Shown here in pieces: positions 1-64,000 of a DNA stretch of 64,000 nucleotides (positions within the stretch are counted from its first letter, which is position 1; every line of letters begins with the position of its first letter). Below the pieces are notes generated by a model that searched no databases, was not told the DNA's origin, and saw nothing but the letters and a program-made list of their open reading frames with translations. Origin of the DNA: Roseibium sp. MMSF_3544. Lineage in GTDB: Bacteria; Pseudomonadota; Alphaproteobacteria; Rhizobiales; Stappiaceae. The stretch covers positions 124,001-188,000 of the forward strand of contig NZ_JASHKA010000004.1 in assembly GCF_030732845.1 (NCBI RefSeq). The letters are read 5' to 3'. Both the position numbers and the translations under genes were made by a program.

Positions 1-2
1 GC

Positions 3-1463
3 AAGACCACGACTACAGTGGGTTTGGGTGACGGCCTCAACAAGATCGGCAAGAACGCCATGATCTGCCTGCGCGAACCTTCTCTCGGCCCGTGCTTCGG
101 CATGAAGGGCGGCGCGGCCGGTGGCGGCTATGCGCAGGTCGTGCCGATGGAAGACATCAACCTGCATTTCACGGGCGACTTCCACGCCATTACGTCGGCT
201 CACAACCTCCTTTCCGCGTTGATCGAGAACCACATTTACTGGGGCAACGAACTCGGCATCGACCAGCGCCGCGTGACCTGGCGCCGCGTGCTCGACATGA
301 ACGACCGTGCCCTGCGTTCGATCGTGTGTTCACTCGGTGGCGTCGCCAACGGCTTCCCGCGCGAAGGCGGCTTCGACATCACGGTTGCTTCAGAGATCAT
401 GGCGATCCTTTGCCTTGCCACCGACCTGGAAGACCTGCAGAAGCGTCTTGGCGACATCATCGTTGCCTATCGCCGCGACCGCACGCCCATCTACGCGCGC
501 GACCTGGAAGCAGACGGTGCAATGACCGTGCTTTTGAAGGAAGCGCTGCAGCCGAACCTGGTGCAGACCCTGGAAAACAATCCGGCCTTCATTCACGGCG
601 GCCCGTTCGCGAACATCGCCCATGGCTGTAATTCCGTCGTCGCCACCCAGACCGCTCTGAAGCTTGCTGACTATGTCGTCACGGAAGCGGGTTTCGGTGC
701 CGATCTCGGTGCTGAGAAATTCTTCGACATCAAGTGCCGCAAGGCGGGCCTGTCGCCAGACGCGGTCGTGATCGTTGCAACGATCAAGGCGCTGAAGATG
801 AATGGCGGCATCGCCAAGGAAGATCTCGGCGCGGAAAATGTCGACGCCGTCGTCAAGGGCTGCGCCAACCTTGGGCGCCACATCGAAAACGTGAAACAGT
901 TCGGCGTGCCCGCGGTTGTTGCCATCAACCACTTCACGGCCGACACGGAAGCCGAAGTTCAGGCGGTCAAGGATTACTGCGCCGATCTTGGCGTCGACGC
1001 AATCCTCGCAACCCACTGGGCCAACGGCTCAGCCGGTACAGAAGAACTCGCCGTACGCGTTTCGGAGCTGGCTGAAAGCGGCGCAGCGCAGTTCGCGCCT
1101 CTCTACGAAGACGGCCTGTCCCTGTTCGAAAAGATCGAGACGGTGGCAAAGCGGATCTACCGGGCCGACGAAGTGCTGGCCGACAAATCCGTGCGTGATC
1201 AGCTCAAGCGCTGGGAAGCCGACGGTTTCGGCGACCTTCCGGTCTGCATGGCCAAGACCCAGTATTCCTTCTCCACCGATCCGCAGCTGCGCGGCGCACC
1301 GACAGGCCACAGCCTGCCGGTCCGCGAAGTGCGCCTGTCTGCCGGCGCCGGCTTCATTGTGGCAATCTGCGGTGAGATCATGACCATGCCCGGCCTGCCG
1401 CGCGTGCCGTCCGCAAATCATATCCGGCTGGATGACAACGGCCAGATTGAGGGTCTGTTCTGA
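3..1463 (+). CDS. fhs: Formate--tetrahydrofolate ligase, 5' end cut by window
   Basis: Converts formate, ATP and tetrahydrofolate to 10-formyl-THF in the cytoplasm; the reaction is reversible and can yield ATP when C1 units are oxidised. The frame is open to the left edge and begins inside the nucleotide-binding loop ([11 protein letters not shown], the end of the family GEGKTTTT motif), so the N-terminus lies outside the window. About 486 of the usual 555-560 residues are present. The conserved block [18 protein letters not shown] follows directly, and the C-terminus ([15 protein letters not shown]) is complete and typical. A strong hairpin terminator follows the stop. It lies about 3.3 kb before a corrinoid C1 module on the same strand, which fits a shared role in methyl-group oxidation, although two minus-strand genes intervene. 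Confidence 0.95.
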
Positions 1464-1489
1464 TCTGTCCGGACCAGAGCAGTTAACTC

Positions 1490-1515
1490 GGGCGGGTCAA
1501 TCGACCCGCCCTTTT
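1490..1515. terminator. Bidirectional rho-independent terminator
   Basis: A perfect 9-bp stem, GGGCGGGTC (1490-1498) with GACCCGCCC (1503-1511), has a 4-nt loop and is followed by TTTT. It sits between the convergent ends of fhs and the repeat protein, so it could serve both. Confidence 0.85.
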
Positions 1516-1516
1516 C

Positions 1517-3952
1517 TTATGGTGAGGTCGCTTGGCAGGCGTCCACAAGAGCCCTGATCTGCTTTGTAAGGCCAAGAGCGGAAAAGCTGACAAACACCTT
1601 GGACTCGAATTCGGTTTCATAAATTATCTCGAAGCTATTTGCCTGCATTACGCTCTTGATCAGGTCAGCATAGTTCTTTTGGTAGTTCCTCAACCGGTAG
1701 CCATCCGGCCCAACCAGTAAAGTTCGTCCAAAGGCTTCCTTAAACAGATAGCTGCGGCCTCCGACACGCACGGACGCAATCGAATCAGGCTTCCAGTTCC
1801 TGAGACGAACAGTGACTTTGAACGCACTCTCCTTCCAGTCTGCTGCCCGTTTCAAAGCTACGCCCGCCGGCATCGCGCTGCCCGTGAAACCATCTTCGTG
1901 GATGGAATAGGTGGAGGTTTCGCAGGCTGAGGCATCGTTACTCTTCCACAATCCCCAGTCCTTGACTGCGGGAAGTTCCTCGGAATCAAAGTAGAGCGTC
2001 TGCGGGCGGCGCGTCTCGCGAATGACCCGCAACGGGATTGTCTTTGCCTTCTCGAAGAGTTCAGGAGTTATGTAGCCATGCGGGGTCAGTTCCAACCGGT
2101 CTTGTAGTTGCATTGCGATCGTGGTGATCGGCTTGCTTATCCCGAATTCCTGCTTCCCCAAATCCCTGAAAAAAACGAGTATTGCCGTGCCGGCGGATGC
2201 GCCAAGAAACTCGTCCTGCTGCTCGCTCGGCAAAAATGGCGCCTTGATGTTCAGGAGGTTGTCGGCCTGTTCTGGCGTCAGAAAACCCGTCGCATCAAAG
2301 CCGTTGTGTTCCTGGTAGGCGCGCACCACCTCGATCAGATCCATCCGATAGGAAAAATCCGTGATCATTTCTGGTGTCTTCGCCAAGCCGAGGTGATAGA
2401 GCGCCCGATAGATTTTCTGTTTCTGATCCAGCGTGTATGCCAGCTTTTCCCAATCGCTGCGCGCGCGCGGCTGCACTTTCAGCGCCTTCTTCGCCAGCAA
2501 GCCCGCGCTCCTCTTCGGTTGTTGTTCGCGCGAGAGTGGAATGCCAGGATTTCGCAAGAGTTCGGCAATCTGAAAAGAGGTCAGGTAGCCGGTCGGATTC
2601 GCCTTTATGGACTCCTGGTATTCTCGAACACGCTTTACCAAATCAGGATGCGTAAAGTCGGTCTTGGTAACCTCACTAAGGAAAAATCCTCTGTTGTGGA
2701 GAGCGAGATAGATCAACCTAAGCTCTTGCTCCGAATAGTCTTTGTACCACCGTGACATAACCGGATTGGACCACTTTGGTGTTTCCGGAGCGGTCCTGGT
2801 GGGGGGAGACTTGATCTCGTGTGCCAGAAGCAGTTTCACCTGAGCCCTGGAGAGAAAACCGGTTGCGGGAAGGCTGGACGCTTCTTGGTACAGGCGCACC
2901 GCGCGGATCAGGTCTTCATTGAAAGTGAAATCGACAATGGGAACTGCGCCCTTGAAGTGCCCGAGGTCAACCAGGGCTTGATAAAGGTACTTCTTTTTCT
3001 CATCCGGAACCGCAAGAGCAATCCACTGCTGCCTGGGAGACGGCAGCAACCATCCGTGCAAAATTCCGTCAGCCTGCCTACTCGTCAGGTAACCCGTTTG
3101 TTCAGCACCAATGCTTGCCTGAAATTTCAGGGCTGCCGCCTTGTTGTCGCGGTCTGAAAAGCTGCTGTACATCTTGTCGTCAGTCAGCAATCCGAGACCA
3201 TAGAGTATTTCAAAGACATCTTCTTTGTCAGAGGCAGAGAAACCCGCCGCGCCCCATTTGTTTGAGGGAAAAAGCAGCAAGTCCGGATCGCACGTCCTGT
3301 GTTCCCACAGATAGGATTTTCCTGCATTTGCCCGCAGAACCTCTTTCTGGGCTTTGGTGAGATTGCCCGTGGCAACTTCCCCGATCCCCTTTTGAAATTC
3401 GCGTACTCCGGCGATGACATCGTCGTCGGACAGAAAGTCGGGGAATGCAGTGCGTCTGGTCGTGTGACCGCGCGCATAAAGCGCTCGATAAAGCACGCGC
3501 TGGTCCTGACAACTCAAAACCGGCTCTTCAAAAGCTAGTTTCGGCTCTCGGCCAGCATCATGAGTATCCACGACTGACGGGTTTATGGCGCCGCGCAGAG
3601 TCGCGATCTGGTCTCTTGTCAGAAATCCCGTCGCCGCGGCACCAATGGTTTTTTGAAAGTCCTTGACGGCGACGATTGTGCTCTTTCTCAGGAGAAAATC
3701 GGGAACTGCCAAGTCCTCACTGGCGTAACCAAGCTCCAGCAAAGCGCGATAGACCTCTTGTTTGTCTTCCAAGTTCAATCCGAAACCGGAAAATGTCCTT
3801 CGCGCCTGCGCCACAGCTTCCCTGCGCGCGTCCATTGCTTCTACATGTCCTGGCGTCGGGGCATTTATGGCTTCCTGGGAGAAGGTCGAGGTTGTGAATA
3901 GAAGAAAGCCGAACAGCAAGACAACGAAGGGCGAATACAATTTTGCCGACAT
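1517..3952 (-). CDS. Exported protein with six tandem peptidoglycan-binding-like repeats
   Basis: An 811-residue protein with an N-terminal signal sequence (hydrophobic residues about 8-25, ending near TFSQEA), so it probably acts in the periplasm. Most of the length is a chain of roughly 80-110-residue repeats. Each has a 'YRALxxLG' helix, an 'FQxxIG' or 'YQE' helix and a closing 'ATGFLTxxQ' type motif: ATGFLTRDQ, ATGNLTKAQ, TGYLTSRQ, ATGFLSRAQ, TGYLTSFQ, ATGFLTPEQ. A weaker seventh copy reads HGYITPEL. The pattern resembles the PG_binding_1 fold, which binds cell-wall peptide. The last 170 residues form a separate, unrecognised domain with two cysteines. No catalytic motif is visible. The gene is monocistronic and convergent with fhs. 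Cell-wall binding is inferred from repeat shape only. Confidence 0.7.
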   Translation of the reverse strand: MSAKLYSPFVVLLFGFLLFTTSTFSQEAINAPTPGHVEAMDARREAVAQARRTFSGFGLNLEDKQEVYRALLELGYASEDLAVPDFLLRKSTIVAVKDFQKTIGAAATGFLTRDQIATLRGAINPSVVDTHDAGREPKLAFEEPVLSCQDQRVLYRALYARGHTTRRTAFPDFLSDDDVIAGVREFQKGIGEVATGNLTKAQKEVLRANAGKSYLWEHRTCDPDLLLFPSNKWGAAGFSASDKEDVFEILYGLGLLTDDKMYSSFSDRDNKAAALKFQASIGAEQTGYLTSRQADGILHGWLLPSPRQQWIALAVPDEKKKYLYQALVDLGHFKGAVPIVDFTFNEDLIRAVRLYQEASSLPATGFLSRAQVKLLLAHEIKSPPTRTAPETPKWSNPVMSRWYKDYSEQELRLIYLALHNRGFFLSEVTKTDFTHPDLVKRVREYQESIKANPTGYLTSFQIAELLRNPGIPLSREQQPKRSAGLLAKKALKVQPRARSDWEKLAYTLDQKQKIYRALYHLGLAKTPEMITDFSYRMDLIEVVRAYQEHNGFDATGFLTPEQADNLLNIKAPFLPSEQQDEFLGASAGTAILVFFRDLGKQEFGISKPITTIAMQLQDRLELTPHGYITPELFEKAKTIPLRVIRETRRPQTLYFDSEELPAVKDWGLWKSNDASACETSTYSIHEDGFTGSAMPAGVALKRAADWKESAFKVTVRLRNWKPDSIASVRVGGRSYLFKEAFGRTLLVGPDGYRLRNYQKNYADLIKSVMQANSFEIIYETEFESKVFVSFSALGLTKQIRALVDACQATSP

Positions 3953-4068
3953 TCAGAATTCCACTTTTACACGCAGTAAGGTTGTACAACTTCTAGTATA
4001 TAAATGAGGCGAAATCAACAAAACACGTGCGGGCCGGCTCGGGTCATTCGCTTTGCCCTCTTTTTTTG

Positions 4069-4554
4069 CTAGCGCGTCCGCACCCATCGGCTCTCCAGCC
4101 GCGGCTCGCCGGAGACACAGGCAATGCTGGCTGCCGGTGCCTGTCTGGATTGCGACTTGTAGGCCAGGGCCTCGCCTTCCGTAGTGCAAGTCGGCCTGGA
4201 GATCACCGAATAGCCTCTCTGGTTGAGGCAAAGCTGAAACCGCCTGGCGCGCAGCGCTTCATTCGGATCGGTGCTTACGATCATCGGCGTATAGCCGTAA
4301 CCCCTGGTGCCGTAGCAGGAAAAGCCGACGCAATAGCGCGGGCCGAACGCACCGTATCCGCCGACAGTTCTGGTCCGGAACGACGGCGGAACCTGCTGCA
4401 GGGCAGCGACCTGGCAGCTGTCGATGACACTGCGCCGCTGTTCAACCGTCGACCCGGTTTTGTGCACAAAATTGACCGTTCCGCCGATGGTTTGGCAGGC
4501 GGCCAGTGCAAGCGTTGAGACCAAGACTGCGAAGCGCGAAAAGCTGCCGTTCAA
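4069..4554 (-). CDS. Small cysteine-rich lipoprotein, unknown function
   Basis: A 161-residue protein with a clear lipoprotein signal peptide; the lipobox LAAC places the lipidated cysteine near residue 20, so it should be membrane anchored on the periplasmic side. The mature part has paired cysteines (a YCVGFSC block and later single cysteines) and a glycine/tyrosine-rich stretch around residues 63-90 (GGYGAFGP, YGTRGYGYTP). No enzyme motif is visible and I do not recognise the family. It is transcribed away from the corrinoid module. The 205-bp gap between the two starts contains a near-perfect 22-bp palindrome at 4589-4610. Confidence 0.65.
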   Translation of the reverse strand: MNGSFSRFAVLVSTLALAACQTIGGTVNFVHKTGSTVEQRRSVIDSCQVAALQQVPPSFRTRTVGGYGAFGPRYCVGFSCYGTRGYGYTPMIVSTDPNEALRARRFQLCLNQRGYSVISRPTCTTEGEALAYKSQSRQAPAASIACVSGEPRLESRWVRTR

Positions 4555-4588
4555 TTTGAAACACCCGAAGCAGGAAACACGTTGATCT

Positions 4589-4610
4589 AAAACCAGGAAT
4601 TCTTGGTTTT
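4589..4610. promoter_or_regulatory. Near-perfect 22-bp palindrome in a divergent promoter region
   Basis: AAAACCA at 4589-4595 pairs with TGGTTTT at 4604-4610 around a central GAATTC; only one pair of positions breaks the symmetry. It lies 35 bp upstream of the lipoprotein start and about 150 bp upstream of the corrinoid carrier gene. It could be an operator or a stem-loop; there is no T-tract on the plus strand to make it a standard terminator. Confidence 0.35.
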
Positions 4611-4759
4611 CAATGCTCCGTTTCGCCGCTGTAACGCAATGGTAATCTTTGCTGTCGCGTAAGCGACTTGCCGTGTCGCTTTGAAGATATCGGCAAATCA
4701 GGCTTGAGGCATAAGGTTTTGTACTAATTCAAGCCACTAGTGCCCTGTTGGAGCTGCCC

Positions 4760-5464
4760 ATGTCCGATGAAGAAGATATCGATCTCGCGTCGCTATCCGA
4801 CGATGAACTTGTCGAGCAAATGCATGACGACCTTTACGATGGTCTTCAGGAAGAGATCGAGGAAGCCGTCAACATTCTTCTGGAGCGCGGCTGGGTACCT
4901 TACGACATCCTGACCAAGGCCCTCGTGGAGGGCATGCGCATTGTCGGAATCGATTTCCGTGATGGCATCCTGTTCGTTCCGGAAGTGCTCCTGTCCGCGA
5001 ACGCCATGAAGGCCGGCATGCACATCCTGCGTCCGCTGCTTGCCGAAACCGGCGCACCGAAGGTCGGCAAGATGGTCATCGGCACGGTCAAGGGCGACAT
5101 TCACGACATCGGTAAGAACCTTGTTTCCATGATGATGGAAGGCGCAGGCTTCGAAGTCATCGACATCGGCATCAACAACCCGGTCGAGAACTATCTGGCC
5201 GCCCTGGAAGAACACCAGCCGGAAATCCTCGGCATGTCCGCGCTTTTGACCACCACGATGCCCTACATGAAAGTGGTCATCGACGAGATGAAGGCAAAGG
5301 GCATTCGCGACGACTACATCGTGCTCGTTGGCGGCGCGCCGCTCAACGAAGAGTTCGGCGAAGCTGTCGGCGCGGACGGGTATTGCCGTGACGCTGCCGT
5401 TGCCGTGGAAATGGCGAAGGACCTGATCGCCCGCCGCCACAACCAACTCGCCTCAAAAGGCTGA
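4760..5464 (+). CDS. Corrinoid methyl-carrier protein (MtgC/MtbC type)
   Basis: A cobalamin-binding shuttle that accepts a methyl group from a substrate methyltransferase and hands it to the methyl-THF-forming enzyme. The 234-residue product has the usual two parts: an N-terminal four-helix cap (about 10-95) and a Rossmann-like B12 domain (about 100-225). The cobalt-ligand motif DxHxxG is seen as GDIHDIGKN, with Asp113, His115 and Gly118; the SALLTTTMPYM and VLVGGAPL segments are the other B12-domain signatures. I use the ATG at 4760, preceded by GGAG at a 6-nt gap, rather than the upstream TTG. It is the first gene of a tight module with DUF1638, a MetF-like reductase and a pterin methyltransferase. 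The substrate-specific methyltransferase partner is not in the window. Confidence 0.92.
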   Translation: MSDEEDIDLASLSDDELVEQMHDDLYDGLQEEIEEAVNILLERGWVPYDILTKALVEGMRIVGIDFRDGILFVPEVLLSANAMKAGMHILRPLLAETGAPKVGKMVIGTVKGDIHDIGKNLVSMMMEGAGFEVIDIGINNPVENYLAALEEHQPEILGMSALLTTTMPYMKVVIDEMKAKGIRDDYIVLVGGAPLNEEFGEAVGADGYCRDAAVAVEMAKDLIARRHNQLASKG

Positions 5465-5489
5465 GGCGGTGTTTGAAGGGGCTGCCGAT

Positions 5490-6137
5490 ATGCGGGTGGT
5501 CGAGCCTCTTTTTCCGATCGAAACCGATGAGGACGCGAACGACAAGATCGGCCGCGTCCTTGTTATTGCCTGCGGAGCGCTTGCCCGCGAGATCATCGCC
5601 ATACGCGATCTGAACGGTCTCGATCATATCGACCTCACCTGCCTGCCCGCGCAATTGCACAACACACCCGACAAGATCCCCGAGGAAGTCCGCCGCGCCA
5701 TCCTCCTGAACCAGGACGTTTATTCCGAGATCCTGATCGGCTACGGCGATTGCGGCACGGGTGGTCTGCTGGACAGGGTGCTGGATGAAACCGGCACAAA
5801 GCGCATCGCAGGCGCGCATTGTTACGCCTTCTTTTCAGGCCTGGACGAGTTCGACAAGATCGCGGAGGAAGAACTCGGCACGTTCTACCTGACCGACTTT
5901 CTTGCCCGCCATTTCCAGACCATGGTCATCGAACCGCTCGGGCTCGACTGGCACCCGCACCTGAGGGACATGTATTTCGCTCACTACAAGCGCTTGGTTT
6001 ACCTCGCCCAAACCGACGATCCGGCGCTGGAAGAGGCTGCGCGTGCTGCCGCGGAACGGCTTGAACTTACATTTGAAATCCGCCGCACGGGCTACGGCAT
6101 GCTCTCGACATTTCTTGGCGGCGGGGACGCACCTTGA
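5490..6137 (+). CDS. DUF1638 family protein
   Basis: A 215-residue DUF1638 protein. Members of this family are repeatedly found next to corrinoid methyl-transfer proteins, and no reaction has been firmly assigned. Visible signatures are VLVIACGALAREI near the N-terminus, a YGDCGTGG turn, the C-terminal-half segment GLDWHPHLRDMYFAHY and a conserved cysteine pair (ACG, DCG). The ATG at 5490 is favoured over a GTG at 5469 because GAAGGGG lies 8 nt before it. It starts 25 bp after the corrinoid carrier. An accessory or maturation role for the corrinoid protein is inference from position alone. Confidence 0.85.
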   Translation: MRVVEPLFPIETDEDANDKIGRVLVIACGALAREIIAIRDLNGLDHIDLTCLPAQLHNTPDKIPEEVRRAILLNQDVYSEILIGYGDCGTGGLLDRVLDETGTKRIAGAHCYAFFSGLDEFDKIAEEELGTFYLTDFLARHFQTMVIEPLGLDWHPHLRDMYFAHYKRLVYLAQTDDPALEEAARAAAERLELTFEIRRTGYGMLSTFLGGGDAP

Positions 6138-6240
6138 AACCGTCTCTTGATAAGTCGGTTTTTCACGCGCTCATGCCGCTATCAGGCGACCTGAAATTGG
6201 ATACTTCCGGCAAACATGCTCTCAAAGGGAAATCGAGAGA

Positions 6241-6543
6241 ATGGCGCAGAAAATCATAGTCTACTGGCGGGATATTCCGGCTCAGATCCTGGTGAAAAAG
6301 GGACGCAAGTCCGCACGCCGGGAGTTGCCGCCCATGTTCATGGAGGCGATCGATGCCTGTGCCATGCGTGTCGGCGCGAAAGACAGCGAGGCCTACATGG
6401 CCGAATGGCGCCGCACCGACCCCATCGATGTCTCGGACGACCTTGAAACCGAAGCGGAAGCGGCCCTGAGCGAGTTGCTTGCAGCCTATCCGAAAGACCG
6501 TTTGAAAACCCTGCTCGCAAGTGGAGGCACGGAGAATGACTGA
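6241..6543 (+). CDS. Small 'virulence factor' domain protein (PF13769 type)
   Basis: A 100-residue protein of the family named 'virulence factor' in databases; the name is historical and the role here is unknown. Recognisable parts are the start IIVYWRDIPAQILVKKG, the conserved LPPMFMEAIDACAM helix and EWRRTDP. It sits inside the corrinoid C1 module, and its last 8 bp overlap the start of the MetF-like reductase, implying translational coupling. About 100 bp separate it from DUF1638. Cytoplasmic: no signal or membrane segment is seen. A function linked to methyl-group oxidation is likely by context only. Confidence 0.8.
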   Translation: MAQKIIVYWRDIPAQILVKKGRKSARRELPPMFMEAIDACAMRVGAKDSEAYMAEWRRTDPIDVSDDLETEAEAALSELLAAYPKDRLKTLLASGGTEND

Positions 6544-7426
6544 ACAGCGCCTTTTGGCCAATGGGCGCCTGGCCGCCTCCACCGAAATGTCGCCGAAGCA
6601 GGTGGTCGAAAAGACTGAACTGCTGGCGAACATTCCCGCCGGCACACAAGTTTACGTGACGGATCTCGGCAACGCGTCGGAAGACACGATCGTTGAGGCC
6701 GCGCGCACGTTGACGGACCGGAACCTGGTCGCCGTCCCGCACATGGCGGCTCGCCGCTATCCCTCGCTGGAGGCCTTCGAGCGCCGGATCACGCGCCTGA
6801 CCCAGGAAGGCGGAGCCACAGAGGTGCTGGCGATTGCTGGTGAAGCTGAAAAAGCCGGACCGCTGACATCTTCGGTCGCGCTTTTGGAAACCGGCCTCTT
6901 TGACAAGCTCGGCATCACAAAGATCGCTGTTGCCGGTCATCCGGAAGGCGCGCCTGACATTCAGCCCGAAGTGATCAAATCCTTCCTCCTGCGCAAGCAC
7001 GAACTGGCCGCTCAAAGCGACGCCGAGTTCCGGATTGTCACCCAGTTCGGTTTCGATCCTCACCGGGTCAGCCTCTGGCTCGACGAATTGCGCGAATGGG
7101 GCAACACCTTCCCCGTGCATATCGGCGTCGCAGGCCCTGCCAAGATGACAACACTGTTGAAATACGCGGCGTTTGCCGGTGTTGAAAACTCGCTGAACTT
7201 CCTGAAAAAGCGCGGCGGCGCTGTGGTTTCCATGCTATCGGGCTACGATCCGAACACCATGGTTGAACCGTTGGAGACACGCGTGACCAGCCAGCCGGGA
7301 ACGCAGCTCGAACAGATCCACGTCTATCCCTTCGGCGGGATCCAGAAGACCGCTGACTGGCTGCACGGCCGCAGGAGCTGGTCCTTTCAACCCTCATCAT
7401 CCATGACTGCCAACGAGAGCGCATAA
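6536..7426 (+). CDS. Methylenetetrahydrofolate reductase-like protein
   Basis: MetF-like flavoprotein of 296 residues, a normal length for the family. In this setting it would oxidise methyl-THF to methylene-THF, the reverse of its biosynthetic direction. Seen in the sequence: a TIM-barrel start VTDLGNASEDTIVEAA, the NLVAVPHMAARRY segment (NLIPHLTA region of MetF), the VLAIAGEAEKAG strand, AGHPEGAPD and the folate-site segment HIGVAGPAKMTTLL. The start at 6536 overlaps the preceding stop by 8 bp and the TAA at 7424-7426 abuts the next ATG, so it is translationally coupled on both sides. The active-site variation from classic MetF is notable and typical of this clade. Confidence 0.85.
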   Translation: MTEQRLLANGRLAASTEMSPKQVVEKTELLANIPAGTQVYVTDLGNASEDTIVEAARTLTDRNLVAVPHMAARRYPSLEAFERRITRLTQEGGATEVLAIAGEAEKAGPLTSSVALLETGLFDKLGITKIAVAGHPEGAPDIQPEVIKSFLLRKHELAAQSDAEFRIVTQFGFDPHRVSLWLDELREWGNTFPVHIGVAGPAKMTTLLKYAAFAGVENSLNFLKKRGGAVVSMLSGYDPNTMVEPLETRVTSQPGTQLEQIHVYPFGGIQKTADWLHGRRSWSFQPSSSMTANESA

Positions 7427-8383
7427 ATGACACGCACAGTCGTCGCATCCGCCACCAAGGAAATCGTTATCGGTTTCGACCAACCGTTCTGTGTCATTGG
7501 CGAGAGGATCAACCCAACCGGCCGCAAGAAGCTGGCGGCCGAGATGGTTGAAGGCAATTTTGAAACCGTCAAGGCGGATGCGTTGGCGCAGGTCGCCGCC
7601 GGCGCCACGATGCTGGATGTCAACGCCGGGGTGACCGCGGTCAATCCGAATGAAACCGAACCACCGCTCCTGGTCAAAACTCTTGAGATTGTTCAAGAAC
7701 TTACAGACATTCCCTTGTCTATTGATTCATCTGTCACGGAAGCTATCAAGGCAGGCCTTGAGGCCACCAAGGGGCGCCCGCTGGTCAATTCAGTGACCGG
7801 TGAAGAAGAGAAGCTTGAGGCGATCCTGCCGCTGATCAAGAAATACGATGTTCCGGTCGTTGCAATTTCAAACGACGAAACCGGCATTTCCGAAGATCCG
7901 GATGTGCGGTTTGAGGTCGCCAAAAAAATTGTCGAGCGTGCAGCCGACCACGGCATCCCTCCACACGACATTGTCGTTGACCCGCTGGTGATGCCAATCG
8001 GCGCCATGGGAACGGCCGGTCTCCAGGTGTTCAGACTGGTGCGCCGTCTGCGTGACGAGCTGAAAGTCAACACGACCTGCGGTCTTTCCAATGTCTCGTT
8101 CGGCCTGCCGCATCGTCACGGCATCAACGCCGGGTTCATTCCGATGGTGATCGGCGCCGGTATGACGTCGGCGATCATGAACCCGTGCCGTCCGCAGGAA
8201 ATGGAAGCCGTGCGTGCCGCCAACGTTCTGAATGGCACCGACCCGAACTGCCAGGAATGGATCATGACCTATCGCGATCATCAGCCCGCAGCAGCTGGCG
8301 CGGCAGCCGCTCCGGCAGAAGGTGCAGCCGGTTCCGGCGGGCGTCGCAGGGGCGGTCGTGCTGCACGGAGATCTGCGGGCTGA
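7427..8383 (+). CDS. Methyltetrahydrofolate:corrinoid methyltransferase (MtgA/AcsE-like)
   Basis: Pterin-binding TIM-barrel enzyme that transfers methyl between the corrinoid protein and tetrahydrofolate. The 318-residue product shows the pterin-binding motifs: VIGERINPTGRKK at about 22-34, MLDVNAG near 65, PLSIDSS near 97, LVNSVTG near 116, VVAISND and the NTTCGLSNVSFGLP loop near 215. The C-terminal 35 residues are an Ala/Gly/Arg tail (GGRRRGGRAARRSAG) not needed for the fold. It starts immediately after the MetF-like gene and is followed by a terminator. It would form methyl-THF in a pathway running from a methylated substrate to formate or CO2. Confidence 0.92.
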   Translation: MTRTVVASATKEIVIGFDQPFCVIGERINPTGRKKLAAEMVEGNFETVKADALAQVAAGATMLDVNAGVTAVNPNETEPPLLVKTLEIVQELTDIPLSIDSSVTEAIKAGLEATKGRPLVNSVTGEEEKLEAILPLIKKYDVPVVAISNDETGISEDPDVRFEVAKKIVERAADHGIPPHDIVVDPLVMPIGAMGTAGLQVFRLVRRLRDELKVNTTCGLSNVSFGLPHRHGINAGFIPMVIGAGMTSAIMNPCRPQEMEAVRAANVLNGTDPNCQEWIMTYRDHQPAAAGAAAAPAEGAAGSGGRRRGGRAARRSAG

Positions 8384-8439
8384 CCTACGAGCTGTTGCCA
8401 TAGCTTTCCAGCACTAAGGGCTCGCAAGAACATCCAGGT

Positions 8440-8467
8440 CCCCTCCCCGTTTTTGGGGAGGGGTTTT
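8440..8467 (+). terminator. Rho-independent terminator
   Basis: Perfect 9-bp stem CCCCTCCCC (8440-8448) with GGGGAGGGG (8455-8463), 6-nt loop, then TTTT. It lies between the methyltransferase and the activator gene, which starts 30 bp further on. It may only partly stop transcription. Confidence 0.8.
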
Positions 8468-8496
8468 GTGCTCAAAGACATAGAACCAATACGCCG

Positions 8497-10530
8497 ATGA
8501 CCGAAGCCGTAAAACTTGCCAAAGTTGTTTTCCAGCCAAGTGGCCGCCGGGGCACATTCCCGGTCGGAACACCGCTTCTCGATGCGGCTAGGTCTTTAGG
8601 TGTCTATGTGGAATCGGTCTGTGGCGGGCGCGGTATATGCGGACGCTGCCAGGTGTCGGTATCAGAAGGCACATTTGCAAAGGAAAACCTGACAAGTTCT
8701 GCTGATAATCTGGAAGGCGCGACCGAAGCTGAAACGCGCTACGCGACGCTGCGTTCCCTCGCCTCCGACCGGCGCCTCTCCTGCCAGGCGAAGATCCTGG
8801 GCGACCTCGTCGTGGACGTTCCGACCGACGCGCAAACCAACCGGCAGGTCGTGCGCAAACGCGCCGAAGCCAAGCATATCGATGCCGATAGCGCCGTGCA
8901 TCTCGTGACCGTTACCATTGACGAACCGGACATGGAAACGCCGCGGGGAGACACTGACCGCCTGCGCGAAAAGCTTATGGCCGAGACAGGTTTTGAAAAC
9001 GTCACTGTCGATCCGATCCTGCTTTCGAAGGTGCAAACGATACTGCGCACCGGGAAATGGACCGTCACGGCGGCGATTTACGCCGATCAATCGGTGCAGC
9101 CGACCGTCACGGCGCTCTGGCCGGGCGAAAAGAAAGCAGTTTACGGCCTGGCCGTCGATATCGGCTCGACGACGATTGCCGCCCATCTGTGCAATCTGAA
9201 GAATGGCCGTACGGTCTCTTCCGCCGGAACGTCCAACCCGCAGATCCGCTTTGGCGAAGACCTGATGTCGCGCGTCTCGTATGTGCAGATGAACCCCTCC
9301 AAGCTTCCGGCTCTCGTCAAGGCAGTCCGTGACGCGATCAACGCTCTGGTGGGCAAGCTTGTCGGTGATGTCGGCGCCGAAAGGTCCGACGTTCTGGACG
9401 CGACCTTCGTCGGCAACCCGGTGATGCATCACCTCTTCCTCGGTATCGACCCGGTCGAGCTCGGCGGTGCGCCTTTTGCACTTGCCGCGTCCGACGCCAT
9501 GGTTCTTGCGGCGCGCGACCTCGATCTTGAGCTCAACCCCGGAGCCCGCGTCTACATGCTGCCCTGCATCGCAGGGCATGTCGGTGCGGATGCTGCCGCG
9601 GCCACCTTGTCTGAAAGCCCCTACAGCCACGACGAGATCACGCTTCTTGTCGACGTCGGAACCAATGCCGAAATCGTGCTTGGAAACAAGGACAGGCTGC
9701 TGGCTGCCTCCTCCCCCACCGGCCCCGCCTTCGAGGGCGCGGAAATCTCCTCCGGTCAACGCGCAGCACCCGGGGCGATCGAACGTATCCGCATCGACAA
9801 GGACACGCTCGAACCGCGCTTCAAGGTGATCGGCGTGGATGAATGGTCGGACGAGGACGGATTTTCCGAAACGATCGACAGCGTCGGCGTTACCGGCATA
9901 TGTGGCTCTGGCATCATCGAAGCGGTTGCGGAGATGTATCTGGCCGGCCTGATCACCGAGGACGGCGTCATCGACGGGTCGATGGCGGAGCGCACGCACA
10001 GAGTTCGATCCGAAGGTCGCACCTTCTCCTACGTGATTGCGAATGAGGACGTTGAGATTTCGATCCTTCAGACCGACATCCGCGCCATCCAGCTCGCCAA
10101 AGGCGCACTCTATGCCGGTGTCAAACTGCTTCAGGACAAGCTCGGCACCTACGCGCTCGACCGTATCCGGCTGGCGGGTGCCTTCGGCAGCTATATCGAT
10201 CCGAAATATGCAATGATCCTCGGTCTCATTCCCGACTGCCCGCTGGACGGTGTCTCAGGGGTCGGCAATGCCGCCGGGACCGGTGCGCGCATGGCGCTCC
10301 TGAACCGTGGCTACCGACGCGAGATCGAACAGACCGTGCGCGACATTGAAAAGATCGAGACGGCACTGGAACCCAAGTTCCAGGAGCATTTCGTCAACGC
10401 CATGGCCTTGCCCAACAAGGTCGATCCGTTTCCCAACCTCAGGAACGCGATCGATTTGCCGGAGCGCAAGGAAGCGTTGGCTACGGAAGCGACCGGTGGT
10501 GAACGCCGCCGTCGTCGGCGCCGGGGCTAA
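8497..10530 (+). CDS. RamA/ASKHA-type reductive activator of corrinoid proteins (DUF4445)
   Basis: Uses ATP to re-reduce Co(II) corrinoid to the active Co(I) state. The 677-residue protein begins with a plant-type [2Fe-2S] ferredoxin domain: cysteines 42, 48 and 51 (VCGGRGICGRC) and Cys96 (RRLSCQ). A linker follows to about residue 200, then an actin-like ATPase domain with phosphate loops AVDIGSTTIAAHL near 212 and LLVDVGTNAEIVLG near 384, and a C-terminal AGAFGSYIDP segment. The last 12 residues are almost pure arginine/glycine. It follows the methyltransferase after a terminator, so it may also have its own promoter in the 113-bp gap. It completes the corrinoid module. Confidence 0.92.
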   Translation: MTEAVKLAKVVFQPSGRRGTFPVGTPLLDAARSLGVYVESVCGGRGICGRCQVSVSEGTFAKENLTSSADNLEGATEAETRYATLRSLASDRRLSCQAKILGDLVVDVPTDAQTNRQVVRKRAEAKHIDADSAVHLVTVTIDEPDMETPRGDTDRLREKLMAETGFENVTVDPILLSKVQTILRTGKWTVTAAIYADQSVQPTVTALWPGEKKAVYGLAVDIGSTTIAAHLCNLKNGRTVSSAGTSNPQIRFGEDLMSRVSYVQMNPSKLPALVKAVRDAINALVGKLVGDVGAERSDVLDATFVGNPVMHHLFLGIDPVELGGAPFALAASDAMVLAARDLDLELNPGARVYMLPCIAGHVGADAAAATLSESPYSHDEITLLVDVGTNAEIVLGNKDRLLAASSPTGPAFEGAEISSGQRAAPGAIERIRIDKDTLEPRFKVIGVDEWSDEDGFSETIDSVGVTGICGSGIIEAVAEMYLAGLITEDGVIDGSMAERTHRVRSEGRTFSYVIANEDVEISILQTDIRAIQLAKGALYAGVKLLQDKLGTYALDRIRLAGAFGSYIDPKYAMILGLIPDCPLDGVSGVGNAAGTGARMALLNRGYRREIEQTVRDIEKIETALEPKFQEHFVNAMALPNKVDPFPNLRNAIDLPERKEALATEATGGERRRRRRRG

Positions 10531-10580
10531 CCGCTCAGGACTGGACCGAACCACGGTTTATTTGGAAACACTGTCCGCGA

Positions 10581-11405
10581 TCAAGGATCCCAGAAGAACT
10601 GCTCACGCAGGCGACGCCAGATTTTTTCACCGACCAGGCAGTCATAGGGTTCTTCGAAGGTAAATTGAACGGGCTGTACCAGCGGTTTTTCCGGCACGAA
10701 ACCGCCGATCTCCAGGATCAGTTTGCGTCGGACCGCATCTGGAAACTGGTCCCAATCGGTCACGGGAATAACGAAGCTCGCCGGTCCGCCTGTGACGCAG
10801 CGACGGTAGTAGACGTCGAGATCCGGTATGTTGAACTGCGACCCGGGACCTCCGGTTGTCATCAACGGAAGGCCATTGATGGTTATCCCGCTTTCCACCG
10901 CAATGTCCCTGGCAAGCGTCACAGGTGATCCGTGATTGTTCGGCCCGTCCCCGGAGATGTCGATCACGTGCCGGTCTGCCAGGTACGGGACCTCGTCCAG
11001 CATTTCCGAAGCGTGCACGATCGCACCGGAGATCGAAGTCCGCCGCTGGCTGTAGGATTCTTCGCGCAGGATCCGGTCGGCAAATTCCGTCGCGTCGGCC
11101 TGGGTTTCGATCATCGACCAATCGACCGTTACCCTCACGTGATTGTCGTTCGCCCATTCGAACATCATCAACGCAATCCGGCCATGAGCGCCCAGTTCAA
11201 TGGCGCGAACAACTTCCGGACTCGCGATCGCCGCGGCATAGCCCCTTCGCTGGATCCGGAGTTCCTCAGGCGACATGGATCTGGAGACGTCGACCGCGAG
11301 CACCAGCGCGACATCAACTCTTTCCTGTGCCTCGGCAACCGGCAAGAACACCGGTACCAGGAGCACCGCGCACAGCATGATCCGCTGAAGAATTGGCCTC
11401 AACAT
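10581..11405 (-). CDS. DUF1194 protein, exported von Willebrand factor A-like
   Basis: A 274-residue secreted protein of the DUF1194 family. It has a signal peptide (hydrophobic MLCAVLLVPVFLPVAEA) followed by a vWA-like domain. The metal-ion-dependent adhesion motif is visible as LAVDVSRSMS (DxSxS), with a second conserved block DISGDGPNNHG. The C-terminal part ends in a cysteine-containing YDCLVGEKIWRRLR segment. The ATG at 11405 is preferred because the longer reading puts 38 polar residues before the signal peptide. It is convergent with the corrinoid activator, 50 bp apart. A protein-binding role in the periplasm is probable from the fold; the partner is unknown. Confidence 0.85.
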   Translation of the reverse strand: MLRPILQRIMLCAVLLVPVFLPVAEAQERVDVALVLAVDVSRSMSPEELRIQRRGYAAAIASPEVVRAIELGAHGRIALMMFEWANDNHVRVTVDWSMIETQADATEFADRILREESYSQRRTSISGAIVHASEMLDEVPYLADRHVIDISGDGPNNHGSPVTLARDIAVESGITINGLPLMTTGGPGSQFNIPDLDVYYRRCVTGGPASFVIPVTDWDQFPDAVRRKLILEIGGFVPEKPLVQPVQFTFEEPYDCLVGEKIWRRLREQFFWDP

Positions 11406-11568
11406 GCGTTGAGGATAGCCGATAATCTGAAAAGCTGCATCGGCTTGTTTACGATCGGTCATAAAGGATCTGTGAGTGGGAACGGATGAACATTGGCAGC
11501 AGTCCTTTTGCAGGCCCACTGAGATCAGTTATAAGAGCTGCAAATCGTAGGTTATGCAGGAAGCCGAT

Positions 11569-12390
11569 ATGTCCCAAACCGCCGCCAACGACCAGATCGA
11601 AAAGCCCATGCTCGGCACGCTTCTTCATGAAGGTGTCTACCGGATCGTGATGCAGCGGCCGGAACGGATGAATGCCTTGTCGAGCGAGATGATGACAGCT
11701 CTTTCCGATGAGCTTGCCAAGGCCGCTGAAGACCCTGACGTGCGTGTGATCCTTCTAGGCGCTGAGGGCAAAGTCTTTTGCGCCGGGCATGACCTGAAGG
11801 AGCTGACGGCCGCGCGTGCGCAGGCCGACGGCGGGAAAGCAACCTATCAGCAGATCATGCGCCAATGCTCTAACCTGATGCAGCAGATCGTGCGGCTGCC
11901 GAAACCGGTGATCGCCGTTGTGACGGGCGTTGCCACGGCTGCCGGGTGCCAGCTTGTTGCCTCTTGCGATCTTGCCATCGCCACCGACACCGCGACATTC
12001 TGCACGCCTGGCGTCAATATCGGCCTGTTCTGCTCAACGCCAATGGTTGCACTGTCCCGCAATGTTGCCCCGAAACAGGCGATGGAAATGCTTCTGACGG
12101 GCGAAAGCATCGATGCGTCCACTGCCAAGGAATTCGGCCTGATCAACCGGATCGTGCCGCGGGACTATCTCGACCAGGTTGTCCAGAAATACGCCGAGGT
12201 GATCGCTTCCAAGTCTTCCAAGACGCTCAAGATCGGCAAGGAAGCGTTTTACCGTCAGCTGGAAATGCCGCTGTCTGAAGCCTATGACTTCGCCGCGCAA
12301 ACCATGGTGGACAACATGCTGGCAAAGGATGCGGAAGAAGGCATTTCCGCGTTCTTGCAAAAACGCAAACCGGAATGGACGGATAGCTGA
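11569..12390 (+). CDS. Enoyl-CoA hydratase/isomerase family protein
   Basis: Crotonase-fold enzyme of 273 residues, probably hydrating a 2-enoyl-CoA in fatty-acid or amino-acid breakdown. The oxyanion-hole segments are present: FCAGHDLKEL near residue 65-75 and a second loop GVATAAGCQLVASCDLAIAT near 125-145. In the second loop one catalytic Glu position of classical hydratases is Gln/Leu, which fits the ECHDC3-like subgroup rather than a mitochondrial-type hydratase. The start at 11569 is chosen because AGGAAG lies at 11558-11563. It is followed 42 bp later by a DUF3052 gene on the same strand. Substrate is unknown. Confidence 0.88.
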   Translation: MSQTAANDQIEKPMLGTLLHEGVYRIVMQRPERMNALSSEMMTALSDELAKAAEDPDVRVILLGAEGKVFCAGHDLKELTAARAQADGGKATYQQIMRQCSNLMQQIVRLPKPVIAVVTGVATAAGCQLVASCDLAIATDTATFCTPGVNIGLFCSTPMVALSRNVAPKQAMEMLLTGESIDASTAKEFGLINRIVPRDYLDQVVQKYAEVIASKSSKTLKIGKEAFYRQLEMPLSEAYDFAAQTMVDNMLAKDAEEGISAFLQKRKPEWTDS

Positions 12391-12432
12391 ACGTAGCTCA
12401 GGCGTCCGCAAGTTCAGTCAAGAGCAGTTCGC

Positions 12433-12870
12433 ATGGCAAAGGCAGGTTATTCGGGCCGTCCGCTCTCAGCAAAACTTGGACTGAAGCCCGGCATGTCCTG
12501 CTGGCGATCTGGTATGCCGGACGACATTGCCGCTTTGCTGAACGCGCAGGAGCCGGAGCAACGGCTCGTGCCCAAACCTTTCCCGATGCTTGAATGTGCG
12601 CATGTTTTCGTCCGCGAAAGGGAAGAGCTCGCACAACATCTTGGAAAGGTGCGCGAGCTCCTTGCGCCACAAGGCATGATCTGGGTTTCCTGGCCCAAAA
12701 AAGCCAGCAAGGTCCCAACCACCGTCTCGGAGGATGTAATCCGCGATCTTTGTCTGCCGCTGGGTTTCGTTGATGTAAAGGTGTGTGCCGTCGATGCCGT
12801 CTGGTCTGGACTGAAGCTAGTCATCCGCAAGGAACTTCGCGCCGAACAGAAGAAGAAGCTGGCCATTTAG
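12433..12870 (+). CDS. DUF3052 family protein
   Basis: A 145-residue DUF3052 protein; function unproven. It has the family features: an N-terminal YSGRPLSAKLGLKPG segment, a central 'VFVREREEL' strand-helix and the LLAPQGMIWVSWPKKASK block, then VKVCAVDAVWSGLKLVIRK near the end. The fold resembles the C-terminal half of a methyltransferase without an obvious SAM motif. No signal or membrane segment. It lies 42 bp downstream of the enoyl-CoA hydratase and could be cotranscribed. Confidence 0.85.
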   Translation: MAKAGYSGRPLSAKLGLKPGMSCWRSGMPDDIAALLNAQEPEQRLVPKPFPMLECAHVFVREREELAQHLGKVRELLAPQGMIWVSWPKKASKVPTTVSEDVIRDLCLPLGFVDVKVCAVDAVWSGLKLVIRKELRAEQKKKLAI

Positions 12871-12903
12871 GTCGGCAGCGACGCACCTTCCGATCCCGAA
12901 ACG

Positions 12904-13779
12904 TCAGCGTAAGGGCAGATAAATTTCACAAGCGCTCTCATGTTCCGGCACGTCGGGAAATAGCGTCAACCGCTTCACAAACAAAGGGAAATCGCGCGGT
13001 TCTTCGCGACTTTGGGGAAGCCAATCCCGGTAGAGGGATCTGATCACCGCTTCTGCGAAATCCAGCGACCCGGTGTGTTCGAGGACAGCGCAGCGCCCAG
13101 CCGGTATGGTTTTGCGGACGATGCCAAAGTCGTTTGCGGCAACTGGCCCGGAGAATTCACAGCAGAAGTCGAAGCGAAAGTCTTCCGGAGGCGTCGATTT
13201 GGGGTCGTCGAAAAGAAGATTGTAGGTTGCGCTTTTCGTGGGCGGCAGCCCGTTTTCCCTGCGCCAGGCGATGAAGCGCTGAGCTGCCACGGCAAGCCCG
13301 GATTGCGGCCCGCGATGCTCAAGTGCGGCAACCTGCGTTTCGGGGAATTGGACGATGCGAACGCTTTCGCAATCAAGCATGATATCGGGCATGAACTGTC
13401 CTTTCAGCTCCGTGAGCGGTTGGTAGATTTCATGCCAGATGTCCCAATCAGGTGCTGAACGGAACGCAGACGGCGACTGTCCAAAAACACGTTTGAAAGC
13501 GCGCGAAAAGCTCTCGACGTTTTCATATCCTGCGTCAAAAGCAATGTCGGTGACCGACACCGCGGACCGATAAGCGAGCTTATGTCCTGCCTGTTTGAGC
13601 AACAGCAGCCTTCGATACTCGGCAACGCTTACTCCGGAAAGGGCCGAAAACTGCCGCTGAAAATGAAAGCGTGAAATCGAAGCTGACTTGGCTAAACGCC
13701 CGACATCCAAAGGATTCTCAAGTGAGCGCTCAACCTCAATCAAACTTCTTTGCAATCTCAGCCGAACGTCGGTCGTCAT
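12904..13779 (-). CDS. AraC-family regulator with C-terminal GyrI-like domain
   Basis: A 291-residue transcriptional regulator with the order DNA-binding domain first, ligand domain second. Residues about 8-108 hold two helix-turn-helix units (FHFQRQFSALSGVSVAEY and the signature AFDAGYENVESFSRAFKRVFGQSP). Residues about 130-291 form a GyrI/Rob-like effector-binding domain (VRIVQFPETQVAALEHRGP, YRDWLPQS). Such proteins usually sense small hydrophobic drugs or metabolites. It is convergent with DUF3052 and divergent from the CoA-binding protein gene, 174 bp away. No operator is evident. Confidence 0.9.
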   Translation of the reverse strand: MTTDVRLRLQRSLIEVERSLENPLDVGRLAKSASISRFHFQRQFSALSGVSVAEYRRLLLLKQAGHKLAYRSAVSVTDIAFDAGYENVESFSRAFKRVFGQSPSAFRSAPDWDIWHEIYQPLTELKGQFMPDIMLDCESVRIVQFPETQVAALEHRGPQSGLAVAAQRFIAWRRENGLPPTKSATYNLLFDDPKSTPPEDFRFDFCCEFSGPVAANDFGIVRKTIPAGRCAVLEHTGSLDFAEAVIRSLYRDWLPQSREEPRDFPLFVKRLTLFPDVPEHESACEIYLPLR

Positions 13780-13953
13780 CTCAGCACTTCCGTTTCAAAA
13801 CCATCTGGCAGGCACTGTGTTAAGCCAACCGAACCGCGCCCGCCTGACCGAACGTGCTCTTTTGAAACTTTGATCTGATTCAGCAAATCCAGGGCTTGCG
13901 GCGCCGCTTGGTTTCGCATTGGATGGCGCGGCAACGCTGAGGACAATCAATCA

Positions 13954-14484
13954 ATGAATCACGACAGCTATTCAGACGCCTATATCAAAGCCATCCTCGA
14001 TGAAGTCACAACCGTTGCGATGGTCGGTGCCAGTGCCAATCAGGTGCGGCCGTCCTACTTCGTGCTGAAGTACCTGCTGTCGAAAGGTTATGATGTTTGG
14101 CCGATCAATCCGGGTCAGGCCGGAAAGCAGATCCTGGGACAGACCGTTTATGCGTCCCTGGAAGACCTGCCGGCGGTGCCCGACATGATCGATATCTTCC
14201 GCAATTCCGAAGCTGCGGGCCAGATCGTCGACCAGGTCATTGCGAGCGGCCGGTTGCCAAAAGTGATCTGGATGCAGCTCACGGTCCGGCACGACGACGC
14301 TGCCGCGCGCGCGGAAGAAGCCGGGATCAGGGTCGTCATGAACCGATGCCCCAAGATCGAATATGGCAGACTGTCCGGTGAAATCGGCTGGGCCGGTGTG
14401 AATTCAAAGACACTTTCCGCCAAGCGTCCGGCACTCAAATCCGGTTTTCAGCACCGTGGGCTTTCGGGAAGCAAGTCCGACTGA
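13954..14484 (+). CDS. CoA-binding domain protein (YccU type)
   Basis: A 176-residue protein made almost entirely of one CoA_binding (Rossmann-like) domain. Signatures: VAMVGASANQVRPSYFVLKYL near 25-45, GYDVWPINPGQAGKQILG and the cofactor loop VVMNRCPKIEYGRL near 130. Homologues bind CoA, but no reaction has been established. It lies 148 bp before the O-acetylhomoserine sulfhydrylase gene on the same strand; the TTGACA and inverted repeat in between suggest separate transcription. Confidence 0.88.
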   Translation: MNHDSYSDAYIKAILDEVTTVAMVGASANQVRPSYFVLKYLLSKGYDVWPINPGQAGKQILGQTVYASLEDLPAVPDMIDIFRNSEAAGQIVDQVIASGRLPKVIWMQLTVRHDDAAARAEEAGIRVVMNRCPKIEYGRLSGEIGWAGVNSKTLSAKRPALKSGFQHRGLSGSKSD

Positions 14485-14528
14485 CCGGATCCGCTCCGGT
14501 GACGCCCGACTGAAGCCCTGCTAAGCCG

Positions 14529-14557
14529 TTGACATCGATATTCTAACGAGAATAGCC
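14529..14557 (+). promoter_or_regulatory. Putative metY promoter with operator-like inverted repeat
   Basis: TTGACA at 14529-14534 could be a -35 box. A perfect inverted repeat TATTCT-AACG-AGAATA (14539-14554) lies just after it, where a repressor would block polymerase. The -10 box is weak (AATAGC or ATAGCC at 14551-14557). The start codon is at 14633. The regulator is unknown. Confidence 0.4.
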
Positions 14558-14632
14558 AAATAGAAAAATCCTGCTTTGACCTCCTCCGTGGCTTCGGTCA
14601 AACTGGCCGCAATTCCAACAGGGAGGTTGTTT

Positions 14633-15913
14633 ATGAGCGAAAATATTCCAGGGTTTTCCACGCTAGCCATTCATGCCGGTGCTGCGCCTGATCCTTCCAC
14701 CGGCGCGCGCGCCACTCCGATTTACCAGACGACTTCTTTCGTATTTGACGATGTCGACCATGCAGCCTCCCTCTTCGGCCTGCAGGCTTTCGGCAACATC
14801 TATACGCGTATCACCAACCCGACGACCGCTGTCCTGGAAGAGCGTATTGCGGCGCTTGAAGGCGGCACTGCGGCTCTTGCGACCGCATCGGGACATTCCG
14901 CCCAGCTCCTGTGCTTTCACACTTTGATGCAGCCGGGCGACAACATCGTAGCGGCTAACAAGCTCTATGGCGGCTCCATCAACCAGCTCAATCATTCCTT
15001 CAAGAGCTTCGGCTGGAACGTGAAATGGGCGGACCCGGACGACCTCAACACCTTTGAGGCTGCGATCGACGAGAACACCAAGGCGATCTTCATCGAAAGC
15101 CTTGCCAATCCGGGTGGGATCGTCACGGACATGGAGGCCATCTCAACCCTTGCCAAGGCTAAGGGGATCCCGCTGGTGGTCGACAACACCATGGCAACAC
15201 CCTATCTCTGCCGTCCGATCGAGCACGGTGCCGACATCGTGCTGCATTCGTTGACCAAGTTCATGGGCGGGCACGGCAATTCAATGGGCGGCGTCATCGT
15301 AGATGGCGGCAACTTCGATTGGTCTGCCGGCGGCAGATACCCGCTTCTTTCCGAGCCGCGTCCGGAATATCAAGGTGTCGTTCTGCACGAGACCTTCGGC
15401 AACTTCGCCTTCGCGATTGCTTGCCGAGTCCTCGGTCTTCGCGATCTCGGCCCGGCGATTTCGCCGTTCAATTCCTTCATGATCCTGACCGGCATCGAAA
15501 CACTGCCGCTGCGCATGCAACGGCATTCAGACAATGCCAAAAAGGTCGCGCTGCACCTGTCCGCGCACAGCAAGGTCAACTGGGTGTCTTATGCGGCCCT
15601 GCCGGAGGACCGGTATCACCCGCTACAGCAGAAATACATGCCCAAGGGTGCCGGTGCGGTCTTCACTTTCGGCGTTGAAGGCGGCTACGACGCCGGCGTC
15701 GCGCTGGTATCGAAGTGCGAATTGTTCTCGCATCTGGCCAATATCGGCGACACACGCAGCCTGATCATTCATCCGGCTTCGACAACACACCGCCAGCTGA
15801 CGGACGAGCAGAAAACGGCGGCTGGTGCCGGACCGGATGTCGTCCGGATTTCCGTTGGACTTGAGGATGTCGACGACATCATCGCCGATCTCGATCAGGC
15901 GCTTTCCGGCTGA
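14633..15913 (+). CDS. O-acetylhomoserine sulfhydrylase / aminocarboxypropyltransferase
   Basis: PLP-dependent enzyme of methionine biosynthesis that joins O-acetylhomoserine with sulfide or a thiol. The 426-residue product has normal length for the family. Visible motifs: TPIYQTTSFVFDDVDHAA, the YTRITNPT loop contacting PLP phosphate, GGTAALATASGHSAQ, VVDNTMATPYLCRP and the PLP lysine in HSLTKFMGGHG, followed by SVGLEDVDDII near the C-terminus. The ATG at 14633 has GGGAGG at 14621-14626; the longer upstream reading is not needed. A strong terminator follows. The leader carries an inverted repeat but no SAM riboswitch that I can recognise. Confidence 0.93.
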   Translation: MSENIPGFSTLAIHAGAAPDPSTGARATPIYQTTSFVFDDVDHAASLFGLQAFGNIYTRITNPTTAVLEERIAALEGGTAALATASGHSAQLLCFHTLMQPGDNIVAANKLYGGSINQLNHSFKSFGWNVKWADPDDLNTFEAAIDENTKAIFIESLANPGGIVTDMEAISTLAKAKGIPLVVDNTMATPYLCRPIEHGADIVLHSLTKFMGGHGNSMGGVIVDGGNFDWSAGGRYPLLSEPRPEYQGVVLHETFGNFAFAIACRVLGLRDLGPAISPFNSFMILTGIETLPLRMQRHSDNAKKVALHLSAHSKVNWVSYAALPEDRYHPLQQKYMPKGAGAVFTFGVEGGYDAGVALVSKCELFSHLANIGDTRSLIIHPASTTHRQLTDEQKTAAGAGPDVVRISVGLEDVDDIIADLDQALSG

Positions 15914-15933
15914 TCGCATGACACCAAAAAGAA

Positions 15934-15959
15934 ATGCCCGCTCCTGCGGGCATTTTTTT
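15934..15959 (+). terminator. Rho-independent terminator after the sulfhydrylase gene
   Basis: Perfect 8-bp stem ATGCCCGC (15934-15941) with GCGGGCAT (15946-15953), 4-nt loop TCCT, followed by six further Ts (15954-15959). Confidence 0.9.
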
Positions 15960-16038
15960 GTCCGGTCTAAAGCATCCGTTGAACTGGACATTTGTGCCGT
16001 CATTTGGAACCGAGCGCAGCGCTTTGCCCGGCACACTC

Positions 16039-17139
16039 TTATCCCCGTACCGGAAAAGGCCCTTTCAGGAGCGCCAGGTGATCGATGGCAGCCGCCAGGA
16101 CAATGACCGCAAAGCCCTGGTGGATCAGCGCGACGGACAGCGGCACATGCCAGATCAGCGTCAGAATACCAAACGCGGCCTGGAGCAGGATGAATGCTCC
16201 GACATGCGCGCCTGCGCGCCTCAGTTCCTTGCGCTCGCTGACCCTGAATGTCGACCAGGCGAGCACCAGCCCGACACCGATCAGAACGTAAGCCGTCATC
16301 CGGTGCTGAAACTGCACTGTCAGCACGTTCTCGAAGAAATTCCGCCACAAGGGTTCCATGATCAAGAGACCGCTTGGGACAAGTTGCCCATCCATCAACG
16401 GCCAGGTGTTGAAGGTCAAACCGGCGTTGAGCCCTGCGACCAGACCGCCCAGGAAAATCTGAATGAAAACAAGCGTCAGCACCACCGCGCTCAGACCAGC
16501 CAGTCGGGCGCGTTCTTCCGGCATTGGCGCGTTCAGAGGTGAGAGCCTGCGCGCAAGCCAGAAAAGATAGGCAAAAATAATCAGCGCAAGCGTCAAATGG
16601 GTGGCCAGCCGGTACTGGCTGACATCGACCCGGTCGACCAGACCGGACGTGACCATCCACCAGCCGATAAAGCCCTGAAGCCCTCCCAGCGCAAGCGCAA
16701 AAACCAGTCTCGGTTTGAGCCAGGATTCAAGACGACCGGCGGCCCAGAAGGCAACCATCGGCACAAAAAACGCCACGCCAATGACGCGGCCCAGAAGTCT
16801 GTGCCCCCACTCCCACCAGAAGATGAACTTGAATTCTTCAAGGCTCATGCCCTTGTTGATCAGCTGGTATTCGGGAATTTGACGGTACTTTTCGAGTTCT
16901 TCCTCCCATTCAGCTTCTGTAAGCGGAGGAATGACACCGTGAATGGGTTTCCATTCGGTGATCGAAAGACCTGACTCGGTGAGCCGCGTTGCACCACCCA
17001 CGACAACCATTGCCAGGATCAACGCGCACACGAAGTAGAGCCACCACCGGATCATCACCCGGCTACGCCTGATCCGTTCCAGCTTTGCCGGCAGGATCTG
17101 GGAGCTTCCTTCCCTGTTTGGATCAACAATTGCGTTCAT
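16039..17139 (-). CDS. ctaA: Heme A synthase, COX15/CtaA family
   Basis: Membrane enzyme that oxidises heme O to heme A for cytochrome oxidase. The 366-residue product from the ATG at 17139 fits the family; a longer upstream reading adds only a polar 30-residue stretch. About eight transmembrane segments are visible. Conserved parts include VVGGATRLTESGLSITEWKP with the Glu in the periplasmic loop, EFKFIFWWEWGHRLLGR with a heme-ligand His, a VTSGLV segment, and HRMTAYVLIGVG and LHQGFAV-like regions with later His residues (FQHRM, ALIHQ). It is divergent from the DUF2842 gene. No other oxidase genes are nearby. Confidence 0.94.
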   Translation of the reverse strand: MNAIVDPNREGSSQILPAKLERIRRSRVMIRWWLYFVCALILAMVVVGGATRLTESGLSITEWKPIHGVIPPLTEAEWEEELEKYRQIPEYQLINKGMSLEEFKFIFWWEWGHRLLGRVIGVAFFVPMVAFWAAGRLESWLKPRLVFALALGGLQGFIGWWMVTSGLVDRVDVSQYRLATHLTLALIIFAYLFWLARRLSPLNAPMPEERARLAGLSAVVLTLVFIQIFLGGLVAGLNAGLTFNTWPLMDGQLVPSGLLIMEPLWRNFFENVLTVQFQHRMTAYVLIGVGLVLAWSTFRVSERKELRRAGAHVGAFILLQAAFGILTLIWHVPLSVALIHQGFAVIVLAAAIDHLALLKGPFPVRG

Positions 17140-17290
17140 GAGGCGGTTCCGGTTTTTCCCGACATGAATTTGACGTTTGGCTTGGGGAGATATAGGTGCA
17201 TGGTCAAGACGGCAAGCGGCTTGAGACATTTTGCGGCAATCGGTCTCTCCTTCCGCGTAAATTAAACTTGTTCAACGGACTTTCCCGACG

Positions 17291-17506
17291 ATGGTTCCCT
17301 CTTTTCGCAAATTCATCGGCATGGTGTTTCTGGTCGTTTTTGTAGTGGCCTACGCCTTCACGGCAATGGTGATCGGTGACATGACCTTGCAACAATCGTC
17401 ACATCTTTTGCGGTTTGCCTATTTCGCCGTCGCCGGGCTGCTCTGGGTCGTCCCGGCAGGTGCCATCATCTGGTGGATGGAAAAAGGCGGGAAAAACCGG
17501 ACCTGA
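17291..17506 (+). CDS. DUF2842 small membrane protein
   Basis: A 71-residue protein with two transmembrane helices (about 8-30 and 42-62) and a short basic C-terminus. It matches the DUF2842 pattern of small alphaproteobacterial membrane proteins, including the MVPSFRKFIG start and LLWVVPAGAIIWWME end. Function unknown. Its last 41 bp overlap the 3' end of the convergent deacetylase gene. Its position divergent from heme A synthase is the only functional hint. Confidence 0.85.
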   Translation: MVPSFRKFIGMVFLVVFVVAYAFTAMVIGDMTLQQSSHLLRFAYFAVAGLLWVVPAGAIIWWMEKGGKNRT

Positions 17507-18587
17507 CACCGAAGCCGGAGGCAGCCCATCTTGCTGCCCGGTAAAGCGCGAAAGGCGCGCCTGTCAGGTACTGATCAACCACCGCCGGGTCCTGAAAGCG
17601 GCCGTTCAGGGAAACGCGAGGCAGCATCATCGGATCGCGGGCATTCGACGATTGCAAAACGCCGGGAAGCGTCGTGACAGAAGACGAAAAACCGATGTCT
17701 CGCAAGATATCAGCATCCCTCAAACTGACAGCATGAGACTTCCCGTAAGGATAAGCAAAGTGTTTCGGGCGGCGCCCGAGTTCCATTTCCAGGATCTTCA
17801 TGCCTTTGAGCACATCCGCTCTGGCTGACGAACTGTCGAGCCGCGCCATAGCGTAGTGCTCGTGCGTATGCGCTCCGATGGTGACTAGCGGATCCGATGC
17901 CAGTTGGCGGACTTCATCCCAGGTCATCATCAAGCTCTCGGCAAGCTCTGCCAGATCGACACCGTATTTTTCGGCCAGAGCCCGGATGATCTTGCGCTGG
18001 TCCAACTCCCCCACTTCCAAGGTCAGGTAGTCGACAATGCGCTCGAAACAGGTGTTTTTTTCGGCCGCATCCCGGCAGGATATTCCGCTTTCTTCGCCAG
18101 CTTGCGTAAAGACGACCTCATCGTTCTCGGCAATGACGCGCTCCAGCGCAAGCCACCAAAGCTCGCTTGTACGTTCGATCAGCCCCGTGGCGACGAAGAC
18201 AGTAAAGGGTGCCTGAAGTTCGGTCAGGATCGGCAGGGCGATGTCCAGATTGTCCCGGTAGCCGTCATCGAAGGTCAAAACGGCATAACGCCGATGCCCA
18301 TAGCCCGATTTCAGCAAATCGACAGCTTCATCAAGCGAGATGATCTCATATCCGTTGGCCCGGATACGGTCGACCGCCTGGCGCAAGAAGTCCGGTGTGA
18401 TCTCAAGATGACGGTTCGGTTGAAAGTCGCCTGTGCGCGCCGGACGGACATGGTGCATCATGAACACCGCGCCGCATCCTTGCGTCAGCGGTGCCATAAC
18501 CCGTCCGAGCCCGGTTCCCTTCAGAACCGTGAATGCACGAGAAACTGCTTTCTGGCGTATGCCCATCTGGTTGTAATGCCCGTTCAT
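17466..18587 (-). CDS. Polysaccharide deacetylase family protein (NodB homology)
   Basis: Probably removes acetyl groups from a sugar polymer. The 373-residue protein has the NodB domain from about 85 to 310. The metal-binding and catalytic motif is YAVLTFDDGYRDN (Asp-Asp) near residue 105, with a second motif THEHYAMARL (HxxxH-like) near 240 and HFAYPYGKSHAVS near 275. The N-terminal 80 residues carry GCGAVFMMHHVRP. No cleavable signal peptide is clear, so localisation is uncertain. An ATG at 18587 is preferred to the TTG just before it. It opens the exopolysaccharide region, and it overlaps the end of the DUF2842 gene by 41 bp. Confidence 0.9.
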   Translation of the reverse strand: MNGHYNQMGIRQKAVSRAFTVLKGTGLGRVMAPLTQGCGAVFMMHHVRPARTGDFQPNRHLEITPDFLRQAVDRIRANGYEIISLDEAVDLLKSGYGHRRYAVLTFDDGYRDNLDIALPILTELQAPFTVFVATGLIERTSELWWLALERVIAENDEVVFTQAGEESGISCRDAAEKNTCFERIVDYLTLEVGELDQRKIIRALAEKYGVDLAELAESLMMTWDEVRQLASDPLVTIGAHTHEHYAMARLDSSSARADVLKGMKILEMELGRRPKHFAYPYGKSHAVSLRDADILRDIGFSSSVTTLPGVLQSSNARDPMMLPRVSLNGRFQDPAVVDQYLTGAPFALYRAARWAASGFGVRSGFSRLFPSTR

Positions 18588-18744
18588 CAATCAAGCGCCA
18601 GTAAGGCACGTATTCTTTAACATTTATTGCTAAACCTATCTGGGCCCAATCCGTTCCACCAGCACAACCTGAAGTTATCCGCGATGATCGTTAATTTGGG
18701 TTACCCGATCGTCACCGAATACCCGGACCGCGCTCAGCAAGGCC

Positions 18745-19923
18745 ATGGACCCTGCCATGAATGACGACAAAACAAAGCTGGAAACCACAGTCCATTTGAG
18801 CTTCCGCGATGCGGCGGAGGACTGGGATCAGCTGAAGGATTCCAGCCACTCCAATCCATATCAATCGTTTCGATGGCTGGAAGCCTGGTCCGATACGCTG
18901 GGAAAGGAAGACGGTGTCGACCCGCTCATCGCGGTTGGACGCGTGAACGGCAAGGCGGTTGTCATCTTGCCTCTGGGGCGCCGGCACTCGTCGGGATCGG
19001 TGACACTGTCGTTCCTGGGACACGAGAGCGGCAATCAGAATACGGGTATTTGGGACCCGGATTATTACGCCAATGTCGGCGCCGAACAGATCTTCAGCTT
19101 CGTCAGAGACATTTGCGATCAGGTGGAAGCTGACATCCTGGTGTTCCAGAACGTGCCGGATACGTGGCATGGCCGCGCCCATCCCCTGGTTCTGCCGGCA
19201 GCGCCGCCCAGTCCGAGCCCTATCTTCGTCCGGGAATTGCCGGCGGACTTCGATAGTCTTTTTCTGGACACCCACAGCAAGTCTTCACGCAAGAACCTGC
19301 TCAGAAAGCAACGGCACTTGCAGTCAGTGGATGGCTATAGGGTTGTCAGGGCCGAGACACGGGAAGACATTCAGCGCGGTTTCGACGCCTTTCTGGAACA
19401 ACGTGCGACACGCGCCCAGGAAACCGGTATTCCGAACGCCTTTGCCAGCGACACTGCACAGCGCTTTCTTGGAAAAATCCTTGGGTTGGACACTGAGGCG
19501 AATGGCGGACCGGAGGCTGTTCTGGATCTCTGGCTCCTGGAGGTGGACGGAAAAGTCCGGGCAACCTATTTGTGTGCGTCACAGGGCGGCACGATCCACG
19601 CATATTCCAACAGTGTTGCGCATGATGAGCTGCTACCGAACAGCCCGGGACTTGTCCTGATCAAGGAGATTATCGAGCGTGCCTGCTCCGATCCGGCCAC
19701 GTCGACGCTCGATCTCGGCCTCGGTGAAGAGCGGTACAAGACCGCCTGGGCAGAACCGGTCGCCTTAAGGGATAGCAGAATAGCTGTTTCTTTCAAGGGA
19801 TCTATCAAGAAAAACGTGGAAACTATTGGCGTCAATGCCAAATCCGCGATCCGCAACTCCGACGTCCTCTGGCCTTTGGTCAAGCGTTTGCGCAAATGGA
19901 AGGCAGGCTTGCGCCGGGCCTGA
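18745..19923 (+). CDS. GNAT/FemAB-like acyltransferase, exopolysaccharide-associated (BioF2-like)
   Basis: A 392-residue protein with the double-GNAT layout of the CelD/BioF2 'acetyltransferase' family that often sits in polysaccharide clusters. Residues about 165-330 hold the core domain: KSSRKNLLRKQRHLQ, RGFDAFLEQRATRAQETG, a central AYSNSVAHDELLPNSPGL strand-helix for acyl-CoA binding and LDLGLGEERYKTAW. No membrane segment is visible. It stands divergent from the deacetylase (157 bp between starts) and convergent with the co-polymerase gene. An ATG 12 bp downstream is an alternative start. Transfer of an acyl group to a sugar or lipid precursor is inference. Confidence 0.82.
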   Translation: MDPAMNDDKTKLETTVHLSFRDAAEDWDQLKDSSHSNPYQSFRWLEAWSDTLGKEDGVDPLIAVGRVNGKAVVILPLGRRHSSGSVTLSFLGHESGNQNTGIWDPDYYANVGAEQIFSFVRDICDQVEADILVFQNVPDTWHGRAHPLVLPAAPPSPSPIFVRELPADFDSLFLDTHSKSSRKNLLRKQRHLQSVDGYRVVRAETREDIQRGFDAFLEQRATRAQETGIPNAFASDTAQRFLGKILGLDTEANGGPEAVLDLWLLEVDGKVRATYLCASQGGTIHAYSNSVAHDELLPNSPGLVLIKEIIERACSDPATSTLDLGLGEERYKTAWAEPVALRDSRIAVSFKGSIKKNVETIGVNAKSAIRNSDVLWPLVKRLRKWKAGLRRA

Positions 19924-19955
19924 CGATCCCGTTTGCGATTGCGCCAGCCCTCAGG

Positions 19956-22526
19956 TCAGGCTGCGTGACCGTCTCCGTTGCGACGCGGATCTGGGCTGGT
20001 CTGACCGGCAATGACCACTTCAACCCTGGCACCGGTATTGTGCGCCAGAAGATTGGCGGCGCTCTGAAGCTCATGACTGTGGTCGGGTGCGCTTGCGGCG
20101 ATGAGAACACGATCGGCGAAACTCAACATACGTGCGCTGGCAAGTGAACCATCGATGGCTCCAAGGTCGACAACGACAGAATCGTAGGTGGACCTGATTG
20201 CGTCGAGCGCGAGCTTGAACCGGTCCGACTTGACCATGTCGTCCGTGATCGCAACCCGTCCGGCCTCAATGATATGCGCCTTGGAGACCGCGTCCCGGTA
20301 GACAACTTTCGCAAATGGCATCCGCCCGGAAACCACGTCCGAAAATCCTTCCGCCGCCTTCGCATCGGACTGGTCCGGGAACACTTCCACAACGAGTGCA
20401 CTCGCCCCGTTTGCGGCGGCCTTGCGCACAAGATCGAACGCCAGATCATGAGACAGGGTTTCATCATCCACACTGAGAACAACGATGCGTCCCTTGACGT
20501 CAATGTCTTTGGAGAACGTCGTTTTGCCTGCAAGCTTGAAAGCAGCATCCTTGTTGGAAAGGGGCTTGGGCTCCGGCGCATCGTCAGGTCTGCGAAGGGA
20601 TTTGGGTCCCCGCAGCGGCGCAATTTTCGGCGCCTGTTCCTCAGCCTTCTCGGCTGCCACGGTCTCTTGGGGTTCGATCTCAGCCGGCGTTTCAATCGAC
20701 TCAGGCCCTTCGGCGTCGCTGTTGTCTTCGTTGCCGCGCAACTCTCCGATCCAGTCCGGTGAGACATCCTGATCATATTTGCTGCTTGTACGGCCCGGCA
20801 TGCGCGCATTGTCCGGACGCTTGGCCCCGGTTTCTTCGGAAACGTCATCCGGATCGGCAATCGAGGGAATGTCGGCCATGTTGCCTGTGTCTTCGGAGAC
20901 CAGGGAGCGCTCTGTGCTCTCTTTCCCGAGCGCCTGATCAAAGCCGTAAGTCGCTGCGGAAACGCCATAACCTGATTGCCAACCGAACGGCTCGCCAGTG
21001 TTGACCCCGGTGCTGGCAAACTGCTGACCGCTCGTAGCAGGCCGGTGTGCAGCAACGGCGGGTTCGACGGGGCTTGCAGCCGGCGGATGGGCAGCAACGC
21101 CCCCTGTCTGCCCCCTGTCGACGCTGTAAAGCGCCCTGCCCGTCAGAAACTCGCGCATCACCACAAAGGCGATACCCAGAATGAGAGTGACAAGGGCGGC
21201 AATAATGGTGCTTGAAATGATCTTGGGCGAATAGGGTTCAACCGGCACGCTTGCCCGTGAAATGATTCGAGCGTCTGCAGGAAGCACTTGGGCACGCAGC
21301 CGGGAATCTGCCTCCTGAAAACTAAGCAGGAGTTGGTCAAGCTGGGCAGCCTTGGCGTTGGCTTCGCGCTCCAGTTCACTGAGCCGGGCCTGATCTGCGT
21401 TGGACCGAGCGGCAGCGGCTTTCAAGTCTTCAAGCCGCGCTTCCAGCGCGAGCGCCTGCTGGTTGGCGACCTTGGCATCGTTCTCCAGGCCCTGAAGGAT
21501 CTTTGTGGCCTCGGCTCTGATCTGCCTGTCATAGTCGCCCAGCTGCGATTGCAGCGATTTCAGTTGGGGATGGCTTGGCAAAAGGGTGATCGAGAGTTCT
21601 GCGATATTGGACTGGATTTCAACCTGCCGCTCGCGCAACCGCTGGATCAGCGCCGAATTCAAAACGTCGCTTGCCGTTTCCAGCGATCCTCCTGAATTGA
21701 GCAACTCCCTTAATAGATCGGCTTTTGCCTGCGCCTCGGCCTTCGAAGCCTGCGCTGCCGAATAATCACTGCTCGTTTCGGCAAGCTGCTGTTGGTTCAG
21801 AGGAATGTTGTCGGCTCCGATTAAAAGATCGGCGCGGGCGCGAAAGTCTGCAACTGCCTGGCGTGCAGCCTGGACTTCCTTGCGCAGCTCCACGATCTGC
21901 GGTTCCAACGCGGCGGAAGCCTGCTCAGTCGTCTGCCTCTTGGCACTCGACTGAAGCGACAGGTATTCGTCGACAATCGTATTGGCCACCTTGGCGGCCA
22001 GAACCGGGTTTTCCGCTGAATAATCAACGGCGATCACCCTAGAGCCTTCAAGACGATAGATATCCAGATTCTCGTAAAAGTGCTTGAGAACCCGCTCTTC
22101 TTCGCTGTTGCCGGCAGTATCGCTGCCCAGGCCGACCATCATCAGCAGATCGTTGATCAGCGAGGCGCTTCCCTTTGCTTCGTATTCGGGAATGGCGGCG
22201 AGGTTGAGCTTCTGGGCAACACGCCGCGCGAGATCCGCCGACATGAGGAGTTGAACCTGGCTGGCGACACCTTCGGCGTCGAGAAGCGCCCTCTCCTCCT
22301 CGATGCCGCGCGATGCACCGGGAAACTTGTTGTCCGTGCTTTCGATCAGGACACGGGCTTCGCCCTTGTATTTCGGTGCGACGAACTGAAGTCCGACGAA
22401 GATTGCCGCAGAGACGAACAGGGTGAGCGGCAGCAACCAGCCGAGCGAGCGCCCGATTGCGCGAAGGAGTCCCCCCAGATCCAACGCCATGTCGTCTTCG
22501 AGATGTGTCTGCCGATCAGCATTCAT
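19956..22526 (-). CDS. Wzc/ExoP-like polysaccharide co-polymerase with degenerate ATPase domain
   Basis: Inner-membrane protein that controls chain length and export of exopolysaccharide. The 856-residue product has a first transmembrane helix at about 31-49, a Wzz domain after it, a long periplasmic coiled coil (about 185-405, rich in Ala/Glu/Gln), a second helix near 440-460, and a long disordered acidic linker (about 490-630). The C-terminal domain (about 640-856) has a MinD/BY-kinase-like fold: VVVDLGAIDGSLASARML matches the Walker A' strand. The Walker A loop itself is missing; where a GxGKS loop is expected the sequence reads VLSVDDETLSHDLAF. No tyrosine cluster is seen at the C-terminus. 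It is divergent from the Wza-like gene. Confidence 0.88.
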   Translation of the reverse strand: MNADRQTHLEDDMALDLGGLLRAIGRSLGWLLPLTLFVSAAIFVGLQFVAPKYKGEARVLIESTDNKFPGASRGIEEERALLDAEGVASQVQLLMSADLARRVAQKLNLAAIPEYEAKGSASLINDLLMMVGLGSDTAGNSEEERVLKHFYENLDIYRLEGSRVIAVDYSAENPVLAAKVANTIVDEYLSLQSSAKRQTTEQASAALEPQIVELRKEVQAARQAVADFRARADLLIGADNIPLNQQQLAETSSDYSAAQASKAEAQAKADLLRELLNSGGSLETASDVLNSALIQRLRERQVEIQSNIAELSITLLPSHPQLKSLQSQLGDYDRQIRAEATKILQGLENDAKVANQQALALEARLEDLKAAAARSNADQARLSELEREANAKAAQLDQLLLSFQEADSRLRAQVLPADARIISRASVPVEPYSPKIISSTIIAALVTLILGIAFVVMREFLTGRALYSVDRGQTGGVAAHPPAASPVEPAVAAHRPATSGQQFASTGVNTGEPFGWQSGYGVSAATYGFDQALGKESTERSLVSEDTGNMADIPSIADPDDVSEETGAKRPDNARMPGRTSSKYDQDVSPDWIGELRGNEDNSDAEGPESIETPAEIEPQETVAAEKAEEQAPKIAPLRGPKSLRRPDDAPEPKPLSNKDAAFKLAGKTTFSKDIDVKGRIVVLSVDDETLSHDLAFDLVRKAAANGASALVVEVFPDQSDAKAAEGFSDVVSGRMPFAKVVYRDAVSKAHIIEAGRVAITDDMVKSDRFKLALDAIRSTYDSVVVDLGAIDGSLASARMLSFADRVLIAASAPDHSHELQSAANLLAHNTGARVEVVIAGQTSPDPRRNGDGHAA

Positions 22527-22722
22527 TGCCTAGATTCTCCACGTTCCGGCAAACTATGTCGAATTAGGGTAAGCGATCGGTTAAACCTTACGCAATTGCA
22601 TGTCCGCACCTGTTAATCTTTGGGGCGGCTGCAAGGATGGCCGGTCGTGGTCCGACAAACGCTCTTCACCCTCAATTAACCATAACACGCGATGCTGCTC
22701 TTGAATTGTAGGAGAGTCGTTG

Positions 22723-23280
22723 ATGCGAACGAGAGCGCTTCTTGTCCTGGGTCTTTGCCTGGGCCTTGCCGCTTGCAGTGGATACAGGCAGCCGCCGACA
22801 GCGTTTCATGAGACGCTGACAGAGCCCTATCGCCTGGATTCGAGTGATAGACTGCGCATCATTGTGTTTGGTCAGGAAGACCTTTCAAACACTTATGTCG
22901 TTGATCAGGCTGGGTATATTTCGTTTCCGCTCATCGGCAGCGTTGCTGCCAGAGGCAGGACGCAGCAAGGACTTGCATCGGAGATCGCAACGAAATTGCG
23001 GCAAGGCTATATCCGCGATCCGGACGTCTCCGTTGAGGTGGACACCTACCGGCCGATCTTCATCATGGGCGAAGTGCAAAATGCAGGCCAGTACAACTAC
23101 GTTGCCGGCATGACGGTCCAGAATGCGATTGCCACGGCCGGCGGATTCAGTTCCAGGGCCCAACAATCAAATGTGGATATCACCCGTCAGATTAATGGTG
23201 AAATTCTAAACGGCCGTGTTCCCATTTCGGACCCGATCCGGCCCGGAGACACAATCTACATCCGGGAACGCTACTTCTAA
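22723..23280 (+). CDS. Wza-type polysaccharide export lipoprotein
   Basis: Outer-membrane or periplasmic export protein with a lipoprotein signal (LGLAACSGY; lipidated Cys near residue 20). The 185-residue product has the Poly_export domain at about 36-120 (YRLDSSDRLRIIVFGQEDLS, GYISFPLIGSVAARG) and one SLBB repeat (RPIFIMGEVQNAGQYNY) at about 110-165. It is the short class with a single SLBB, lacking the C-terminal barrel helix of E. coli Wza. AGGAGA lies just before the ATG at 22723. A TTAACCAT at 22676-22683, resembling half of a CtrA site, lies upstream. It is divergent from its likely partner, the co-polymerase. Confidence 0.9.
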   Translation: MRTRALLVLGLCLGLAACSGYRQPPTAFHETLTEPYRLDSSDRLRIIVFGQEDLSNTYVVDQAGYISFPLIGSVAARGRTQQGLASEIATKLRQGYIRDPDVSVEVDTYRPIFIMGEVQNAGQYNYVAGMTVQNAIATAGGFSSRAQQSNVDITRQINGEILNGRVPISDPIRPGDTIYIRERYF

Positions 23281-23385
23281 TCCTCCGTAAATTAACGGTG
23301 GACTCATCTCCCTTTGATACGGTGCAGCTTCAAGGCCTCACGGGTTCGAAAAGAAATCCGGGGGTAACAACAGGGATACTGCACC

Positions 23386-24615
23386 ATGACAACGACCCCT
23401 ATGCGGATCGTGCATTGTGTCCGTTCGCCTATCGGCGGAATCTTTCGCCATATCCGCGATTTGGCCATCGCGCAGGCGGCAGCTGGACACGACGTTGGCG
23501 TAATCTGCGACAGCACGACGGGCAGCGAATTCGACAATCAGATTGTCGAGGACCTTCGGCCGAAACTGTCGCTCGGCCTGGCGCGCTTTCCAATGCAGCG
23601 CCAACTCACTTTCCAGGACCTTTCCGCGACCCAGTCGCTTTACACGCACATTCGTGACCTCAAACCCGATGTCCTTCACGGCCACGGTGCAAAGGGCGGC
23701 GCTTACGCGCGGCTGATCGGGACCGTGTTGCGGCTGCGCGGCAACAAGGTCGCCCGGGTCTATTGTCCGCATGGTGGCAGCCTGCACTATGATCCCAACC
23801 GCTTCGAAGGACGCGTCTATCATCTCCTGGAGAGCATTCTCGGGCGACTGACGGACGGCCTTGTGTTCGTTTCAGACTACGAACGCGCGGCTTACGAGAG
23901 CAAGATCGGTGAGCCGAAAGCGCAGACACGCATGGTCTACAACGGTCTTACGCAAGAAGAGTTCAAACAGGTCACGGCAGACGAAGACGCCGCCGACTTT
24001 CTTTATATCGGCATGCTGCGCGACCTGAAGGGACCGGATCTCTTCATTGAAGCGCTTTACAACATACGTCTGAAGACAGGCGTCGCACCGCGCGCCCATA
24101 TCGTCGGTGAAGGGCCCGACGAAGAGCGCTATCGCAAGATGATCGTCTCTCTTGGTCTGGACAAGGCCGTCACGTTTCATGGCGCCTTGCCGGCGCGAGA
24201 AGCTTTCAAGCTGGCGAAAACGGTCGTCGTCCCCTCCCGTGCTGAAGCGATGCCGTACATCATTCTTGAAGCGGTTGCTGCCGGGCGTCCCCTCATCGCG
24301 ACACGTGTCGGCGGTATTCCGGAAATTTTTGGCCGCCACGCCGGCCGTCTGATCGAGCCCGGACACATCGGAAAGCTGACTGTCGCGATGGAGAACGCTC
24401 TTGCAGACCCGGACAAGATGCACAGCGACGCGGCAGACTTGCGCGGCTGCCTTGCCGAGACATTCTCCGTTGATCTGATGAGCGACCGCATCACGACGCT
24501 TTACCAGGACCTCAAAGGGCTGACGTCGGCCGAACACGGCGCGGCCGGCATGACGGAAGACGCAGCAGCTCTTCGCCGGACCCAGTCAGCCCTTGCCAGA
24601 TCGAGCAACAGATAA
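23386..24615 (+). CDS. Glycosyltransferase family 4
   Basis: GT-B fold sugar transferase of 409 residues acting on a lipid-linked intermediate in the cytoplasm. The N-terminal domain starts MRIVHCVRSPIGGIFRHIRDL, the usual glycine loop that binds the acceptor side. The C-terminal domain (about 200-370) has FLYIGMLRDLKGPDLFIEAL, VTFHGALPAREAFKLAK and the nucleotide-sugar motif PSRAEAMPYIILEAVAAGRP with the EX7E pattern. The last 40 residues are unstructured. Its TAA overlaps the next ATG by one base, so it is translationally coupled to the WcaJ-type transferase. The sugar donor cannot be told from the sequence. Confidence 0.92.
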   Translation: MTTTPMRIVHCVRSPIGGIFRHIRDLAIAQAAAGHDVGVICDSTTGSEFDNQIVEDLRPKLSLGLARFPMQRQLTFQDLSATQSLYTHIRDLKPDVLHGHGAKGGAYARLIGTVLRLRGNKVARVYCPHGGSLHYDPNRFEGRVYHLLESILGRLTDGLVFVSDYERAAYESKIGEPKAQTRMVYNGLTQEEFKQVTADEDAADFLYIGMLRDLKGPDLFIEALYNIRLKTGVAPRAHIVGEGPDEERYRKMIVSLGLDKAVTFHGALPAREAFKLAKTVVVPSRAEAMPYIILEAVAAGRPLIATRVGGIPEIFGRHAGRLIEPGHIGKLTVAMENALADPDKMHSDAADLRGCLAETFSVDLMSDRITTLYQDLKGLTSAEHGAAGMTEDAAALRRTQSALARSSNR

Positions 24616-26222
24616 TGAACAAGCCCGCATTTCAATCTGACGAGGCTGTCGAACAAAGACCGGTTGCCGAAAGCGGCCCGGACCTGCGCCGTAACCTCGA
24701 AAAACAGTTCAGACAGAGCGTCGACGGGGCAATCGGGCCGCAGCCGCATCATACCCTGAAGACACCGAACTCCGGATTGTCGGTCAGTGCGCTTCAAATT
24801 GCACAAAGCCTGGGCGGCAAGGGCATTTCCCTTACCGTACTGACCGGAGTTACGCGCCTTTCCGACATTGTGCTGATCTGCGGCAGCGCCATTGCGGCGG
24901 CAGTGGCCGGAGGTGAGCTTGCGTCATTCGGCTGGCCGCATGTCTTTGTGACCGGAACCGCCGTTCTTTTTGCGCTGGCCTTTTTCCAGTCAGCAGACGT
25001 CTATCAGGTCCCGATTATGCGGCAAGGGCTGTCGCTTCTCGGCCGTGTCGCCGCTGGCTGGACACTGGTTTTCGCCATGCTGGCCTTGTTCCGGTCGACA
25101 ACAGGCATTGGTGCAGGCATTACAGATACCTGGATCGGGTCCTGGTTTGTCTTCGGCCTTGCGACCTTGTGCCTGTCACGCGTGGTCGTGCACAGTCTGG
25201 TGCGTCACTGGATGAACACGGGACGGCTTGAACGCCGCGCCATCATCGTTGGCGGCGGCACCGCCGCAGCTGAGCTGATCCATGAACTGGAGGCCCAGGC
25301 GGACAACGACATCCGGATTTGCGGGATTTTTGACGACCGCTCAAACGAACGCTCGCCGCCGGTGGTTGCCGGGTATCCGAAACTCGGCGACATCAGCGCT
25401 CTGGTCGAATTCGCAAGGCTCGCCCGTATCGACATGCTGATCGTGTGCATTCCACTTCGCGCTGAAAAACGTGTTCTGGAACTCCTGAAGAAGTTGTGGG
25501 TGCTTCCTGTCGATATCAGGCTGTCCGCCCATACAGACAAGGTCCGCTTCCGCAGCCGTGGCGCGTCCTTCATCGGAACTGTCCCGTTCGTTGACGTCGT
25601 CGAAAAGCCGATTGCCGACTGGGATATGGTGGCAAAGCGCGTTTTCGACCTTGTCTTTGCGTCACTTGCAATTGTGACCCTGTTTCCGCTGATGATCGCC
25701 GCTGCAATCGCCATCAAGATGGAAAGCCGCGGGCCCGTTTTGTTCCGGCAGAAACGCTACGGTTTCAACAACGAGATCGTCGAGATACTGAAGTTCCGGT
25801 CCATGTACACCGACATGGCAGACCCGGACGCGAAGAAGGTCGTGACCAAGGGAGACCCGCGCGTGACCAAGGTCGGCCGGTTTATCCGCAAGACGTCAAT
25901 TGATGAGCTGCCGCAGCTCTTCAACGTTCTGGCCGGCACTCTGTCGCTTGTCGGGCCACGCCCGCACGCGGTCAATGCCCACACTGACAACACCACTTGG
26001 GATGATGTGGTTGACGGCTATTTCGCACGTCACAAGGTCAAGCCGGGTGTGACGGGCTGGGCCCAGATCAATGGCTGGCGCGGTGAAGTCGATACGCCGG
26101 AGAAGATCCAGAAACGCGTCGAGTGCGACGTTTATTACATCGAAAACTGGTCTATCCTGTTCGATCTCAAGATCCTGTTCCTGACGCCGTTCCGCCTCTT
26201 CAATACGGAGAACGCTTATTGA
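24615..26222 (+). CDS. Undecaprenyl-phosphate sugar phosphotransferase (WcaJ/ExoY type)
   Basis: Starts repeat-unit synthesis by moving a hexose-1-phosphate to undecaprenyl phosphate. The 535-residue protein has about 75 variable residues, then four transmembrane helices (about 75-200), a CoA_binding_3 Rossmann region (RRAIIVGGGTAAAELIHEL near 205), a re-entrant membrane segment near 345-365 and the catalytic bac_transf domain (about 335-530). Motifs seen: VLFRQKRYGFN, EILKFRSMYTD, TSIDELPQLFNVLAG, LVGPRPHAV and KPGVTGWAQINGWRGE. The full-length architecture matches glucose-specific WcaJ proteins. It overlaps both neighbours. Confidence 0.94.
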   Translation: MNKPAFQSDEAVEQRPVAESGPDLRRNLEKQFRQSVDGAIGPQPHHTLKTPNSGLSVSALQIAQSLGGKGISLTVLTGVTRLSDIVLICGSAIAAAVAGGELASFGWPHVFVTGTAVLFALAFFQSADVYQVPIMRQGLSLLGRVAAGWTLVFAMLALFRSTTGIGAGITDTWIGSWFVFGLATLCLSRVVVHSLVRHWMNTGRLERRAIIVGGGTAAAELIHELEAQADNDIRICGIFDDRSNERSPPVVAGYPKLGDISALVEFARLARIDMLIVCIPLRAEKRVLELLKKLWVLPVDIRLSAHTDKVRFRSRGASFIGTVPFVDVVEKPIADWDMVAKRVFDLVFASLAIVTLFPLMIAAAIAIKMESRGPVLFRQKRYGFNNEIVEILKFRSMYTDMADPDAKKVVTKGDPRVTKVGRFIRKTSIDELPQLFNVLAGTLSLVGPRPHAVNAHTDNTTWDDVVDGYFARHKVKPGVTGWAQINGWRGEVDTPEKIQKRVECDVYYIENWSILFDLKILFLTPFRLFNTENAY

Positions 26223-27547
26223 GCTTCGCGACCGGACATTTCGGCGGTGCGCCAGGTGCGCATGCGCGGGTCGGTGTGCCGGTCAGAAGTCTCGGCAACG
26301 GCGCTCTGTGGCTGGCCGCCTTCCTGTCCGGTTTCGTGATCGAGGAACCGGCCCCTTATGAACTCTACATGGTGCTGCTTTCCGTTGTCTGGCTGGCCTG
26401 CGGGCTAAAGCTGCGCCCGGAGTTCGGCCCGCTGATCATTTGCCTGATGCTCTATATCGCAGGCGGCCTTGCCTCCGTGCCGATGTCCGACGACCTCGGC
26501 GAAGCGGCCATGTACATCGCCGTCACAAGTTTTCTTGCCATCACCGCCATTTTCTACGCGGCGATCCTGGCGGACGATCCGCAACGCTTCCGCATCATCC
26601 AGAACGGCTACACGGTCAGCGCGGTTTTTGTCTCACTGATCGGCATAGCCGGGTACTTCCAGCTGTTTCCCGGCGCCGACTATTTCACACTTTACGACCG
26701 GGCACGCGGTACGTTCCAGGATCCGAACGTGTTCGGTCCCTTCCTGGTACTGCCGGCGCTCTTGCTGATCCAGAAGCTGCTGCGCCATTCGTTTTTCAAA
26801 AATGTGCTGCTGCTGGTGCCGCTGACAATCCTTCTCCTCGGCATTTTCCTGAGCTTTTCCCGCGGGGCGTGGGTCGTTCTGTTTGCCGGTGTGCTGATTG
26901 TCTATTTCCTGGCACTGGTGACGGAACAGAGCAACCGGCGCCGGGGCCGCCTTCTGCTGCTCGGGATTGCCGGCAGCCTCGGCGTTTTCGCATTGCTCCT
27001 GGCGGCGCTTTCCATCGACACGGTTGCCGAAATGTTCGAGCAGCGCGCGCGCCTCGTCCAGGACTATGACAGCTCCCGTCTCGGCCGGTTTGCGCGCTAC
27101 TACTACGGATTTCAGCTGGTGATGGAGTATCCGCTCGGCCTCGGCCCGCTGCAGTTCCGCAACTATTTCCCCGAGGACGAACACAACGTTTATCTGAAGG
27201 GGTACACCACCTACGGCTGGCTCGGCGGCACGGCCTACATCGCGCTGGCCATCTGGACGCTGTGTGCGCTCGTACCGCTGTTGTTCAAATCCAGACCCTG
27301 GACAGGGTTCACACACTGTGTCTTCGCCGTTTTCGCCGCACACCTGATCCTGTCCGTCATCATCGACACCGACCGCTGGCGGCACATGTATATGCTCTAC
27401 GGTCTGGCGTGGGGCATGATCGCGACCGACAGGATCGAACAACGGCGGTTCCGCGCCCAGAGAGCCGGCCGGGATCGACTGGATGGGCAAACAAACAACT
27501 CCAGGCCAATAAGCAGCTTGCGCTCTCACAGCGAACAAGCTAGGTAG
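26219..27547 (+). CDS. O-antigen ligase / Wzy-like polysaccharide polymerase
   Basis: Polytopic membrane protein of 442 residues with about ten to twelve transmembrane helices and a large loop near 310-340. The Wzy_C domain is marked by TFQDPNVFGPFLVLPALLL near 165 and FSRGAWVVL near 210, then the periplasmic EDEHNVYLKGYTTYGWLG segment near 320 with the conserved His. I place the start at TTG 26219, overlapping the previous stop (TTGA), because upstream codons lie wholly inside the preceding gene. It is the last gene of the exopolysaccharide operon and ends just before a tRNA gene. A Wzx flippase is not in this window. Confidence 0.88.
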   Translation: MSFATGHFGGAPGAHARVGVPVRSLGNGALWLAAFLSGFVIEEPAPYELYMVLLSVVWLACGLKLRPEFGPLIICLMLYIAGGLASVPMSDDLGEAAMYIAVTSFLAITAIFYAAILADDPQRFRIIQNGYTVSAVFVSLIGIAGYFQLFPGADYFTLYDRARGTFQDPNVFGPFLVLPALLLIQKLLRHSFFKNVLLLVPLTILLLGIFLSFSRGAWVVLFAGVLIVYFLALVTEQSNRRRGRLLLLGIAGSLGVFALLLAALSIDTVAEMFEQRARLVQDYDSSRLGRFARYYYGFQLVMEYPLGLGPLQFRNYFPEDEHNVYLKGYTTYGWLGGTAYIALAIWTLCALVPLLFKSRPWTGFTHCVFAVFAAHLILSVIIDTDRWRHMYMLYGLAWGMIATDRIEQRRFRAQRAGRDRLDGQTNNSRPISSLRSHSEQAR

Positions 27548-27555
27548 GTCTCGTT

Positions 27556-27632
27556 CGGGCAGTAGCGCAGCCTGGTAGCGCACTTCACTGGGGGTGAAGG
27601 GGTCGTCGGTTCAAATCCGGCCTGCCCGACCA
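27556..27632 (+). tRNA. tRNA-Pro (anticodon GGG)
   Basis: A 77-nt cloverleaf with encoded CCA. Acceptor arms CGGGCAG (27556-27562) and CTGCCCG (27622-27628) pair perfectly; the anticodon stem is CTTCA/TGAAG with loop CTGGGGG, anticodon GGG; the T arm is GTCGG-TTCAAAT-CCGGC. It begins eight bases after the polymerase gene stop and marks the left edge of an accessory stretch. Confidence 0.95.
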
Positions 27633-27664
27633 ACAATCTCAATCACTTAGCAACTTCAGTTGGT

Positions 27665-27692
27665 TTTCATTGCAATGAAACTGCAATGAAAC
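27665..27692. repeat. 16-bp perfect palindrome merged with an 11-bp tandem repeat
   Basis: TTTCATTGCAATGAAA (27665-27680) is a perfect palindrome. It overlaps two back-to-back copies of TGCAATGAAAC (27671-27681 and 27682-27692). The unit lies 33 bp after the tRNA-Pro gene, a position often used by integrases or their accessory proteins. Its role here is unknown. Confidence 0.6.
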
Positions 27693-27794
27693 CGGGTTTC
27701 GCAATGGCTCTCATTCTTACAGCTTCTACTGCAAAAAACCCGACAATCCGCGCTCGGCCCCGTACTTGACGGACCGGTCTTGGTTTTAAGCGGT

Positions 27795-27900
27795 AACTCC
27801 GCTTTGCGCAGCCAATCTAAAAGTTCGACTGCTACCCCACAGGTCCCAAAAGCAGCCGTCCGTTGTGAACGAACAGAAGGGGCAATTCGGACAAAACTGC
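27795..27900. repeat. Dispersed intergenic repeat, copy A
   Basis: Contains the family core: CCGCTTTGCGC, then TTCGACTGCTACCCCACAGG, CCCAAAAGCAGCCGTCCGTT and GTGAACGAACAGAAGGGG. It shares ordered blocks with copies near 28845, 33575 and 35965. The 275-bp gap after the tRNA holds this repeat and the palindrome, and no gene that I can see. Confidence 0.65.
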
Positions 27901-27907
27901 CGTTCGT

Positions 27908-28699
27908 TTAGAGATCTCGATAGCTGATTAGTTCGATGCCGAGTTGATCAACTCGTTCACGCAACGCAGGGCTTGTGAGTGTTTCCAGGCAGGTCACGCG
28001 ATCTTCTGCCGCGTCTTCGTATCCACTATGGCCGGTCACGGACAATTCTGGTGACGTGATAGCTGGATGGTCAATGAAGATATGTGTGCCCTGATCAAGT
28101 TCTTCGAGTTGATGCACGAAGGCTTTAACCCGCTGCCCGGTATCCCTTGGAAACTTGGGATACCCTTCGATCCTTGGCAGACCATGGCCAAAAGCGTCAT
28201 CATCGAGACCGTATTCGAGGCAGAGATCAGAGATGACATCACCGAGTCTCGCGTCGAAGTCTTTGAAGTGTTTCAGCATATGCGAGCTTACGTGTGAAAC
28301 GTTTTGGAACATTTCGATCCCAAGCACGATTTGAGCTCTGAATTCGCTAGCGATTTCGTCCAGTAACCAGTCGACCTCCGACAAACTTCGTCTGTTATCT
28401 CCGTCCCTTGGCGTCAGCAGCGGAAGGAAATCTCCGCGTTCATCGACGAGGCTTCTCGCTTGGGTGATAGGTCGCCACTTTACCGCATCCCATTCACTCG
28501 TCAGGGTCAAATGAATACCGATGTCCACTTCCGGTTGACCATTGAGTATCTGCGCTGCGTGTGAAGTCCACGCGCACGGCATCATGACCTCAACGCTCCG
28601 TGCAATTCCTTTGGTACAAGCGCGCAGACATCCGATGTTGGAGGACCAACTCGATCCTGCGTCATCTGCTCGCACAAGTAATCGAATCTCGCGACTCAT
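27908..28699 (-). CDS. ChbG/HpnK-family deacetylase (YdjC-like)
   Basis: Probable carbohydrate N-deacetylase of 263 residues. Metal-binding positions of the family are visible: RADDAGSS near residue 11 (Asp-Asp), DIGIHLTLTSEW near 62 with the conserved His, and SHVSSHMLKHF near 137 with His residues. EGYPKFPRDT and IDHPAITSPEL follow in the C-terminal half. The ATG at 28699 is preferred to a GTG one codon earlier. No signal peptide, so it is cytoplasmic. It is isolated, flanked by intergenic repeats on both sides, which suggests recent arrival. The substrate is unknown. Confidence 0.85.
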   Translation of the reverse strand: MSREIRLLVRADDAGSSWSSNIGCLRACTKGIARSVEVMMPCAWTSHAAQILNGQPEVDIGIHLTLTSEWDAVKWRPITQARSLVDERGDFLPLLTPRDGDNRRSLSEVDWLLDEIASEFRAQIVLGIEMFQNVSHVSSHMLKHFKDFDARLGDVISDLCLEYGLDDDAFGHGLPRIEGYPKFPRDTGQRVKAFVHQLEELDQGTHIFIDHPAITSPELSVTGHSGYEDAAEDRVTCLETLTSPALRERVDQLGIELISYRDL

Positions 28700-28702
28700 C
28701 AC

Positions 28703-29116
28703 TTAATCCCAGCACTATTAATAAGGTCAGAATTGCACGCGGAGACTTGCAGTGCACGTAGACGAGTTGTCATACATTGTCGCAACGCTGAAACAGAAAC
28801 CAAGGGCTCTAACCAGACGTTCGCCGCATAAGAGTAAAATGACGGCTTTGCGCCCGCAATTTAGACGTGCGATTGCTACCTCGCTGTTCCCAAAAAGCAG
28901 TCGTCCGTTGTGAACGGACTGAAGGGGGCAAAGCGGACGAAGCAGACCTTTGAATATCGGGTTTCGCTCGAGCAAAAAAACCCTTCGCCGGCGCAGACTG
29001 TAATTTGCCCTAATGCGGTACAAATCGCCAAAGCGGTCATTGAATATGACCCTCCTCGCTGGAAAGATGGATCCGTGCGTATAATCGCGTTAAAGGCGCG
29101 AACTCTTTGCGCCCAC
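28703..29116. repeat. Dispersed intergenic repeat, copy B, in a gene-free stretch
   Basis: From about 28800 to 28945 it carries the longest copy of the repeat family: GGGCTCTAACCAGACGTTCGC, GACGGCTTTGCGCCCGCAAT, AAAAAGCAGTCGTCCGTTGT and GAACGGACTGAAGGGGGCAA. After it, 29004-29085 in the plus direction reads QIAKAVIEYDPP, faintly like the end of a DJ-1/PfpI protein. I see no intact gene here. Confidence 0.6.
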
Positions 29117-30025
29117 TCAGTTCCGGAGCTGTGCCGAAGCTTGTGCCAAGCCGTGGGCCAATCGGTCGAAGACAAGTCGTATGCGCTTGCTCGTCCGCAA
29201 TTCGCGATGCGTCACCAACCAAACCGGAATTTGCGGCGTAGGTAGGTCGGGCAATACGCGTTCGAGGTCCGGTTCAGGATCACAGAGTGCAACAGGCAGC
29301 AGCGACAGTCCAAAACCGGCCTTTAGGCATCCTGAAATGACCACGCCTGAGTCGCTGGTTACAACGAAGCTGTCCTGTGTCAGGGGAATTCCAAGACTTC
29401 GTAACGTCGATAGCAGGCCCTCGCCACTTGGAATACCGATAAATGCATGATCAGCAGCGTCGCGTGGAGTGCTCGGCCTTTCAACCGCCTCGAAGTAAGT
29501 TCGCGACCCATATAGACCAGTTGGCAGATCGGCAACATGTCGGGCGATGAGCTCAGGCTGTTCGGGGCGAACATGCCGAACAGCAATGTCCGCCTCTCTG
29601 CTTAGGAGGTCTTTGATATCGTTGGATGGCAGAAGTTCAGGCCGGATTCCTGGCGCCGACTTCCGCAACGGCGAGAGAAGACTCGGGATGAGGCCCACAG
29701 CCAACATGTCCGAGGCCGTGATCCGCACCCTGCCTGAAACCTCTGCTGATTGCCCGATTGCAGCCATTGAGATCATCGTTGCCGCGTCGCTCATGGCGCG
29801 TACATGATGAAGCAGGCTTTCGCCCGCCTCTGTCAATCGCGGACCCTTCACGCTGCGTTCCAGAAGCGTCACGCCAAGCCGATCCTCAAGTTCTGCTATC
29901 TGGCGCCCTATCGTTGGTTGCGTGGTTTTCAAGACGCGTGCGGCGGCACTAAACGTGCCTTCTTCAACAGTCGCCAGAAAGGCCCGCACCTGGTTCCAGT
30001 CGAAGGAGATTGCATCCCAGTTCAT
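29117..30025 (-). CDS. LysR-family transcriptional regulator
   Basis: A 302-residue regulator with an N-terminal winged helix-turn-helix (about 10-70: NQVRAFLATVEEGTFSAAAR, TTQPTIGRQIAELEDRLG) and a LysR substrate-binding domain (about 95-295) that has VSGRVRITASDMLAVGLIP and LKAGFGLSLLPVALCD. Size and order are standard. It is divergent from the methyltransferase gene at 30156, with 130 bp between starts, so that gene is a candidate target. The inducer is unknown. Repeats lie downstream of it. Confidence 0.92.
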   Translation of the reverse strand: MNWDAISFDWNQVRAFLATVEEGTFSAAARVLKTTQPTIGRQIAELEDRLGVTLLERSVKGPRLTEAGESLLHHVRAMSDAATMISMAAIGQSAEVSGRVRITASDMLAVGLIPSLLSPLRKSAPGIRPELLPSNDIKDLLSREADIAVRHVRPEQPELIARHVADLPTGLYGSRTYFEAVERPSTPRDAADHAFIGIPSGEGLLSTLRSLGIPLTQDSFVVTSDSGVVISGCLKAGFGLSLLPVALCDPEPDLERVLPDLPTPQIPVWLVTHRELRTSKRIRLVFDRLAHGLAQASAQLRN

Positions 30026-30155
30026 GCATCCACGTATAGCAGTTGTTCAATTTTCGGCAATCGACTGTTTGCTGATGCATGGCGATAAGCGCACCAACGG
30101 ATCGGTGTGCCCCGGTTCTGTATCTACCGATCTCGCAAGTGGACTTGAAAAAATA

Positions 30156-30971
30156 ATGAACATCCTCAGCAAAGTCGAACCGTGGAACATGGTTGCCGAA
30201 GGCTATGCCATTGCGGCGGGCGATCTCTTTCGTGCCTACAGCCAAGCAACGCTATTGCACGCCCAAGTCGGTCCCGAAATGTATGTCGCCGACATTGCCT
30301 GTGGTCCGGGAACGCTCACGACACTTTTGGCAGAGCGTGGCGCGAAGGTGGCGGCCGTCGATTTCTCGCACGAGATGTTGGCCATTCTCGAGCAGCATAT
30401 TCTTGATAACTCCGTGTCCGGTGTCTCGCTCCATCAGGCCGATGGCCAAAACTTGCCGTTTCCTGACGATGAATTTGACATCTCGTTTTCACTCTTTGGT
30501 CTTATGTTCTTTCCAGACCGAACCAAGGGGTACGCCGAGATGCTCCGCATCCTTTGTCCCGGTGGATGGGGCTATGTGTCGAGTTGGTCGAAACTGTCCG
30601 ACTCGCCGCTGTTCTCGGTTATGGCAGAAACGATCTATCGGATAGACCCCGCACGGGCTGCGCCACACTATGACATTACGTCACTCGAAAACCCCGACGT
30701 TATGGAATCCGAGATGATCGCCGCTGGTTTTCAAGATGTGACCATCAGCAGACTGGAGCATGGAAGTCTATTCAGGTCTGCCGAAGCGCTATGGAACAGC
30801 TTTGTCGCTGCTAGTGCGCCCATCACGTTTCTCAAATCGCAGATGCCCGAAGAGGTTTGGCGAGCGAAGACCGAAGAAGCACTCCGCTACATTCGTAAGC
30901 AAGCCGGTCCATTTCCGGTGCAACTCGGCACTGTTGCCTGGCTCGGAAGCGGACGGAAGCCCCTTGACTGA
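30156..30971 (+). CDS. Class I SAM-dependent methyltransferase (UbiE-like)
   Basis: A 271-residue methyltransferase. The SAM-binding glycine loop is VADIACGPGTLTTLLAERG near residue 45-63, followed by the acidic strand end VAAVDFS near 68 and the adenine-site motif QADGQNLPFPDDEFD near 95-110. FSLFGLMFFPDRTKGYAEM and RILCPGGWGYVSSW are motif-III-like. The C-terminal half probably forms the acceptor site. The start at 30156 is chosen because sequence upstream lies in the LysR promoter gap; the ribosome site is weak. It is divergent from a LysR gene that may control it. The substrate is unknown. Confidence 0.87.
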   Translation: MNILSKVEPWNMVAEGYAIAAGDLFRAYSQATLLHAQVGPEMYVADIACGPGTLTTLLAERGAKVAAVDFSHEMLAILEQHILDNSVSGVSLHQADGQNLPFPDDEFDISFSLFGLMFFPDRTKGYAEMLRILCPGGWGYVSSWSKLSDSPLFSVMAETIYRIDPARAAPHYDITSLENPDVMESEMIAAGFQDVTISRLEHGSLFRSAEALWNSFVAASAPITFLKSQMPEEVWRAKTEEALRYIRKQAGPFPVQLGTVAWLGSGRKPLD

Positions 30972-31054
30972 ACCGCACCGTCGCAGACCGGCCTGACCCG
31001 ATCACCTTAAGCGTGCGTGTCTGCACCGCTTTTTGACCAAAGAATGAACACACG

Positions 31055-31466
31055 ATGCGCACTGAAGACGTACATACGAAGCTTTCGACCCTTTGGCCGT
31101 TCATATTGCTTAACGCTGATGTGTTGCGAACTCCACCAACTCGTGATGCCTGGGTACTTGGAAACCATCATGACTGGTTGGCTCAACGGTATGGGGACAC
31201 CCCCCAAATTGATGCTGTTTGGCGCCGTTGTGCTCTCCGTTCCGATTGCGATGGTGCCGTCGTCTATGCTGTCGCAGTGTCAGTTTGCACGGCCGCTCAC
31301 CTTCTTTGCTGCTCTGATGACCACTGTGACTGTGATCCCTCCCGCGCCCATCGACCTCGGTGTCACATATCGACTTGTTCTCCAGCGCATGGAGATCGTT
31401 GCAGTCGCCTGGCGGTGGATGCCAAGGTCCGAGACGTTAGGCGTCGCTCCGGCGCTTGGAGACTAG
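31055..31466 (+). pseudogene. DUF6326-like small membrane protein, frameshifted
   Basis: The frame from ATG 31055 starts like a DUF6326 protein (EDVHTKLSTLWPFILLNADV) and then turns into non-protein-like sequence. From about 31127 a different frame carries on with membrane-protein text: HQLVMPGYLETIMTGW, KLMLFGAVVLSVPIAMV, FFAALMTTVTVIPPAPIDLG, VLQRMEIVAVAWRW. The two halves join naturally if one indel occurred between about 31120 and 31145. The 3' frame ends at TAG 31464-31466, just before the next methyltransferase start. Intact homologues have about four transmembrane helices. Confidence 0.65.
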
Positions 31467-31470
31467 AGCG

Positions 31471-32112
31471 ATGACATACACGACAAATACAGACGACCGG
31501 ATGATCCGTCTCTATGATCGCCTGGCCCCTGTCTATGATCGCCTCCACCAACGCTGGCTGCGATTTGCCGGTGGTGAGGCGCAAGCCGCGCTGGAGGCAG
31601 CGGTGCGTGTCGGGATGACTGAAGAGGCGAAGCTTCTGGACGCCGGTTGCGGCACTGGACGATTTGCGCGCGGCTTGCTTGCCTGTGGCATCACCCCAAA
31701 ACAGATCACGCTGCTGGACCCATCCGAAGCGATGCTGTCTCGTTGCTCCGATCTGCCGGTCCGTCGGTCGCGCGGTCGACTGGAAGCTATGCCATTCCCG
31801 GATTCCAGCTTTGACTTGGTGACGAGCGCATGGGTGGTTGAAACGGTATCGGAGCCAAGCGATGCTTTGCGCGAACTATGCCGCGTCCTACGGCCAGGCG
31901 GTATCCTGTGCCTCACATTCTGCGCCGAGAAACCCTTTCGCGGCTTCGTGGATTGGGTCATGTACCGAGGCCTCTCGCTCCGACACACAGGACGGTTCCT
32001 GAACATTGAAGACATCAAACGCAGTCTGAAAGGCGCGATGACGTGTGAAGTGCAGACCCTGCCGTCAGCAGGCCCCGCCGCCACGCTGATCGCCCGGCGA
32101 TGCGGTGCGTGA
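31471..32112 (+). CDS. Class I SAM-dependent methyltransferase
   Basis: A 213-residue methyltransferase of the Methyltransf_11 type. Visible: helix YDRLAPVYDRLHQRW before the fold, the SAM loop LLDAGCGTGRFARGLLACG near 55-73, ITLLDPSEAMLSRC near 80, RLEAMPFPDSSFDLVTSAWV near 107-126 and RVLRPGGILCLTF near 145. GGAG lies 9 nt before the ATG at 31471. It starts 4 bp after the broken DUF6326 gene and may once have been cotranscribed with it. No further clue to its substrate. An 800-bp stretch without intact genes follows. Confidence 0.85.
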   Translation: MTYTTNTDDRMIRLYDRLAPVYDRLHQRWLRFAGGEAQAALEAAVRVGMTEEAKLLDAGCGTGRFARGLLACGITPKQITLLDPSEAMLSRCSDLPVRRSRGRLEAMPFPDSSFDLVTSAWVVETVSEPSDALRELCRVLRPGGILCLTFCAEKPFRGFVDWVMYRGLSLRHTGRFLNIEDIKRSLKGAMTCEVQTLPSAGPAATLIARRCGA

Positions 32113-32295
32113 TCCACGCGACTGAGCCGTCCCTTATGGATTTGATCTTGCGGGCCGTAGACCACCAATAGCCCTAAAAAAAGATTTTTCGATGACTGGT
32201 TCAAACCCGCCGCTTACTCGCGGACAAAAAAAGCCATAGATCTTCGGGCATCTTGGGTACGCCCTTGCCTTAATGGCAGATCATGGCCTGATCAT

Positions 32296-32625
32296 GCACT
32301 CTCAGTGTTGATCGAACTAGGGGCGTATCAGATCAGTTTATGTGTTTGTTGCGTGGGCTTGCATCTGAGCCGAGCACGAAAAAACGGCGACTCACAGGGA
32401 AAGGTCGACACGCTTGTCGTCTGGCGCGAGGTTGATCATCTTTCACCTGCCGAACAGGCAGTACTCGCTTAGACGGAAGCGTTGACTTGCCTCGATCGTG
32501 GCACTGATCTTTCCAGTTTGCGTACGGCGTTGCGGGTGCACTATTCGAAGAAGGCGACCTCGGTAGTCACCGCAGACCTCGGTATCATCAATCTCTGGAA
32601 CCGAGTGAAAAAGCCGAAGCACTGA
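32296..32625 (+). pseudogene. Carboxymuconolactone decarboxylase/AhpD-like gene with in-frame stop
   Basis: One reading frame gives LIELGAYQISLCVCCVGLHL, then KNGDSQGKVDTLVVWREVDH, LSPAEQAVLA, a TAG stop at 32470-32472, and TEALTCLDRG onward to GIINLWNRVKK before TGA at 32623-32625. In AhpD-like proteins the stop position is Trp in the motif LAWTEAL, so TGG has become TAG. The catalytic CxxC region is CVCC. No good start codon is visible, so the 5' end is also decayed. The rest of the gap from 32113 to 32914 shows nothing else I can support. Confidence 0.65.
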
Positions 32626-32914
32626 CGGGGACCATTCGCCAGCAACAGGTGGAACTGCGAGGCTCATATATCTGGGCCACGTTACAATCGATGTTAGACG
32701 ACGAGCCCTGATACGGATTTCTTAGTCGTTACCAAAGTCGGCGTTCCGCATTCCAAGCTTGACCAGAACGGGCAAAGACCGATGAAAGCTCGCAAGCACA
32801 ATACTAACTTCAAGGATTTGTGATCGCGTAAGCGTTTTGCTCGAGACCCACCACCCAATTTGAGCCGTACTCATATCTGGAGAAGGCGGAGAAAGAACAC
32901 TAGAGGAAGCTGTC

Positions 32915-33388
32915 TTGAAACAAGAAATCACATTTGCTCGGCTGTCGGAAATCGAGCCAACAGAGATTGCAGCTCACATGTCTGACCCTCGGGTGGCAGA
33001 GCACATGCCGCTTCTGACAACTAAGTGGGACGTTGAGGCCGCGGAAAAGTTTGTCGTTCACAAGGAGCAGTGTTGGACCCGTGATGGACTTGGGCACTGG
33101 GCTTTTTTAGCCAATGAAAAATACGTAGGATGGGGAGGCTTCCAAAAGGAAGGTGACGAGTGGGATTTCGGACTGGTACTACGTCCGGATGCTTTCGGTC
33201 TGGGGAGGCAAATCTCGAAAAAGGCACTAGATTTTGCCGTTGCTGACGGACGCATCCCGTACGTGACATTTCTTTTGCCGCCATCTCGAAAGAACTTGGG
33301 CGCACTCGCAAGGCTTGGCGCGAAACAGGTGGGTGAGGTCACGTATGAAGGCGCAAAGTTTCTCAAATTTCGTCTCGAGACTGCATAA
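32915..33388 (+). CDS. GNAT-family N-acetyltransferase
   Basis: A 157-residue acetyltransferase of the Acetyltransf_3 type. The fold is marked by FARLSEIEPTEIAAHMSDPR at the start, GHWAFLANEKYVGWGGF in the central sheet, the acetyl-CoA stretch GLVLRPDAFGLGRQISKKAL near 95 and PPSRKNLGALARLGAKQVGE near 125. The start is a TTG at 32915 with AGAGGAAG just upstream. It is an isolated gene between a decayed region and a repeat copy. The acceptor is unknown; the remote RimJ/RimL relationship says only that it modifies an amine. Confidence 0.82.
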   Translation: MKQEITFARLSEIEPTEIAAHMSDPRVAEHMPLLTTKWDVEAAEKFVVHKEQCWTRDGLGHWAFLANEKYVGWGGFQKEGDEWDFGLVLRPDAFGLGRQISKKALDFAVADGRIPYVTFLLPPSRKNLGALARLGAKQVGEVTYEGAKFLKFRLETA

Positions 33389-33741
33389 CCGCACCTTGCC
33401 TCGACTCGTGATTGCGCACACGACCTGTACACATCGCATGAATGACCGATTTTCGGGCTGCGTTGCAGCATCAGGCATTATGCATTTGTTGCAAACTTGC
33501 TGTTGTTTGCACTCACAGCGAAACCTTCAAACTCAAAACTATGGCTCTAACCGAACGCTCGCCGCGCTGAAAACAAACGACGGCTTTGCGCCGCCATTTA
33601 GGACGTTCGCTGTTTCACGAGCTCATCCCGAAAGCCGACAATCGTTGTGATCAGAGCATATGGCCGCATTGCGAGAAAAGTAGACCTGTCGACGATTGGT
33701 TCCTTTTTTGGGCCATTGTAGCGAGGACCTTGCAAGTTCGT
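33389..33741. repeat. Gene-free stretch with dispersed repeat copy C
   Basis: From about 33541 to 33650 it has repeat blocks in the same order as copy B: GGCTCTAACCGAACGCTCGC, GACGGCTTTGCGCCGCCATT and AGGACGTTCGCTG. The end of the copy is diverged. No gene is visible in the remaining sequence. Confidence 0.55.
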
Positions 33742-35784
33742 TCAGACTTTAGACGCCCACTCAGCAACTACCGCCCAGCCAATCGCATTCGTCCCACAGC
33801 AGCTTGCCATCGATGTCTGGCCAGCCACCGAGGGTGTACACGTAAAGGATGCCGGCGAAGCGCAGCAGGAACATCCCGCAAGTGTCCCTCGCTGCGCGAG
33901 CATTGTCACATCGTTGAGTGCGCTGTGAGGTGTTCGTGCCAATTGGATCTCGTCCTTCGGTGGAAACAACGAGGCACGGTCTGGCGTGAAATCACTGGAG
34001 ACAGGGAACACGTCGCCTTCGAGGACAGTTCCCCAAATGCCGATGTCCTTGATTGCGTCTGGATCGACCTCGAATGGGTCTTCTTCGAGGACTGTGAAGT
34101 TCGCGAATTTGCCGGGTGCGATCGAGCCAATCTCATCTTCGAGCCGGATGGAGTGAGCGGCGTCGATCGTAACGGCGCGCAGGGCGTCTTCGACCGACAG
34201 GCGATGTTCTGGACCGGCGACGCGGCCAGATACCGTCGTCCTGTTGACTGCTGCCCAAACCAGAAACAGAGGCTCGCCCGGAGCCATCGGCACGTCGGAG
34301 TGAAATGATATGGGTGTGCCGTTTTCCTTGATGGGACCAAGCGGCACAATGTTGTCAGCGCGCTCCGGGCCGAGGCCTATGTCCCCGTAACGGTCCGACA
34401 GCGCCGTGACGTAATAAGGGTTGCCGCTGACGATGCACCCCAGCTCGGCAATTCGGTCTGCCTGATCCTCACGTGAATAGCCGAAATGTACGAGCGTTGT
34501 GCGGTGGTCTGGTCGTGGCATACGCCGCATGTTTCGTTCGATCGCATCGAGGATCATGTCAACGGCGAGGTCGCCTGTCTGATGGATGTGGATCTGATAC
34601 CCCTCGTCCCAGTAGGCGTCGAAGGCCGCATTGAATGTATCCGGCTCCATGATCCACTCACCGTGAAACTCCTCGCTGGTATAGGGCTCGGATACCTGCA
34701 TTAAAAGACTGTAGATCGCGCCATCGGCGAACAGTTTGACCTGCTGGGGCAGGAAGGACGTCTTGCCTTCACCCCAATCCAAAAGGGCTTCCGTCTCTTC
34801 GATCATCGTCCCATCATCGAAATACAATTCAAAGAGCGATTTTCCGTCACCGATGAAATAGGTCCGCGTTGGAACGTCAGGGCCGGAAAACACGGAATTC
34901 GTAGCGTTCTGAAGTTGCCGCGAAAGAACCCCACCTGGCTCGCAGCCAACCGTGACCCCGGCGCGATGCATGTATTCGCGGGTCAGCTTGAGACCGGCAA
35001 TGAGACGCTCCGGCGTTGACAAGACGGGGGCAACGGTCGGCAATAGCGCGAACATTCCCGCCTCGAAGAAGTGGCCATCATCAAAGTTTGATTGTTCTGC
35101 AGCGAGACCCTCCAACGCATCAACAAAAGCCCGATCGATACCGAGCAGGTCGAGTGCGGATGTGTTTAGAATGAGCTCATGTGCCGACCGGTGCAAAATA
35201 ATGATGGGTCGCGCCGTGCTGATTTCGTCGAGCTGCTGGCGCCTTACCTCGCCGTGAAAGAAATGGTGGTAGCCCCAGGTCAGTAGAGGCGCGTCGGGAT
35301 CCTCTATGGCCGCTTCGGCAGATTCCAAACGGTCTCGATATTCCTCTGGCGACCGGGCTGCTGGCGTAAGACCTGTTGGCAAGTTCCAGTCCTCAATCGC
35401 AATGATCTCGGCAGTTAGTGTTAGTGCCGCGAGGAAGGGATGAACGTGTTGGTCGATCAGCCCGGCTATGATCACCTTGTCCGCGAATGTCTCATCAATA
35501 CGGAATGGCTGTTCAGCAATACGGTCCACGATGGTATCGCGTGGCCCGGCGGCAAGGATGCGATCACCGACGACGGCAACTGCATCGATATCGGGCTCGT
35601 TGCCTTCCATAGTTATGACCCGTCGGGCCACGTAAACGGTGATTTCCGGTAACGCCTCGATTTGGCTGGCAAAGTCTTGCAGCGTGAAGGCGCCATTGGC
35701 GAAAGACGCGCTCGCAATTGCTGCCGCCGACGTTCCGGCCATCAACGCCAACGCGGTTCGTCGGGCTAGGTTTGCCTTGATCAT
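33742..35784 (-). CDS. Exported amidohydrolase (YtcJ/Amidohydro_3 type), 3' end probably frameshifted
   Basis: A 680-residue metal-dependent hydrolase. It has an export signal with an Arg-Arg pair (LARRTALALMAGTSAAAIAS), so Tat or Sec export is likely. The TIM-barrel metal motif is IIAGLIDQHVHPFLAAL near 110, with later ligands in HIHQTGD near 396 and SFHSDVPMAPGEP near 510. VEDALRAVTIDAAH and GKFANFTVLEEDPF are the usual C-terminal motifs. The start at 35784 has GAGG at a 6-nt gap. From about 33920 the encoded tail becomes Cys/Ser-rich (GCSCCASPASFTC), while another frame reads MFLLRFAGILYVYTLGGWPD with better codon bias and stops at 33761. A late frameshift is likely. Substrate unknown. Confidence 0.85.
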   Translation of the reverse strand: MIKANLARRTALALMAGTSAAAIASASFANGAFTLQDFASQIEALPEITVYVARRVITMEGNEPDIDAVAVVGDRILAAGPRDTIVDRIAEQPFRIDETFADKVIIAGLIDQHVHPFLAALTLTAEIIAIEDWNLPTGLTPAARSPEEYRDRLESAEAAIEDPDAPLLTWGYHHFFHGEVRRQQLDEISTARPIIILHRSAHELILNTSALDLLGIDRAFVDALEGLAAEQSNFDDGHFFEAGMFALLPTVAPVLSTPERLIAGLKLTREYMHRAGVTVGCEPGGVLSRQLQNATNSVFSGPDVPTRTYFIGDGKSLFELYFDDGTMIEETEALLDWGEGKTSFLPQQVKLFADGAIYSLLMQVSEPYTSEEFHGEWIMEPDTFNAAFDAYWDEGYQIHIHQTGDLAVDMILDAIERNMRRMPRPDHRTTLVHFGYSREDQADRIAELGCIVSGNPYYVTALSDRYGDIGLGPERADNIVPLGPIKENGTPISFHSDVPMAPGEPLFLVWAAVNRTTVSGRVAGPEHRLSVEDALRAVTIDAAHSIRLEDEIGSIAPGKFANFTVLEEDPFEVDPDAIKDIGIWGTVLEGDVFPVSSDFTPDRASLFPPKDEIQLARTPHSALNDVTMLAQRGTLAGCSCCASPASFTCTPSVAGQTSMASCCGTNAIGWAVVAEWASKV

Positions 35785-35796
35785 GTTGAACCTCAA

Positions 35797-36147
35797 AAAG
35801 TCTAATTCAAAAGTCGACTAGGCCTGTAAGAGGATCGATTGGACGTACAGCGAAAACAATGTCGCATAAAGCTTCGCCAAGGGCTTACTTCGACGAATGA
35901 TCCCACGAACCGCTGTAGCATATCCGCGTGCACAAAGGGTTCAAAGACGTTTTCACTTTATTCTGGCCGATGGGCCGCTTTGCGCCCCCAAATACGGACG
36001 TTCGACTGCTACCCAACAGGTTCCAAAAGCAGCCGTTCGTTGCGGAATTAACGAAAACGGGAAAAGTGAGCAATACGGTCTTTTGCTGCAAGCTTCAGCA
36101 AGGTTCGCTTCCGTGGTATGCGCTCAAGTTGAACGCGCAAAAACAAC
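35797..36147. repeat. Gene-free stretch with dispersed repeat copy D
   Basis: From about 35965 to 36050 it holds CCGCTTTGCGCCCCCAAATA, CGGACGTTCGACTGCTACCC, AACAGGTTCCAAAAGCAGCC and GTTCGTTGCGG, closely matching copy A. No gene is visible around it. Confidence 0.6.
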
Positions 36148-36960
36148 TCAATCTGCGACGCTAGCCGAGACGATCCAAACCGCAGCGATAAGACTGATAC
36201 TGGCCGGATTGGATCGTGCTGAAAGCGCAACTCGCAAATCCGGCTCGACTTTAGAGCGAAGATCGGGGTCTGCTCTAACCATCTGGCCGAGCGCACCTAC
36301 ACTCAGCAACACTTCGACTGTGTCATCCAAACCACCACACGAAACTGGTTCATCATATTTAACGATGGTGATGTCTTCAAATCCGGCTTTTTCGAGAAGA
36401 TCGCGCAGGTATTCCGGATCCGCGAAGCTGAATGGAGCTCTCTGAACTTGATCAACGCGTTTCGCCACACTGATGGGAAAGTGGTCGATTTCGTTCTCCT
36501 CCAGTGCACGCCAACAACAGAACGCAATGCGCCCACCCGGACGAAGCATCCTCCTGAAATTTGAGAATGCAGACGCAGGGTCTTTAAAACCCATTACGCC
36601 GAATCGGGAAAATGCTCCATCGATGCTGCCGTCAGGCAACGCAAGCGCCTGTGCATCTGCCTTGATAAACTCTATTGCAGGGTTGCTCCCGAAGCGTTCT
36701 TGAGCAACTGATAATAGCAAAGCGGAGATGTCGTTCCCGATCACCCTCCCACCAGGGCCTACGTGCCTAGCGATCTGTGACAAGGTTTGTCCGGCTCCGC
36801 ATCCAATATCTAGAATGACCTCGTCGGAGCATGGGTTCAGGATGCCGATAGTTGCAAGGCCGAGCGGTGAAAGCTGCCGATCGACCAATGGCGCCACTTT
36901 AGCCAGCGCGGTGGTATGCCGATCAATCCAATCCACAGTGTCTTTGCTTCCATAAATCAT
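36148..36960 (-). CDS. Class I SAM-dependent methyltransferase
   Basis: A 270-residue methyltransferase. The SAM loop is VILDIGCGAGQTLSQIARHV near 47-66, then VIGNDISALLLSVAQERFG near 73, FIKADAQALALPDGSIDGAF near 97 and FRRMLRPGGRIAFCCWRALE near 134. The sequence upstream of the loop (DTVDWIDRHTTALAKVAPLV) resembles the Methyltransf_25/31 proteins seen beside lone regulators. It is the third isolated methyltransferase in ten kilobases, flanked by repeat copies D and E. No neighbour suggests a substrate. Confidence 0.85.
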   Translation of the reverse strand: MIYGSKDTVDWIDRHTTALAKVAPLVDRQLSPLGLATIGILNPCSDEVILDIGCGAGQTLSQIARHVGPGGRVIGNDISALLLSVAQERFGSNPAIEFIKADAQALALPDGSIDGAFSRFGVMGFKDPASAFSNFRRMLRPGGRIAFCCWRALEENEIDHFPISVAKRVDQVQRAPFSFADPEYLRDLLEKAGFEDITIVKYDEPVSCGGLDDTVEVLLSVGALGQMVRADPDLRSKVEPDLRVALSARSNPASISLIAAVWIVSASVAD

Positions 36961-37539
36961 AACTCAATCGCTAACGGCCGAGAGTCCATTTCGACAACAG
37001 GCTAGGAACTCAATTGAAATACTTGCCGCACTGCAACGCAGTCTTTGACAGCGCCCATTCCTGCAGCTCGTATCATTCAAAACTTTGGGCTCAAAGTAGA
37101 CATTCCCTACAAAATGAACCAATGGGAATATTGCGCTCCCATTTCCGATGTTCACCGCAATGAAGGCTGCGCCCGAAAGCAGACGTTCATTTAAGGCGCA
37201 GCAAATTCTTTGGTTGGGCGGATTCCAGATATTTGCCGCTGGATGAACGAACGTCCTCCAATAGATATGCCATATGTTTGAATATGTTCTTCCTGCGGAA
37301 CAAGCGAACCCGATATATCTCCAAGCTAGAGCACCCAATTTCAGCGCAATCGCTCCCCACCTACCGGTACTGGTATGCCAAATTGCAGATAGTGGCTCTT
37401 CGGCATACCCCAATCATAATGGTTTTTGGGCCCTAGATTCTGCTCTGAAAATCGGCGACTGAATGAAATCATTGACGCTGATCCAGCCCCTGATCCGGAC
37501 TGTTCAAGCGGAGGATCTGTTCGTTTTTTCCGTCCGAAA
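36961..37539. repeat. Gene-free stretch with dispersed repeat copy E
   Basis: From about 37125 to 37215: TTGCGCTCCCATTTCCGATG, TTCACCGCAATGAAGGCTGC, CCGAAAGCAGACGTTCATTT, GGCGCAGCAAATTC. It belongs with copy F near 50390 rather than with copies A-D. The open frames here are not protein-like. I see no clear terminator for the convergent mannosidase operon, which ends at 37540. Confidence 0.55.
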
Positions 37540-40500
37540 CTAAAACTGTTTCGTTCCATGATCAGGTAGATGCAGCCGGAGCGTCACAATCTCATAATTG
37601 GAGAGAAAAAGTCTCGCCTGACCATCGTCCAGCTTGATCGGGTCTGCTTCAGTCTCCAGAAGGCCGCACCGCTCGACCCGTTGCACAGCCCGGTGCAGGT
37701 CCAGTACGATCTCACCGGACGTGTTGTGCGCCTCGAACAGGCGCACGATGACGCCCTGCCCGTCTTCAGCCGGCTTAACGGTTTCAATAACCGCTTGGGC
37801 GCTCCTGCAGGTCACGATCGGCGCAGACACACCGGACCCTGATCCTGATCCTGAGAAAATCCGAGGCGGCAGGTTTAGGGCATAGGCCTCACGGCGGACA
37901 TCTACTCGCGAATTGCCCAGATGCGGCAACAGGGAATAGGTAAATTGGTGTTGGCCCTGGTCGGCTGTCCAATCCGGCATGGTCGCGGATTTAATCAGGG
38001 ACAAACGTAAAACATCGCTGCGCACGTCATAGCCATATTTGCAGTCGTTCAGCAAAGCAACGCCGTAATCCCCTTCGCTGAGATCGGCCCACTTTTGGGC
38101 AGGCACTTCGAACTGCGCAGCATCCCAGCTGGTGTTGCGATGGGTGGGCCGGTCGATCTGGCCCCATTGGATTTCGAATTCAGCGCGGGCGGAGCGCACC
38201 GCCGCAGGGAACGCAGCCTTCAGAAGCAGATGGGTTTCGTGCCAATCCACATCGGTCACAAAATCGATCCGGGCGGAAGCCCGGGTCAGTTGAACTCGTT
38301 GTGTTAGTTTGGAGCGCCGGAACGCCCTTGTAATCTCAACAGTAGCCCGCAGCGGACCGTCCTCAATTACTTTCAGACTGTTGAGAGCCGTGACGACCTC
38401 GCCGCGATCTTCGAAAAAAATGTCGATGTCCCATGCGTCCCAGCTGATCGGACGGTCTTCGAACAGTTCGAGTTTGTTGCCGAACATGCCGGACTTGAGC
38501 ACTTCCCGCCCACTGCGTTTGTCGAATACCGAGGTCAGCATGCCGTGAGGCCCCAAGACTAGACGCAGATACTGATTTTCCAATATCGCTCCGCCATCCT
38601 CGGTGGGACGCGCGGTGACGCCGTCGGAGATTTCCGCACTTGACGCGCATCGTTGTAGCACACGCGGCGAAAGGGCGTTCTTCTCGGGGAGTTCGACGAG
38701 GATACCGTCGACCGTCTTCTGTGAGGGCAAGGGCATGTCACCCTCCGAGACTGGAAAAGCCTCGGTCGGCAATGTGACGTAGCGAATTCCGGCCAGCGGG
38801 GCTGCGTCAATAACCAGATAAGACGCCTCTTTCGGGATCAGCGCAGCGGCCGCTCTCTGAAGCGCCGCCTCCGCGATTTCGGTAATTTCGGCAAAGTCCT
38901 TACGCGCATCCTCGAACACCTTCGGGATAGAGGTACCGGTAAGGATGTCATGGAATTGCAGCGTGCAGAGTTTTTGCCAGGCGGCCGTCAGATCGTCCGG
39001 CTCTTGGCCTGTTACCATCGCGAGCGACATCGCCAGCTCTGTTTCGTGCAACAGTCTTTCAGCCATCCGGTTTTGCCGCTTTATCCAACTGTTGCCGGTC
39101 AGAACTCCGCGATGGCCTTCAAGATAGAACTCGCCCAGCCAGGTTGGCAGCCGGGCAGATTGCGCCTCCAGCCGCTCAAAGTAATTGCGGACGGTAGAAA
39201 AATTGACTTTCGGAGCACCCGGAAGAGCCTGATAGGCTTTGCCGCGCCGGATCAGCTCGTCCGTAGGGCCACCGCCGCCATCCCCGTACCCATAGGCGAT
39301 CAGCAGGTCCTGCACATGCTCCTTCATGGTGTTCCGGCGCCATGTTCCGACAACTTCGGCAGCCGTCAGGTCCGACTTGTAATTTGTTGGAAACGGAAGG
39401 TGCTGAACTTCCCTCGGGGTGGTCAGGAACTGCGCCAGGACACGGGAGCCATCAATCCCCTCCCACCATGTGGTAGAAGCCGGCATCTGGTTGTACTGGT
39501 TCCAGTTGACCTTGTTGGTCACGAACCATTTGAGCCCGGCTTGAACCATCAACTGCGGCAGACATGCCGGAAATCCGAATGTATCGGGCAACCAGAGAAC
39601 AGGGCATTCGGCGCCCGGCCCGAAGGCGTCGTCGCAATACCGGCGTGCTAGCAAGATTTGGCGGACCAGCGCTTCTGCCCCCGGCATATTGGCGTCTGGT
39701 TCCACCCACATGCCGCCAAGGATTTCCCATCTCCCCTCGGCGACCCGGGTGCGAATATCTTCGAAAATCTCGGGGTAGTCCTCGGCGGTCCAGGCATAAA
39801 GTTGTGGTTGCGAGTGCGAAAAATTGAACTCGGGATGCCGGTCCATGAGGCGCAAGACGTTTGAGTAGGTCCGCGCGTTCTTTTGGCGGATTTGCGCCAT
39901 CGGCCAAAGATAAGCAACGTCCATATGGGCGTGCCCTGCGGCATGAAGCGTTATGTCGAGCGGCGGCGCGGCCTGCTCAAGTCCATATTGCAACCGCTGC
40001 ATTGCCGGCTCGATGGACGCCCGGAAGGCCTCCTCCATCGGGTCCCGTGTATCGAGCACCAGAAAAGCGGCATCGAGCGCTGACAGGATTGCATGTTTTT
40101 CCGGCCGGTCGTCGCTCATCTCCTTCGATAGGTCGAGCGCCGTTTCTGCAAGGATGACAAACGATTGGAGGTCCCGGTCCAGGTCAACCACGGCACACTC
40201 CCGCAGGAGCAGTTGCGAACGATCCTCCGGATCAGGGGGCCAACCGGTCAGCCCTGTCCAACCGTGCAAGAGCAAATGATGCTGTGCTCCATCGACGTAG
40301 ATCTGTGGCACTTCGATGGTGTGATGGTACCGGTCGGCAGAGGCGATAACCTGTCCATCAATGTAGGTCAGCGCTTCAGGGTGGGTGAAGATATCACCGG
40401 CAACCCCGAGAGGCAGATACAGCGCCGGATTCGACCAGGACCTGGGCACCCGGAAACGGGAGCGCAGGACAAAATGAAGGTCCTGTCCGCCCCAATGACT

Positions 40501-40677
40501 GTTCCAGGCAAGCTGCTCGCCGCGCTCCAGCACGCTGAGGTCCGGGCGTGTTGACGCGTCCGTCAGTTGCTCAAGCGTAAACGCATCGATCGCAAGGCGA
40601 GCACGATGAATGAGCGGCCGCACCAGACGCAGCCTCTGCGCTATCTTTTCGGCCGTGAGACGCTCGCGGTGGGACAT
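37540..40677 (-). CDS. Alpha-mannosidase, glycoside hydrolase family 38
   Basis: Hydrolyses alpha-linked mannose from a small glycan or glycoside. At 1045 residues it is the long class, like cytosolic MAN2C1-type enzymes. It has no signal peptide, so it acts on imported substrate. An N-terminal region (about 1-240) precedes the catalytic domain, which starts with the zinc motif AAGHAHMDVAYLWPMAQ near 245-260. The nucleophile Asp is in VLWLPDTFGFPACLPQ near 364. The mid-domain helices (EFYLEGHRGVLTGNSWIKRQ) and the C-terminal beta domains, with VFDKRSGREVL near 715, are complete. It is the last gene of an ABC importer operon, 6 bp after the ATPase gene. Confidence 0.94.
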   Translation of the reverse strand: MSHRERLTAEKIAQRLRLVRPLIHRARLAIDAFTLEQLTDASTRPDLSVLERGEQLAWNSHWGGQDLHFVLRSRFRVPRSWSNPALYLPLGVAGDIFTHPEALTYIDGQVIASADRYHHTIEVPQIYVDGAQHHLLLHGWTGLTGWPPDPEDRSQLLLRECAVVDLDRDLQSFVILAETALDLSKEMSDDRPEKHAILSALDAAFLVLDTRDPMEEAFRASIEPAMQRLQYGLEQAAPPLDITLHAAGHAHMDVAYLWPMAQIRQKNARTYSNVLRLMDRHPEFNFSHSQPQLYAWTAEDYPEIFEDIRTRVAEGRWEILGGMWVEPDANMPGAEALVRQILLARRYCDDAFGPGAECPVLWLPDTFGFPACLPQLMVQAGLKWFVTNKVNWNQYNQMPASTTWWEGIDGSRVLAQFLTTPREVQHLPFPTNYKSDLTAAEVVGTWRRNTMKEHVQDLLIAYGYGDGGGGPTDELIRRGKAYQALPGAPKVNFSTVRNYFERLEAQSARLPTWLGEFYLEGHRGVLTGNSWIKRQNRMAERLLHETELAMSLAMVTGQEPDDLTAAWQKLCTLQFHDILTGTSIPKVFEDARKDFAEITEIAEAALQRAAAALIPKEASYLVIDAAPLAGIRYVTLPTEAFPVSEGDMPLPSQKTVDGILVELPEKNALSPRVLQRCASSAEISDGVTARPTEDGGAILENQYLRLVLGPHGMLTSVFDKRSGREVLKSGMFGNKLELFEDRPISWDAWDIDIFFEDRGEVVTALNSLKVIEDGPLRATVEITRAFRRSKLTQRVQLTRASARIDFVTDVDWHETHLLLKAAFPAAVRSARAEFEIQWGQIDRPTHRNTSWDAAQFEVPAQKWADLSEGDYGVALLNDCKYGYDVRSDVLRLSLIKSATMPDWTADQGQHQFTYSLLPHLGNSRVDVRREAYALNLPPRIFSGSGSGSGVSAPIVTCRSAQAVIETVKPAEDGQGVIVRLFEAHNTSGEIVLDLHRAVQRVERCGLLETEADPIKLDDGQARLFLSNYEIVTLRLHLPDHGTKQF

Positions 40678-40683
40678 GCCGGC

Positions 40684-42423
40684 TCACCCCTGGACCAATT
40701 CAAAACCCGGGATATTGCCGCGCATGATCGTCTCATGCCCATCTAGCCGATCCAGTGCTTCCAGTCCCTGCCGGGCATCCTTTGACGATCCCCAGTCCCG
40801 ATCCAGGTCGGGCCAGGGGATGGAGGCAATCAGGAGTTGGGTATAGGCATGTTCGGGGTCGCCAATGACGTCTTTTGGAGGTCCAGCCTCGACAATGTGG
40901 CCCTTGTACAGGACCATCACATAATCGGAGACATGAAAGGCCGTGGCGAGGTCGTGGGTGATGTACAGGATGGAAATTCCATGCCGGTCCTTCAGGTCAT
41001 GGATATTCTTCAAGATCGTTGCCCGCAAACTCGCATCCACCATGGAAACAGGCTCATCCGCAATCAGGAGCTTGGGACTGAGCATCAGCGCCCGGGCCAC
41101 GATCAGCCGCTGCCGTTGACCACCGGAAAGTTGATGCGGATAGCGGCCCAGCACCGTTTCTGGAGCAAGGCCGACGGCGCGGCAGGCCTCTACCATCGCA
41201 GTCTGGGTATGATCCGGGCCTTCGCTGAGACCGAACCGTTCAAACGGATACTTGAGCGCATGATTGACCCGGTAAAACGGATTGAAGCAGGCATAAGGGT
41301 CTTGGAATACAGCCTGAACCTCTTTCCGGAACGATAGGGCCTCCGCGCCCGACTGACGGTTGATGTCCCGGCCCTTGAACCGCACCTCGCCGGTCGACGG
41401 GGCGTTAAACCCCAGCATGAGGCTACCCAATGTCGATTTGCCCGAACCGGACTGCCCGACAATCGAAATGATTTTCGGCACCTCGCCGTCGAGCGTGAAA
41501 TTCATGGGATGGAGGGCTGTGACAGCGCCATAATGCTTGGACACCTGCCGGAGCTCCAGCAGCGGCTCTCCGTTTTCTGACCGGAAACCGGTAGCGGTTT
41601 CTTCACCGGCGGGTTCAAGGAAGCTTTTGCCGCCCACCAGCGGCACGGAGGATATGAGTTCCTTCGTGTAGGGGTGTTCGGGACGCTCAATGATCTGCCG
41701 GACAGGCCCAAATTCAACCAGCTGGCCTTTTTTCAACACGGCGATTTCGTCGACCGACTGCGCCATCAGCCCCATGTCATGGCCAATGAGGATCAGCCCG
41801 GCACCGATCTCGCTCTGGACATCGCGCAGTGTCTGCATGACGTGCCGTTGCGTGATGACGTCCAGCGCCGATGTCGGCTCGTCCGCAATGATGAGATCCG
41901 GATTGAGGCAGACCCCGATCGCGATGCAGACCCTCTGCTTCATGCCACCGGACAGCTCATGCGGATAAAGGTCGCCGACGACTTCGGGGTCGAGCCCGAC
42001 GCCCGCCAGTGCCGCATCGGACCGGCTTTGCAAGTCTCCTTGTGGCAGCGCGCCCTCATGCGCGACGATCCCGTCCCAGATCTGGTGCGCGATCCGCATG
42101 ACCGGATTCAAGGAGTTCATCGCGCCTTGAGGGATATAGCTGATCCTTGATAGACGGACCTGGCGCATATCATCGTCGCTCAGGTCGAGGAGATTTGGTT
42201 TCTCCAGCGAATTGAGCAGGATTTCACCGCCAGCGACAAAGCCGGGCGATGCCAGCATCCGCATCGCGGACAGCGCCGTTGTCGTCTTGCCAGACCCGCT
42301 TTCTCCGATGAAGCCGACACGCCGGCCTTTGCCAACCGATAGCGAGACGTCGGTAACCGCATGCACGACGCCTTTGGAGGTCGGGAAGTCTATGGACACA
42401 TTGCGCAGATCAAGAACGGTCAT
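40684..42423 (-). CDS. ABC transporter ATPase, two fused domains (DppD-DppF/GsiA type)
   Basis: Energises the importer encoded upstream. The 579-residue protein contains two ABC domains in one chain. Domain 1 (about 1-260) has Walker A GESGSGKTT at 40-48 and signature LSGGMKQRVCIAIG; domain 2 (about 285-560) has Walker A GQSGSGKST near 322-330 and signature LSGGQRQRLIVARAL. Each has the Walker B and switch region (LIIADEPTSALD, LLIADEPVSMVD; the second has MVD instead of the usual ALD). Spacing to the permease gene is 3 bp. The type is used for oligopeptides and also for oligosaccharides and glycosides. Confidence 0.95.
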   Translation of the reverse strand: MTVLDLRNVSIDFPTSKGVVHAVTDVSLSVGKGRRVGFIGESGSGKTTTALSAMRMLASPGFVAGGEILLNSLEKPNLLDLSDDDMRQVRLSRISYIPQGAMNSLNPVMRIAHQIWDGIVAHEGALPQGDLQSRSDAALAGVGLDPEVVGDLYPHELSGGMKQRVCIAIGVCLNPDLIIADEPTSALDVITQRHVMQTLRDVQSEIGAGLILIGHDMGLMAQSVDEIAVLKKGQLVEFGPVRQIIERPEHPYTKELISSVPLVGGKSFLEPAGEETATGFRSENGEPLLELRQVSKHYGAVTALHPMNFTLDGEVPKIISIVGQSGSGKSTLGSLMLGFNAPSTGEVRFKGRDINRQSGAEALSFRKEVQAVFQDPYACFNPFYRVNHALKYPFERFGLSEGPDHTQTAMVEACRAVGLAPETVLGRYPHQLSGGQRQRLIVARALMLSPKLLIADEPVSMVDASLRATILKNIHDLKDRHGISILYITHDLATAFHVSDYVMVLYKGHIVEAGPPKDVIGDPEHAYTQLLIASIPWPDLDRDWGSSKDARQGLEALDRLDGHETIMRGNIPGFELVQG

Positions 42424-42426
42424 GGT

Positions 42427-43377
42427 CTATAGCCTCCTCAAACGCGGGTTCGAGACCTCGTCCAGCCCGAGGTTCACCAGCAACAGCCCGATGAACATCA
42501 CGGCCAGCAGCAGCGTCGGGATGCCCCACCACCACCAGAGATTTTGAATAAGCGCACCGGAGTTGATGGCGTCGTAAATTACGCGGCCAAGCGTGGGCAC
42601 GCGCTGTGGACCGAGACCCAGAACCTCCAGCCCTACTGCGGTGACGATGGATGTGGTCACGTTCGCAATGAACGACCCGAAAAGGTAGGGCACCAGATTG
42701 GGCAGCATCTCCCGGAACATGATGTGCCAGGTGGATGCACCGGACAACCGGGCCATCTGCACATACCCGGATTCCCGCATCGACAGAACTTGCGCCCGAA
42801 TAAGTCGGGTGGGCGATTGCCAGACGAAACAGGCGATCAGGATCGCCATGACCGTCAAGGAGATATCACCATAAGCGGCTTGAAAGACCACCAGGATCAG
42901 CAGCGGCGGAATGGTGATCATCACGTCCGATCCGACGCGGATGACATCGTCCAACCGTCCGCGGATGAACCCCGCAGAAAAGCCGAGGAAGATGCCGATC
43001 GACATGCCGATAAGCGAGGCAAGCATCCCGACATAAAGAGAGTTCGGCGCACCGACAATCAGCAGCGCCAGAATGTCCTTTCCGGTGACGTCCGTCCCAA
43101 GCGGATGGGCCCATGTGCCCACCTGCCCCCGCAGGTTTTCCACGCCGACCGGTCCCTGGCGGGGAATTCCAGATCCAGTGAACACCATATCGGTGTCCCA
43201 CAACATCCGGCCGACCACCCCCAGCGCAATGATGCCCAACAGCATGGACAGTCCCCAAATCAGCTTCGGGTTTTGCCAGGGATTGTCGAACCGCTTCATG
43301 CGGCGGATTTGCGCCCGGGTCAGGCCTTTGACGTCGGCTTCGGCGGTTTCGGGCTTGGTGGCGTTTTCATCAGTCAT
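42427..43377 (-). CDS. ABC transporter permease (DppC/OppC type)
   Basis: Inner-membrane permease of 316 residues with about six transmembrane helices. The N-terminal cytoplasmic stretch (LTRAQIRRMKRFDNPWQNPK) is polar, as usual for the OppC class, followed by the first helix near 40-60. The GTDVTGKDILALLIVGAPNS segment near 95 and the EAA-loop RAQVLSMRESGYVQMARLSGA, near 195-215, that contacts the ATPase are both visible. It is packed 4 bp after the DppB-type permease and 3 bp before the ATPase. No odd features. Confidence 0.93.
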   Translation of the reverse strand: MTDENATKPETAEADVKGLTRAQIRRMKRFDNPWQNPKLIWGLSMLLGIIALGVVGRMLWDTDMVFTGSGIPRQGPVGVENLRGQVGTWAHPLGTDVTGKDILALLIVGAPNSLYVGMLASLIGMSIGIFLGFSAGFIRGRLDDVIRVGSDVMITIPPLLILVVFQAAYGDISLTVMAILIACFVWQSPTRLIRAQVLSMRESGYVQMARLSGASTWHIMFREMLPNLVPYLFGSFIANVTTSIVTAVGLEVLGLGPQRVPTLGRVIYDAINSGALIQNLWWWWGIPTLLLAVMFIGLLLVNLGLDEVSNPRLRRL

Positions 43378-43381
43378 CGGC

Positions 43382-44389
43382 TCAGCCCCCGTGCCGGATG
43401 CGTGGATCGATCAGCGGATAGATGAGGTCGACGAGAAAGACCGCAATAGCTGTCATGAGAATGATCACGAAGCTCACACCCTGGATCACGGGATAGTCCT
43501 GGGTCAGGATCGCATCGTAGAGAAGCTTTCCCATGCCCGGATAGGCAAAGATCCGCTCCACCAGCACCTGCCCCGCCACGAGGAGCCCGATTTTCAGGGC
43601 AAACGCCGTGATCTGGGGCAGAATCGCATTGCGGATCATGTAGCGGTAGAGAATGTAGCGGGGCTTCAGGCCCTTCGCCTTGGCAAGCGTTGTGTAATCC
43701 TCGCCTTGCACGGTGATCATCAGTCCGCGCATACCCAAGGCCCAGAAGCCGAAGGTCACAACGACGATGCTCATCGCCGGCAGGAAGCCGTGATAAAGTA
43801 CCGAGTTGATGAACGCGAACGTCCAACCCGGCTCCACATTCAGCCCATAGGGACCGGATAGCGGCAACCACCGGAGCTGCGTTGAAAACACATACATCAA
43901 CAGCAGCCCCGACAGGATCGGCGGGATCGAGGTGAACACCATGGCTGCGGGTATGGCGACTTTCCAGAGCCTGGGTGTGTGCTCCCAGACCATCAAGGCG
44001 CCGAGAAGATTGCCAATAACGAAGGTGATAATAAGCGAAATGAACATCAGCCCAAGGGTCCACGGCAAAGCGTAGCCGATCATGCTGGAAACCGGGGTCG
44101 GGAAGCTGGCCGTGGAGAGCCCGAAATCCAGGGTGAAACTGTTCACGATGTAGAGGAAGTACTGAACGATCAATGGCTGATCGAGGCCGAAGCTTTCGCG
44201 CAGCTGCTGCAGGATCGCCTCGGAGTTTTCGATTGTGCCACCGCCAGCCGCCATCCGGCCGAGCATCACATCAATTGGGTCAATCGGGCTCAGCCGCGGA
44301 ATAATCCAAATCAGCGTCGCCGCCACAAACACGGTCAAAAACAGCGTGAAAACGCGGTTCGTCAGATACGACAGCGGGATACGTCCCAT
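43382..44389 (-). CDS. ABC transporter permease (DppB/OppB type)
   Basis: Inner-membrane permease of 335 residues with six predicted transmembrane helices. It shows the OppB start (LTNRVFTLFLTVFVAATLIW), an extended periplasmic part after the first helix (LSPIDPIDVMLGRMAAGGGT) and the EAA-loop region YTTLAKAKGLKPRYILYRYM near 230. Ends with the helix FVIILMTAIAVFLVDLIYPL. It starts 67 bp after the PhyH dioxygenase and 5 bp before the DppC-type permease. Substrate class must be read from the operon, not from this protein. Confidence 0.93.
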   Translation of the reverse strand: MGRIPLSYLTNRVFTLFLTVFVAATLIWIIPRLSPIDPIDVMLGRMAAGGGTIENSEAILQQLRESFGLDQPLIVQYFLYIVNSFTLDFGLSTASFPTPVSSMIGYALPWTLGLMFISLIITFVIGNLLGALMVWEHTPRLWKVAIPAAMVFTSIPPILSGLLLMYVFSTQLRWLPLSGPYGLNVEPGWTFAFINSVLYHGFLPAMSIVVVTFGFWALGMRGLMITVQGEDYTTLAKAKGLKPRYILYRYMIRNAILPQITAFALKIGLLVAGQVLVERIFAYPGMGKLLYDAILTQDYPVIQGVSFVIILMTAIAVFLVDLIYPLIDPRIRHGG

Positions 44390-44455
44390 ATTTATCCTCC
44401 CTGGTATCTGCTAAGGCAGCCCTCGTTGGCGGAGCCATCCTGAAACTTCTGGTGG

Positions 44456-45223
44456 TCAGGCGGCCTCACCTGCCTTGTGCCGGGAAATCGTGTGGTTCCA
44501 GCCACGTAGGACCATCCGTTCATCCGGGTGCCGGTTGCCGTCCTCCACTTGGTCATGCCCCTCATAGAGTTGGCACAGGACGGTTTTGCGCGTTGCCTGA
44601 GACCGGTTCGGCATGGACCCGTGAAGCGTGAAGTAGTGAAAGAAAACAACGTCTCCGGCCTGGCATTCAACCGGGGTCGCGTTTTCAATCGGATACCGGT
44701 CAAGCGTGTCGTTCTTCCGGCGGCCGTCGGCCCCTTCAATCCGGCCGAGTTTATGAGACCCGGGATAAACGCGCAGACACCCCATTTCGTCGGTCGCGTC
44801 GCTGACGTGAACAATACCGGCGATCATGCTGTCGTGATTGGTCGGAAAATAAGGCCAATCCTGATGCATCGGGAACGGCGAACCATGTTCCGACGGCTTC
44901 TGAAAAAGCTTCGAGTGATGCAGGATGATGTCAGGCCCCAGTATCACCTCCGCGACATCCAGAAACCGCTGGTTCAAGAAGGCATTGAGCCACGTACGGG
45001 AGAATTTCTGCACATTGTGGGTATGCAGGATCATATCGCCCGTCTGCGCGATTTTATCCGTCTCACCGCCGTCCCATGTGGCATCGATCGCCTCGCCACT
45101 CACGGCGAGCTGGTGCACGATGCCGTCAAAATCGGTCTCAAGCGCGGCAACTTCCTCCGGCTGGAACACGCCTTTCGCGTGGTAGTAGCCGTGCTCGTCG
45201 AAAAATGCGCGGATGTCAGACAT
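44456..45223 (-). CDS. Phytanoyl-CoA dioxygenase (PhyH) family, Fe(II)/2-oxoglutarate oxygenase
   Basis: A 255-residue oxygenase with the jelly-roll iron triad: HxD in FPMHQDWPYF (His about 119, Asp about 121) and distal His near 200 in FFHYFTLHGSMPNRS, followed by an Arg (ATRKTVLC) that can bind 2-oxoglutarate. Bacterial PhyH relatives hydroxylate or demethylate diverse small molecules, so the substrate is open. The start at 45223 is favoured by GGGACA just upstream; the longer frame adds unrelated residues. It lies inside the importer operon, between the binding protein and the permeases, which ties its substrate to the imported compound. Confidence 0.9.
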   Translation of the reverse strand: MSDIRAFFDEHGYYHAKGVFQPEEVAALETDFDGIVHQLAVSGEAIDATWDGGETDKIAQTGDMILHTHNVQKFSRTWLNAFLNQRFLDVAEVILGPDIILHHSKLFQKPSEHGSPFPMHQDWPYFPTNHDSMIAGIVHVSDATDEMGCLRVYPGSHKLGRIEGADGRRKNDTLDRYPIENATPVECQAGDVVFFHYFTLHGSMPNRSQATRKTVLCQLYEGHDQVEDGNRHPDERMVLRGWNHTISRHKAGEAA

Positions 45224-45337
45224 CTGTTGTCCCTTCTGGCTTTGCGCATCGGGGCTAAAATAACCCGCCCCGATGCGTTGTGCTTTCAGATCCCACAAGG
45301 GACCTGCGCCGGTTCCCATCAGGGAACCCACGGCGCG

Positions 45338-47077
45338 TCAGTTCGCGCGTTCCAGGTTGTGAATGATCTGGTGGCCCGAGTTCCACCAATGGAAGGGGTG
45401 GTTGTAGTAGTTCTCATTCGATGGCCACCCGGTCCAGTAGGTCGTGTTCATCGGCAGGAGTTTGGCCGATTGCACCAACGGGATGAACGGCATCTCGGCG
45501 GCCATGTAGCCATAGGCCTCAGCCACCATGCCCGGGATCGCCGCATCGCCGAGCGCCATTCCTTCGAGCTGATCGACAATTTCCGAGTAACTCGCCGCCG
45601 CCGGGCTGTCCCAGCGCGCGGTGTTATTGAAGCCCGGGCTGCGCTCGCCGACCGGAACGACATCGGCAACCGTATACCGGCCCATCGAGGTCCAGGGCTC
45701 ATTGACCGAACCGCAGCTCAGCCAGGAATAGGTCATCTCGTAGCTGCCAAAAGGCAACACTTCGCCCCAGAAGACCGAGTTTTCGACGGGAACGGACCGG
45801 GCGTCGATACCGGCCCGTTGCAATTGCTCCACAATCATGTCGATTGTTCGGGTGTATTCGGTCGACGCCGAATTCACATGTATGGCGGCACTCAGCGTCT
45901 CGCCATCCTTCTCATAGTAGTCGCCATTGCGGGTCCAGCCCTCTGCCTCGATGAGCGCCTGGCCGGCAGCAACGTCAGCCGTTGGAGATAGGCCGTGTCC
46001 GGCTTCGACGACGGCGTCGATAAAGGGCGCCATCGACCCGTATTCGGCAAACATCGTCCTGGACGGGGTAGTCGCCCCTTCAACGGCGATATTCACGATC
46101 TGATTTCGGTCGATGATGTGGTTCACCGCCCGGCGCATGTTCGGGTTGTCCCAGGGGGCGACGGTGGTGTTGATCTCCATCTGGCGCGGGCACGGGTCGG
46201 CCGCAGCATACGGATACCCATCATGCCAGGTCATCACTGCCTGGTTTTGCGCTTTGATGGCTTCAAACGTGCCAACACTTACGTTTTGGGCGGCATCGAG
46301 CTGGTTTGTGGCCATCAGCTGGGCGCGGCTCTCCTCGCCTCCCGATTCAAGGAACACAACGCGTTGCGGTTCAGGTAAATCCTGAAACCCGGTCGCAGCT
46401 CCCCACCAACTGTCGTTGCGATCCCAGATCGCGCGGTTGGAGGCGGCCGAGGCGAATGTGTACGGGCCGGTTCCGACTGGCGGATAGAAGGTGAAGGTCG
46501 CGGGGTTTTCCTGCGCTGCCCAGATATGCTCCGGCATGATCAGAAAAGATCCGAAAATCCGAACGCCGAAGTTTTCAACGACAAATCGCGGATTTGGCGC
46601 ATTGAGTGTGAATTTGACTGTCAGATCATCGATCTTCTCGACGCCAGCAACCTGGCTGCGAAGCGTTGCGACCTCGCGCGCTGTCAGTTCTTCATTGGCT
46701 TTCGCCATCTCCACGGTAAAGACGACATCGTCGGCGTTGAATGCTTCGCCATCGGACCATGTCACCCCGTCCCGGAGCGTGATAGTGAATTCGGTTGAAT
46801 CGCCGTTGGCCTCGAAACCGGTGGCAAGCCATGGATCCAGTTCACCGGTGCCATAATTGAGGATGAACAGGGGTTCCCACATCGTTTGATGGGCGCCGTG
46901 CATTCGTCGGATGCCGGTGCCGTCGGTCATCCAATTAAAGTTTTCCGGATCCTGAATGGTGCGGTCCAGGTCGAAGATCACGGTGTCCTCGCGGGCCACA
47001 TCCTGGGCCACGGCTACTGCACTCAGCGCAAGTGTCGAGACCGCAGTGGTCATCAAATATTTGAGCGTTCCCGTCAT
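45338..47077 (-). CDS. ABC transporter substrate-binding protein (SBP_bac_5 family)
   Basis: Periplasmic receptor of the oligopeptide/oligosaccharide class, 579 residues, with a signal peptide (MTTAVSTLALSAVAVAQD). Family motifs are seen: FTITLRDGVTWSDGEAFNAD near 92, FYPPVGTGPYTFASA near 200 and the MRRAVNHIIDRNQIVN helix near 315. The C-terminal domain is rich in tryptophan (SSN.. WTGWPSNENYYNHPFHWWNS), which is compatible with sugar stacking. It is followed by a PhyH dioxygenase gene and then the permeases. The ligand is inferred to contain mannose because the last gene of the operon is an alpha-mannosidase. Confidence 0.92.
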   Translation of the reverse strand: MTGTLKYLMTTAVSTLALSAVAVAQDVAREDTVIFDLDRTIQDPENFNWMTDGTGIRRMHGAHQTMWEPLFILNYGTGELDPWLATGFEANGDSTEFTITLRDGVTWSDGEAFNADDVVFTVEMAKANEELTAREVATLRSQVAGVEKIDDLTVKFTLNAPNPRFVVENFGVRIFGSFLIMPEHIWAAQENPATFTFYPPVGTGPYTFASAASNRAIWDRNDSWWGAATGFQDLPEPQRVVFLESGGEESRAQLMATNQLDAAQNVSVGTFEAIKAQNQAVMTWHDGYPYAAADPCPRQMEINTTVAPWDNPNMRRAVNHIIDRNQIVNIAVEGATTPSRTMFAEYGSMAPFIDAVVEAGHGLSPTADVAAGQALIEAEGWTRNGDYYEKDGETLSAAIHVNSASTEYTRTIDMIVEQLQRAGIDARSVPVENSVFWGEVLPFGSYEMTYSWLSCGSVNEPWTSMGRYTVADVVPVGERSPGFNNTARWDSPAAASYSEIVDQLEGMALGDAAIPGMVAEAYGYMAAEMPFIPLVQSAKLLPMNTTYWTGWPSNENYYNHPFHWWNSGHQIIHNLERAN

Positions 47078-47131
47078 GAATTTCCTCCCTAGATTTTCAA
47101 CCTTGCAGACCCACTGGGGCGCCGCTGCAGG

Positions 47132-47815
47132 TCAGCTAACGTAGTCCATCACCAGAACCCTTGTTCCGTCCTCCGGCAGCTGGTCTTTTTGTATCACCGC
47201 CGTATGGTTGCAGGCGAAGTCTATTGCCTCATCCTTGAAATTCGCTAGAAAACTCTCGATCCACATCGTATTGCGCGGCCGGTAGGTCAGAGTCCGAAAG
47301 TGCATCGGAATGATGAGTTTGGGCTCGACTCGGTGGATCATTCTCATCAGATCGGGCAACTCGATGGTCAGGTATCCGCCGGCAAGCGCGAGAAGCACGT
47401 CGGTGTCCTTAAAAAAGTCGATTTGCGCGTCGGTAAGCGGATTGCCGACATCACCCATATGCGCAATCTTGAGCCCATCCAGTTCGAACCGGTACATACC
47501 GTTTTGACCTGGAACCTCATGTTCTGGATGATGATCCCACTCGGCCGCTTCAATGGCTTGAACGGTCAACCCTCCCGCGACGGCCGAACCCGTATCCTGA
47601 GCAACCTGCAGCGCATTGATCACCTGAGGGTCTCCCGGGATCAGATCCGCACGGCAATGCGCATCGTCGTCGTCGGATGAGATCACAACGACATCGGCGG
47701 TTTCCCGGATGGACGGGTATCCGACGCCTTCAGGCGTGTAAGGGTCCGTGATCACCGAAAACCCTGACTGATCAGTCAGCTTGAATGCGGCGTGACCAAA
47801 CCACGTTATTTGCAT
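47132..47815 (-). CDS. MBL-fold hydrolase-like protein with altered metal motif
   Basis: A 227-residue protein of the UPF0173-like metallo-beta-lactamase fold. Fold markers: start MQITWFGHAAFKLTD, a later LKIAHMGDVGNPLTDAQIDF near 130 and KLIIPMHFRTLTY near 175. The hallmark HxHxDH motif, expected after ADVVVI at residues 41-46, reads SSDDDDAHC, leaving only one Asp in register. Metal binding, if any, must use other residues. It lies 54 bp before the binding-protein gene and 42 bp after the second PhyH gene on the same strand, so it belongs to the mannosidase locus. It could be a lactonase or a non-catalytic member; the sequence does not decide. Confidence 0.85.
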   Translation of the reverse strand: MQITWFGHAAFKLTDQSGFSVITDPYTPEGVGYPSIRETADVVVISSDDDDAHCRADLIPGDPQVINALQVAQDTGSAVAGGLTVQAIEAAEWDHHPEHEVPGQNGMYRFELDGLKIAHMGDVGNPLTDAQIDFFKDTDVLLALAGGYLTIELPDLMRMIHRVEPKLIIPMHFRTLTYRPRNTMWIESFLANFKDEAIDFACNHTAVIQKDQLPEDGTRVLVMDYVS

Positions 47816-47857
47816 GTGTGCGGCCTCCGGACGGTCTGGATATGCGTGTTGCGGGGT

Positions 47858-48691
47858 TCAATTGTTTCCAACGACATGGGGGCTCGCCGTTTTGGTGATG
47901 TCATCATTGGTTGGCCTCGGATGATGGTTCCAGTGGCCGCTCGGGTCGGCCCCTCGGGCAACGATTGCCTCAACGCCGGTCGCCCAAGCCGGATCGATTA
48001 TCCGAACTTCCGGTGGGCAATAACGTAACGTCAGGCCACACCGCCGGCGCGCCGAAGTGTTCGGCTCCGAACCGTGAATTAGCATATCCGCATGGAGGGA
48101 GATCTGCCCCGCCTTCAAGCTGTTGGAGACCGGAGCCCCAAAGCGCTCGGCCTCTGCTATGCCTTTATGAAACACAGAGTTTTCGCCCATCGACGAGGTT
48201 TCGACAGCCCCCTTGTCGTGGCTACCTGGGATGAACCGCATGGCGGCGTTCTCCTCATCGACATCATCGATCGCCAGCCAAACCGTTACGGTTCTTGCCG
48301 GGCTCAGTCCCCAAAAGGATGCGTCCTGATGCCAGGGAACCCGCTTCGGATCGCCCGCACGCTTCGACAGGATCGCGCTAGCCCAACAGATAATGTTTCC
48401 GCCGATAATATCCTGAACAAGGTCAAGAATCCGCGGGTTAGTTGCAATGTCCCAGATCCCGGCCATACGTGCCTGATAACAATTGATACCATAGGCGCCG
48501 TCTGGCCCCAGATCCTCCATCAAGCGGTCAAAGTAGGCCCGGACACCGGCGATCTCCGGTGCGGTGAACACCTCGAAAGGCTGCACGAAACCGAGACGAT
48601 TGTATTGATCGATCTGAGCATCGGTGAGCCGGCGCGAACGGCCGAGTCTGGCCGGATGGAAACGAAGATCCATCTCCTCAAGCACGTCCAT
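47858..48691 (-). CDS. Second PhyH-family Fe(II)/2-oxoglutarate dioxygenase
   Basis: A 277-residue oxygenase, distinct from the other PhyH protein of this locus. The iron triad is present: HxD in VPWHQDASFWG near residue 121 and the distal His near 205 in HADMLIHGSEPNTSARRRCG, with the nearby Arg for 2-oxoglutarate. VWLAIDDVDEENAAMRFIPG and HDKGAVETS are typical. It is the first gene of the minus-strand locus and starts 135 bp from the divergent AraC gene, so the shared gap should hold the promoter. Two oxygenases in one importer operon suggest sequential oxidations of the same compound. Confidence 0.9.
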   Translation of the reverse strand: MDVLEEMDLRFHPARLGRSRRLTDAQIDQYNRLGFVQPFEVFTAPEIAGVRAYFDRLMEDLGPDGAYGINCYQARMAGIWDIATNPRILDLVQDIIGGNIICWASAILSKRAGDPKRVPWHQDASFWGLSPARTVTVWLAIDDVDEENAAMRFIPGSHDKGAVETSSMGENSVFHKGIAEAERFGAPVSNSLKAGQISLHADMLIHGSEPNTSARRRCGLTLRYCPPEVRIIDPAWATGVEAIVARGADPSGHWNHHPRPTNDDITKTASPHVVGNN

Positions 48692-48826
48692 TGGCCTGCG
48701 TCCTCCCCTTCACTTGTCTGAAATGCTAAGGGGCCAAGTCGAGCGGTGGCAGATCCGTGTTTGACAAAAACATGTACTTTATTGATCTTTGCCACAGGAG
48801 AGTTTAACGATCGGGAGTGTTCCTGA
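48692..48826. promoter_or_regulatory. Divergent promoter region of the mannosidase locus
   Basis: The 135-bp gap separates the PhyH gene (minus) from the AraC-type regulator (plus). AraC proteins commonly bind such gaps. A TTGACAAAAA at 48761-48770 followed by TACTTTATT resembles a -35/-10 pair for the regulator gene. I see no strong direct repeat. Confidence 0.4.
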
Positions 48827-49684
48827 GTGCGGCTGCCGCAGAAAATATACCGGATCGAGAACTACATCGGCGCGACGGACGCGTTCCATTTTGTACGTAA
48901 GGACCTGTCGGTCCAGCCGCCGGTGCTGGAGCATTGTCACGACTATTTCGAACTCATGCTGATTGAACAGGGACAGGCCTATCACTGGATCAATGGCGTC
49001 GAAGAACAGTTGACGGAAGGCCACCTCGTTTTCCTGCGTCCTTTGGACAGCCATGCATTGCAGGCCGTGCCCGGCACAGGCGCCCGGATCTTGAATGTCA
49101 TGTTCCGGAGCGAAACGGCCGAGCATTTGGTGACCCGGTATGCCGAAGAGTTGTCCGGCCGTTTTTTTTGGCAAAGCGGCCAATTGCCGGTGACGCTCAG
49201 ACTGAGGGGCCCGCAGCGAGAGCGGGCCGTGAACTCCCTTCTGACGCTCCAAACCAACCATCGCAGCCTGACGCGGATTGAGCACCTTCTTCTATCGATC
49301 ATGACCCACATGCTGGATGCTGGTGAGGTGATTGACGACCGAGCCCCGTCCTGGCTCCTGGAAGCATGCCGGGCCGTGCGTGAACCCCGGGTTTTCCGCC
49401 GGGGCGCAGCCGGCTTCAGCGAAGCCGCCGGCCGGAGCCAGGAACATGTCTGCCGTCAAACACGTCGCTATCTTGGACTGAGCCCGACTCAGTATGTGAA
49501 TCGCATCCGGATCCAGCATGCGGCAATGCTGCTGTCTTGCACAAACACGCCTTTGTCCGTCCTCGCGCTGGACTGCGGGTTCGAGAACTTGAGCTACTTT
49601 CATCGCCTCTTTTTGCAGCAGTATGGAACCACGCCTCACAGCTATCGCCTGCGCCACCGGCGTGTCATGATCGACAGCCACTAA
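48827..49684 (+). CDS. AraC-family regulator with N-terminal cupin-like sensor domain
   Basis: A 285-residue transcription factor, probably controlling the divergent mannosidase operon. Residues about 25-100 form a cupin-type sugar-sensing domain (EHCHDYFELMLIEQGQAYHW, GHLVFLRPLDSHALQAV, as in RhaS/AraC proteins). Residues about 185-280 carry two helix-turn-helix motifs (SQEHVCRQTRRYLGLSPTQY; LDCGFENLSYFHRLFLQQYG). The start is a GTG at 48827; a hydrophobic N-terminus is absent. The sensor type fits a carbohydrate or carbohydrate-derived inducer. Position is divergent, 135 bp from the first oxygenase gene. Confidence 0.9.
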   Translation: MRLPQKIYRIENYIGATDAFHFVRKDLSVQPPVLEHCHDYFELMLIEQGQAYHWINGVEEQLTEGHLVFLRPLDSHALQAVPGTGARILNVMFRSETAEHLVTRYAEELSGRFFWQSGQLPVTLRLRGPQRERAVNSLLTLQTNHRSLTRIEHLLLSIMTHMLDAGEVIDDRAPSWLLEACRAVREPRVFRRGAAGFSEAAGRSQEHVCRQTRRYLGLSPTQYVNRIRIQHAAMLLSCTNTPLSVLALDCGFENLSYFHRLFLQQYGTTPHSYRLRHRRVMIDSH

Positions 49685-50642
49685 CTTTTAGATTCCATTT
49701 TCGGATGTTCTTAGGAGGACAGCCCAATCAATGCATCAGCGATTGTTCGGGCAAAAATCGCAATGCTAGTACCCTGAATTCTCGCAAAGACGCGGGTGGT
49801 CATTTCGAAAATGCAGGGGCGTGATTAGTTGTTTGCGAAACCCCAATGGTAGAATTTGAAAGTAGTTATGTCCCATGGGCGAATGGGCAAGAGCCAAAGA
49901 ATGAACGCGCGATATCACTAATGCATTTGTTCATGTGGCTCTTCATGTTTCTGGCCGTCCTCTTATCAGATCTGGACCGTAGCGTTGAAAAAATGGGACG
50001 GCAAATTCGACATAATTGTAGTCAAGCCTGCCAGACCCAACGAGAAATGGCACGACGACGGCTCTCCTTACTCTGGAGATATGCAGCTTAGCGCTTTTGG
50101 CAATGAGACCACGAAGACGGTTGAACTTGGGGTTTGAACAGGTGCAGCGCGTTGGACCTGGACTACCCCATTTACACCGGCAGAGCGGATGGAACCAATC
50201 TCATTCATAACGCTGTTTGATTGGGATAAGAGTTCTCGGATTCAAGTAAAAGCGGACATTGGACCGCCCGATACGTTATGTCTGCTCAGGGCCGAAACCA
50301 ATCACCAACCTGATCCGCGTGAATGTCCGCTTCAAGAACTTTGTAAACATAATCCGCCAGACCGCTCCCGGCCCCAGACTAGATATGCTCCCTGTCCGCA
50401 TTGCGCCGCCATTCCGGTCGTTCACCGCATAGAAGCATGAGCTCGAAAGCAGACATTCAAATCTGATGCAGCAAATAGTGGGATGGGCGAGAACCGGGTG
50501 TTCGCTATATTGCGAACGAAGGTGCAGACGGGGGCCCAACGACCCAAAGCGCCGATATTAGCCTTGAAGTGCGGCATACCAAGCACGGTAAATGACTGGA
50601 ACGAGTCCAATTTTCCGTTCGAGCCATTGGCTTCAATGGCGA
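49685..50642. repeat. Gene-free stretch with repeat copy F and an inverted repeat
   Basis: About 960 bp without a convincing gene. AAGCGGACATT (50250-50260) and AATGTCCGCTT (50322-50332) form a perfect 11-bp inverted repeat. At about 50385-50475 lies repeat copy F (GCATTGCGCCGCCATTCCGG, TTCACCGCATAGAAGC, CGAAAGCAGACATTCAAAT), like copy E. A short frame at 49985-50137 reads WDGKFDIIVVKPARPNEKWH and could be a gene remnant. Nothing else is supported. Confidence 0.55.
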
Positions 50643-51101
50643 CTACAGGCTTCCGGTTTCTTCTTTCGCCAGCTCTTTAAGAACCACTAGGCTCACAAAT
50701 CCGTCGACAGGTGACTGAAACAGATAGGTGTCCGCAAAGTCGGAGAATGCCTCCATCGACTCACATTTCATGAACAACACGACATCTTCTTCTCCAGTGA
50801 CGGACCAGACACGTTCGACGTCGGGATGTTTGCCGAACCGTTTCATCAGCGTCCCGATTTGCTTCAGGTTTTGAGGATCAAAGCGGACCAGAACAAACAA
50901 TTGAACGCCCTTGCGCTTATAGATCGGGTTGATCACCGCAACTTCGCGTTCGATGGCGCCGATCTTTCTCAGACGCTGAAGACGACGCAAACACGCGGCC
51001 GACGACAATCCGATGGCTTCGGACAACTGATGGCCTGTCTGGCGCGCATCGACCTCGAGCAATGCGAGGATTTTCCGGTCAAAGCTATCGAGCTCTTCCA
51101 T
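50643..51101 (-). CDS. Lrp/AsnC-family transcriptional regulator
   Basis: A 152-residue regulator of normal size. The N-terminal winged helix-turn-helix is at about 5-55 (SFDRKILALLEVDARQTGHQ, LSSAACLRRLQRLRKIGAIE) and the RAM/AsnC ligand domain at about 70-145 (VLVRFDPQNLKQIGTLMKRF, VWSVTGEEDVVLFMKC). The ATG at 51101 has GGGGGAC just upstream; the longer frame is not needed. It is divergent from the DUF1127 gene, with 236 bp between starts, containing hairpins. Such proteins usually sense an amino acid; which one is not visible. Confidence 0.92.
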   Translation of the reverse strand: MEELDSFDRKILALLEVDARQTGHQLSEAIGLSSAACLRRLQRLRKIGAIEREVAVINPIYKRKGVQLFVLVRFDPQNLKQIGTLMKRFGKHPDVERVWSVTGEEDVVLFMKCESMEAFSDFADTYLFQSPVDGFVSLVVLKELAKEETGSL

Positions 51102-51265
51102 AAATTGTCCCCCAAATTCTTCCAATGCGAGATTTTCGCAGAAACACGAGAAACATGCGAAAAATTCGTTCCAAATGCGCCGCATTCGACGCCACCTCGT
51201 GAGCGCCCGCGCCTATAAACCGCTCAGGTTCACGAGATGAGCCTCATCACAAACCAACGAAATCA

Positions 51266-51309
51266 CCCTGAGATTCGCCCAGGGTCACCGTGGCATGCGG
51301 ATGCCACGG
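51266..51309 (+). promoter_or_regulatory. Two adjacent hairpins in the leader of the DUF1127 gene
   Basis: CCCTG (51266-51270) can pair with CAGGG (51280-51284). Next, CCGTGGCAT (51288-51296) pairs perfectly with ATGCCACGG (51301-51309) around GCGG. The second stem ends 28 nt before the start codon at 51338. It has no T-tract, so it may be a leader RNA structure or a protein-binding dyad. Confidence 0.5.
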
Positions 51310-51337
51310 ATTGAAAAGACATGGATTGGGAAACGTA

Positions 51338-51706
51338 ATGGAAACTGTGACTTACAGCCTGAAATTTGACTCGGCATCGCTCCCCAGACGCCTCAAGTTC
51401 CTGACATTCTTTGATGCCCTGAAGCGTTTCTTCCGCCTTCGGATCGCCAGCCCGGTCCAACGACTGCGCACCGCGACGGACTCCGTCGTTGAGGAACTGG
51501 CAGATATTGGTAAGGAGCGGCATGCAATCAAAACGCTCAGCCAAATGAGCGACTACGAGCTCGCCGACATTGGACTCAGCAGATCGGATTTGACCTCCGA
51601 AGGTTTAGCCGTTGCGGGTGCTAAGCGCGCGTTGAAGCAAGATTCGTTGGTAAGAGAAATCGCCTTGACCCGCTCAACTCGGGGGGCAATCGATCATGGA
51701 AATTAA
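51338..51706 (+). CDS. DUF1127 domain protein
   Basis: A 122-residue protein with one DUF1127 motif (LSQMSDYELADIGLSRSDL near residues 67-85), a short Arg/Leu-rich helix-loop found in many alphaproteobacterial small proteins; some act in stress or RNA-linked regulation, but none is firmly general. The N-terminal part (LPRRLKFLTFFDALKRFFRL) is basic and amphipathic. The length exceeds the usual 45-70 residues. Its last 11 bp overlap the STAS gene start, so the two are translationally coupled. Hairpins lie in its leader. Confidence 0.8.
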   Translation: METVTYSLKFDSASLPRRLKFLTFFDALKRFFRLRIASPVQRLRTATDSVVEELADIGKERHAIKTLSQMSDYELADIGLSRSDLTSEGLAVAGAKRALKQDSLVREIALTRSTRGAIDHGN

Positions 51707-52058
51707 CACTGAGAATGCAGGTCCCTACACCAGCGTGAGGCTCGACGGCCGTCTCGACAGCAAAGGCGCGGGCTCCATCTACGATGCGATCATAGGCCTG
51801 GGATCATTGGGTCCAGGCAAGGTTATCGTCAACATGGCAGCGGTGACGCATGCTACGCGCGCGGGATCCGGCGCACTCATTGTCGCGGCGAAGATGCTTC
51901 GTGTGAGAACAGGTGAAAAACTCCTGATCTACAATGCGTCGCCTCAAGTCGCGGCACTTATTGATGGCTCAGGTCACAATCATCTGATCGAGGTCCACTC
52001 AAGCTCGAACGTTCAAACACACGGCGTGACTCAGTTGAATGAAACCGGAGTGATCTGA
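51696..52058 (+). CDS. STAS-domain protein, anti-sigma-factor-antagonist-like
   Basis: A 120-residue protein of one STAS domain (about 3-105). Visible: TSVRLDGRLDSKGAGSIYDA, KVIVNMAAVTHATRAGSGAL near 47-66 and LLIYNASPQVAALIDGSG near 77. The site where SpoIIAA-like proteins carry the phosphorylated Ser is THATRAGSG; a Ser is present in AGSG. It overlaps the DUF1127 gene by 11 bp and ends one base before the broken acetyltransferase. No kinase or phosphatase partner is in the window, so partner-switching is only inferred from the fold. Confidence 0.82.
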   Translation: MEINTENAGPYTSVRLDGRLDSKGAGSIYDAIIGLGSLGPGKVIVNMAAVTHATRAGSGALIVAAKMLRVRTGEKLLIYNASPQVAALIDGSGHNHLIEVHSSSNVQTHGVTQLNETGVI

Positions 52059-52581
52059 ATGACCAAATTGGTGAGAGCTTCCATCGAGGCGGATATGGAA
52101 GACGTTCGGCGGCTATACGCCCACGAAGTTCTGAACGGTCGCGCCTCCTTTGAACAAACACCCCCCCGATGTTCATGAAATGTCAAGGCGGCGTCAAAGT
52201 GTTCTGGATCTGGGATTGCCGCATCTTGTTGCGGAACGGGATGGTAAAATTGTGGGATTCGCATATGCAAGTCATCATCGACCGCGGCCGGCTTACAGCT
52301 TTACGGTCGAGAACTCAGTTTATGTCGCTGAGGATGCACGGGGGACCGGTTTCGGAAAAATGCTGATGTCTGCGTTGATCCATGAATGTGAACGCGGTCC
52401 CTGGCGACAGGTCGTAGCGGTTATCGGAGACTCGCAAAACGCTAAATCCATCGCGTTGCATAGATCGCTTGGTTTCCGGCAGGTCGGAATACTGCAATCT
52501 GTCGGTTTCAAACTGGGTCGATGGGTTGACACGGTTATCATGCAGCGCGCGCTTAACGATGGCGGCAGAACTATTCCGTGA
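52059..52581 (+). pseudogene. GNAT acetyltransferase (PAT-like) frameshifted in a C7 tract
   Basis: From ATG 52059 the frame encodes a normal phosphinothricin/MddA-like start: KLVRASIEADMEDVRRLYAH, then LNGRASFEQTPP, and stops at once. With one C removed from CCCCCCC (52161-52167) it continues DVHEMSRRRQSVLDLGLP, AERDGKIVGFAYASHHRPRP, YVAEDARGTGFGKMLMSAL (acetyl-CoA loop) and ends at 52581. The join is exact, so an extra C caused the break. It begins right after the STAS stop and would be the third gene of that operon. A slippage-variable tract or a sequencing error are both possible. Confidence 0.8.
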
Positions 52582-53254
52582 CGCGAGCGATCGTCGCGCG
52601 AAACGGGGCTGGGCTTTGCCTACCTTCAAACACTTCGGTGCCTCGGTCTTTCATATTGTAGTTCCCAAAACCCGGGACTGAGAGTCGTTCTTTTCTGCAA
52701 AAGGCCGAGCCACCGGAGGTACCGTGTCCGACATAAACCTTTTGGGAGAAGGCAGAAAGAAAAACAGCCTTGAACTCATTCAACGGTGCCGTCGGAACAA
52801 CACCGAAACTAACCGGCTCCAGGCGCTCAAATTCTTTGTATGGGCTCTCCACGATCAACGCCGCGTCATTGCAACTTCCCGACCCGATGGCGAAAGCTCA
52901 CCGCGAAACTCGTCCCGGCTGACCCGATAGACAGCCGCGACTGGACGATCGTCACCCAAGCGGAAGAACTCTACGGTGCCCCGTTCTCGTTTCCATTTGT
53001 TGACCATCAAAAAATCAGTTGCTCGATCATTTCGAGTGCGCTCACCAGCCTGCGAACACGCTTGGGCATAAGTCATCGATACAAGTTCTATTTCTAGACG
53101 AACACGCCCATTCGTCGCAGAATTCCCATGCTTGTAGTGCTATCGGAATGACAGTCCACGTTTGGTGTGCGAACGGGTCACACACTTGTTTCAAAGATAG
53201 CCGACAAATTGAAAACACAATTCGGCAGCTTTCGCGTTTTTACGAGAGGATCCC
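52582..53254. other. Gene-poor stretch before the DUF2235-like gene
   Basis: Two short minus-strand frames (52571-52858 and 52855-53076) abut but match nothing I recognise; the second reads ATDFLMVNKWKRERG and DRPVAAVYRVSRDEF, which is mildly protein-like. I do not call them genes. No repeat or RNA structure stands out. Confidence 0.35.
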
Positions 53255-54106
53255 GTGGCAAAACTTAAAACCGACATCTACGTCGGTATCGACGGAACCG
53301 GCCCCGAGGGATTTCGAACTGATATTGGCGTCAGCCCTTTTGGAAAAAAACAACGTTCCAATCCGGGCTACGGCATGGAGATGCAATACGTTGATATTGG
53401 TTCCGAAGAATCTTATGCCCATCAATTCGTGCACAGCCACGTCTATCACTATTGGCTGAATTGGCATGGCCTGAAGAAATACTACAAGCGAGGCCCTGAG
53501 TTTTTTGGTTTTTCAACTGAAGTGCGGGCAAAAGACGCATTCGATTGGTTGATCGAAGCCCGGAAGTACTCAAGAGGGAGAATTTTCCTTTGTGGCTATA
53601 GCCGGGGCGCGTACGCCGTTGTCCGCGTTGCGCACATGTTGAAGAGCCTTGCTGACAAGGGCGATAGTGAGCTCAATTCCAGTGTGCATGCACTCATGTT
53701 GTTTGATGCCGTGCAACGGACTGAGGACTATCCAAACCTCGTGAACGCTTACTTTTGGGGGTACGGAAACAAGGTCGATGCGGACCAGTCCATGTCAGTT
53801 ATCCCAGACAACGTTGTGAACTGTTGTCATCTTCGACGGAGTCCGGAGGGTAAATCCCGTCAGGTGATGGGAAACTGTTCAACGATGCTTCAGGATAGTC
53901 GCAAAACATCTTATCAGGAGCGTTTTTTCCGCGGAACCCATGGCTCGATGGGTGGCATCTACTATCAGCCAGGGCCCGGCCAAAGAGCCGAAGACCAGGT
54001 GGTCGAGCCCGGAACCGGCGCTACAAACGTGACGTTTCGACAAGACAAGACAGCTGCGCATGAAGCACGGGATGAGATGGATCAATTCCTCTATCGCGTT
54101 GTTTGA
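53255..54106 (+). CDS. Alpha/beta hydrolase, DUF2235/Tle1-like phospholipase domain
   Basis: A 283-residue putative lipase. The nucleophile elbow is LCGYSRGAYAVVR near residue 112 (GxSxG), in the GxSRGA form used by DUF2235 proteins and T6SS lipase effectors. DIYVGIDGTGPEG starts the fold, and RGTHGSMGGIYY near 228 supplies the His-containing motif typical of that family (FxGxHxDVGG). Only the core domain is present; full Tle1 effectors are longer. The start is a GTG at 53255 behind GAGAGGA. No immunity or VgrG-like gene is beside it, so an effector role is unproven. It is flanked by gene-poor DNA, which suggests transfer. Confidence 0.75.
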   Translation: MAKLKTDIYVGIDGTGPEGFRTDIGVSPFGKKQRSNPGYGMEMQYVDIGSEESYAHQFVHSHVYHYWLNWHGLKKYYKRGPEFFGFSTEVRAKDAFDWLIEARKYSRGRIFLCGYSRGAYAVVRVAHMLKSLADKGDSELNSSVHALMLFDAVQRTEDYPNLVNAYFWGYGNKVDADQSMSVIPDNVVNCCHLRRSPEGKSRQVMGNCSTMLQDSRKTSYQERFFRGTHGSMGGIYYQPGPGQRAEDQVVEPGTGATNVTFRQDKTAAHEARDEMDQFLYRVV

Positions 54107-54855
54107 GTCCCTGGTCAGGTGTTTTCCTGCTCTTGCCAATTGCGACCGTTTGTTACCCTATTCTCCGCGAAGAGTGGCCAAATACCGCTAGGAACGGAGT
54201 GCTTAATTGAACCGGCGCACCTGGAAACGTGGGCTGGGGATCCAATACAAAACAGGTTCAAAAGGTGCCTGGGACCGGTCGGTCTCGAATAACGAACACC
54301 GTCCCAGACAAACACTTGCTTTGGCAGCTTTGGGCATATGCAGAGTTCTGAAAGGCAATAAAATAAGAAAAATTAGCACAGACTCATAGTTTTTAATTAG
54401 AATAAGTAAAAACTAGAATCATTCTAATACTTAAAGTACGTAGTAGTGTGTATTGATTTTATTTAGGAGCCAGCCTTCAATCCAGATGAAAGAGGGACAC
54501 GGAATTCGTTTTGAATGCCGAGGGAGACGCACCACGATGGCTTGTCGTAGCACCAAAGATACCATCTCTTCGAATGTGAGCCCAAAGACGTGTAACGGCG
54601 ACTGCGCAAACTGCGGTGCTGTTGGCTCTATTCTTGACCAGCTCGATATCTCTCTTCAAGACAGTCTCGACGGTACACTGCAACGGCATCCGCAAAAACA
54701 GACCGGACCTCAAACCGTCGGTTCGTAGATTTTCACCGCGCCTATCACCAAACGTTCCTTTTGACGTTGTAAGAAAGGCCCGAAGCCCTGACCGCTCGGC
54801 GAAGGTGTCATCGTGTCTTGGTGTGCTGGCGCCGACTCTTCAAACTTGAGAAACC
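54107..54855. other. AT-rich stretch with two interleaved stems
   Basis: The section 54340-54470 is far more AT-rich than the surrounding DNA. TAGTTTTT (54387-54394) pairs with AAAAACTA (54408-54415), and ATTAGAAT (54396-54403) pairs with ATTCTAAT (54421-54428); the stems interleave as in a pseudoknot. A plus-strand frame 54486-54728 (80 codons, with CNGDCANCG) follows an AGGAG at 54465, but it is too far from its ATG to trust. No certain gene. Confidence 0.4.
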
Positions 54856-55371
54856 CTACCGCACCAGATCATACGCATAGAGATGGTCAGGATAGTCGTA
54901 TCCTTCGAGCATGATGTCGCGGCAGTAAGTCATTCCAACCTTCTGAAGGACGTGCACGGAACGAGAATTGTGCGGGTCGACAATCGCAACGATACGGTCC
55001 GGTCGCTTTCCAGATAGCGGCATTTCAAGCAGCGCTGAAACCGCTTCTGTTGCGCACCCCTGCCCCCAAACATTTCTTGCCAGCCGGAAACCAATTTCCG
55101 CGTCTCCCGGCTGCACGCGTTCAAGGTCACTCACGAGACTGATGTATCCGACAATTTGCCGGTTCTGTTTTCTTTCAATTGCAAGGAGGAACGGCGGCTC
55201 AAGCTTGTTTCCGCTGGCCAAGGCAGCTTGGAACCAGGCAGCTTGCTGTTTCTCGGTGAGCACTCCGTGATCGCTGAACTGCATGACGTCTGCATCGCCA
55301 AGTATGGCGTTCACGGACGGCCAATCGCTTTCCTTCCAGGGCCTTAATGTCAGTCTGCTGGTTTCAATCAC
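54856..55371 (-). CDS. GNAT-family N-acetyltransferase (RimJ/RimL-like)
   Basis: A 171-residue acetyltransferase of the Acetyltransf_3 type. Seen: start MIETSRLTLRPWKESDWPSV, LLAIERKQNRQIVGYISLVS in the sheet, the acetyl-CoA motif AEIGFRLARNVWGQGCATEA near 93-112 and IVDPHNSRSVHVLQKVGMTY near 130. Complete and of normal length. It is followed 17 bp upstream on the same strand by a second acetyltransferase gene, so the two may be cotranscribed. The substrate is unknown. Confidence 0.88.
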   Translation of the reverse strand: MIETSRLTLRPWKESDWPSVNAILGDADVMQFSDHGVLTEKQQAAWFQAALASGNKLEPPFLLAIERKQNRQIVGYISLVSDLERVQPGDAEIGFRLARNVWGQGCATEAVSALLEMPLSGKRPDRIVAIVDPHNSRSVHVLQKVGMTYCRDIMLEGYDYPDHLYAYDLVR

Positions 55372-55388
55372 CGGTTTTGTGACCCCGT

Positions 55389-55874
55389 TTATCGAAGCGA
55401 AAGGGAACGCTCGTGCTCCGTGACGTGCTCTCGTGGCGAAGGCAAAGCCCCGACAGTGCCGGTTGGGCGAAACCCTGCTTGTTCATAGGGCCTGATCGCG
55501 GCGAGATTGCTATCGGCAACATCAAGAAACACCTGGTCAAAGCCGGCGGCAAAAGCCCAATCTATCACGCTTTGAACGAGGAGATTACCAGCGCCTATCC
55601 GCCGTGCCTCCAGGGCTACCCACATCCCAAAGAGACCGGCAACACCGTCCTGGTCTCTCCGGGCTGCACCGGTCACCGAGCCGATATCTTTGTCACCCAA
55701 CACGGCGAAAAAGGTCTGCGCCCCTGAAGTCAGACGCTGGCGCCATCTCCTTTCGGGAAACGCTTCCTCGTCAGCATATGTGCTTGCAAAGGCATCGGGC
55801 GTGTCGCGCAAGGCACGAAGGCGGATCGCTCGATATCGCTGCCATTGATCTTCAGCGAGTAACTCAATTCTCAT
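55389..55874 (-). CDS. GNAT-family N-acetyltransferase
   Basis: A 161-residue acetyltransferase. Typical parts: MRIELLAEDQWQRYRAIRLR at the start, TFFAVLGDKDIGSVTGAARR, the CoA segment MWVALEARRIGAGNLLVQSV near 84-103 and DVADSNLAAIRPYEQAGFRP near 118. The ATG at 55874 is used; the longer frame adds an unrelated stretch. It lies 17 bp before the other acetyltransferase gene and 79 bp after the CobW gene on the same strand. Specificity cannot be read. Confidence 0.87.
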   Translation of the reverse strand: MRIELLAEDQWQRYRAIRLRALRDTPDAFASTYADEEAFPERRWRQRLTSGAQTFFAVLGDKDIGSVTGAARRDQDGVAGLFGMWVALEARRIGAGNLLVQSVIDWAFAAGFDQVFLDVADSNLAAIRPYEQAGFRPTGTVGALPSPREHVTEHERSLSLR

Positions 55875-55953
55875 GTCGCTGCCAGTCTCGTTTTCGGGTC
55901 CTCGACCCGCCAATTTCGCTGGAAACACACAAAACGAGTTCCCTCAGCAAAAG

Positions 55954-57168
55954 TCAGCCCCAAGCGGGAAAGGGATCTTCGAGCTTACGGTGGGCTTTGG
56001 AGACGCCCGTGATGGCACTGCCATGAAGACAGGCATCAAGCGCGTTCCGAATTGCCTGCTCATCCATGTCCGCTCCACCGATAAAGACGAGTTCCTGTCT
56101 ACGGTCTCCCCAGGTCGAATTCCAGAATTTGCGAACAAACGCAACTGATTCTGGATCTTGCGGCCAGCGCTCCTTCGGGACCGCCGCCCACCATCGCCCA
56201 AGACCCTCGGTACGCGTCACGGTGCCAGCAATGGAGAGTTCGCCGAGCCAGTCCGGGCGCGTTGCAATCCAGAAGTGGCCCTTTGCCCTGAAGACGCCCT
56301 TGAAACCCTCGTTGAGCAAGGCGTGCAGTTTCACGGGATGAAAGGGACGGCGCGCGCGATAGACAAAGGAACGGACGCCATATTCCTCGGTTTCGGGCGT
56401 GTGGTCCTCGTACTCGTAGAGTTCCTTGAGCCACAATGGATGAGATTGCGCGCGCTCTTCGCTGTAGAGACCGGTGTCGAGAATGGCATCGAGCGGTGCA
56501 CGACTGAAATCCGTTTCGACAATGCGTGCGTCCGCGTTCAGGCCGCGGATGACGCGAAGAACTTCGTCGCGCTGTTCGGCTGTAACGTCGCTGATCTTGT
56601 TGACGACAACGACATCGGCAAACTCGATCTGTTCAACAAGGAGGTCAACCAGAGTTCTGTCATCGGTGTCGCCGGCGGTTTCGCCGCGATCCCGCAGGAA
56701 ATCCCGCGAACCGTAGTCCTTGAGAAGGTTGATCGCGTCGACAACAGTGACCATCGCATCCAGTCGCGCGAAGTCCGACAAGGAGTGATCTTCTTCGTCC
56801 CGGAAATCGAATGTGGCAGCAACCGGAAGCGGCTCTGAAATTCCGGTGCTTTCGATCAGGAGATAGTCAAAACGTTTTTCGTCGGCGAGACGTTGCACTT
56901 CTTCGAGCAGATCATCGCGCAGTGTGCAGCAGATGCAGCCATTGGTCATTTCCACCAGCTTTTCATCCGTACGCGACAAGCCTGCGCCGCCGTCGCGCAC
57001 GAGATCGGCGTCGATGTTCACTTCGGACATGTCATTGACAATAACGGCCACTTTTCGACCTTCGCGATTGTTCAGGACGTGATTGAGCAGGGTTGTCTTG
57101 CCGGCACCGAGAAAGCCGGAGAGAACGGCGACGGGAAGACGTTGGTCGGAACCGGAAGAGATGGACAT
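55954..57168 (-). CDS. CobW/COG0523-family GTPase, likely zinc chaperone
   Basis: A 404-residue G3E GTPase that loads metal into client proteins. Walker A is [18 protein letters not shown] near residues 15-32; the metal-binding CxCC motif is [19 protein letters not shown] near 72; the guanine specificity motif is VVVNKISDV near 183; [12 protein letters not shown] is the switch region. The C-terminal CobW_C domain (about 260-395) is complete. The ATG at 57168 follows a Zur-box-like dyad at 57187-57205, so zinc starvation control is likely. A cobalamin role is less likely despite the riboswitch 650 bp away, because that faces the other way. Confidence 0.92.
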
Positions 57169-57186
57169 GAGATGGCACTTCTGAGT

Positions 57187-57205
57187 AATGTTATAAAGTA
57201 ACGTT
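57187..57205. promoter_or_regulatory. Zur-box-like dyad upstream of the CobW-family gene
   Basis: AATGTTATAAAGTAACGTT is an imperfect 19-bp dyad (GTTA at 57190-57193 and TAAC at 57199-57202 in mirror positions), close to known alphaproteobacterial Zur sites (GTTATA..TATAAC). It lies 18 bp upstream of the GTPase start codon, where a repressor would act. Confidence 0.6.
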
Positions 57206-57328
57206 TTACATGCGATGCCTGATCGGCAATTGCAAGACGCCGTGACCGAATTTGACGCCAAAGGCACCGCTCCTCGGATCCTCGATGCGCGGCGTGTGCT
57301 CCAGCCACCAAAACCCGAGAGACGTCCA

Positions 57329-57565
57329 ATGAGACCCTTGCGTACCTATGACAACTGGAAGCATTGCATCACCGACATCTGCAAGGTGCCGCTTACAGCT
57401 GACTATGTCGCCGCCCGGTCAAAGGAACTTCGCGATACCCAGAATTTCGACACCAAGAAATTCGTCGGCAGTTGGGGCGAGCCGCATCGACAACGGGTTG
57501 TCGCCGGGTTTGAACAGGCAGAGACAGAATTCGCTGGAGACGGCTCAAACAAGAGCGAAGCATAG
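57329..57565 (+). CDS. Small conserved-type protein, unknown function
   Basis: A 78-residue protein starting [20 protein letters not shown] and containing [20 protein letters not shown] and [20 protein letters not shown]. It is soluble, with two cysteines and a Trp/His-rich pattern; I recall similar short unnamed proteins in related genomes but cannot name a family. The ATG at 57329 is preferred to the longer upstream reading, which runs through the promoter area of the CobW gene. It is divergent from that gene and may share the Zur-type site. It is followed by the cobalamin riboswitch region. Confidence 0.6.
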
Positions 57566-57822
57566 GCCGGCCTGGTATCTGACGATGGTGATTTCCACAA
57601 CTTCAGCGGTCGCTCAGGGGCCTTTAACGCTGAACGGCGCTCAGTTTTTGCCGTCAACTACGGGCGACCTCAGGCAACCGCGAGGCTTATGCTTTGGGGA
57701 TCAATCGGCACAAATCAACTCTCAGGATCGCCTGCGGAAACCCGTGCCTTTCCGGTCACTGCACCGACAGATCGTCGGACTGTGCCGGTTGACTTCAGGC
57801 ATCAAAGACGCTTCAACATTCG

Positions 57823-58020
57823 TGATGGTTCTCATGTGCCAAGCGATGCACGCGAGATGAAAAGGGAACACGGTCAGGTGTAGCCAACAGGCGCCAAACC
57901 CGTGACTGCCCCCGCAACTGTAGGCGGAGAGCGAACCTGATAGAGACCACTGGGCCGGCAACAGCCACGTGCCCGGGAAGGTTCAGGAAAGCTTCGACCC
58001 GCGAGTCAGGAGACCTGCCA
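57823..58020 (+). ncRNA. Cobalamin (AdoCbl) riboswitch
   Basis: The canonical elements appear in order: GGTTCTCATGTGCC (start of P2/P3), AAAAGGGAACACGGT, CCGTGACTGCCCCCGCAACTG (part at 57900-57920), CACTGGG and CCGGGAAGGTTCAGG, and the B12 box GAGTCAGGAGACCTGCC ending at 58019. It precedes a DUF1636/ABC importer operon on the same strand. Bound cobalamin is expected to lower expression. Confidence 0.95.
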
Positions 58021-58035
58021 TCAATCCATGCAACG

Positions 58036-58059
58036 CTCGGGCGGGGTGCCCCGAGGAGG
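58036..58059 (+). promoter_or_regulatory. Riboswitch expression-platform hairpin overlapping a Shine-Dalgarno
   Basis: CTCGGG (58036-58041) pairs with CCCGAG (58050-58055). Its 3' arm overlaps the start of the ribosome site GAGGAGG (58053-58059), which is ideally placed for an ATG at 58067. This suggests translational control by the riboswitch. Confidence 0.6.
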
Positions 58060-58066
58060 TTAGGTA

Positions 58067-58222
58067 ATGACGACAAGACTTAATCAGGCTTCGGCGGCCT
58101 GTTCCTTTGCCGTTTTGTATCTGCCCCTTTGGCATGCCGTCCTTTCAACGGAAAGAACGGCTGATGCTGGAAGGCGACAGGGCAATTCTCTCGGTATGTA
58201 CACGGTGTCGGGTCCCGGGTGA
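58067..58222 (+). CDS. Putative 51-codon ORF directly behind the riboswitch
   Basis: The best ribosome site of the operon (GAGGAGG, 7-nt gap) serves this ATG, not that of DUF1636. The frame encodes a 51-residue product, MTTRLNQASAACSFAVLYLP and onward to SVSGPG-like end, then TGA at 58220-58222. It overlaps the first 59 bp of the DUF1636 gene in another frame. It could be a coupling leader peptide, or the stump of a lost small gene such as a cobalt-transport subunit (cbtB-like genes often start this way). It has no recognisable domain. Confidence 0.35.
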   Translation: MTTRLNQASAACSFAVLYLPLWHAVLSTERTADAGRRQGNSLGMYTVSGPG

Positions 58223-58610
58223 CGGCTGCGCGCTTGAAGAGCGGCCAGGTTACCGCCTGGCGCAGCGCATAAAGACGCAGTTTTCCAAAAGCGACGCGGC
58301 AAGGCTTGGCGTCGAGCTTCGCGGTGTGCGTTGCATGAGCCAATGCAAACGCCATTGTGTCGTCGCGTTGTCCGGCACCGGCAAATTCACTCTCGTATTT
58401 GGCGATTTGGACGCATCCACTGATGCGGATGCGATCTTGCAGCTCGCGGCGCAATACGCGGTGGCCCCTGACGGGCAGATTGAGCGGCCGGACAGGCCCG
58501 AACCCCTGCGTGCCGGCATCTTGGGCCGCATCCCGCCACTCGCCTTTGACGGCGAGCAGATCGACACGACTTTCACCATAAAACCAACTGATTGCGAGGA
58601 GGTCCTCTAA
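58164..58610 (+). CDS. DUF1636 family, predicted metal/[2Fe-2S]-binding protein
   Basis: A 148-residue DUF1636 protein, a family linked to cobalamin riboswitches and resembling thioredoxin-like ferredoxins. Cysteines match that idea: SVCTRCRVPGDGCALE near residues 10-25 (C-x2-C ... C) and GVRCMSQCKRHCVVALSG near 53-70 (C-x3-C-x3-C). It ends with PPLAFDGEQIDTTFT. It shares one base with the binding-protein gene (TAATG). The start at 58164 is preferred because upstream codons lie in the leader ORF. A role in cobalt or corrin handling is inferred from the riboswitch. Confidence 0.85.
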   Translation: MLEGDRAILSVCTRCRVPGDGCALEERPGYRLAQRIKTQFSKSDAARLGVELRGVRCMSQCKRHCVVALSGTGKFTLVFGDLDASTDADAILQLAAQYAVAPDGQIERPDRPEPLRAGILGRIPPLAFDGEQIDTTFTIKPTDCEEVL

Positions 58611-60121
58611 TGCTCCCATTTTCCTTACGCAGACCCGTCAAACAGGTCCTGCACAGCGCTGCCCTCGGCGCCATGATGGCCCTGCCCCTGGCGATGGGCC
58701 CGGCTCAGGCTGACAGCGTGACCGTCGGCCAGACCTTCCTGGCCTCCGGCCTTGATCCGGCTGAAGGGTCAACCGGCTGGGCGCTTGTCACACACGGGAT
58801 CGGAGAACAGCTTTTCCAGGTCTCGCGCACAGGCGAAGTCGTTCCGAACCTGGCGTCTTCGGCAAACTTCAATGCAGATGGCACCTGGACCGTTGAACTT
58901 GCACCCGATCGTTTCTTTTCCGATGGCACACCCGTCAGCGCCGAGCTTGTTGCAGCCGCGCTCAACAGGACGGGTGAGGCCAACCCATCCGCGCGAGCCA
59001 CAGCAGGGCGGTTGACGTTTGAAGCCATTGATTCAGATACGCTCAAGGTTTCCACCGAAGAACCGACGACCATCCTGCCTTCGATCCTCGCGGAATGGGC
59101 CTTCCCGGTTTACATGGAAACCGACTCCGCACCGATCTTTACCGGTCCCTTTGCAGTGACCGACTTTCAGGCGGGCTCACAGATCAGCATGACGCCGAAC
59201 ACGTTTTATACAGACGCTGACAAACGGCCTGACGTGGTGCTACGCCGGATCGCAGACGGCCAGTCTCTGGCTCTGGCGTTTGCCTCTGGCGAGCTGGACC
59301 TTGCCTTCAATCTGCCCGTGGAATCGCTCTCCATGTTCGACGGCACCCGGGGCGAGGCAGTCAAATCGTTTCCGGTTGCCTACCAGTACATGATGTGGAT
59401 GAACACGCGTCATCCGGCACTTGAGGACGTGCGAGTGCGCAAGGCTATCGATCTGGCGGTCAACCGAGACGATCTGGTCGCGGCAGCTCGCGCCGGAAAA
59501 CCGGCAACCGGCGCATTTGCGAGCAGCTACCCCTTCGCAGCGAACGGCCCACTCACAGAGGATCTGGAAGCAGCCAATGCGTTACTTGACGAAGCAGGCT
59601 GGGTGAAGGGCGAAGATGGAGTGCGCTCCAAGGACGGTAAACGTCTTGAGCTTGTGCTATGGGCCTATCCACAACGTCCGGACCTCGTCACCTTTCAACC
59701 GGTTGTCCGAGCAGCTCTCGCCGAACTCGGCGTCAGCGTGACTACGCAGGTTACAGAAAGCCCCAGCCAGGTGGCCGGCGAAGGCGGCTTTGACCTGTTC
59801 CTATGGGCGCAGCATACTGCACCGGCAGGTGATCCCGGTCTGTTTCTCTCGCTCTTTTTTGAAACCGATGCCGCACGCAATTACTCCGGCTGGTCAAACC
59901 CGGACTACGACGCACTGATTTCAGAGCTGCGCGCCGAAGGCGATCCGGAGGCACGCATCACACTTGCTCAAAAAGCACAGGAGATGATTGCCGAACATGC
60001 GCCTGTCTCGTTCCTCGTGACGCCTGAATGGCATGTCGGCGTCTCCAAGCGTGTTTCCGGATATGAACCGTGGGGGTCGGACTACTACGTTCTGCGTCCC
60101 GACTTCATGCTGACGCAATGA
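58610..60121 (+). CDS. ABC substrate-binding protein, peptide/nickel class (SBP_bac_5), B12-regulated
   Basis: Periplasmic receptor of 503 residues with a signal peptide (LGAMMALPLAMGPAQAD). Family signs: TWTVELAPDRFFSDGTPVSA near 95, IFTGPFAVTDFQAGSQISM near 178, VRVRKAIDLAVNRDDLVAAA near 280 and ADYDAL-like NPDYDALISELRAEG near 430. The class binds oligopeptides, heme or nickel chelates. Placement behind a cobalamin riboswitch suggests cobalt, a cobalt chelate or a corrinoid. The initiator ATG overlaps the DUF1636 stop by one base. Two permease genes follow, but no ATPase. Confidence 0.9.
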   Translation: MLPFSLRRPVKQVLHSAALGAMMALPLAMGPAQADSVTVGQTFLASGLDPAEGSTGWALVTHGIGEQLFQVSRTGEVVPNLASSANFNADGTWTVELAPDRFFSDGTPVSAELVAAALNRTGEANPSARATAGRLTFEAIDSDTLKVSTEEPTTILPSILAEWAFPVYMETDSAPIFTGPFAVTDFQAGSQISMTPNTFYTDADKRPDVVLRRIADGQSLALAFASGELDLAFNLPVESLSMFDGTRGEAVKSFPVAYQYMMWMNTRHPALEDVRVRKAIDLAVNRDDLVAAARAGKPATGAFASSYPFAANGPLTEDLEAANALLDEAGWVKGEDGVRSKDGKRLELVLWAYPQRPDLVTFQPVVRAALAELGVSVTTQVTESPSQVAGEGGFDLFLWAQHTAPAGDPGLFLSLFFETDAARNYSGWSNPDYDALISELRAEGDPEARITLAQKAQEMIAEHAPVSFLVTPEWHVGVSKRVSGYEPWGSDYYVLRPDFMLTQ

Positions 60122-60140
60122 CGGCTTTGAGGTCCGCGTA

Positions 60141-61103
60141 ATGAACTGGTTCGCGGCGACACGATTTGCAGTCCTGCCGGTTGCGTCTCTTGGCGCGTCC
60201 TGGATTGCGGTGGTTGCCGTGAGCTTTCTTCTGATCAGGCTGGTTCCGGGCGACCCGGTCGAGATCTTCATCAATCATATGAACGTTCGTGCAACGGATG
60301 AACTCATCGCGGCCTACCGGGCTGAATGGGGTCTCGACCGAAGTCTCTTTGCGCAGTTTGCGATCTGGCTTCAGGGCTTTATCACCCTTGACTGGGGGCA
60401 GTCCTTTGTGACCGGACAGGCCGTCACGGCCGAGCTCTTTCCGCGTGTCGGCTGGTCCGCGGCCATTGGTCTTGCCGGTTTTGCAAGCGCTATTCTTGTC
60501 GGCTCCGGAATAGGCTTTCTGGCGGCGTTGCAGCCGGGCGGTCTCGCCGACCGACTATCGCGCCTGTTCGCGATTGGCGGTCAGGCACTGCCTGCCTTTG
60601 CCGTAGGGCTGATCGCCTTGTGGATCCTTGCTGCCGAACTCCAATGGATCCGGCCATTTTCAGGAGGTGTGGTGGAGCGCCTCCTTTTGCCGATTGCGCT
60701 TGTCGCGTTTTTTTCCATTGGCAGCGTCTCCCGCCTGGTCAGGGCCGGTTTCAGCGAGGTATGCAACGCGCCCTATATGCGCACGGCGCTGGCAAAGGGA
60801 CTGGGCCGCGGCAAGGCCCTCTGGCGGCACGGCCGCCGCCATGCGGCCATTGTCTTGCTTGCCGGCATCGCTCCCGACCTGGCGTGGATCATCGGTGGAA
60901 CGGCGGTCGCAGAGATCGTTTTCGGCGTGCCGGGATTGTCGGAACGCATTGTTGCCGCGGTCGCTGAGCGCGACTATCCGGTGCTTCAGCCTTACATTGC
61001 CCTGATCGCCTTGTGGCTGGTGCTTGGTTTGCGCCTGATCGCAGTTCTTCGACGGTCGCTCGATCCACGTGTCGATCTCGGTTTGGAGGTAGGTCATGGC
61101 TGA
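60141..61103 (+). CDS. ABC permease (DppB/NikB type)
   Basis: Inner-membrane permease of 320 residues, with about six helices. The OppB/NikB layout is seen: helix SWIAVVAVSFLLIRLVPGDP at the N-terminus, LDRSLFAQFAIWLQGFITLD near 75, the ATPase-contact loop APYMRTALAKGLGRGKALWR near 210 and the C-terminal helix LIALWLVLGLRLIAVL. It starts 19 bp after the binding-protein gene and overlaps the next permease by 8 bp. The EAA-type loop is intact, so it should need an ATPase, which the operon does not encode. Confidence 0.92.
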   Translation: MNWFAATRFAVLPVASLGASWIAVVAVSFLLIRLVPGDPVEIFINHMNVRATDELIAAYRAEWGLDRSLFAQFAIWLQGFITLDWGQSFVTGQAVTAELFPRVGWSAAIGLAGFASAILVGSGIGFLAALQPGGLADRLSRLFAIGGQALPAFAVGLIALWILAAELQWIRPFSGGVVERLLLPIALVAFFSIGSVSRLVRAGFSEVCNAPYMRTALAKGLGRGKALWRHGRRHAAIVLLAGIAPDLAWIIGGTAVAEIVFGVPGLSERIVAAVAERDYPVLQPYIALIALWLVLGLRLIAVLRRSLDPRVDLGLEVGHG

Positions 61104-61881
61104 CGTCGGCACATTGGCCCTACGCATCTTCATGTTGGTCGTGCTTCTGTTCATCGCCATCGGGTTTTTCTGGCAACCGCATGATCCCCATGCTGTCGAT
61201 CTGAGCCAGTCGCTAGAAGCGCCCTCGTTGGTCCATTGGCTCGGAACGGATCATTTGGGCCGGGACCTTGCGTCCAGACTGATCGTGGGTGCGCAGAGTT
61301 CTGTCCTCGCGATCGCAATCGTCCTCGTTTCGAGCATCGGGATCGGCATCATGGCTGGGGCTGCCATTGCAATCGGACCGGGAAGCGTCTCCGTCATCTT
61401 GCGGTGGTTGGCCGAAACCGTTCTGACGATCCCAACATTTGTACTTGCCCTGGTGCTGGCCGCCTTGTTCGGTGCCGGACTGATGGCGATCGCAGCCGCT
61501 CTCATCGTGGTCACCTGGGCACCCTATGCCTTGAGCCTCGCCGCGCTCTTTGATCGGCTGCGGGCGGAACAATACTGGCAGGCCAGCCTCGCGATGGGGT
61601 CCGGATTGCCGGGTGCGCTTCACAGACACCTGCTTCCGAACACGCTGCCCGTGCTCGGCGCGCTTGCTGGTGCAGATGCCGGCCGGGCCGTCATCCTTGT
61701 TGCGTCTCTTGGGTTTCTGGGACTGTCCGCCGACACGGGGCATCCGGAGTGGGGAGCGATGATCCACGAGTACCGAATGTTCCTGTTCTCCGAGCCGCGG
61801 CTCATTCTTGCGCCGGTCTTCGCGACAACCGTCTTGGCTTTCCTCTTGAATCAGGTTCTCGATAGGAACGCAGATGTTTGA
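61096..61881 (+). CDS. ABC permease (DppC/NikC type)
   Basis: Inner-membrane permease of 261 residues. It begins with a single helix (LRIFMLVVLLFIAIGFFW), then the family segment HWLGTDHLGRDLASRLIVGA near 50-70, about five more helices and the contact loop LRAEQYWQASLAMGSGLPGA near 155-175. It overlaps the preceding permease by 8 bp (ATGGCTGA region). The length is on the short side of NikC-like proteins. The next gene, 18 bp later, encodes a BtuF-like protein rather than an ATPase. Confidence 0.92.
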   Translation: MADVGTLALRIFMLVVLLFIAIGFFWQPHDPHAVDLSQSLEAPSLVHWLGTDHLGRDLASRLIVGAQSSVLAIAIVLVSSIGIGIMAGAAIAIGPGSVSVILRWLAETVLTIPTFVLALVLAALFGAGLMAIAAALIVVTWAPYALSLAALFDRLRAEQYWQASLAMGSGLPGALHRHLLPNTLPVLGALAGADAGRAVILVASLGFLGLSADTGHPEWGAMIHEYRMFLFSEPRLILAPVFATTVLAFLLNQVLDRNADV

Positions 61882-61899
61882 AGGGAGATAGGCAAAGTC

Positions 61900-62691
61900 A
61901 TGAAGACATTTCCGCCTGAACGCATTGTCTGCCTAACGGAAGAGACAGTCGAGACAATCTACCTGCTTGGCGAAGAAGACCGGATCGTTGGCGTCTCAGG
62001 CTATGCGGTGCGGCCGGCGCGCGTGCGACGTGAAAAGCCGAGGGTTTCGGCCTTCACATCAGCTGATATCCCAAAGATCCTCGCCCTGGAGCCCGACCTC
62101 GTTCTGACTTTTTCCGATTTGCAGGCCGACATCGCAGCCGAACTGATCCGAGCAGGGGTTGCTGTCGTTGCCTACAATCAGCGCGACATTGCTGGCATCC
62201 TCGCCATGATCCGGCACCTTGGAGCGACCATTGGCCAGGCAGCAAAAGCCGATGCTCTGGCCAGCCAGTATGAAGCGCGGTTGGCACAGGTCGCGGCAAA
62301 CGCTGAAGGCCAGCCGCGTCCGGTTGTCTATTTCGAAGAATGGGATGATCCGATGATCTCAGGCATCAAGTGGGTGTCTGAACTGATTGAGGTCGCCGGT
62401 GGCCGCGAGGCTTTTCCGAAACAGGCAGAAAGCGGTGGTGCACGCGACCGGATTGTTTCGTCGGACGAGGTCATCGCCGCCGCGCCGGAGGTCATCATCG
62501 CATCCTGGTGCGGCAAGAAGGTACGCCCTGAGAAGATTGCAGCGCGCCCTGGCTGGGACACAATACCCGCAGTCCGCGATGGCCATATTGTCGAGATCAA
62601 ATCGCCCCTTATCTTACAACCCGGCCCTGCGGCCTTGACGGATGGTCTTGATGCCATTCTTGCAGCGCTAAATCACGATCAGAAGGTCTAA
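61900..62691 (+). CDS. BtuF-like cobalamin/metal-chelate-binding protein without signal peptide
   Basis: A 263-residue protein with the Peripla_BP_2 (BtuF/FepB) fold: PPERIVCLTEETVETIYLLG at the start, ADIPKILALEPDLVLTFSDL near 57-75, VVYFEEWDDPMISGIKWVSE near 150 and PEVIIASWCGKKVRPEKIAA near 203. A signal peptide is absent; residue 1 begins directly with the mature fold, so it should be cytoplasmic. A role in holding imported corrinoid or chelate is inferred from riboswitch control. GGGAGA lies before the ATG. It is separated from the DUF1289 gene by 2 bp. Confidence 0.88.
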   Translation: MKTFPPERIVCLTEETVETIYLLGEEDRIVGVSGYAVRPARVRREKPRVSAFTSADIPKILALEPDLVLTFSDLQADIAAELIRAGVAVVAYNQRDIAGILAMIRHLGATIGQAAKADALASQYEARLAQVAANAEGQPRPVVYFEEWDDPMISGIKWVSELIEVAGGREAFPKQAESGGARDRIVSSDEVIAAAPEVIIASWCGKKVRPEKIAARPGWDTIPAVRDGHIVEIKSPLILQPGPAALTDGLDAILAALNHDQKV

Positions 62692-62693
62692 AC

Positions 62694-63578
62694 ATGAGCA
62701 TGGTCAGCCCCTGTGTCGGTACCTGCAAACTCGATGAGGCAACCGGGTTTTGCATAGGCTGTGCCAGAACCGGAGACGAGATCGCTGTTTGGGGCGGTGA
62801 AACAGATGCCTGGCGCGCTGACATCTGGGACGCACTCCCTGAACGCTTTGATAGCCTTGGCGTCGCCTGCCGACGTTTACCCTGGGACACAGACGAGATA
62901 CGCGCTTTTGTCGTAAGAAGCCTGCAGGAGAACCAGGGAACCTGGGTCGCAGGTGTTGTCGGCGCGGTCGGTGAGTTCACCGCAGCTCCGGGAAACAAGG
63001 TCCATGTCGACTTTGAGGGAGATATCATCGTTGCGACCACGCCGGGCGCAAGGCTCAGGTTTCACATCGATGACCATGTGCGCGCCTTGACGTTTGATCC
63101 CAAAGTGACCCCAACCAGGGAGATGCGGGTGATGCTTTCCGTCAAACGGGAACGCGGGCGCCCAGAGGTTGCCCACGTGCTCTCGCCGCTTGGGAAAGAT
63201 TGCTCCGCAATCGCGGCCGCGGACTGGGACGCAACCTTGTTCGACCTTGGTCTTGGACGCAAAGAAGCACGCTTTTGCGTTCGAACCGGACCCGGCCCGC
63301 TAAACGATGCGCTTGTGCGTGCAGACGGGACGGCTTTTCCCGACAACCTGCCAAAGATCGGACCTGCCTTGCTCGAAGCGAGCCCGGCCCGTGTGATCGA
63401 AACGGCCCTTGGCCGCATCGAAGTCATGACTCCGATCCCTGCTCCAACCGGAAAGTCCCCTCTCGGTCCCCACACGCATCTTTTGCCGGACCATCTTGCC
63501 TCGGGACGCGCAACACCGGCCGGCATGGACCTCCCCCGCGCCTATCTTCCAGGTGCGATCTTTTATCCGGCAGCTTGA
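62694..63578 (+). CDS. DUF1289-domain protein with long C-terminal domain (DUF6925-like)
   Basis: A 294-residue protein. Residues about 5-50 are a DUF1289 domain with the cysteine set CVGTCKLDEATGFCIGCART (Cys7, Cys11, Cys20, Cys23), a small metal-binding-like fold. Residues about 85-290 form a second domain (FTAAPGNKVHVDFEGDIIVA, RFHIDDHVRALTF and HTHLLPDHLASGRATP); its histidines near the end are conspicuous. I recall a DUF6925 label for such domains but am not certain. It ends the riboswitch operon, starting 2 bp after the BtuF-like gene. Metal handling is inferred. It overlaps the convergent gene by 16 bp. Confidence 0.75.
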   Translation: MSMVSPCVGTCKLDEATGFCIGCARTGDEIAVWGGETDAWRADIWDALPERFDSLGVACRRLPWDTDEIRAFVVRSLQENQGTWVAGVVGAVGEFTAAPGNKVHVDFEGDIIVATTPGARLRFHIDDHVRALTFDPKVTPTREMRVMLSVKRERGRPEVAHVLSPLGKDCSAIAAADWDATLFDLGLGRKEARFCVRTGPGPLNDALVRADGTAFPDNLPKIGPALLEASPARVIETALGRIEVMTPIPAPTGKSPLGPHTHLLPDHLASGRATPAGMDLPRAYLPGAIFYPAA

Positions 63579-64000
63579 CGTTTCGAAGGGGCGATGCCAG
63601 CCAGGGCGCCAAGGCCGTAAAGAGCACCGAACGTCGCGAAGGCGAGCGCATTCGTCCAGCCGATCTGCCAAATGACCGGCAGAGAAAAAGCAGAAGGATG
63701 TGACGGCAACAGCCAGCTCGCCGCGTAAACGACTGCTTGTTGCGCAAGAAGCGCTGCGGCAAACGCAATCAATGCAACGGCTACAAACAAATGCCCCGCA
63801 AACTGCCTTTGGCTAAACAGCGCTGCCATCACGGCAGCAACAGCCGAAAAGCCGAGCACAGCACCCCAAGCAAGCGTTGCCATATCTGTCGGATAACCGA
63901 GCACGCCAAAGCCGATGACCTGATTGACCAACCAGCCGAGGATGGCCGTGACAAGTGCTTCTCTCCAGGGAAGAACAAGCGCAGCGAGCGCGCCGATTGC
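63563..64000 (-). CDS. Integral membrane protein, N-terminus beyond the window
   Basis: The frame is open to the right edge, so the true start is outside; the visible part reads AIGALAALVLPWREALVTAI onward for 145 residues. At least four transmembrane helices are visible (about the LVLPW region, TLAWGAVLGFSAVAAVMAAL, GHLFVAVALIAFAAALLAQQ, WTNALAFATFGALYGLGALA). I do not recognise the family. It is convergent with the DUF1289 gene, with 16 bp of overlap, so it closes the riboswitch operon. A transport role is possible but unsupported. Confidence 0.7.
   Translation of the reverse strand, partial: AIGALAALVLPWREALVTAILGWLVNQVIGFGVLGYPTDMATLAWGAVLGFSAVAAVMAALFSQRQFAGHLFVAVALIAFAAALLAQQAVVYAASWLLPSHPSAFSLPVIWQIGWTNALAFATFGALYGLGALAGIAPSKRQAAG

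Follow-up and report, generated by a model that had tools for sequence, protein, structure and literature searches.

A riboswitch-led operon of Alphaproteobacteria encodes a nickel/oligopeptide-family importer that probably borrows an ATPase encoded elsewhere

Several described transporters bear a likeness to the operon considered here. The nickel/cobalt ABC importer NikABCDE is similar in its SBP_bac_5 substrate-binding protein (SBP) and two BPD_transp_1 permeases, the Nik models being the best-matching ones, and in the B12 riboswitch. CbtJKL of Sinorhizobium meliloti is, as far as the cited account describes it, a cobalt importer under an adenosylcobalamin riboswitch (PMC7689651), and CbtAB and CbiMNQO share cobalamin-riboswitch control. 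A precedent for shared motors comes from the MsmX/MsmK sugar importers of Bacillus and Streptococcus, which are treated in the cited account as type I operons lacking an ATPase gene and powered in trans (PMC7658222), an arrangement that may also apply here.

The operon lies near the end of the window, the whole stretch of 64,000 nucleotides that was analysed, and all its features are on the plus strand. It opens with a cobalamin (AdoCbl) riboswitch aptamer (RF00174; 57810..58036) that matches the whole model (1-189) with 121.9 bits (E 4.4e-30; gathering score 31.5). A sequence-only reading had recognised this riboswitch but set its start at 57823, 13 bases too late. Six genes follow, adjacent ones overlapping by at most 8 bases or lying at most 19 bases apart. 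The first encodes a DUF1636 protein (Pfam PF07845; 58164..58610; 106.5 bits, cut-off 31.6) of thioredoxin-like ferredoxin fold, a possible cobalt-handling or redox partner. It is followed by a NikA-like SBP_bac_5 protein with a Sec-like signal by eye (58610..60121; 206.8 bits), and by a NikB/DppB-like permease (PermB; 60141..61103; 95.3 bits) and a NikC/DppC-like permease (PermC; 61096..61881; 66.4 bits), both with the EAA loop kept. Two accessory genes complete the set: a BtuF-like Peripla_BP_2 protein (61900..62691; 147.1 bits), by eye devoid of a signal peptide and so presumably cytoplasmic, and a DUF1289-DUF6925 protein (62694..63578; 60.5 and 161.6 bits). A convergent membrane-protein-like gene outside the system (minus strand, 63563..64000, running to about 64102 beyond the window), with no Pfam match for the part inside the window, closes the operon. 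The original description of a riboswitch-led operon without an ATPase gene is confirmed. Beyond the convergent gene lie a threonyl-tRNA synthetase, a GcrA gene and, as judged by eye, a minus-strand nitrate-type ABC set, and a ZigA-like GTPase (597.2 bits, cut-off 600) adjoins the operon.

The likely expression platform (58036..58059, plus strand), as judged from its sequence, is a hairpin CTCGGGCGGGGTGCCCCGAG (58036-58055) that runs into the ribosome-binding site GAGGAGG (58053-58059), and its loop is predicted to pair with the aptamer (L5-L13). The CGGGGT columns of the hairpin are invariant in 10/10 aligned leaders, Paracoccus having one inserted base. The computed RNA fold of 58014-58175 did not surpass those of shuffled sequences. 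A 51-codon leader frame (58067-58222) is common to one other carrier genome only, G057, and is not counted in the system.

Importers of this kind were found at 18 loci, all in Alphaproteobacteria and spread over several families. An in-line ATPase gene was seen at none of them (17 loci and L180), and the ATPase gap noted at first holds for 18/18 related loci. In the 15 kb of the present locus (L004), the sole ABC ATPase match is on the opposite strand, 6.9 kb past PermC in the downstream direction. A cobalamin riboswitch stands at 15 of the 18 loci, and at one of these the match is partial and scores under the gathering threshold; the three loci without one are in G375, G453 and G454, and in G375 and G453 none was found genome-wide. 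The set leaves out L058 (34%) and L060 (27%), as well as L059 (33%), which is Dpp-like and includes an ATPase. A match to the SBP profile in G402 (39% to the Shinella SBP) was dropped, as this SBP is preceded by a complete, ATPase-bearing Dpp operon. In the permease tree, a single branch separates all 17 ATPase-less rows from the rest (85/93, recovered in 83% of 200 bootstrap trees), and they group at 100/100 with a Fusobacterium/Aerococcus pair, two sequences from other phyla that are flagged for odd letter composition. Since the ATPase-less rows form one clade and the loci of these sisters carry ATPase genes, a single ancient loss of the ATPase genes is likely.

Overall, the operon probably encodes a B12-repressed, binding-protein-dependent type I ABC importer. 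As a member of the nickel/oligopeptide family, it would have lost the ATPase genes once linked to it and would be driven by an Opp/Dpp-type ATPase encoded elsewhere. Going by the riboswitch class, scarcity of adenosylcobalamin would permit expression of the operon. In the periplasm, the NikA-like protein would capture cobalt or a cobalt chelate, which the PermB-PermC pair would carry across the membrane, the kept EAA loops docking a general peptide-importer ATPase, for which the Yej-like fused one is a candidate donor. In the cytoplasm, DUF1636 may handle the metal on its way to the corrin, a role that a CbiX-ferredoxin fusion could take in rhizobia and Paracoccus.

The substrate is suggested by the binding protein and its neighbours. 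The best NCBIfam match of the SBP is Opp5A_nikA (260.9 bits, cut-off 600) and its best PDB sequence match is the nickel-binding protein 3t66 (E 4.9e-45), while the permeases match Opp2B (219.8 bits, cut-off 350) and Opp2C (180.8, cut-off 300). A ferredoxin-like protein comes first in 14 of the 17 loci examined for one. In DUF1636, residues C12, C15, C57, C61 and C65 are invariant in 11/11 rows; the four rhizobial and Paracoccus loci scanned all have a fusion of CbiX with a [2Fe-2S] ferredoxin. The thioredoxin-like ferredoxin fold was assigned to DUF1636 from its model against PDB and to the fusion from sequence, and a direct profile comparison of the two was negative (probability 0.2%). DUF1636 also occurs within 4 kb of 14 of the 28 CbtA loci (CbtA over cut-off, in the family), and the second DUF1636 gene of this genome heads a CbtJKL-like operon (at C17). 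CbtA itself stands behind riboswitches in G059 and G082. In G318 and G454, a CobW gene comes after PermC, in the same orientation.

Given the NikA-like SBP, the placing of DUF1636 beside CbtA and in the CbtJKL-like operon, and the CbiX-ferredoxin fusion at four loci, cobalt or a cobalt chelate is the likelier predicted substrate, and of the two substrates proposed at the outset it is the corrinoid that loses ground. An importer of cobinamide or cobalamin, whose SBP would have exchanged a metal or peptide ligand for a corrinoid to be handed on to the cytoplasmic BtuF-like protein, would suit the cobalamin riboswitch and the BtuF-like gene within the operon. Such an importer is nevertheless unlikely, considering the NikA-like SBP, the CbiX fusion, the association of DUF1636 with CbtA and the synthesis genes CobN, CobW and CobQ in the genome. 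Moreover, among 13 ATPase-less loci in which the BtuF-like and DUF1289-DUF6925 genes were sought, only 2 have them, which places the 'dedicated cytoplasmic binding proteins' of the sequence-only reading outside the conserved module. Next to the importer of G082, a BtuF-like homologue lies in a separate operon with a riboswitch of its own.

Zinc-type genes stand near several loci: GTP cyclohydrolase I at L050 and L079, phosphoribosyl-AMP cyclohydrolase at L079 and L056, and CobW genes at L050, L056 and L079. Genes of these kinds mark zinc shortage. Together with the ZigA-like GTPase adjoining the operon, they could speak for an importer of zinc or of mixed metals as part of a zinc-starvation island, and CobW proteins couple cobalt and zinc handling in Cupriavidus, as far as the cited account goes (PMC11340326). 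With the importer itself under a cobalamin riboswitch at most loci, a CbiX fusion among its partners and a NikA-like SBP, we regard such an importer as quite improbable.

The identity of the motor was approached through an inventory of ATPases in seven carrier genomes, in which stretches with at least two ATPase domains were drawn by hand from the matches listed and checked for both permease types; it rests on the searched domains, and ATPases without those domains could escape it. No orphan Dpp-type ATPase was seen in this genome (G000), which has at least 17 pairs, and all 17 pairs listed adjoin permeases, contrary to the unpaired DppD/DppF-type ATPase that had been anticipated. Since no orphan was found and every listed pair has permeases of its own, the motor is probably shared rather than unpaired. 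Among the matches listed, both permease types accompany 17/17 stretches in this genome, 13/13 (14 pairs) in G057 and 9/9 in G059, and 13/14, 6/7, 11/12 and 3/4 in G082, G087, G375 and G454. The four exceptions have no permease match (G375, G454) or the C-type only (G082, G087), with a contig start close by in G087 and G454, and an orphan may exist in carriers other than G000, G057 and G059. In six carrier genomes, the NikD cut-off is reached by no single match among those listed; two fused ATPases exceed it only when the scores of their two domains are summed over the whole protein.

An ATPase behind another cobalamin riboswitch had also been envisaged. Besides the riboswitch of the operon, this genome carries two more of the class, three in all, and no Dpp-type ATPase stands behind either: one leads DUF1636, FhuC/BtuD-like ATPase, Peripla_BP_2 and FecCD genes, and the other cobW, cobN and cobQ. 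A search of 11 carriers for cobalamin riboswitches gave 27 matches in nine of them, and 18 stretches with 19 further riboswitches were scanned in nine carriers. Dpp-type ATPases were found there only in G414 (L126 and L130; 217-303 bits), where they belong to two complete importers. Five weaker ABC matches (78-117 bits) lie at L128, L129 and L133, L128 adjoining an ABC-3 type permease.

Among candidate donors, the Yej-like L095 group is found at 68-88% in 5/6 other carriers, a wide spread that may be trivial, and its EAA match places it no higher than second or third. For the L097 group, reciprocal best matches were obtained in 6/6 other carriers (44-72%). The best EAA match among rankable systems in the three close carriers G000, G082 and G087 is the L101 group, which is common to these three; as sole donor it was rejected, having no orthologue above 50% identity in G057, G375, G453, G215 and G454. 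Systems whose PermB loop was unaligned or not found could not be ranked (3/17 in G000, 4/14 in G082, 3/7 in G087), the L105 group among them.

ATPase-docking EAA loops are present in 17/17 ATPase-less loci. Measured against a Dpp profile built from four carrier genomes, the loop reaches 0.93 bits per column in PermB and 0.89 in PermC, with the two sisters at 0.05 and 0.38; for the remainder of the protein, the clade and sister values are 0.57 v 0.55 (PermB) and 0.45 v 0.58 (PermC). None of the windows off the loop reaches the loop's difference (0/233 for PermB, 0/168 for PermC), and in both permeases the greatest clade-over-sister differences fall in windows overlapping it, the loop window itself ranking 15/286 and 7/225. 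This contrast may partly reflect drift in the sisters, the EAA loop being a highly conserved part.

The kept, still Dpp-like loops argue against import independent of an ATPase, in which the SBP and two permeases would form a gate and the metal would be captured in the cytoplasm by DUF1636 or the CbiX fusion, acting as the thioredoxin-like ferredoxin. If true, it would mean an ABC importer fold turned into a secondary or trapping transporter. The missing orphan among the matches listed for this genome, the ferredoxin-like protein heading most loci, and solitary CbiM-like genes with no ABC match nearby behind cobalamin riboswitches in two carriers are in its favour, yet we judge it very unlikely.

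The importer genes are under purifying selection, with dN/dS values, for the one pair G000 and G057, of 0.054 (SBP), 0.089 (PermB), 0.078 (PermC) and 0.150 (DUF1636). That the operon is a decaying remnant, its ATPase genes gone and the remaining genes non-functional, is scarcely tenable when the same gene set recurs as one clade across several alphaproteobacterial families with dN/dS of 0.05-0.15 in that pair and its EAA loops kept, even though the ATPase genes are absent and an inventory of Brucella ABC systems, in an account that gives no importer type, considered it unlikely that an importer for which no ABC protein had been located would function (PMC2821768). A borrowed ATPase, as first proposed, fits best.

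Set beside the known systems, the importer has the SBP and the two BPD_transp_1 permeases with EAA loops of a type I ABC importer. It differs from NikABCDE in lacking a linked NikD or NikE (0/18 loci), in its partner, DUF1636 or CbiX-ferredoxin, and in scores far under the NCBIfam equivalog cut-offs. CbtJKL, in the cited description, combines a BtuF-like binding protein with an ATPase of its own, in contrast to the Nik/Dpp-type SBP and permeases without ATPase here (PMC7689651); the CbtJKL set of BtuF-type SBP, FecCD-type permease and ATPase is not what this operon's importer comprises. CbtAB and CbiMNQO belong to other membrane families (PF09490, PF01891) and have no binding-protein-dependent permeases. 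The MsmX/MsmK systems, as the cited account presents them, transport sugars and draw on an orphan ATPase that is known (PMC7658222), whereas the importer here is of the Nik/Opp type, alphaproteobacterial, and no orphan was found among the matches listed for this genome. If a shared ATPase is indeed the motor, motor sharing, described in that account for Gram-positive sugar importers, would extend to the nickel/oligopeptide family in Alphaproteobacteria, with a vitamin-sensing RNA turning on and off a cobalt 'front end' for the motors of peptide uptake. Cobalt and B12 supply would then be tied to peptide-transport ATPases, and DUF1636 and the CbiX-ferredoxin fusion would gain a testable place in cobalt uptake.

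In Roseibium sp. MMSF_3544, whose genome (G000) comprises 6.88 Mb in 62 contigs, a cobalamin riboswitch (RF00174; 57810-58036, whole model covered, 121.9 bits) is followed, with tight spacing, by genes for DUF1636, an SBP_bac_5 binding protein (SBP), two BPD_transp_1 permeases (PermB and PermC), a Peripla_BP_2 protein that by eye has no signal peptide at its start, and a DUF1289-DUF6925 protein; a convergent gene bounds the operon at its 3' end. The closest NCBIfam models for SBP, PermB and PermC are nickel-transport models, each scoring under its curated cut-off. An ABC ATPase scan found no ATPase on the operon strand within the 15 kb around the operon (L004), and with the riboswitch and gene set also found, the sequence-only reading of a riboswitch-led importer operon without an ATPase is borne out. 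Immediately 3' of the riboswitch, a reading frame of 51 codons (58067-58222, +) has a strong ribosome-binding site; it overlaps the DUF1636 start in a different frame and, besides the window, is seen only in G057, another importer-carrying genome. Some 14 kb upstream of the riboswitch, the window also contains a fused Dpp-type ATPase gene accompanied by two permeases of its own (~40789-44014, -). Genes for ZigA-like or other CobW GTPases occur near several importer loci (window 55954-57171, -; L050, L056, L079), and GTP cyclohydrolase I and phosphoribosyl-AMP cyclohydrolase genes likewise adjoin several of them, a gene set resembling zinc-shortage islands.

PermB homologues of at least 60% identity occur in 4 of 87 family genomes, the window's own counted. 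A single-protein scan of GTDB species genomes, able to reach only close relatives, yielded loci in a Cohaesibacteraceae MAG (71%) and in Ahrensia marina (65%), together with three distant loci (27-34%) left out of the importer count. The SBP profile matched in 9 of 385 genomes of a class-wide sample, a count that takes in the window's own genome and G402, the exception, and in 1 of 398 genomes of a phylum-wide sample, again the window's own (E 1e-90). Eight alphaproteobacterial matches came from plasmid records, five of which were examined, with Neorhizobium, Shinella, Rhizobium and Paracoccus at 47-50%. All searches together place SBP-PermB-PermC at 18 loci. RF00174 exceeds its gathering score at 14 of these; at G318 a partial match (29.6 bits) is cut by the contig end, and none was found at the loci of G375, G453 and G454, the first two genomes having no cobalamin riboswitch anywhere. 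On the Shinella plasmid (L062), a stretch of less than 6 kb (1370-7018) contains three cobalamin riboswitches, which precede the importer, metE and nrdH-nrdI-nrdE, respectively, forming a B12-shortage island.

Among 17 loci surveyed for it, the lead gene encodes DUF1636 at ten and a fusion of CbiX with a thioredoxin-like [2Fe-2S] ferredoxin (264-273 residues) at four; neither was found at G454, G318 or G209. BtuF-like and DUF1289-DUF6925 genes are present at 2 of the 13 ATPase-less loci searched; in G453 the sole trace is a weak DUF1289 match of 52 residues on the opposite strand, and in G082 the two genes form a separate riboswitch-led operon adjoining the importer.

A six-frame scan detected an in-line ABC ATPase at none of 17 loci, the downstream sequence being only 1,075 bases in G375 and 209 bases in G454, and L180 gave no ABC match whatever. 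ABC ATPases lie elsewhere in 7 of the 17 scanned stretches. In G000, Shinella, R. rhizoryzae and G453 they are on the opposite strand, in Ahrensia and Neorhizobium about 11 kb upstream, and in Paracoccus aminophilus they belong to a complete Dpp operon that has its own permeases and lies 5' of the riboswitch in the same orientation. In a PermB+PermC tree (32 rows, midpoint root; five rows flagged for odd letter make-up, both sisters included), one branch (85/93; recovered in 83% of 200 bootstrap trees) sets the 17 ATPase-less loci apart; these group at 100/100 with Fusobacterium and Aerococcus, each of which has two ATPase genes in its operon. A single loss of the linked ATPases explains these data. 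Values of dN/dS between G000 and G057 are low (SBP 0.054, PermB 0.089, PermC 0.078, DUF1636 0.150), and the module is therefore maintained.

EAA loops, described as the ATPase docking site of type I importers (PMC7658222), were found at all 17 loci examined. A profile of ordinary Dpp-type permeases from four carrier genomes (29 rows for PermB, 41 for PermC) gives an average loop score of 0.93 (PermB) and 0.89 (PermC) bits per column in the ATPase-less clade, versus 0.05 and 0.38 in the two ATPase-bearing sisters, while outside the loop the proteins are similarly distant (clade v sisters, 0.57 v 0.55 for PermB and 0.45 v 0.58 for PermC). The largest clade-sister differences fall in windows overlapping the loop of either permease, and a difference of that size was reached by 0 of 233 (PermB) and 0 of 168 (PermC) windows clear of it. 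Such a pattern would be expected if the permeases need to be compatible with a general Opp/Dpp-type ATPase, but the comparison has just two sisters, both from other phyla. Among the matches listed, no orphan Dpp-type ATPase was found in G000, where 17 of 17 loci have both permeases, nor in G057 (13 of 13 stretches) or G059 (9 of 9). One of the 17, L095, is a Yej-like fused group (YejF model 781.8 bits, cut-off 834) with reciprocal best matches (68-88%) in five of six other carriers; the group L097 has them (44-72%) in all six. The best EAA match is to the group L101 (56% in the PermB loop versus 22% elsewhere), and since this group is missing from G057, a genome with importer proteins sharing 86-92% identity with those of G000, no single donor is singled out. 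It is possible that the importer shares more than one ATPase.

Cobalt or a cobalt chelate is the best supported substrate, given the riboswitch, the NikA-like SBP, the CbiX fusion, CobW behind PermC (directly 3' in G318 and G454) and the company of DUF1636. Across 50 of the 87 family genomes the latter is matched 64 times, and 14 of these matches lie within 4 kb of a CbtA locus (28 such loci over cut-off); in G000 it leads a CbtJKL-like set (ATPase, Peripla_BP_2, FecCD), and no CbtA was found in G000 or G057. In the fusions (L061-L064), the N-terminal CbiX half, encoded before SBP, reads AKSAFAA where CbiX proteins presumably carry a glycine-histidine motif, and its role may thus be cobalt binding and not insertion. 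H62 and H402 of SBP, kept in 10 of 10 rows, are possible ligands. DUF1636 itself is predicted to adopt a thioredoxin-like ferredoxin fold: its AlphaFold model (pLDDT 87.4) best matches 9jn8 (Rhodobacter capsulatus 'ORF378', 40% identity) and then an Aquifex [2Fe-2S] ferredoxin, and five cysteine positions are conserved without exception across the 11 rows aligned. This fold had been predicted already in 2015 (PMC4520260). Elsewhere in G000 (L006, contig C55, 2037-6442, +), genes for an MTTB-type methyltransferase and a lone SBP_bac_5 protein lie just upstream of a cobW-cobN riboswitch. In L131 (G057, 7297-7980, -) and L132 (G087, 7743-8432, -), a cobalamin riboswitch precedes a CbiM-like gene standing alone (PF01891; 59.6 and 58.5 bits, respectively), and these stretches of 8.8-9.2 kb gave no ABC ATPase match: a further cobalt importer with no motor close by, in genomes that also carry the present operon.

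Among known systems, CbtJKL (PMC7689651), NikABCDE under B12 riboswitches in two Firmicutes, and MsmX with ATPase-less sugar importers (PMC7658222) have been described. No description of the present importer was recognised in titles and abstract openings, which is weak evidence, most subscription papers lying outside this scope. The genome G414 carries, besides its ATPase-less importer, whose PermC adjoins a second SBP, two complete SBP_bac_5-permease-ATPase importers (L126, L130), each with its own cobalamin riboswitch. NikABCDE has linked NikD and NikE; because the importer loci, tested for both, lack them, the importer is set apart from NikABCDE and filed as a variant of the nickel/oligopeptide type.
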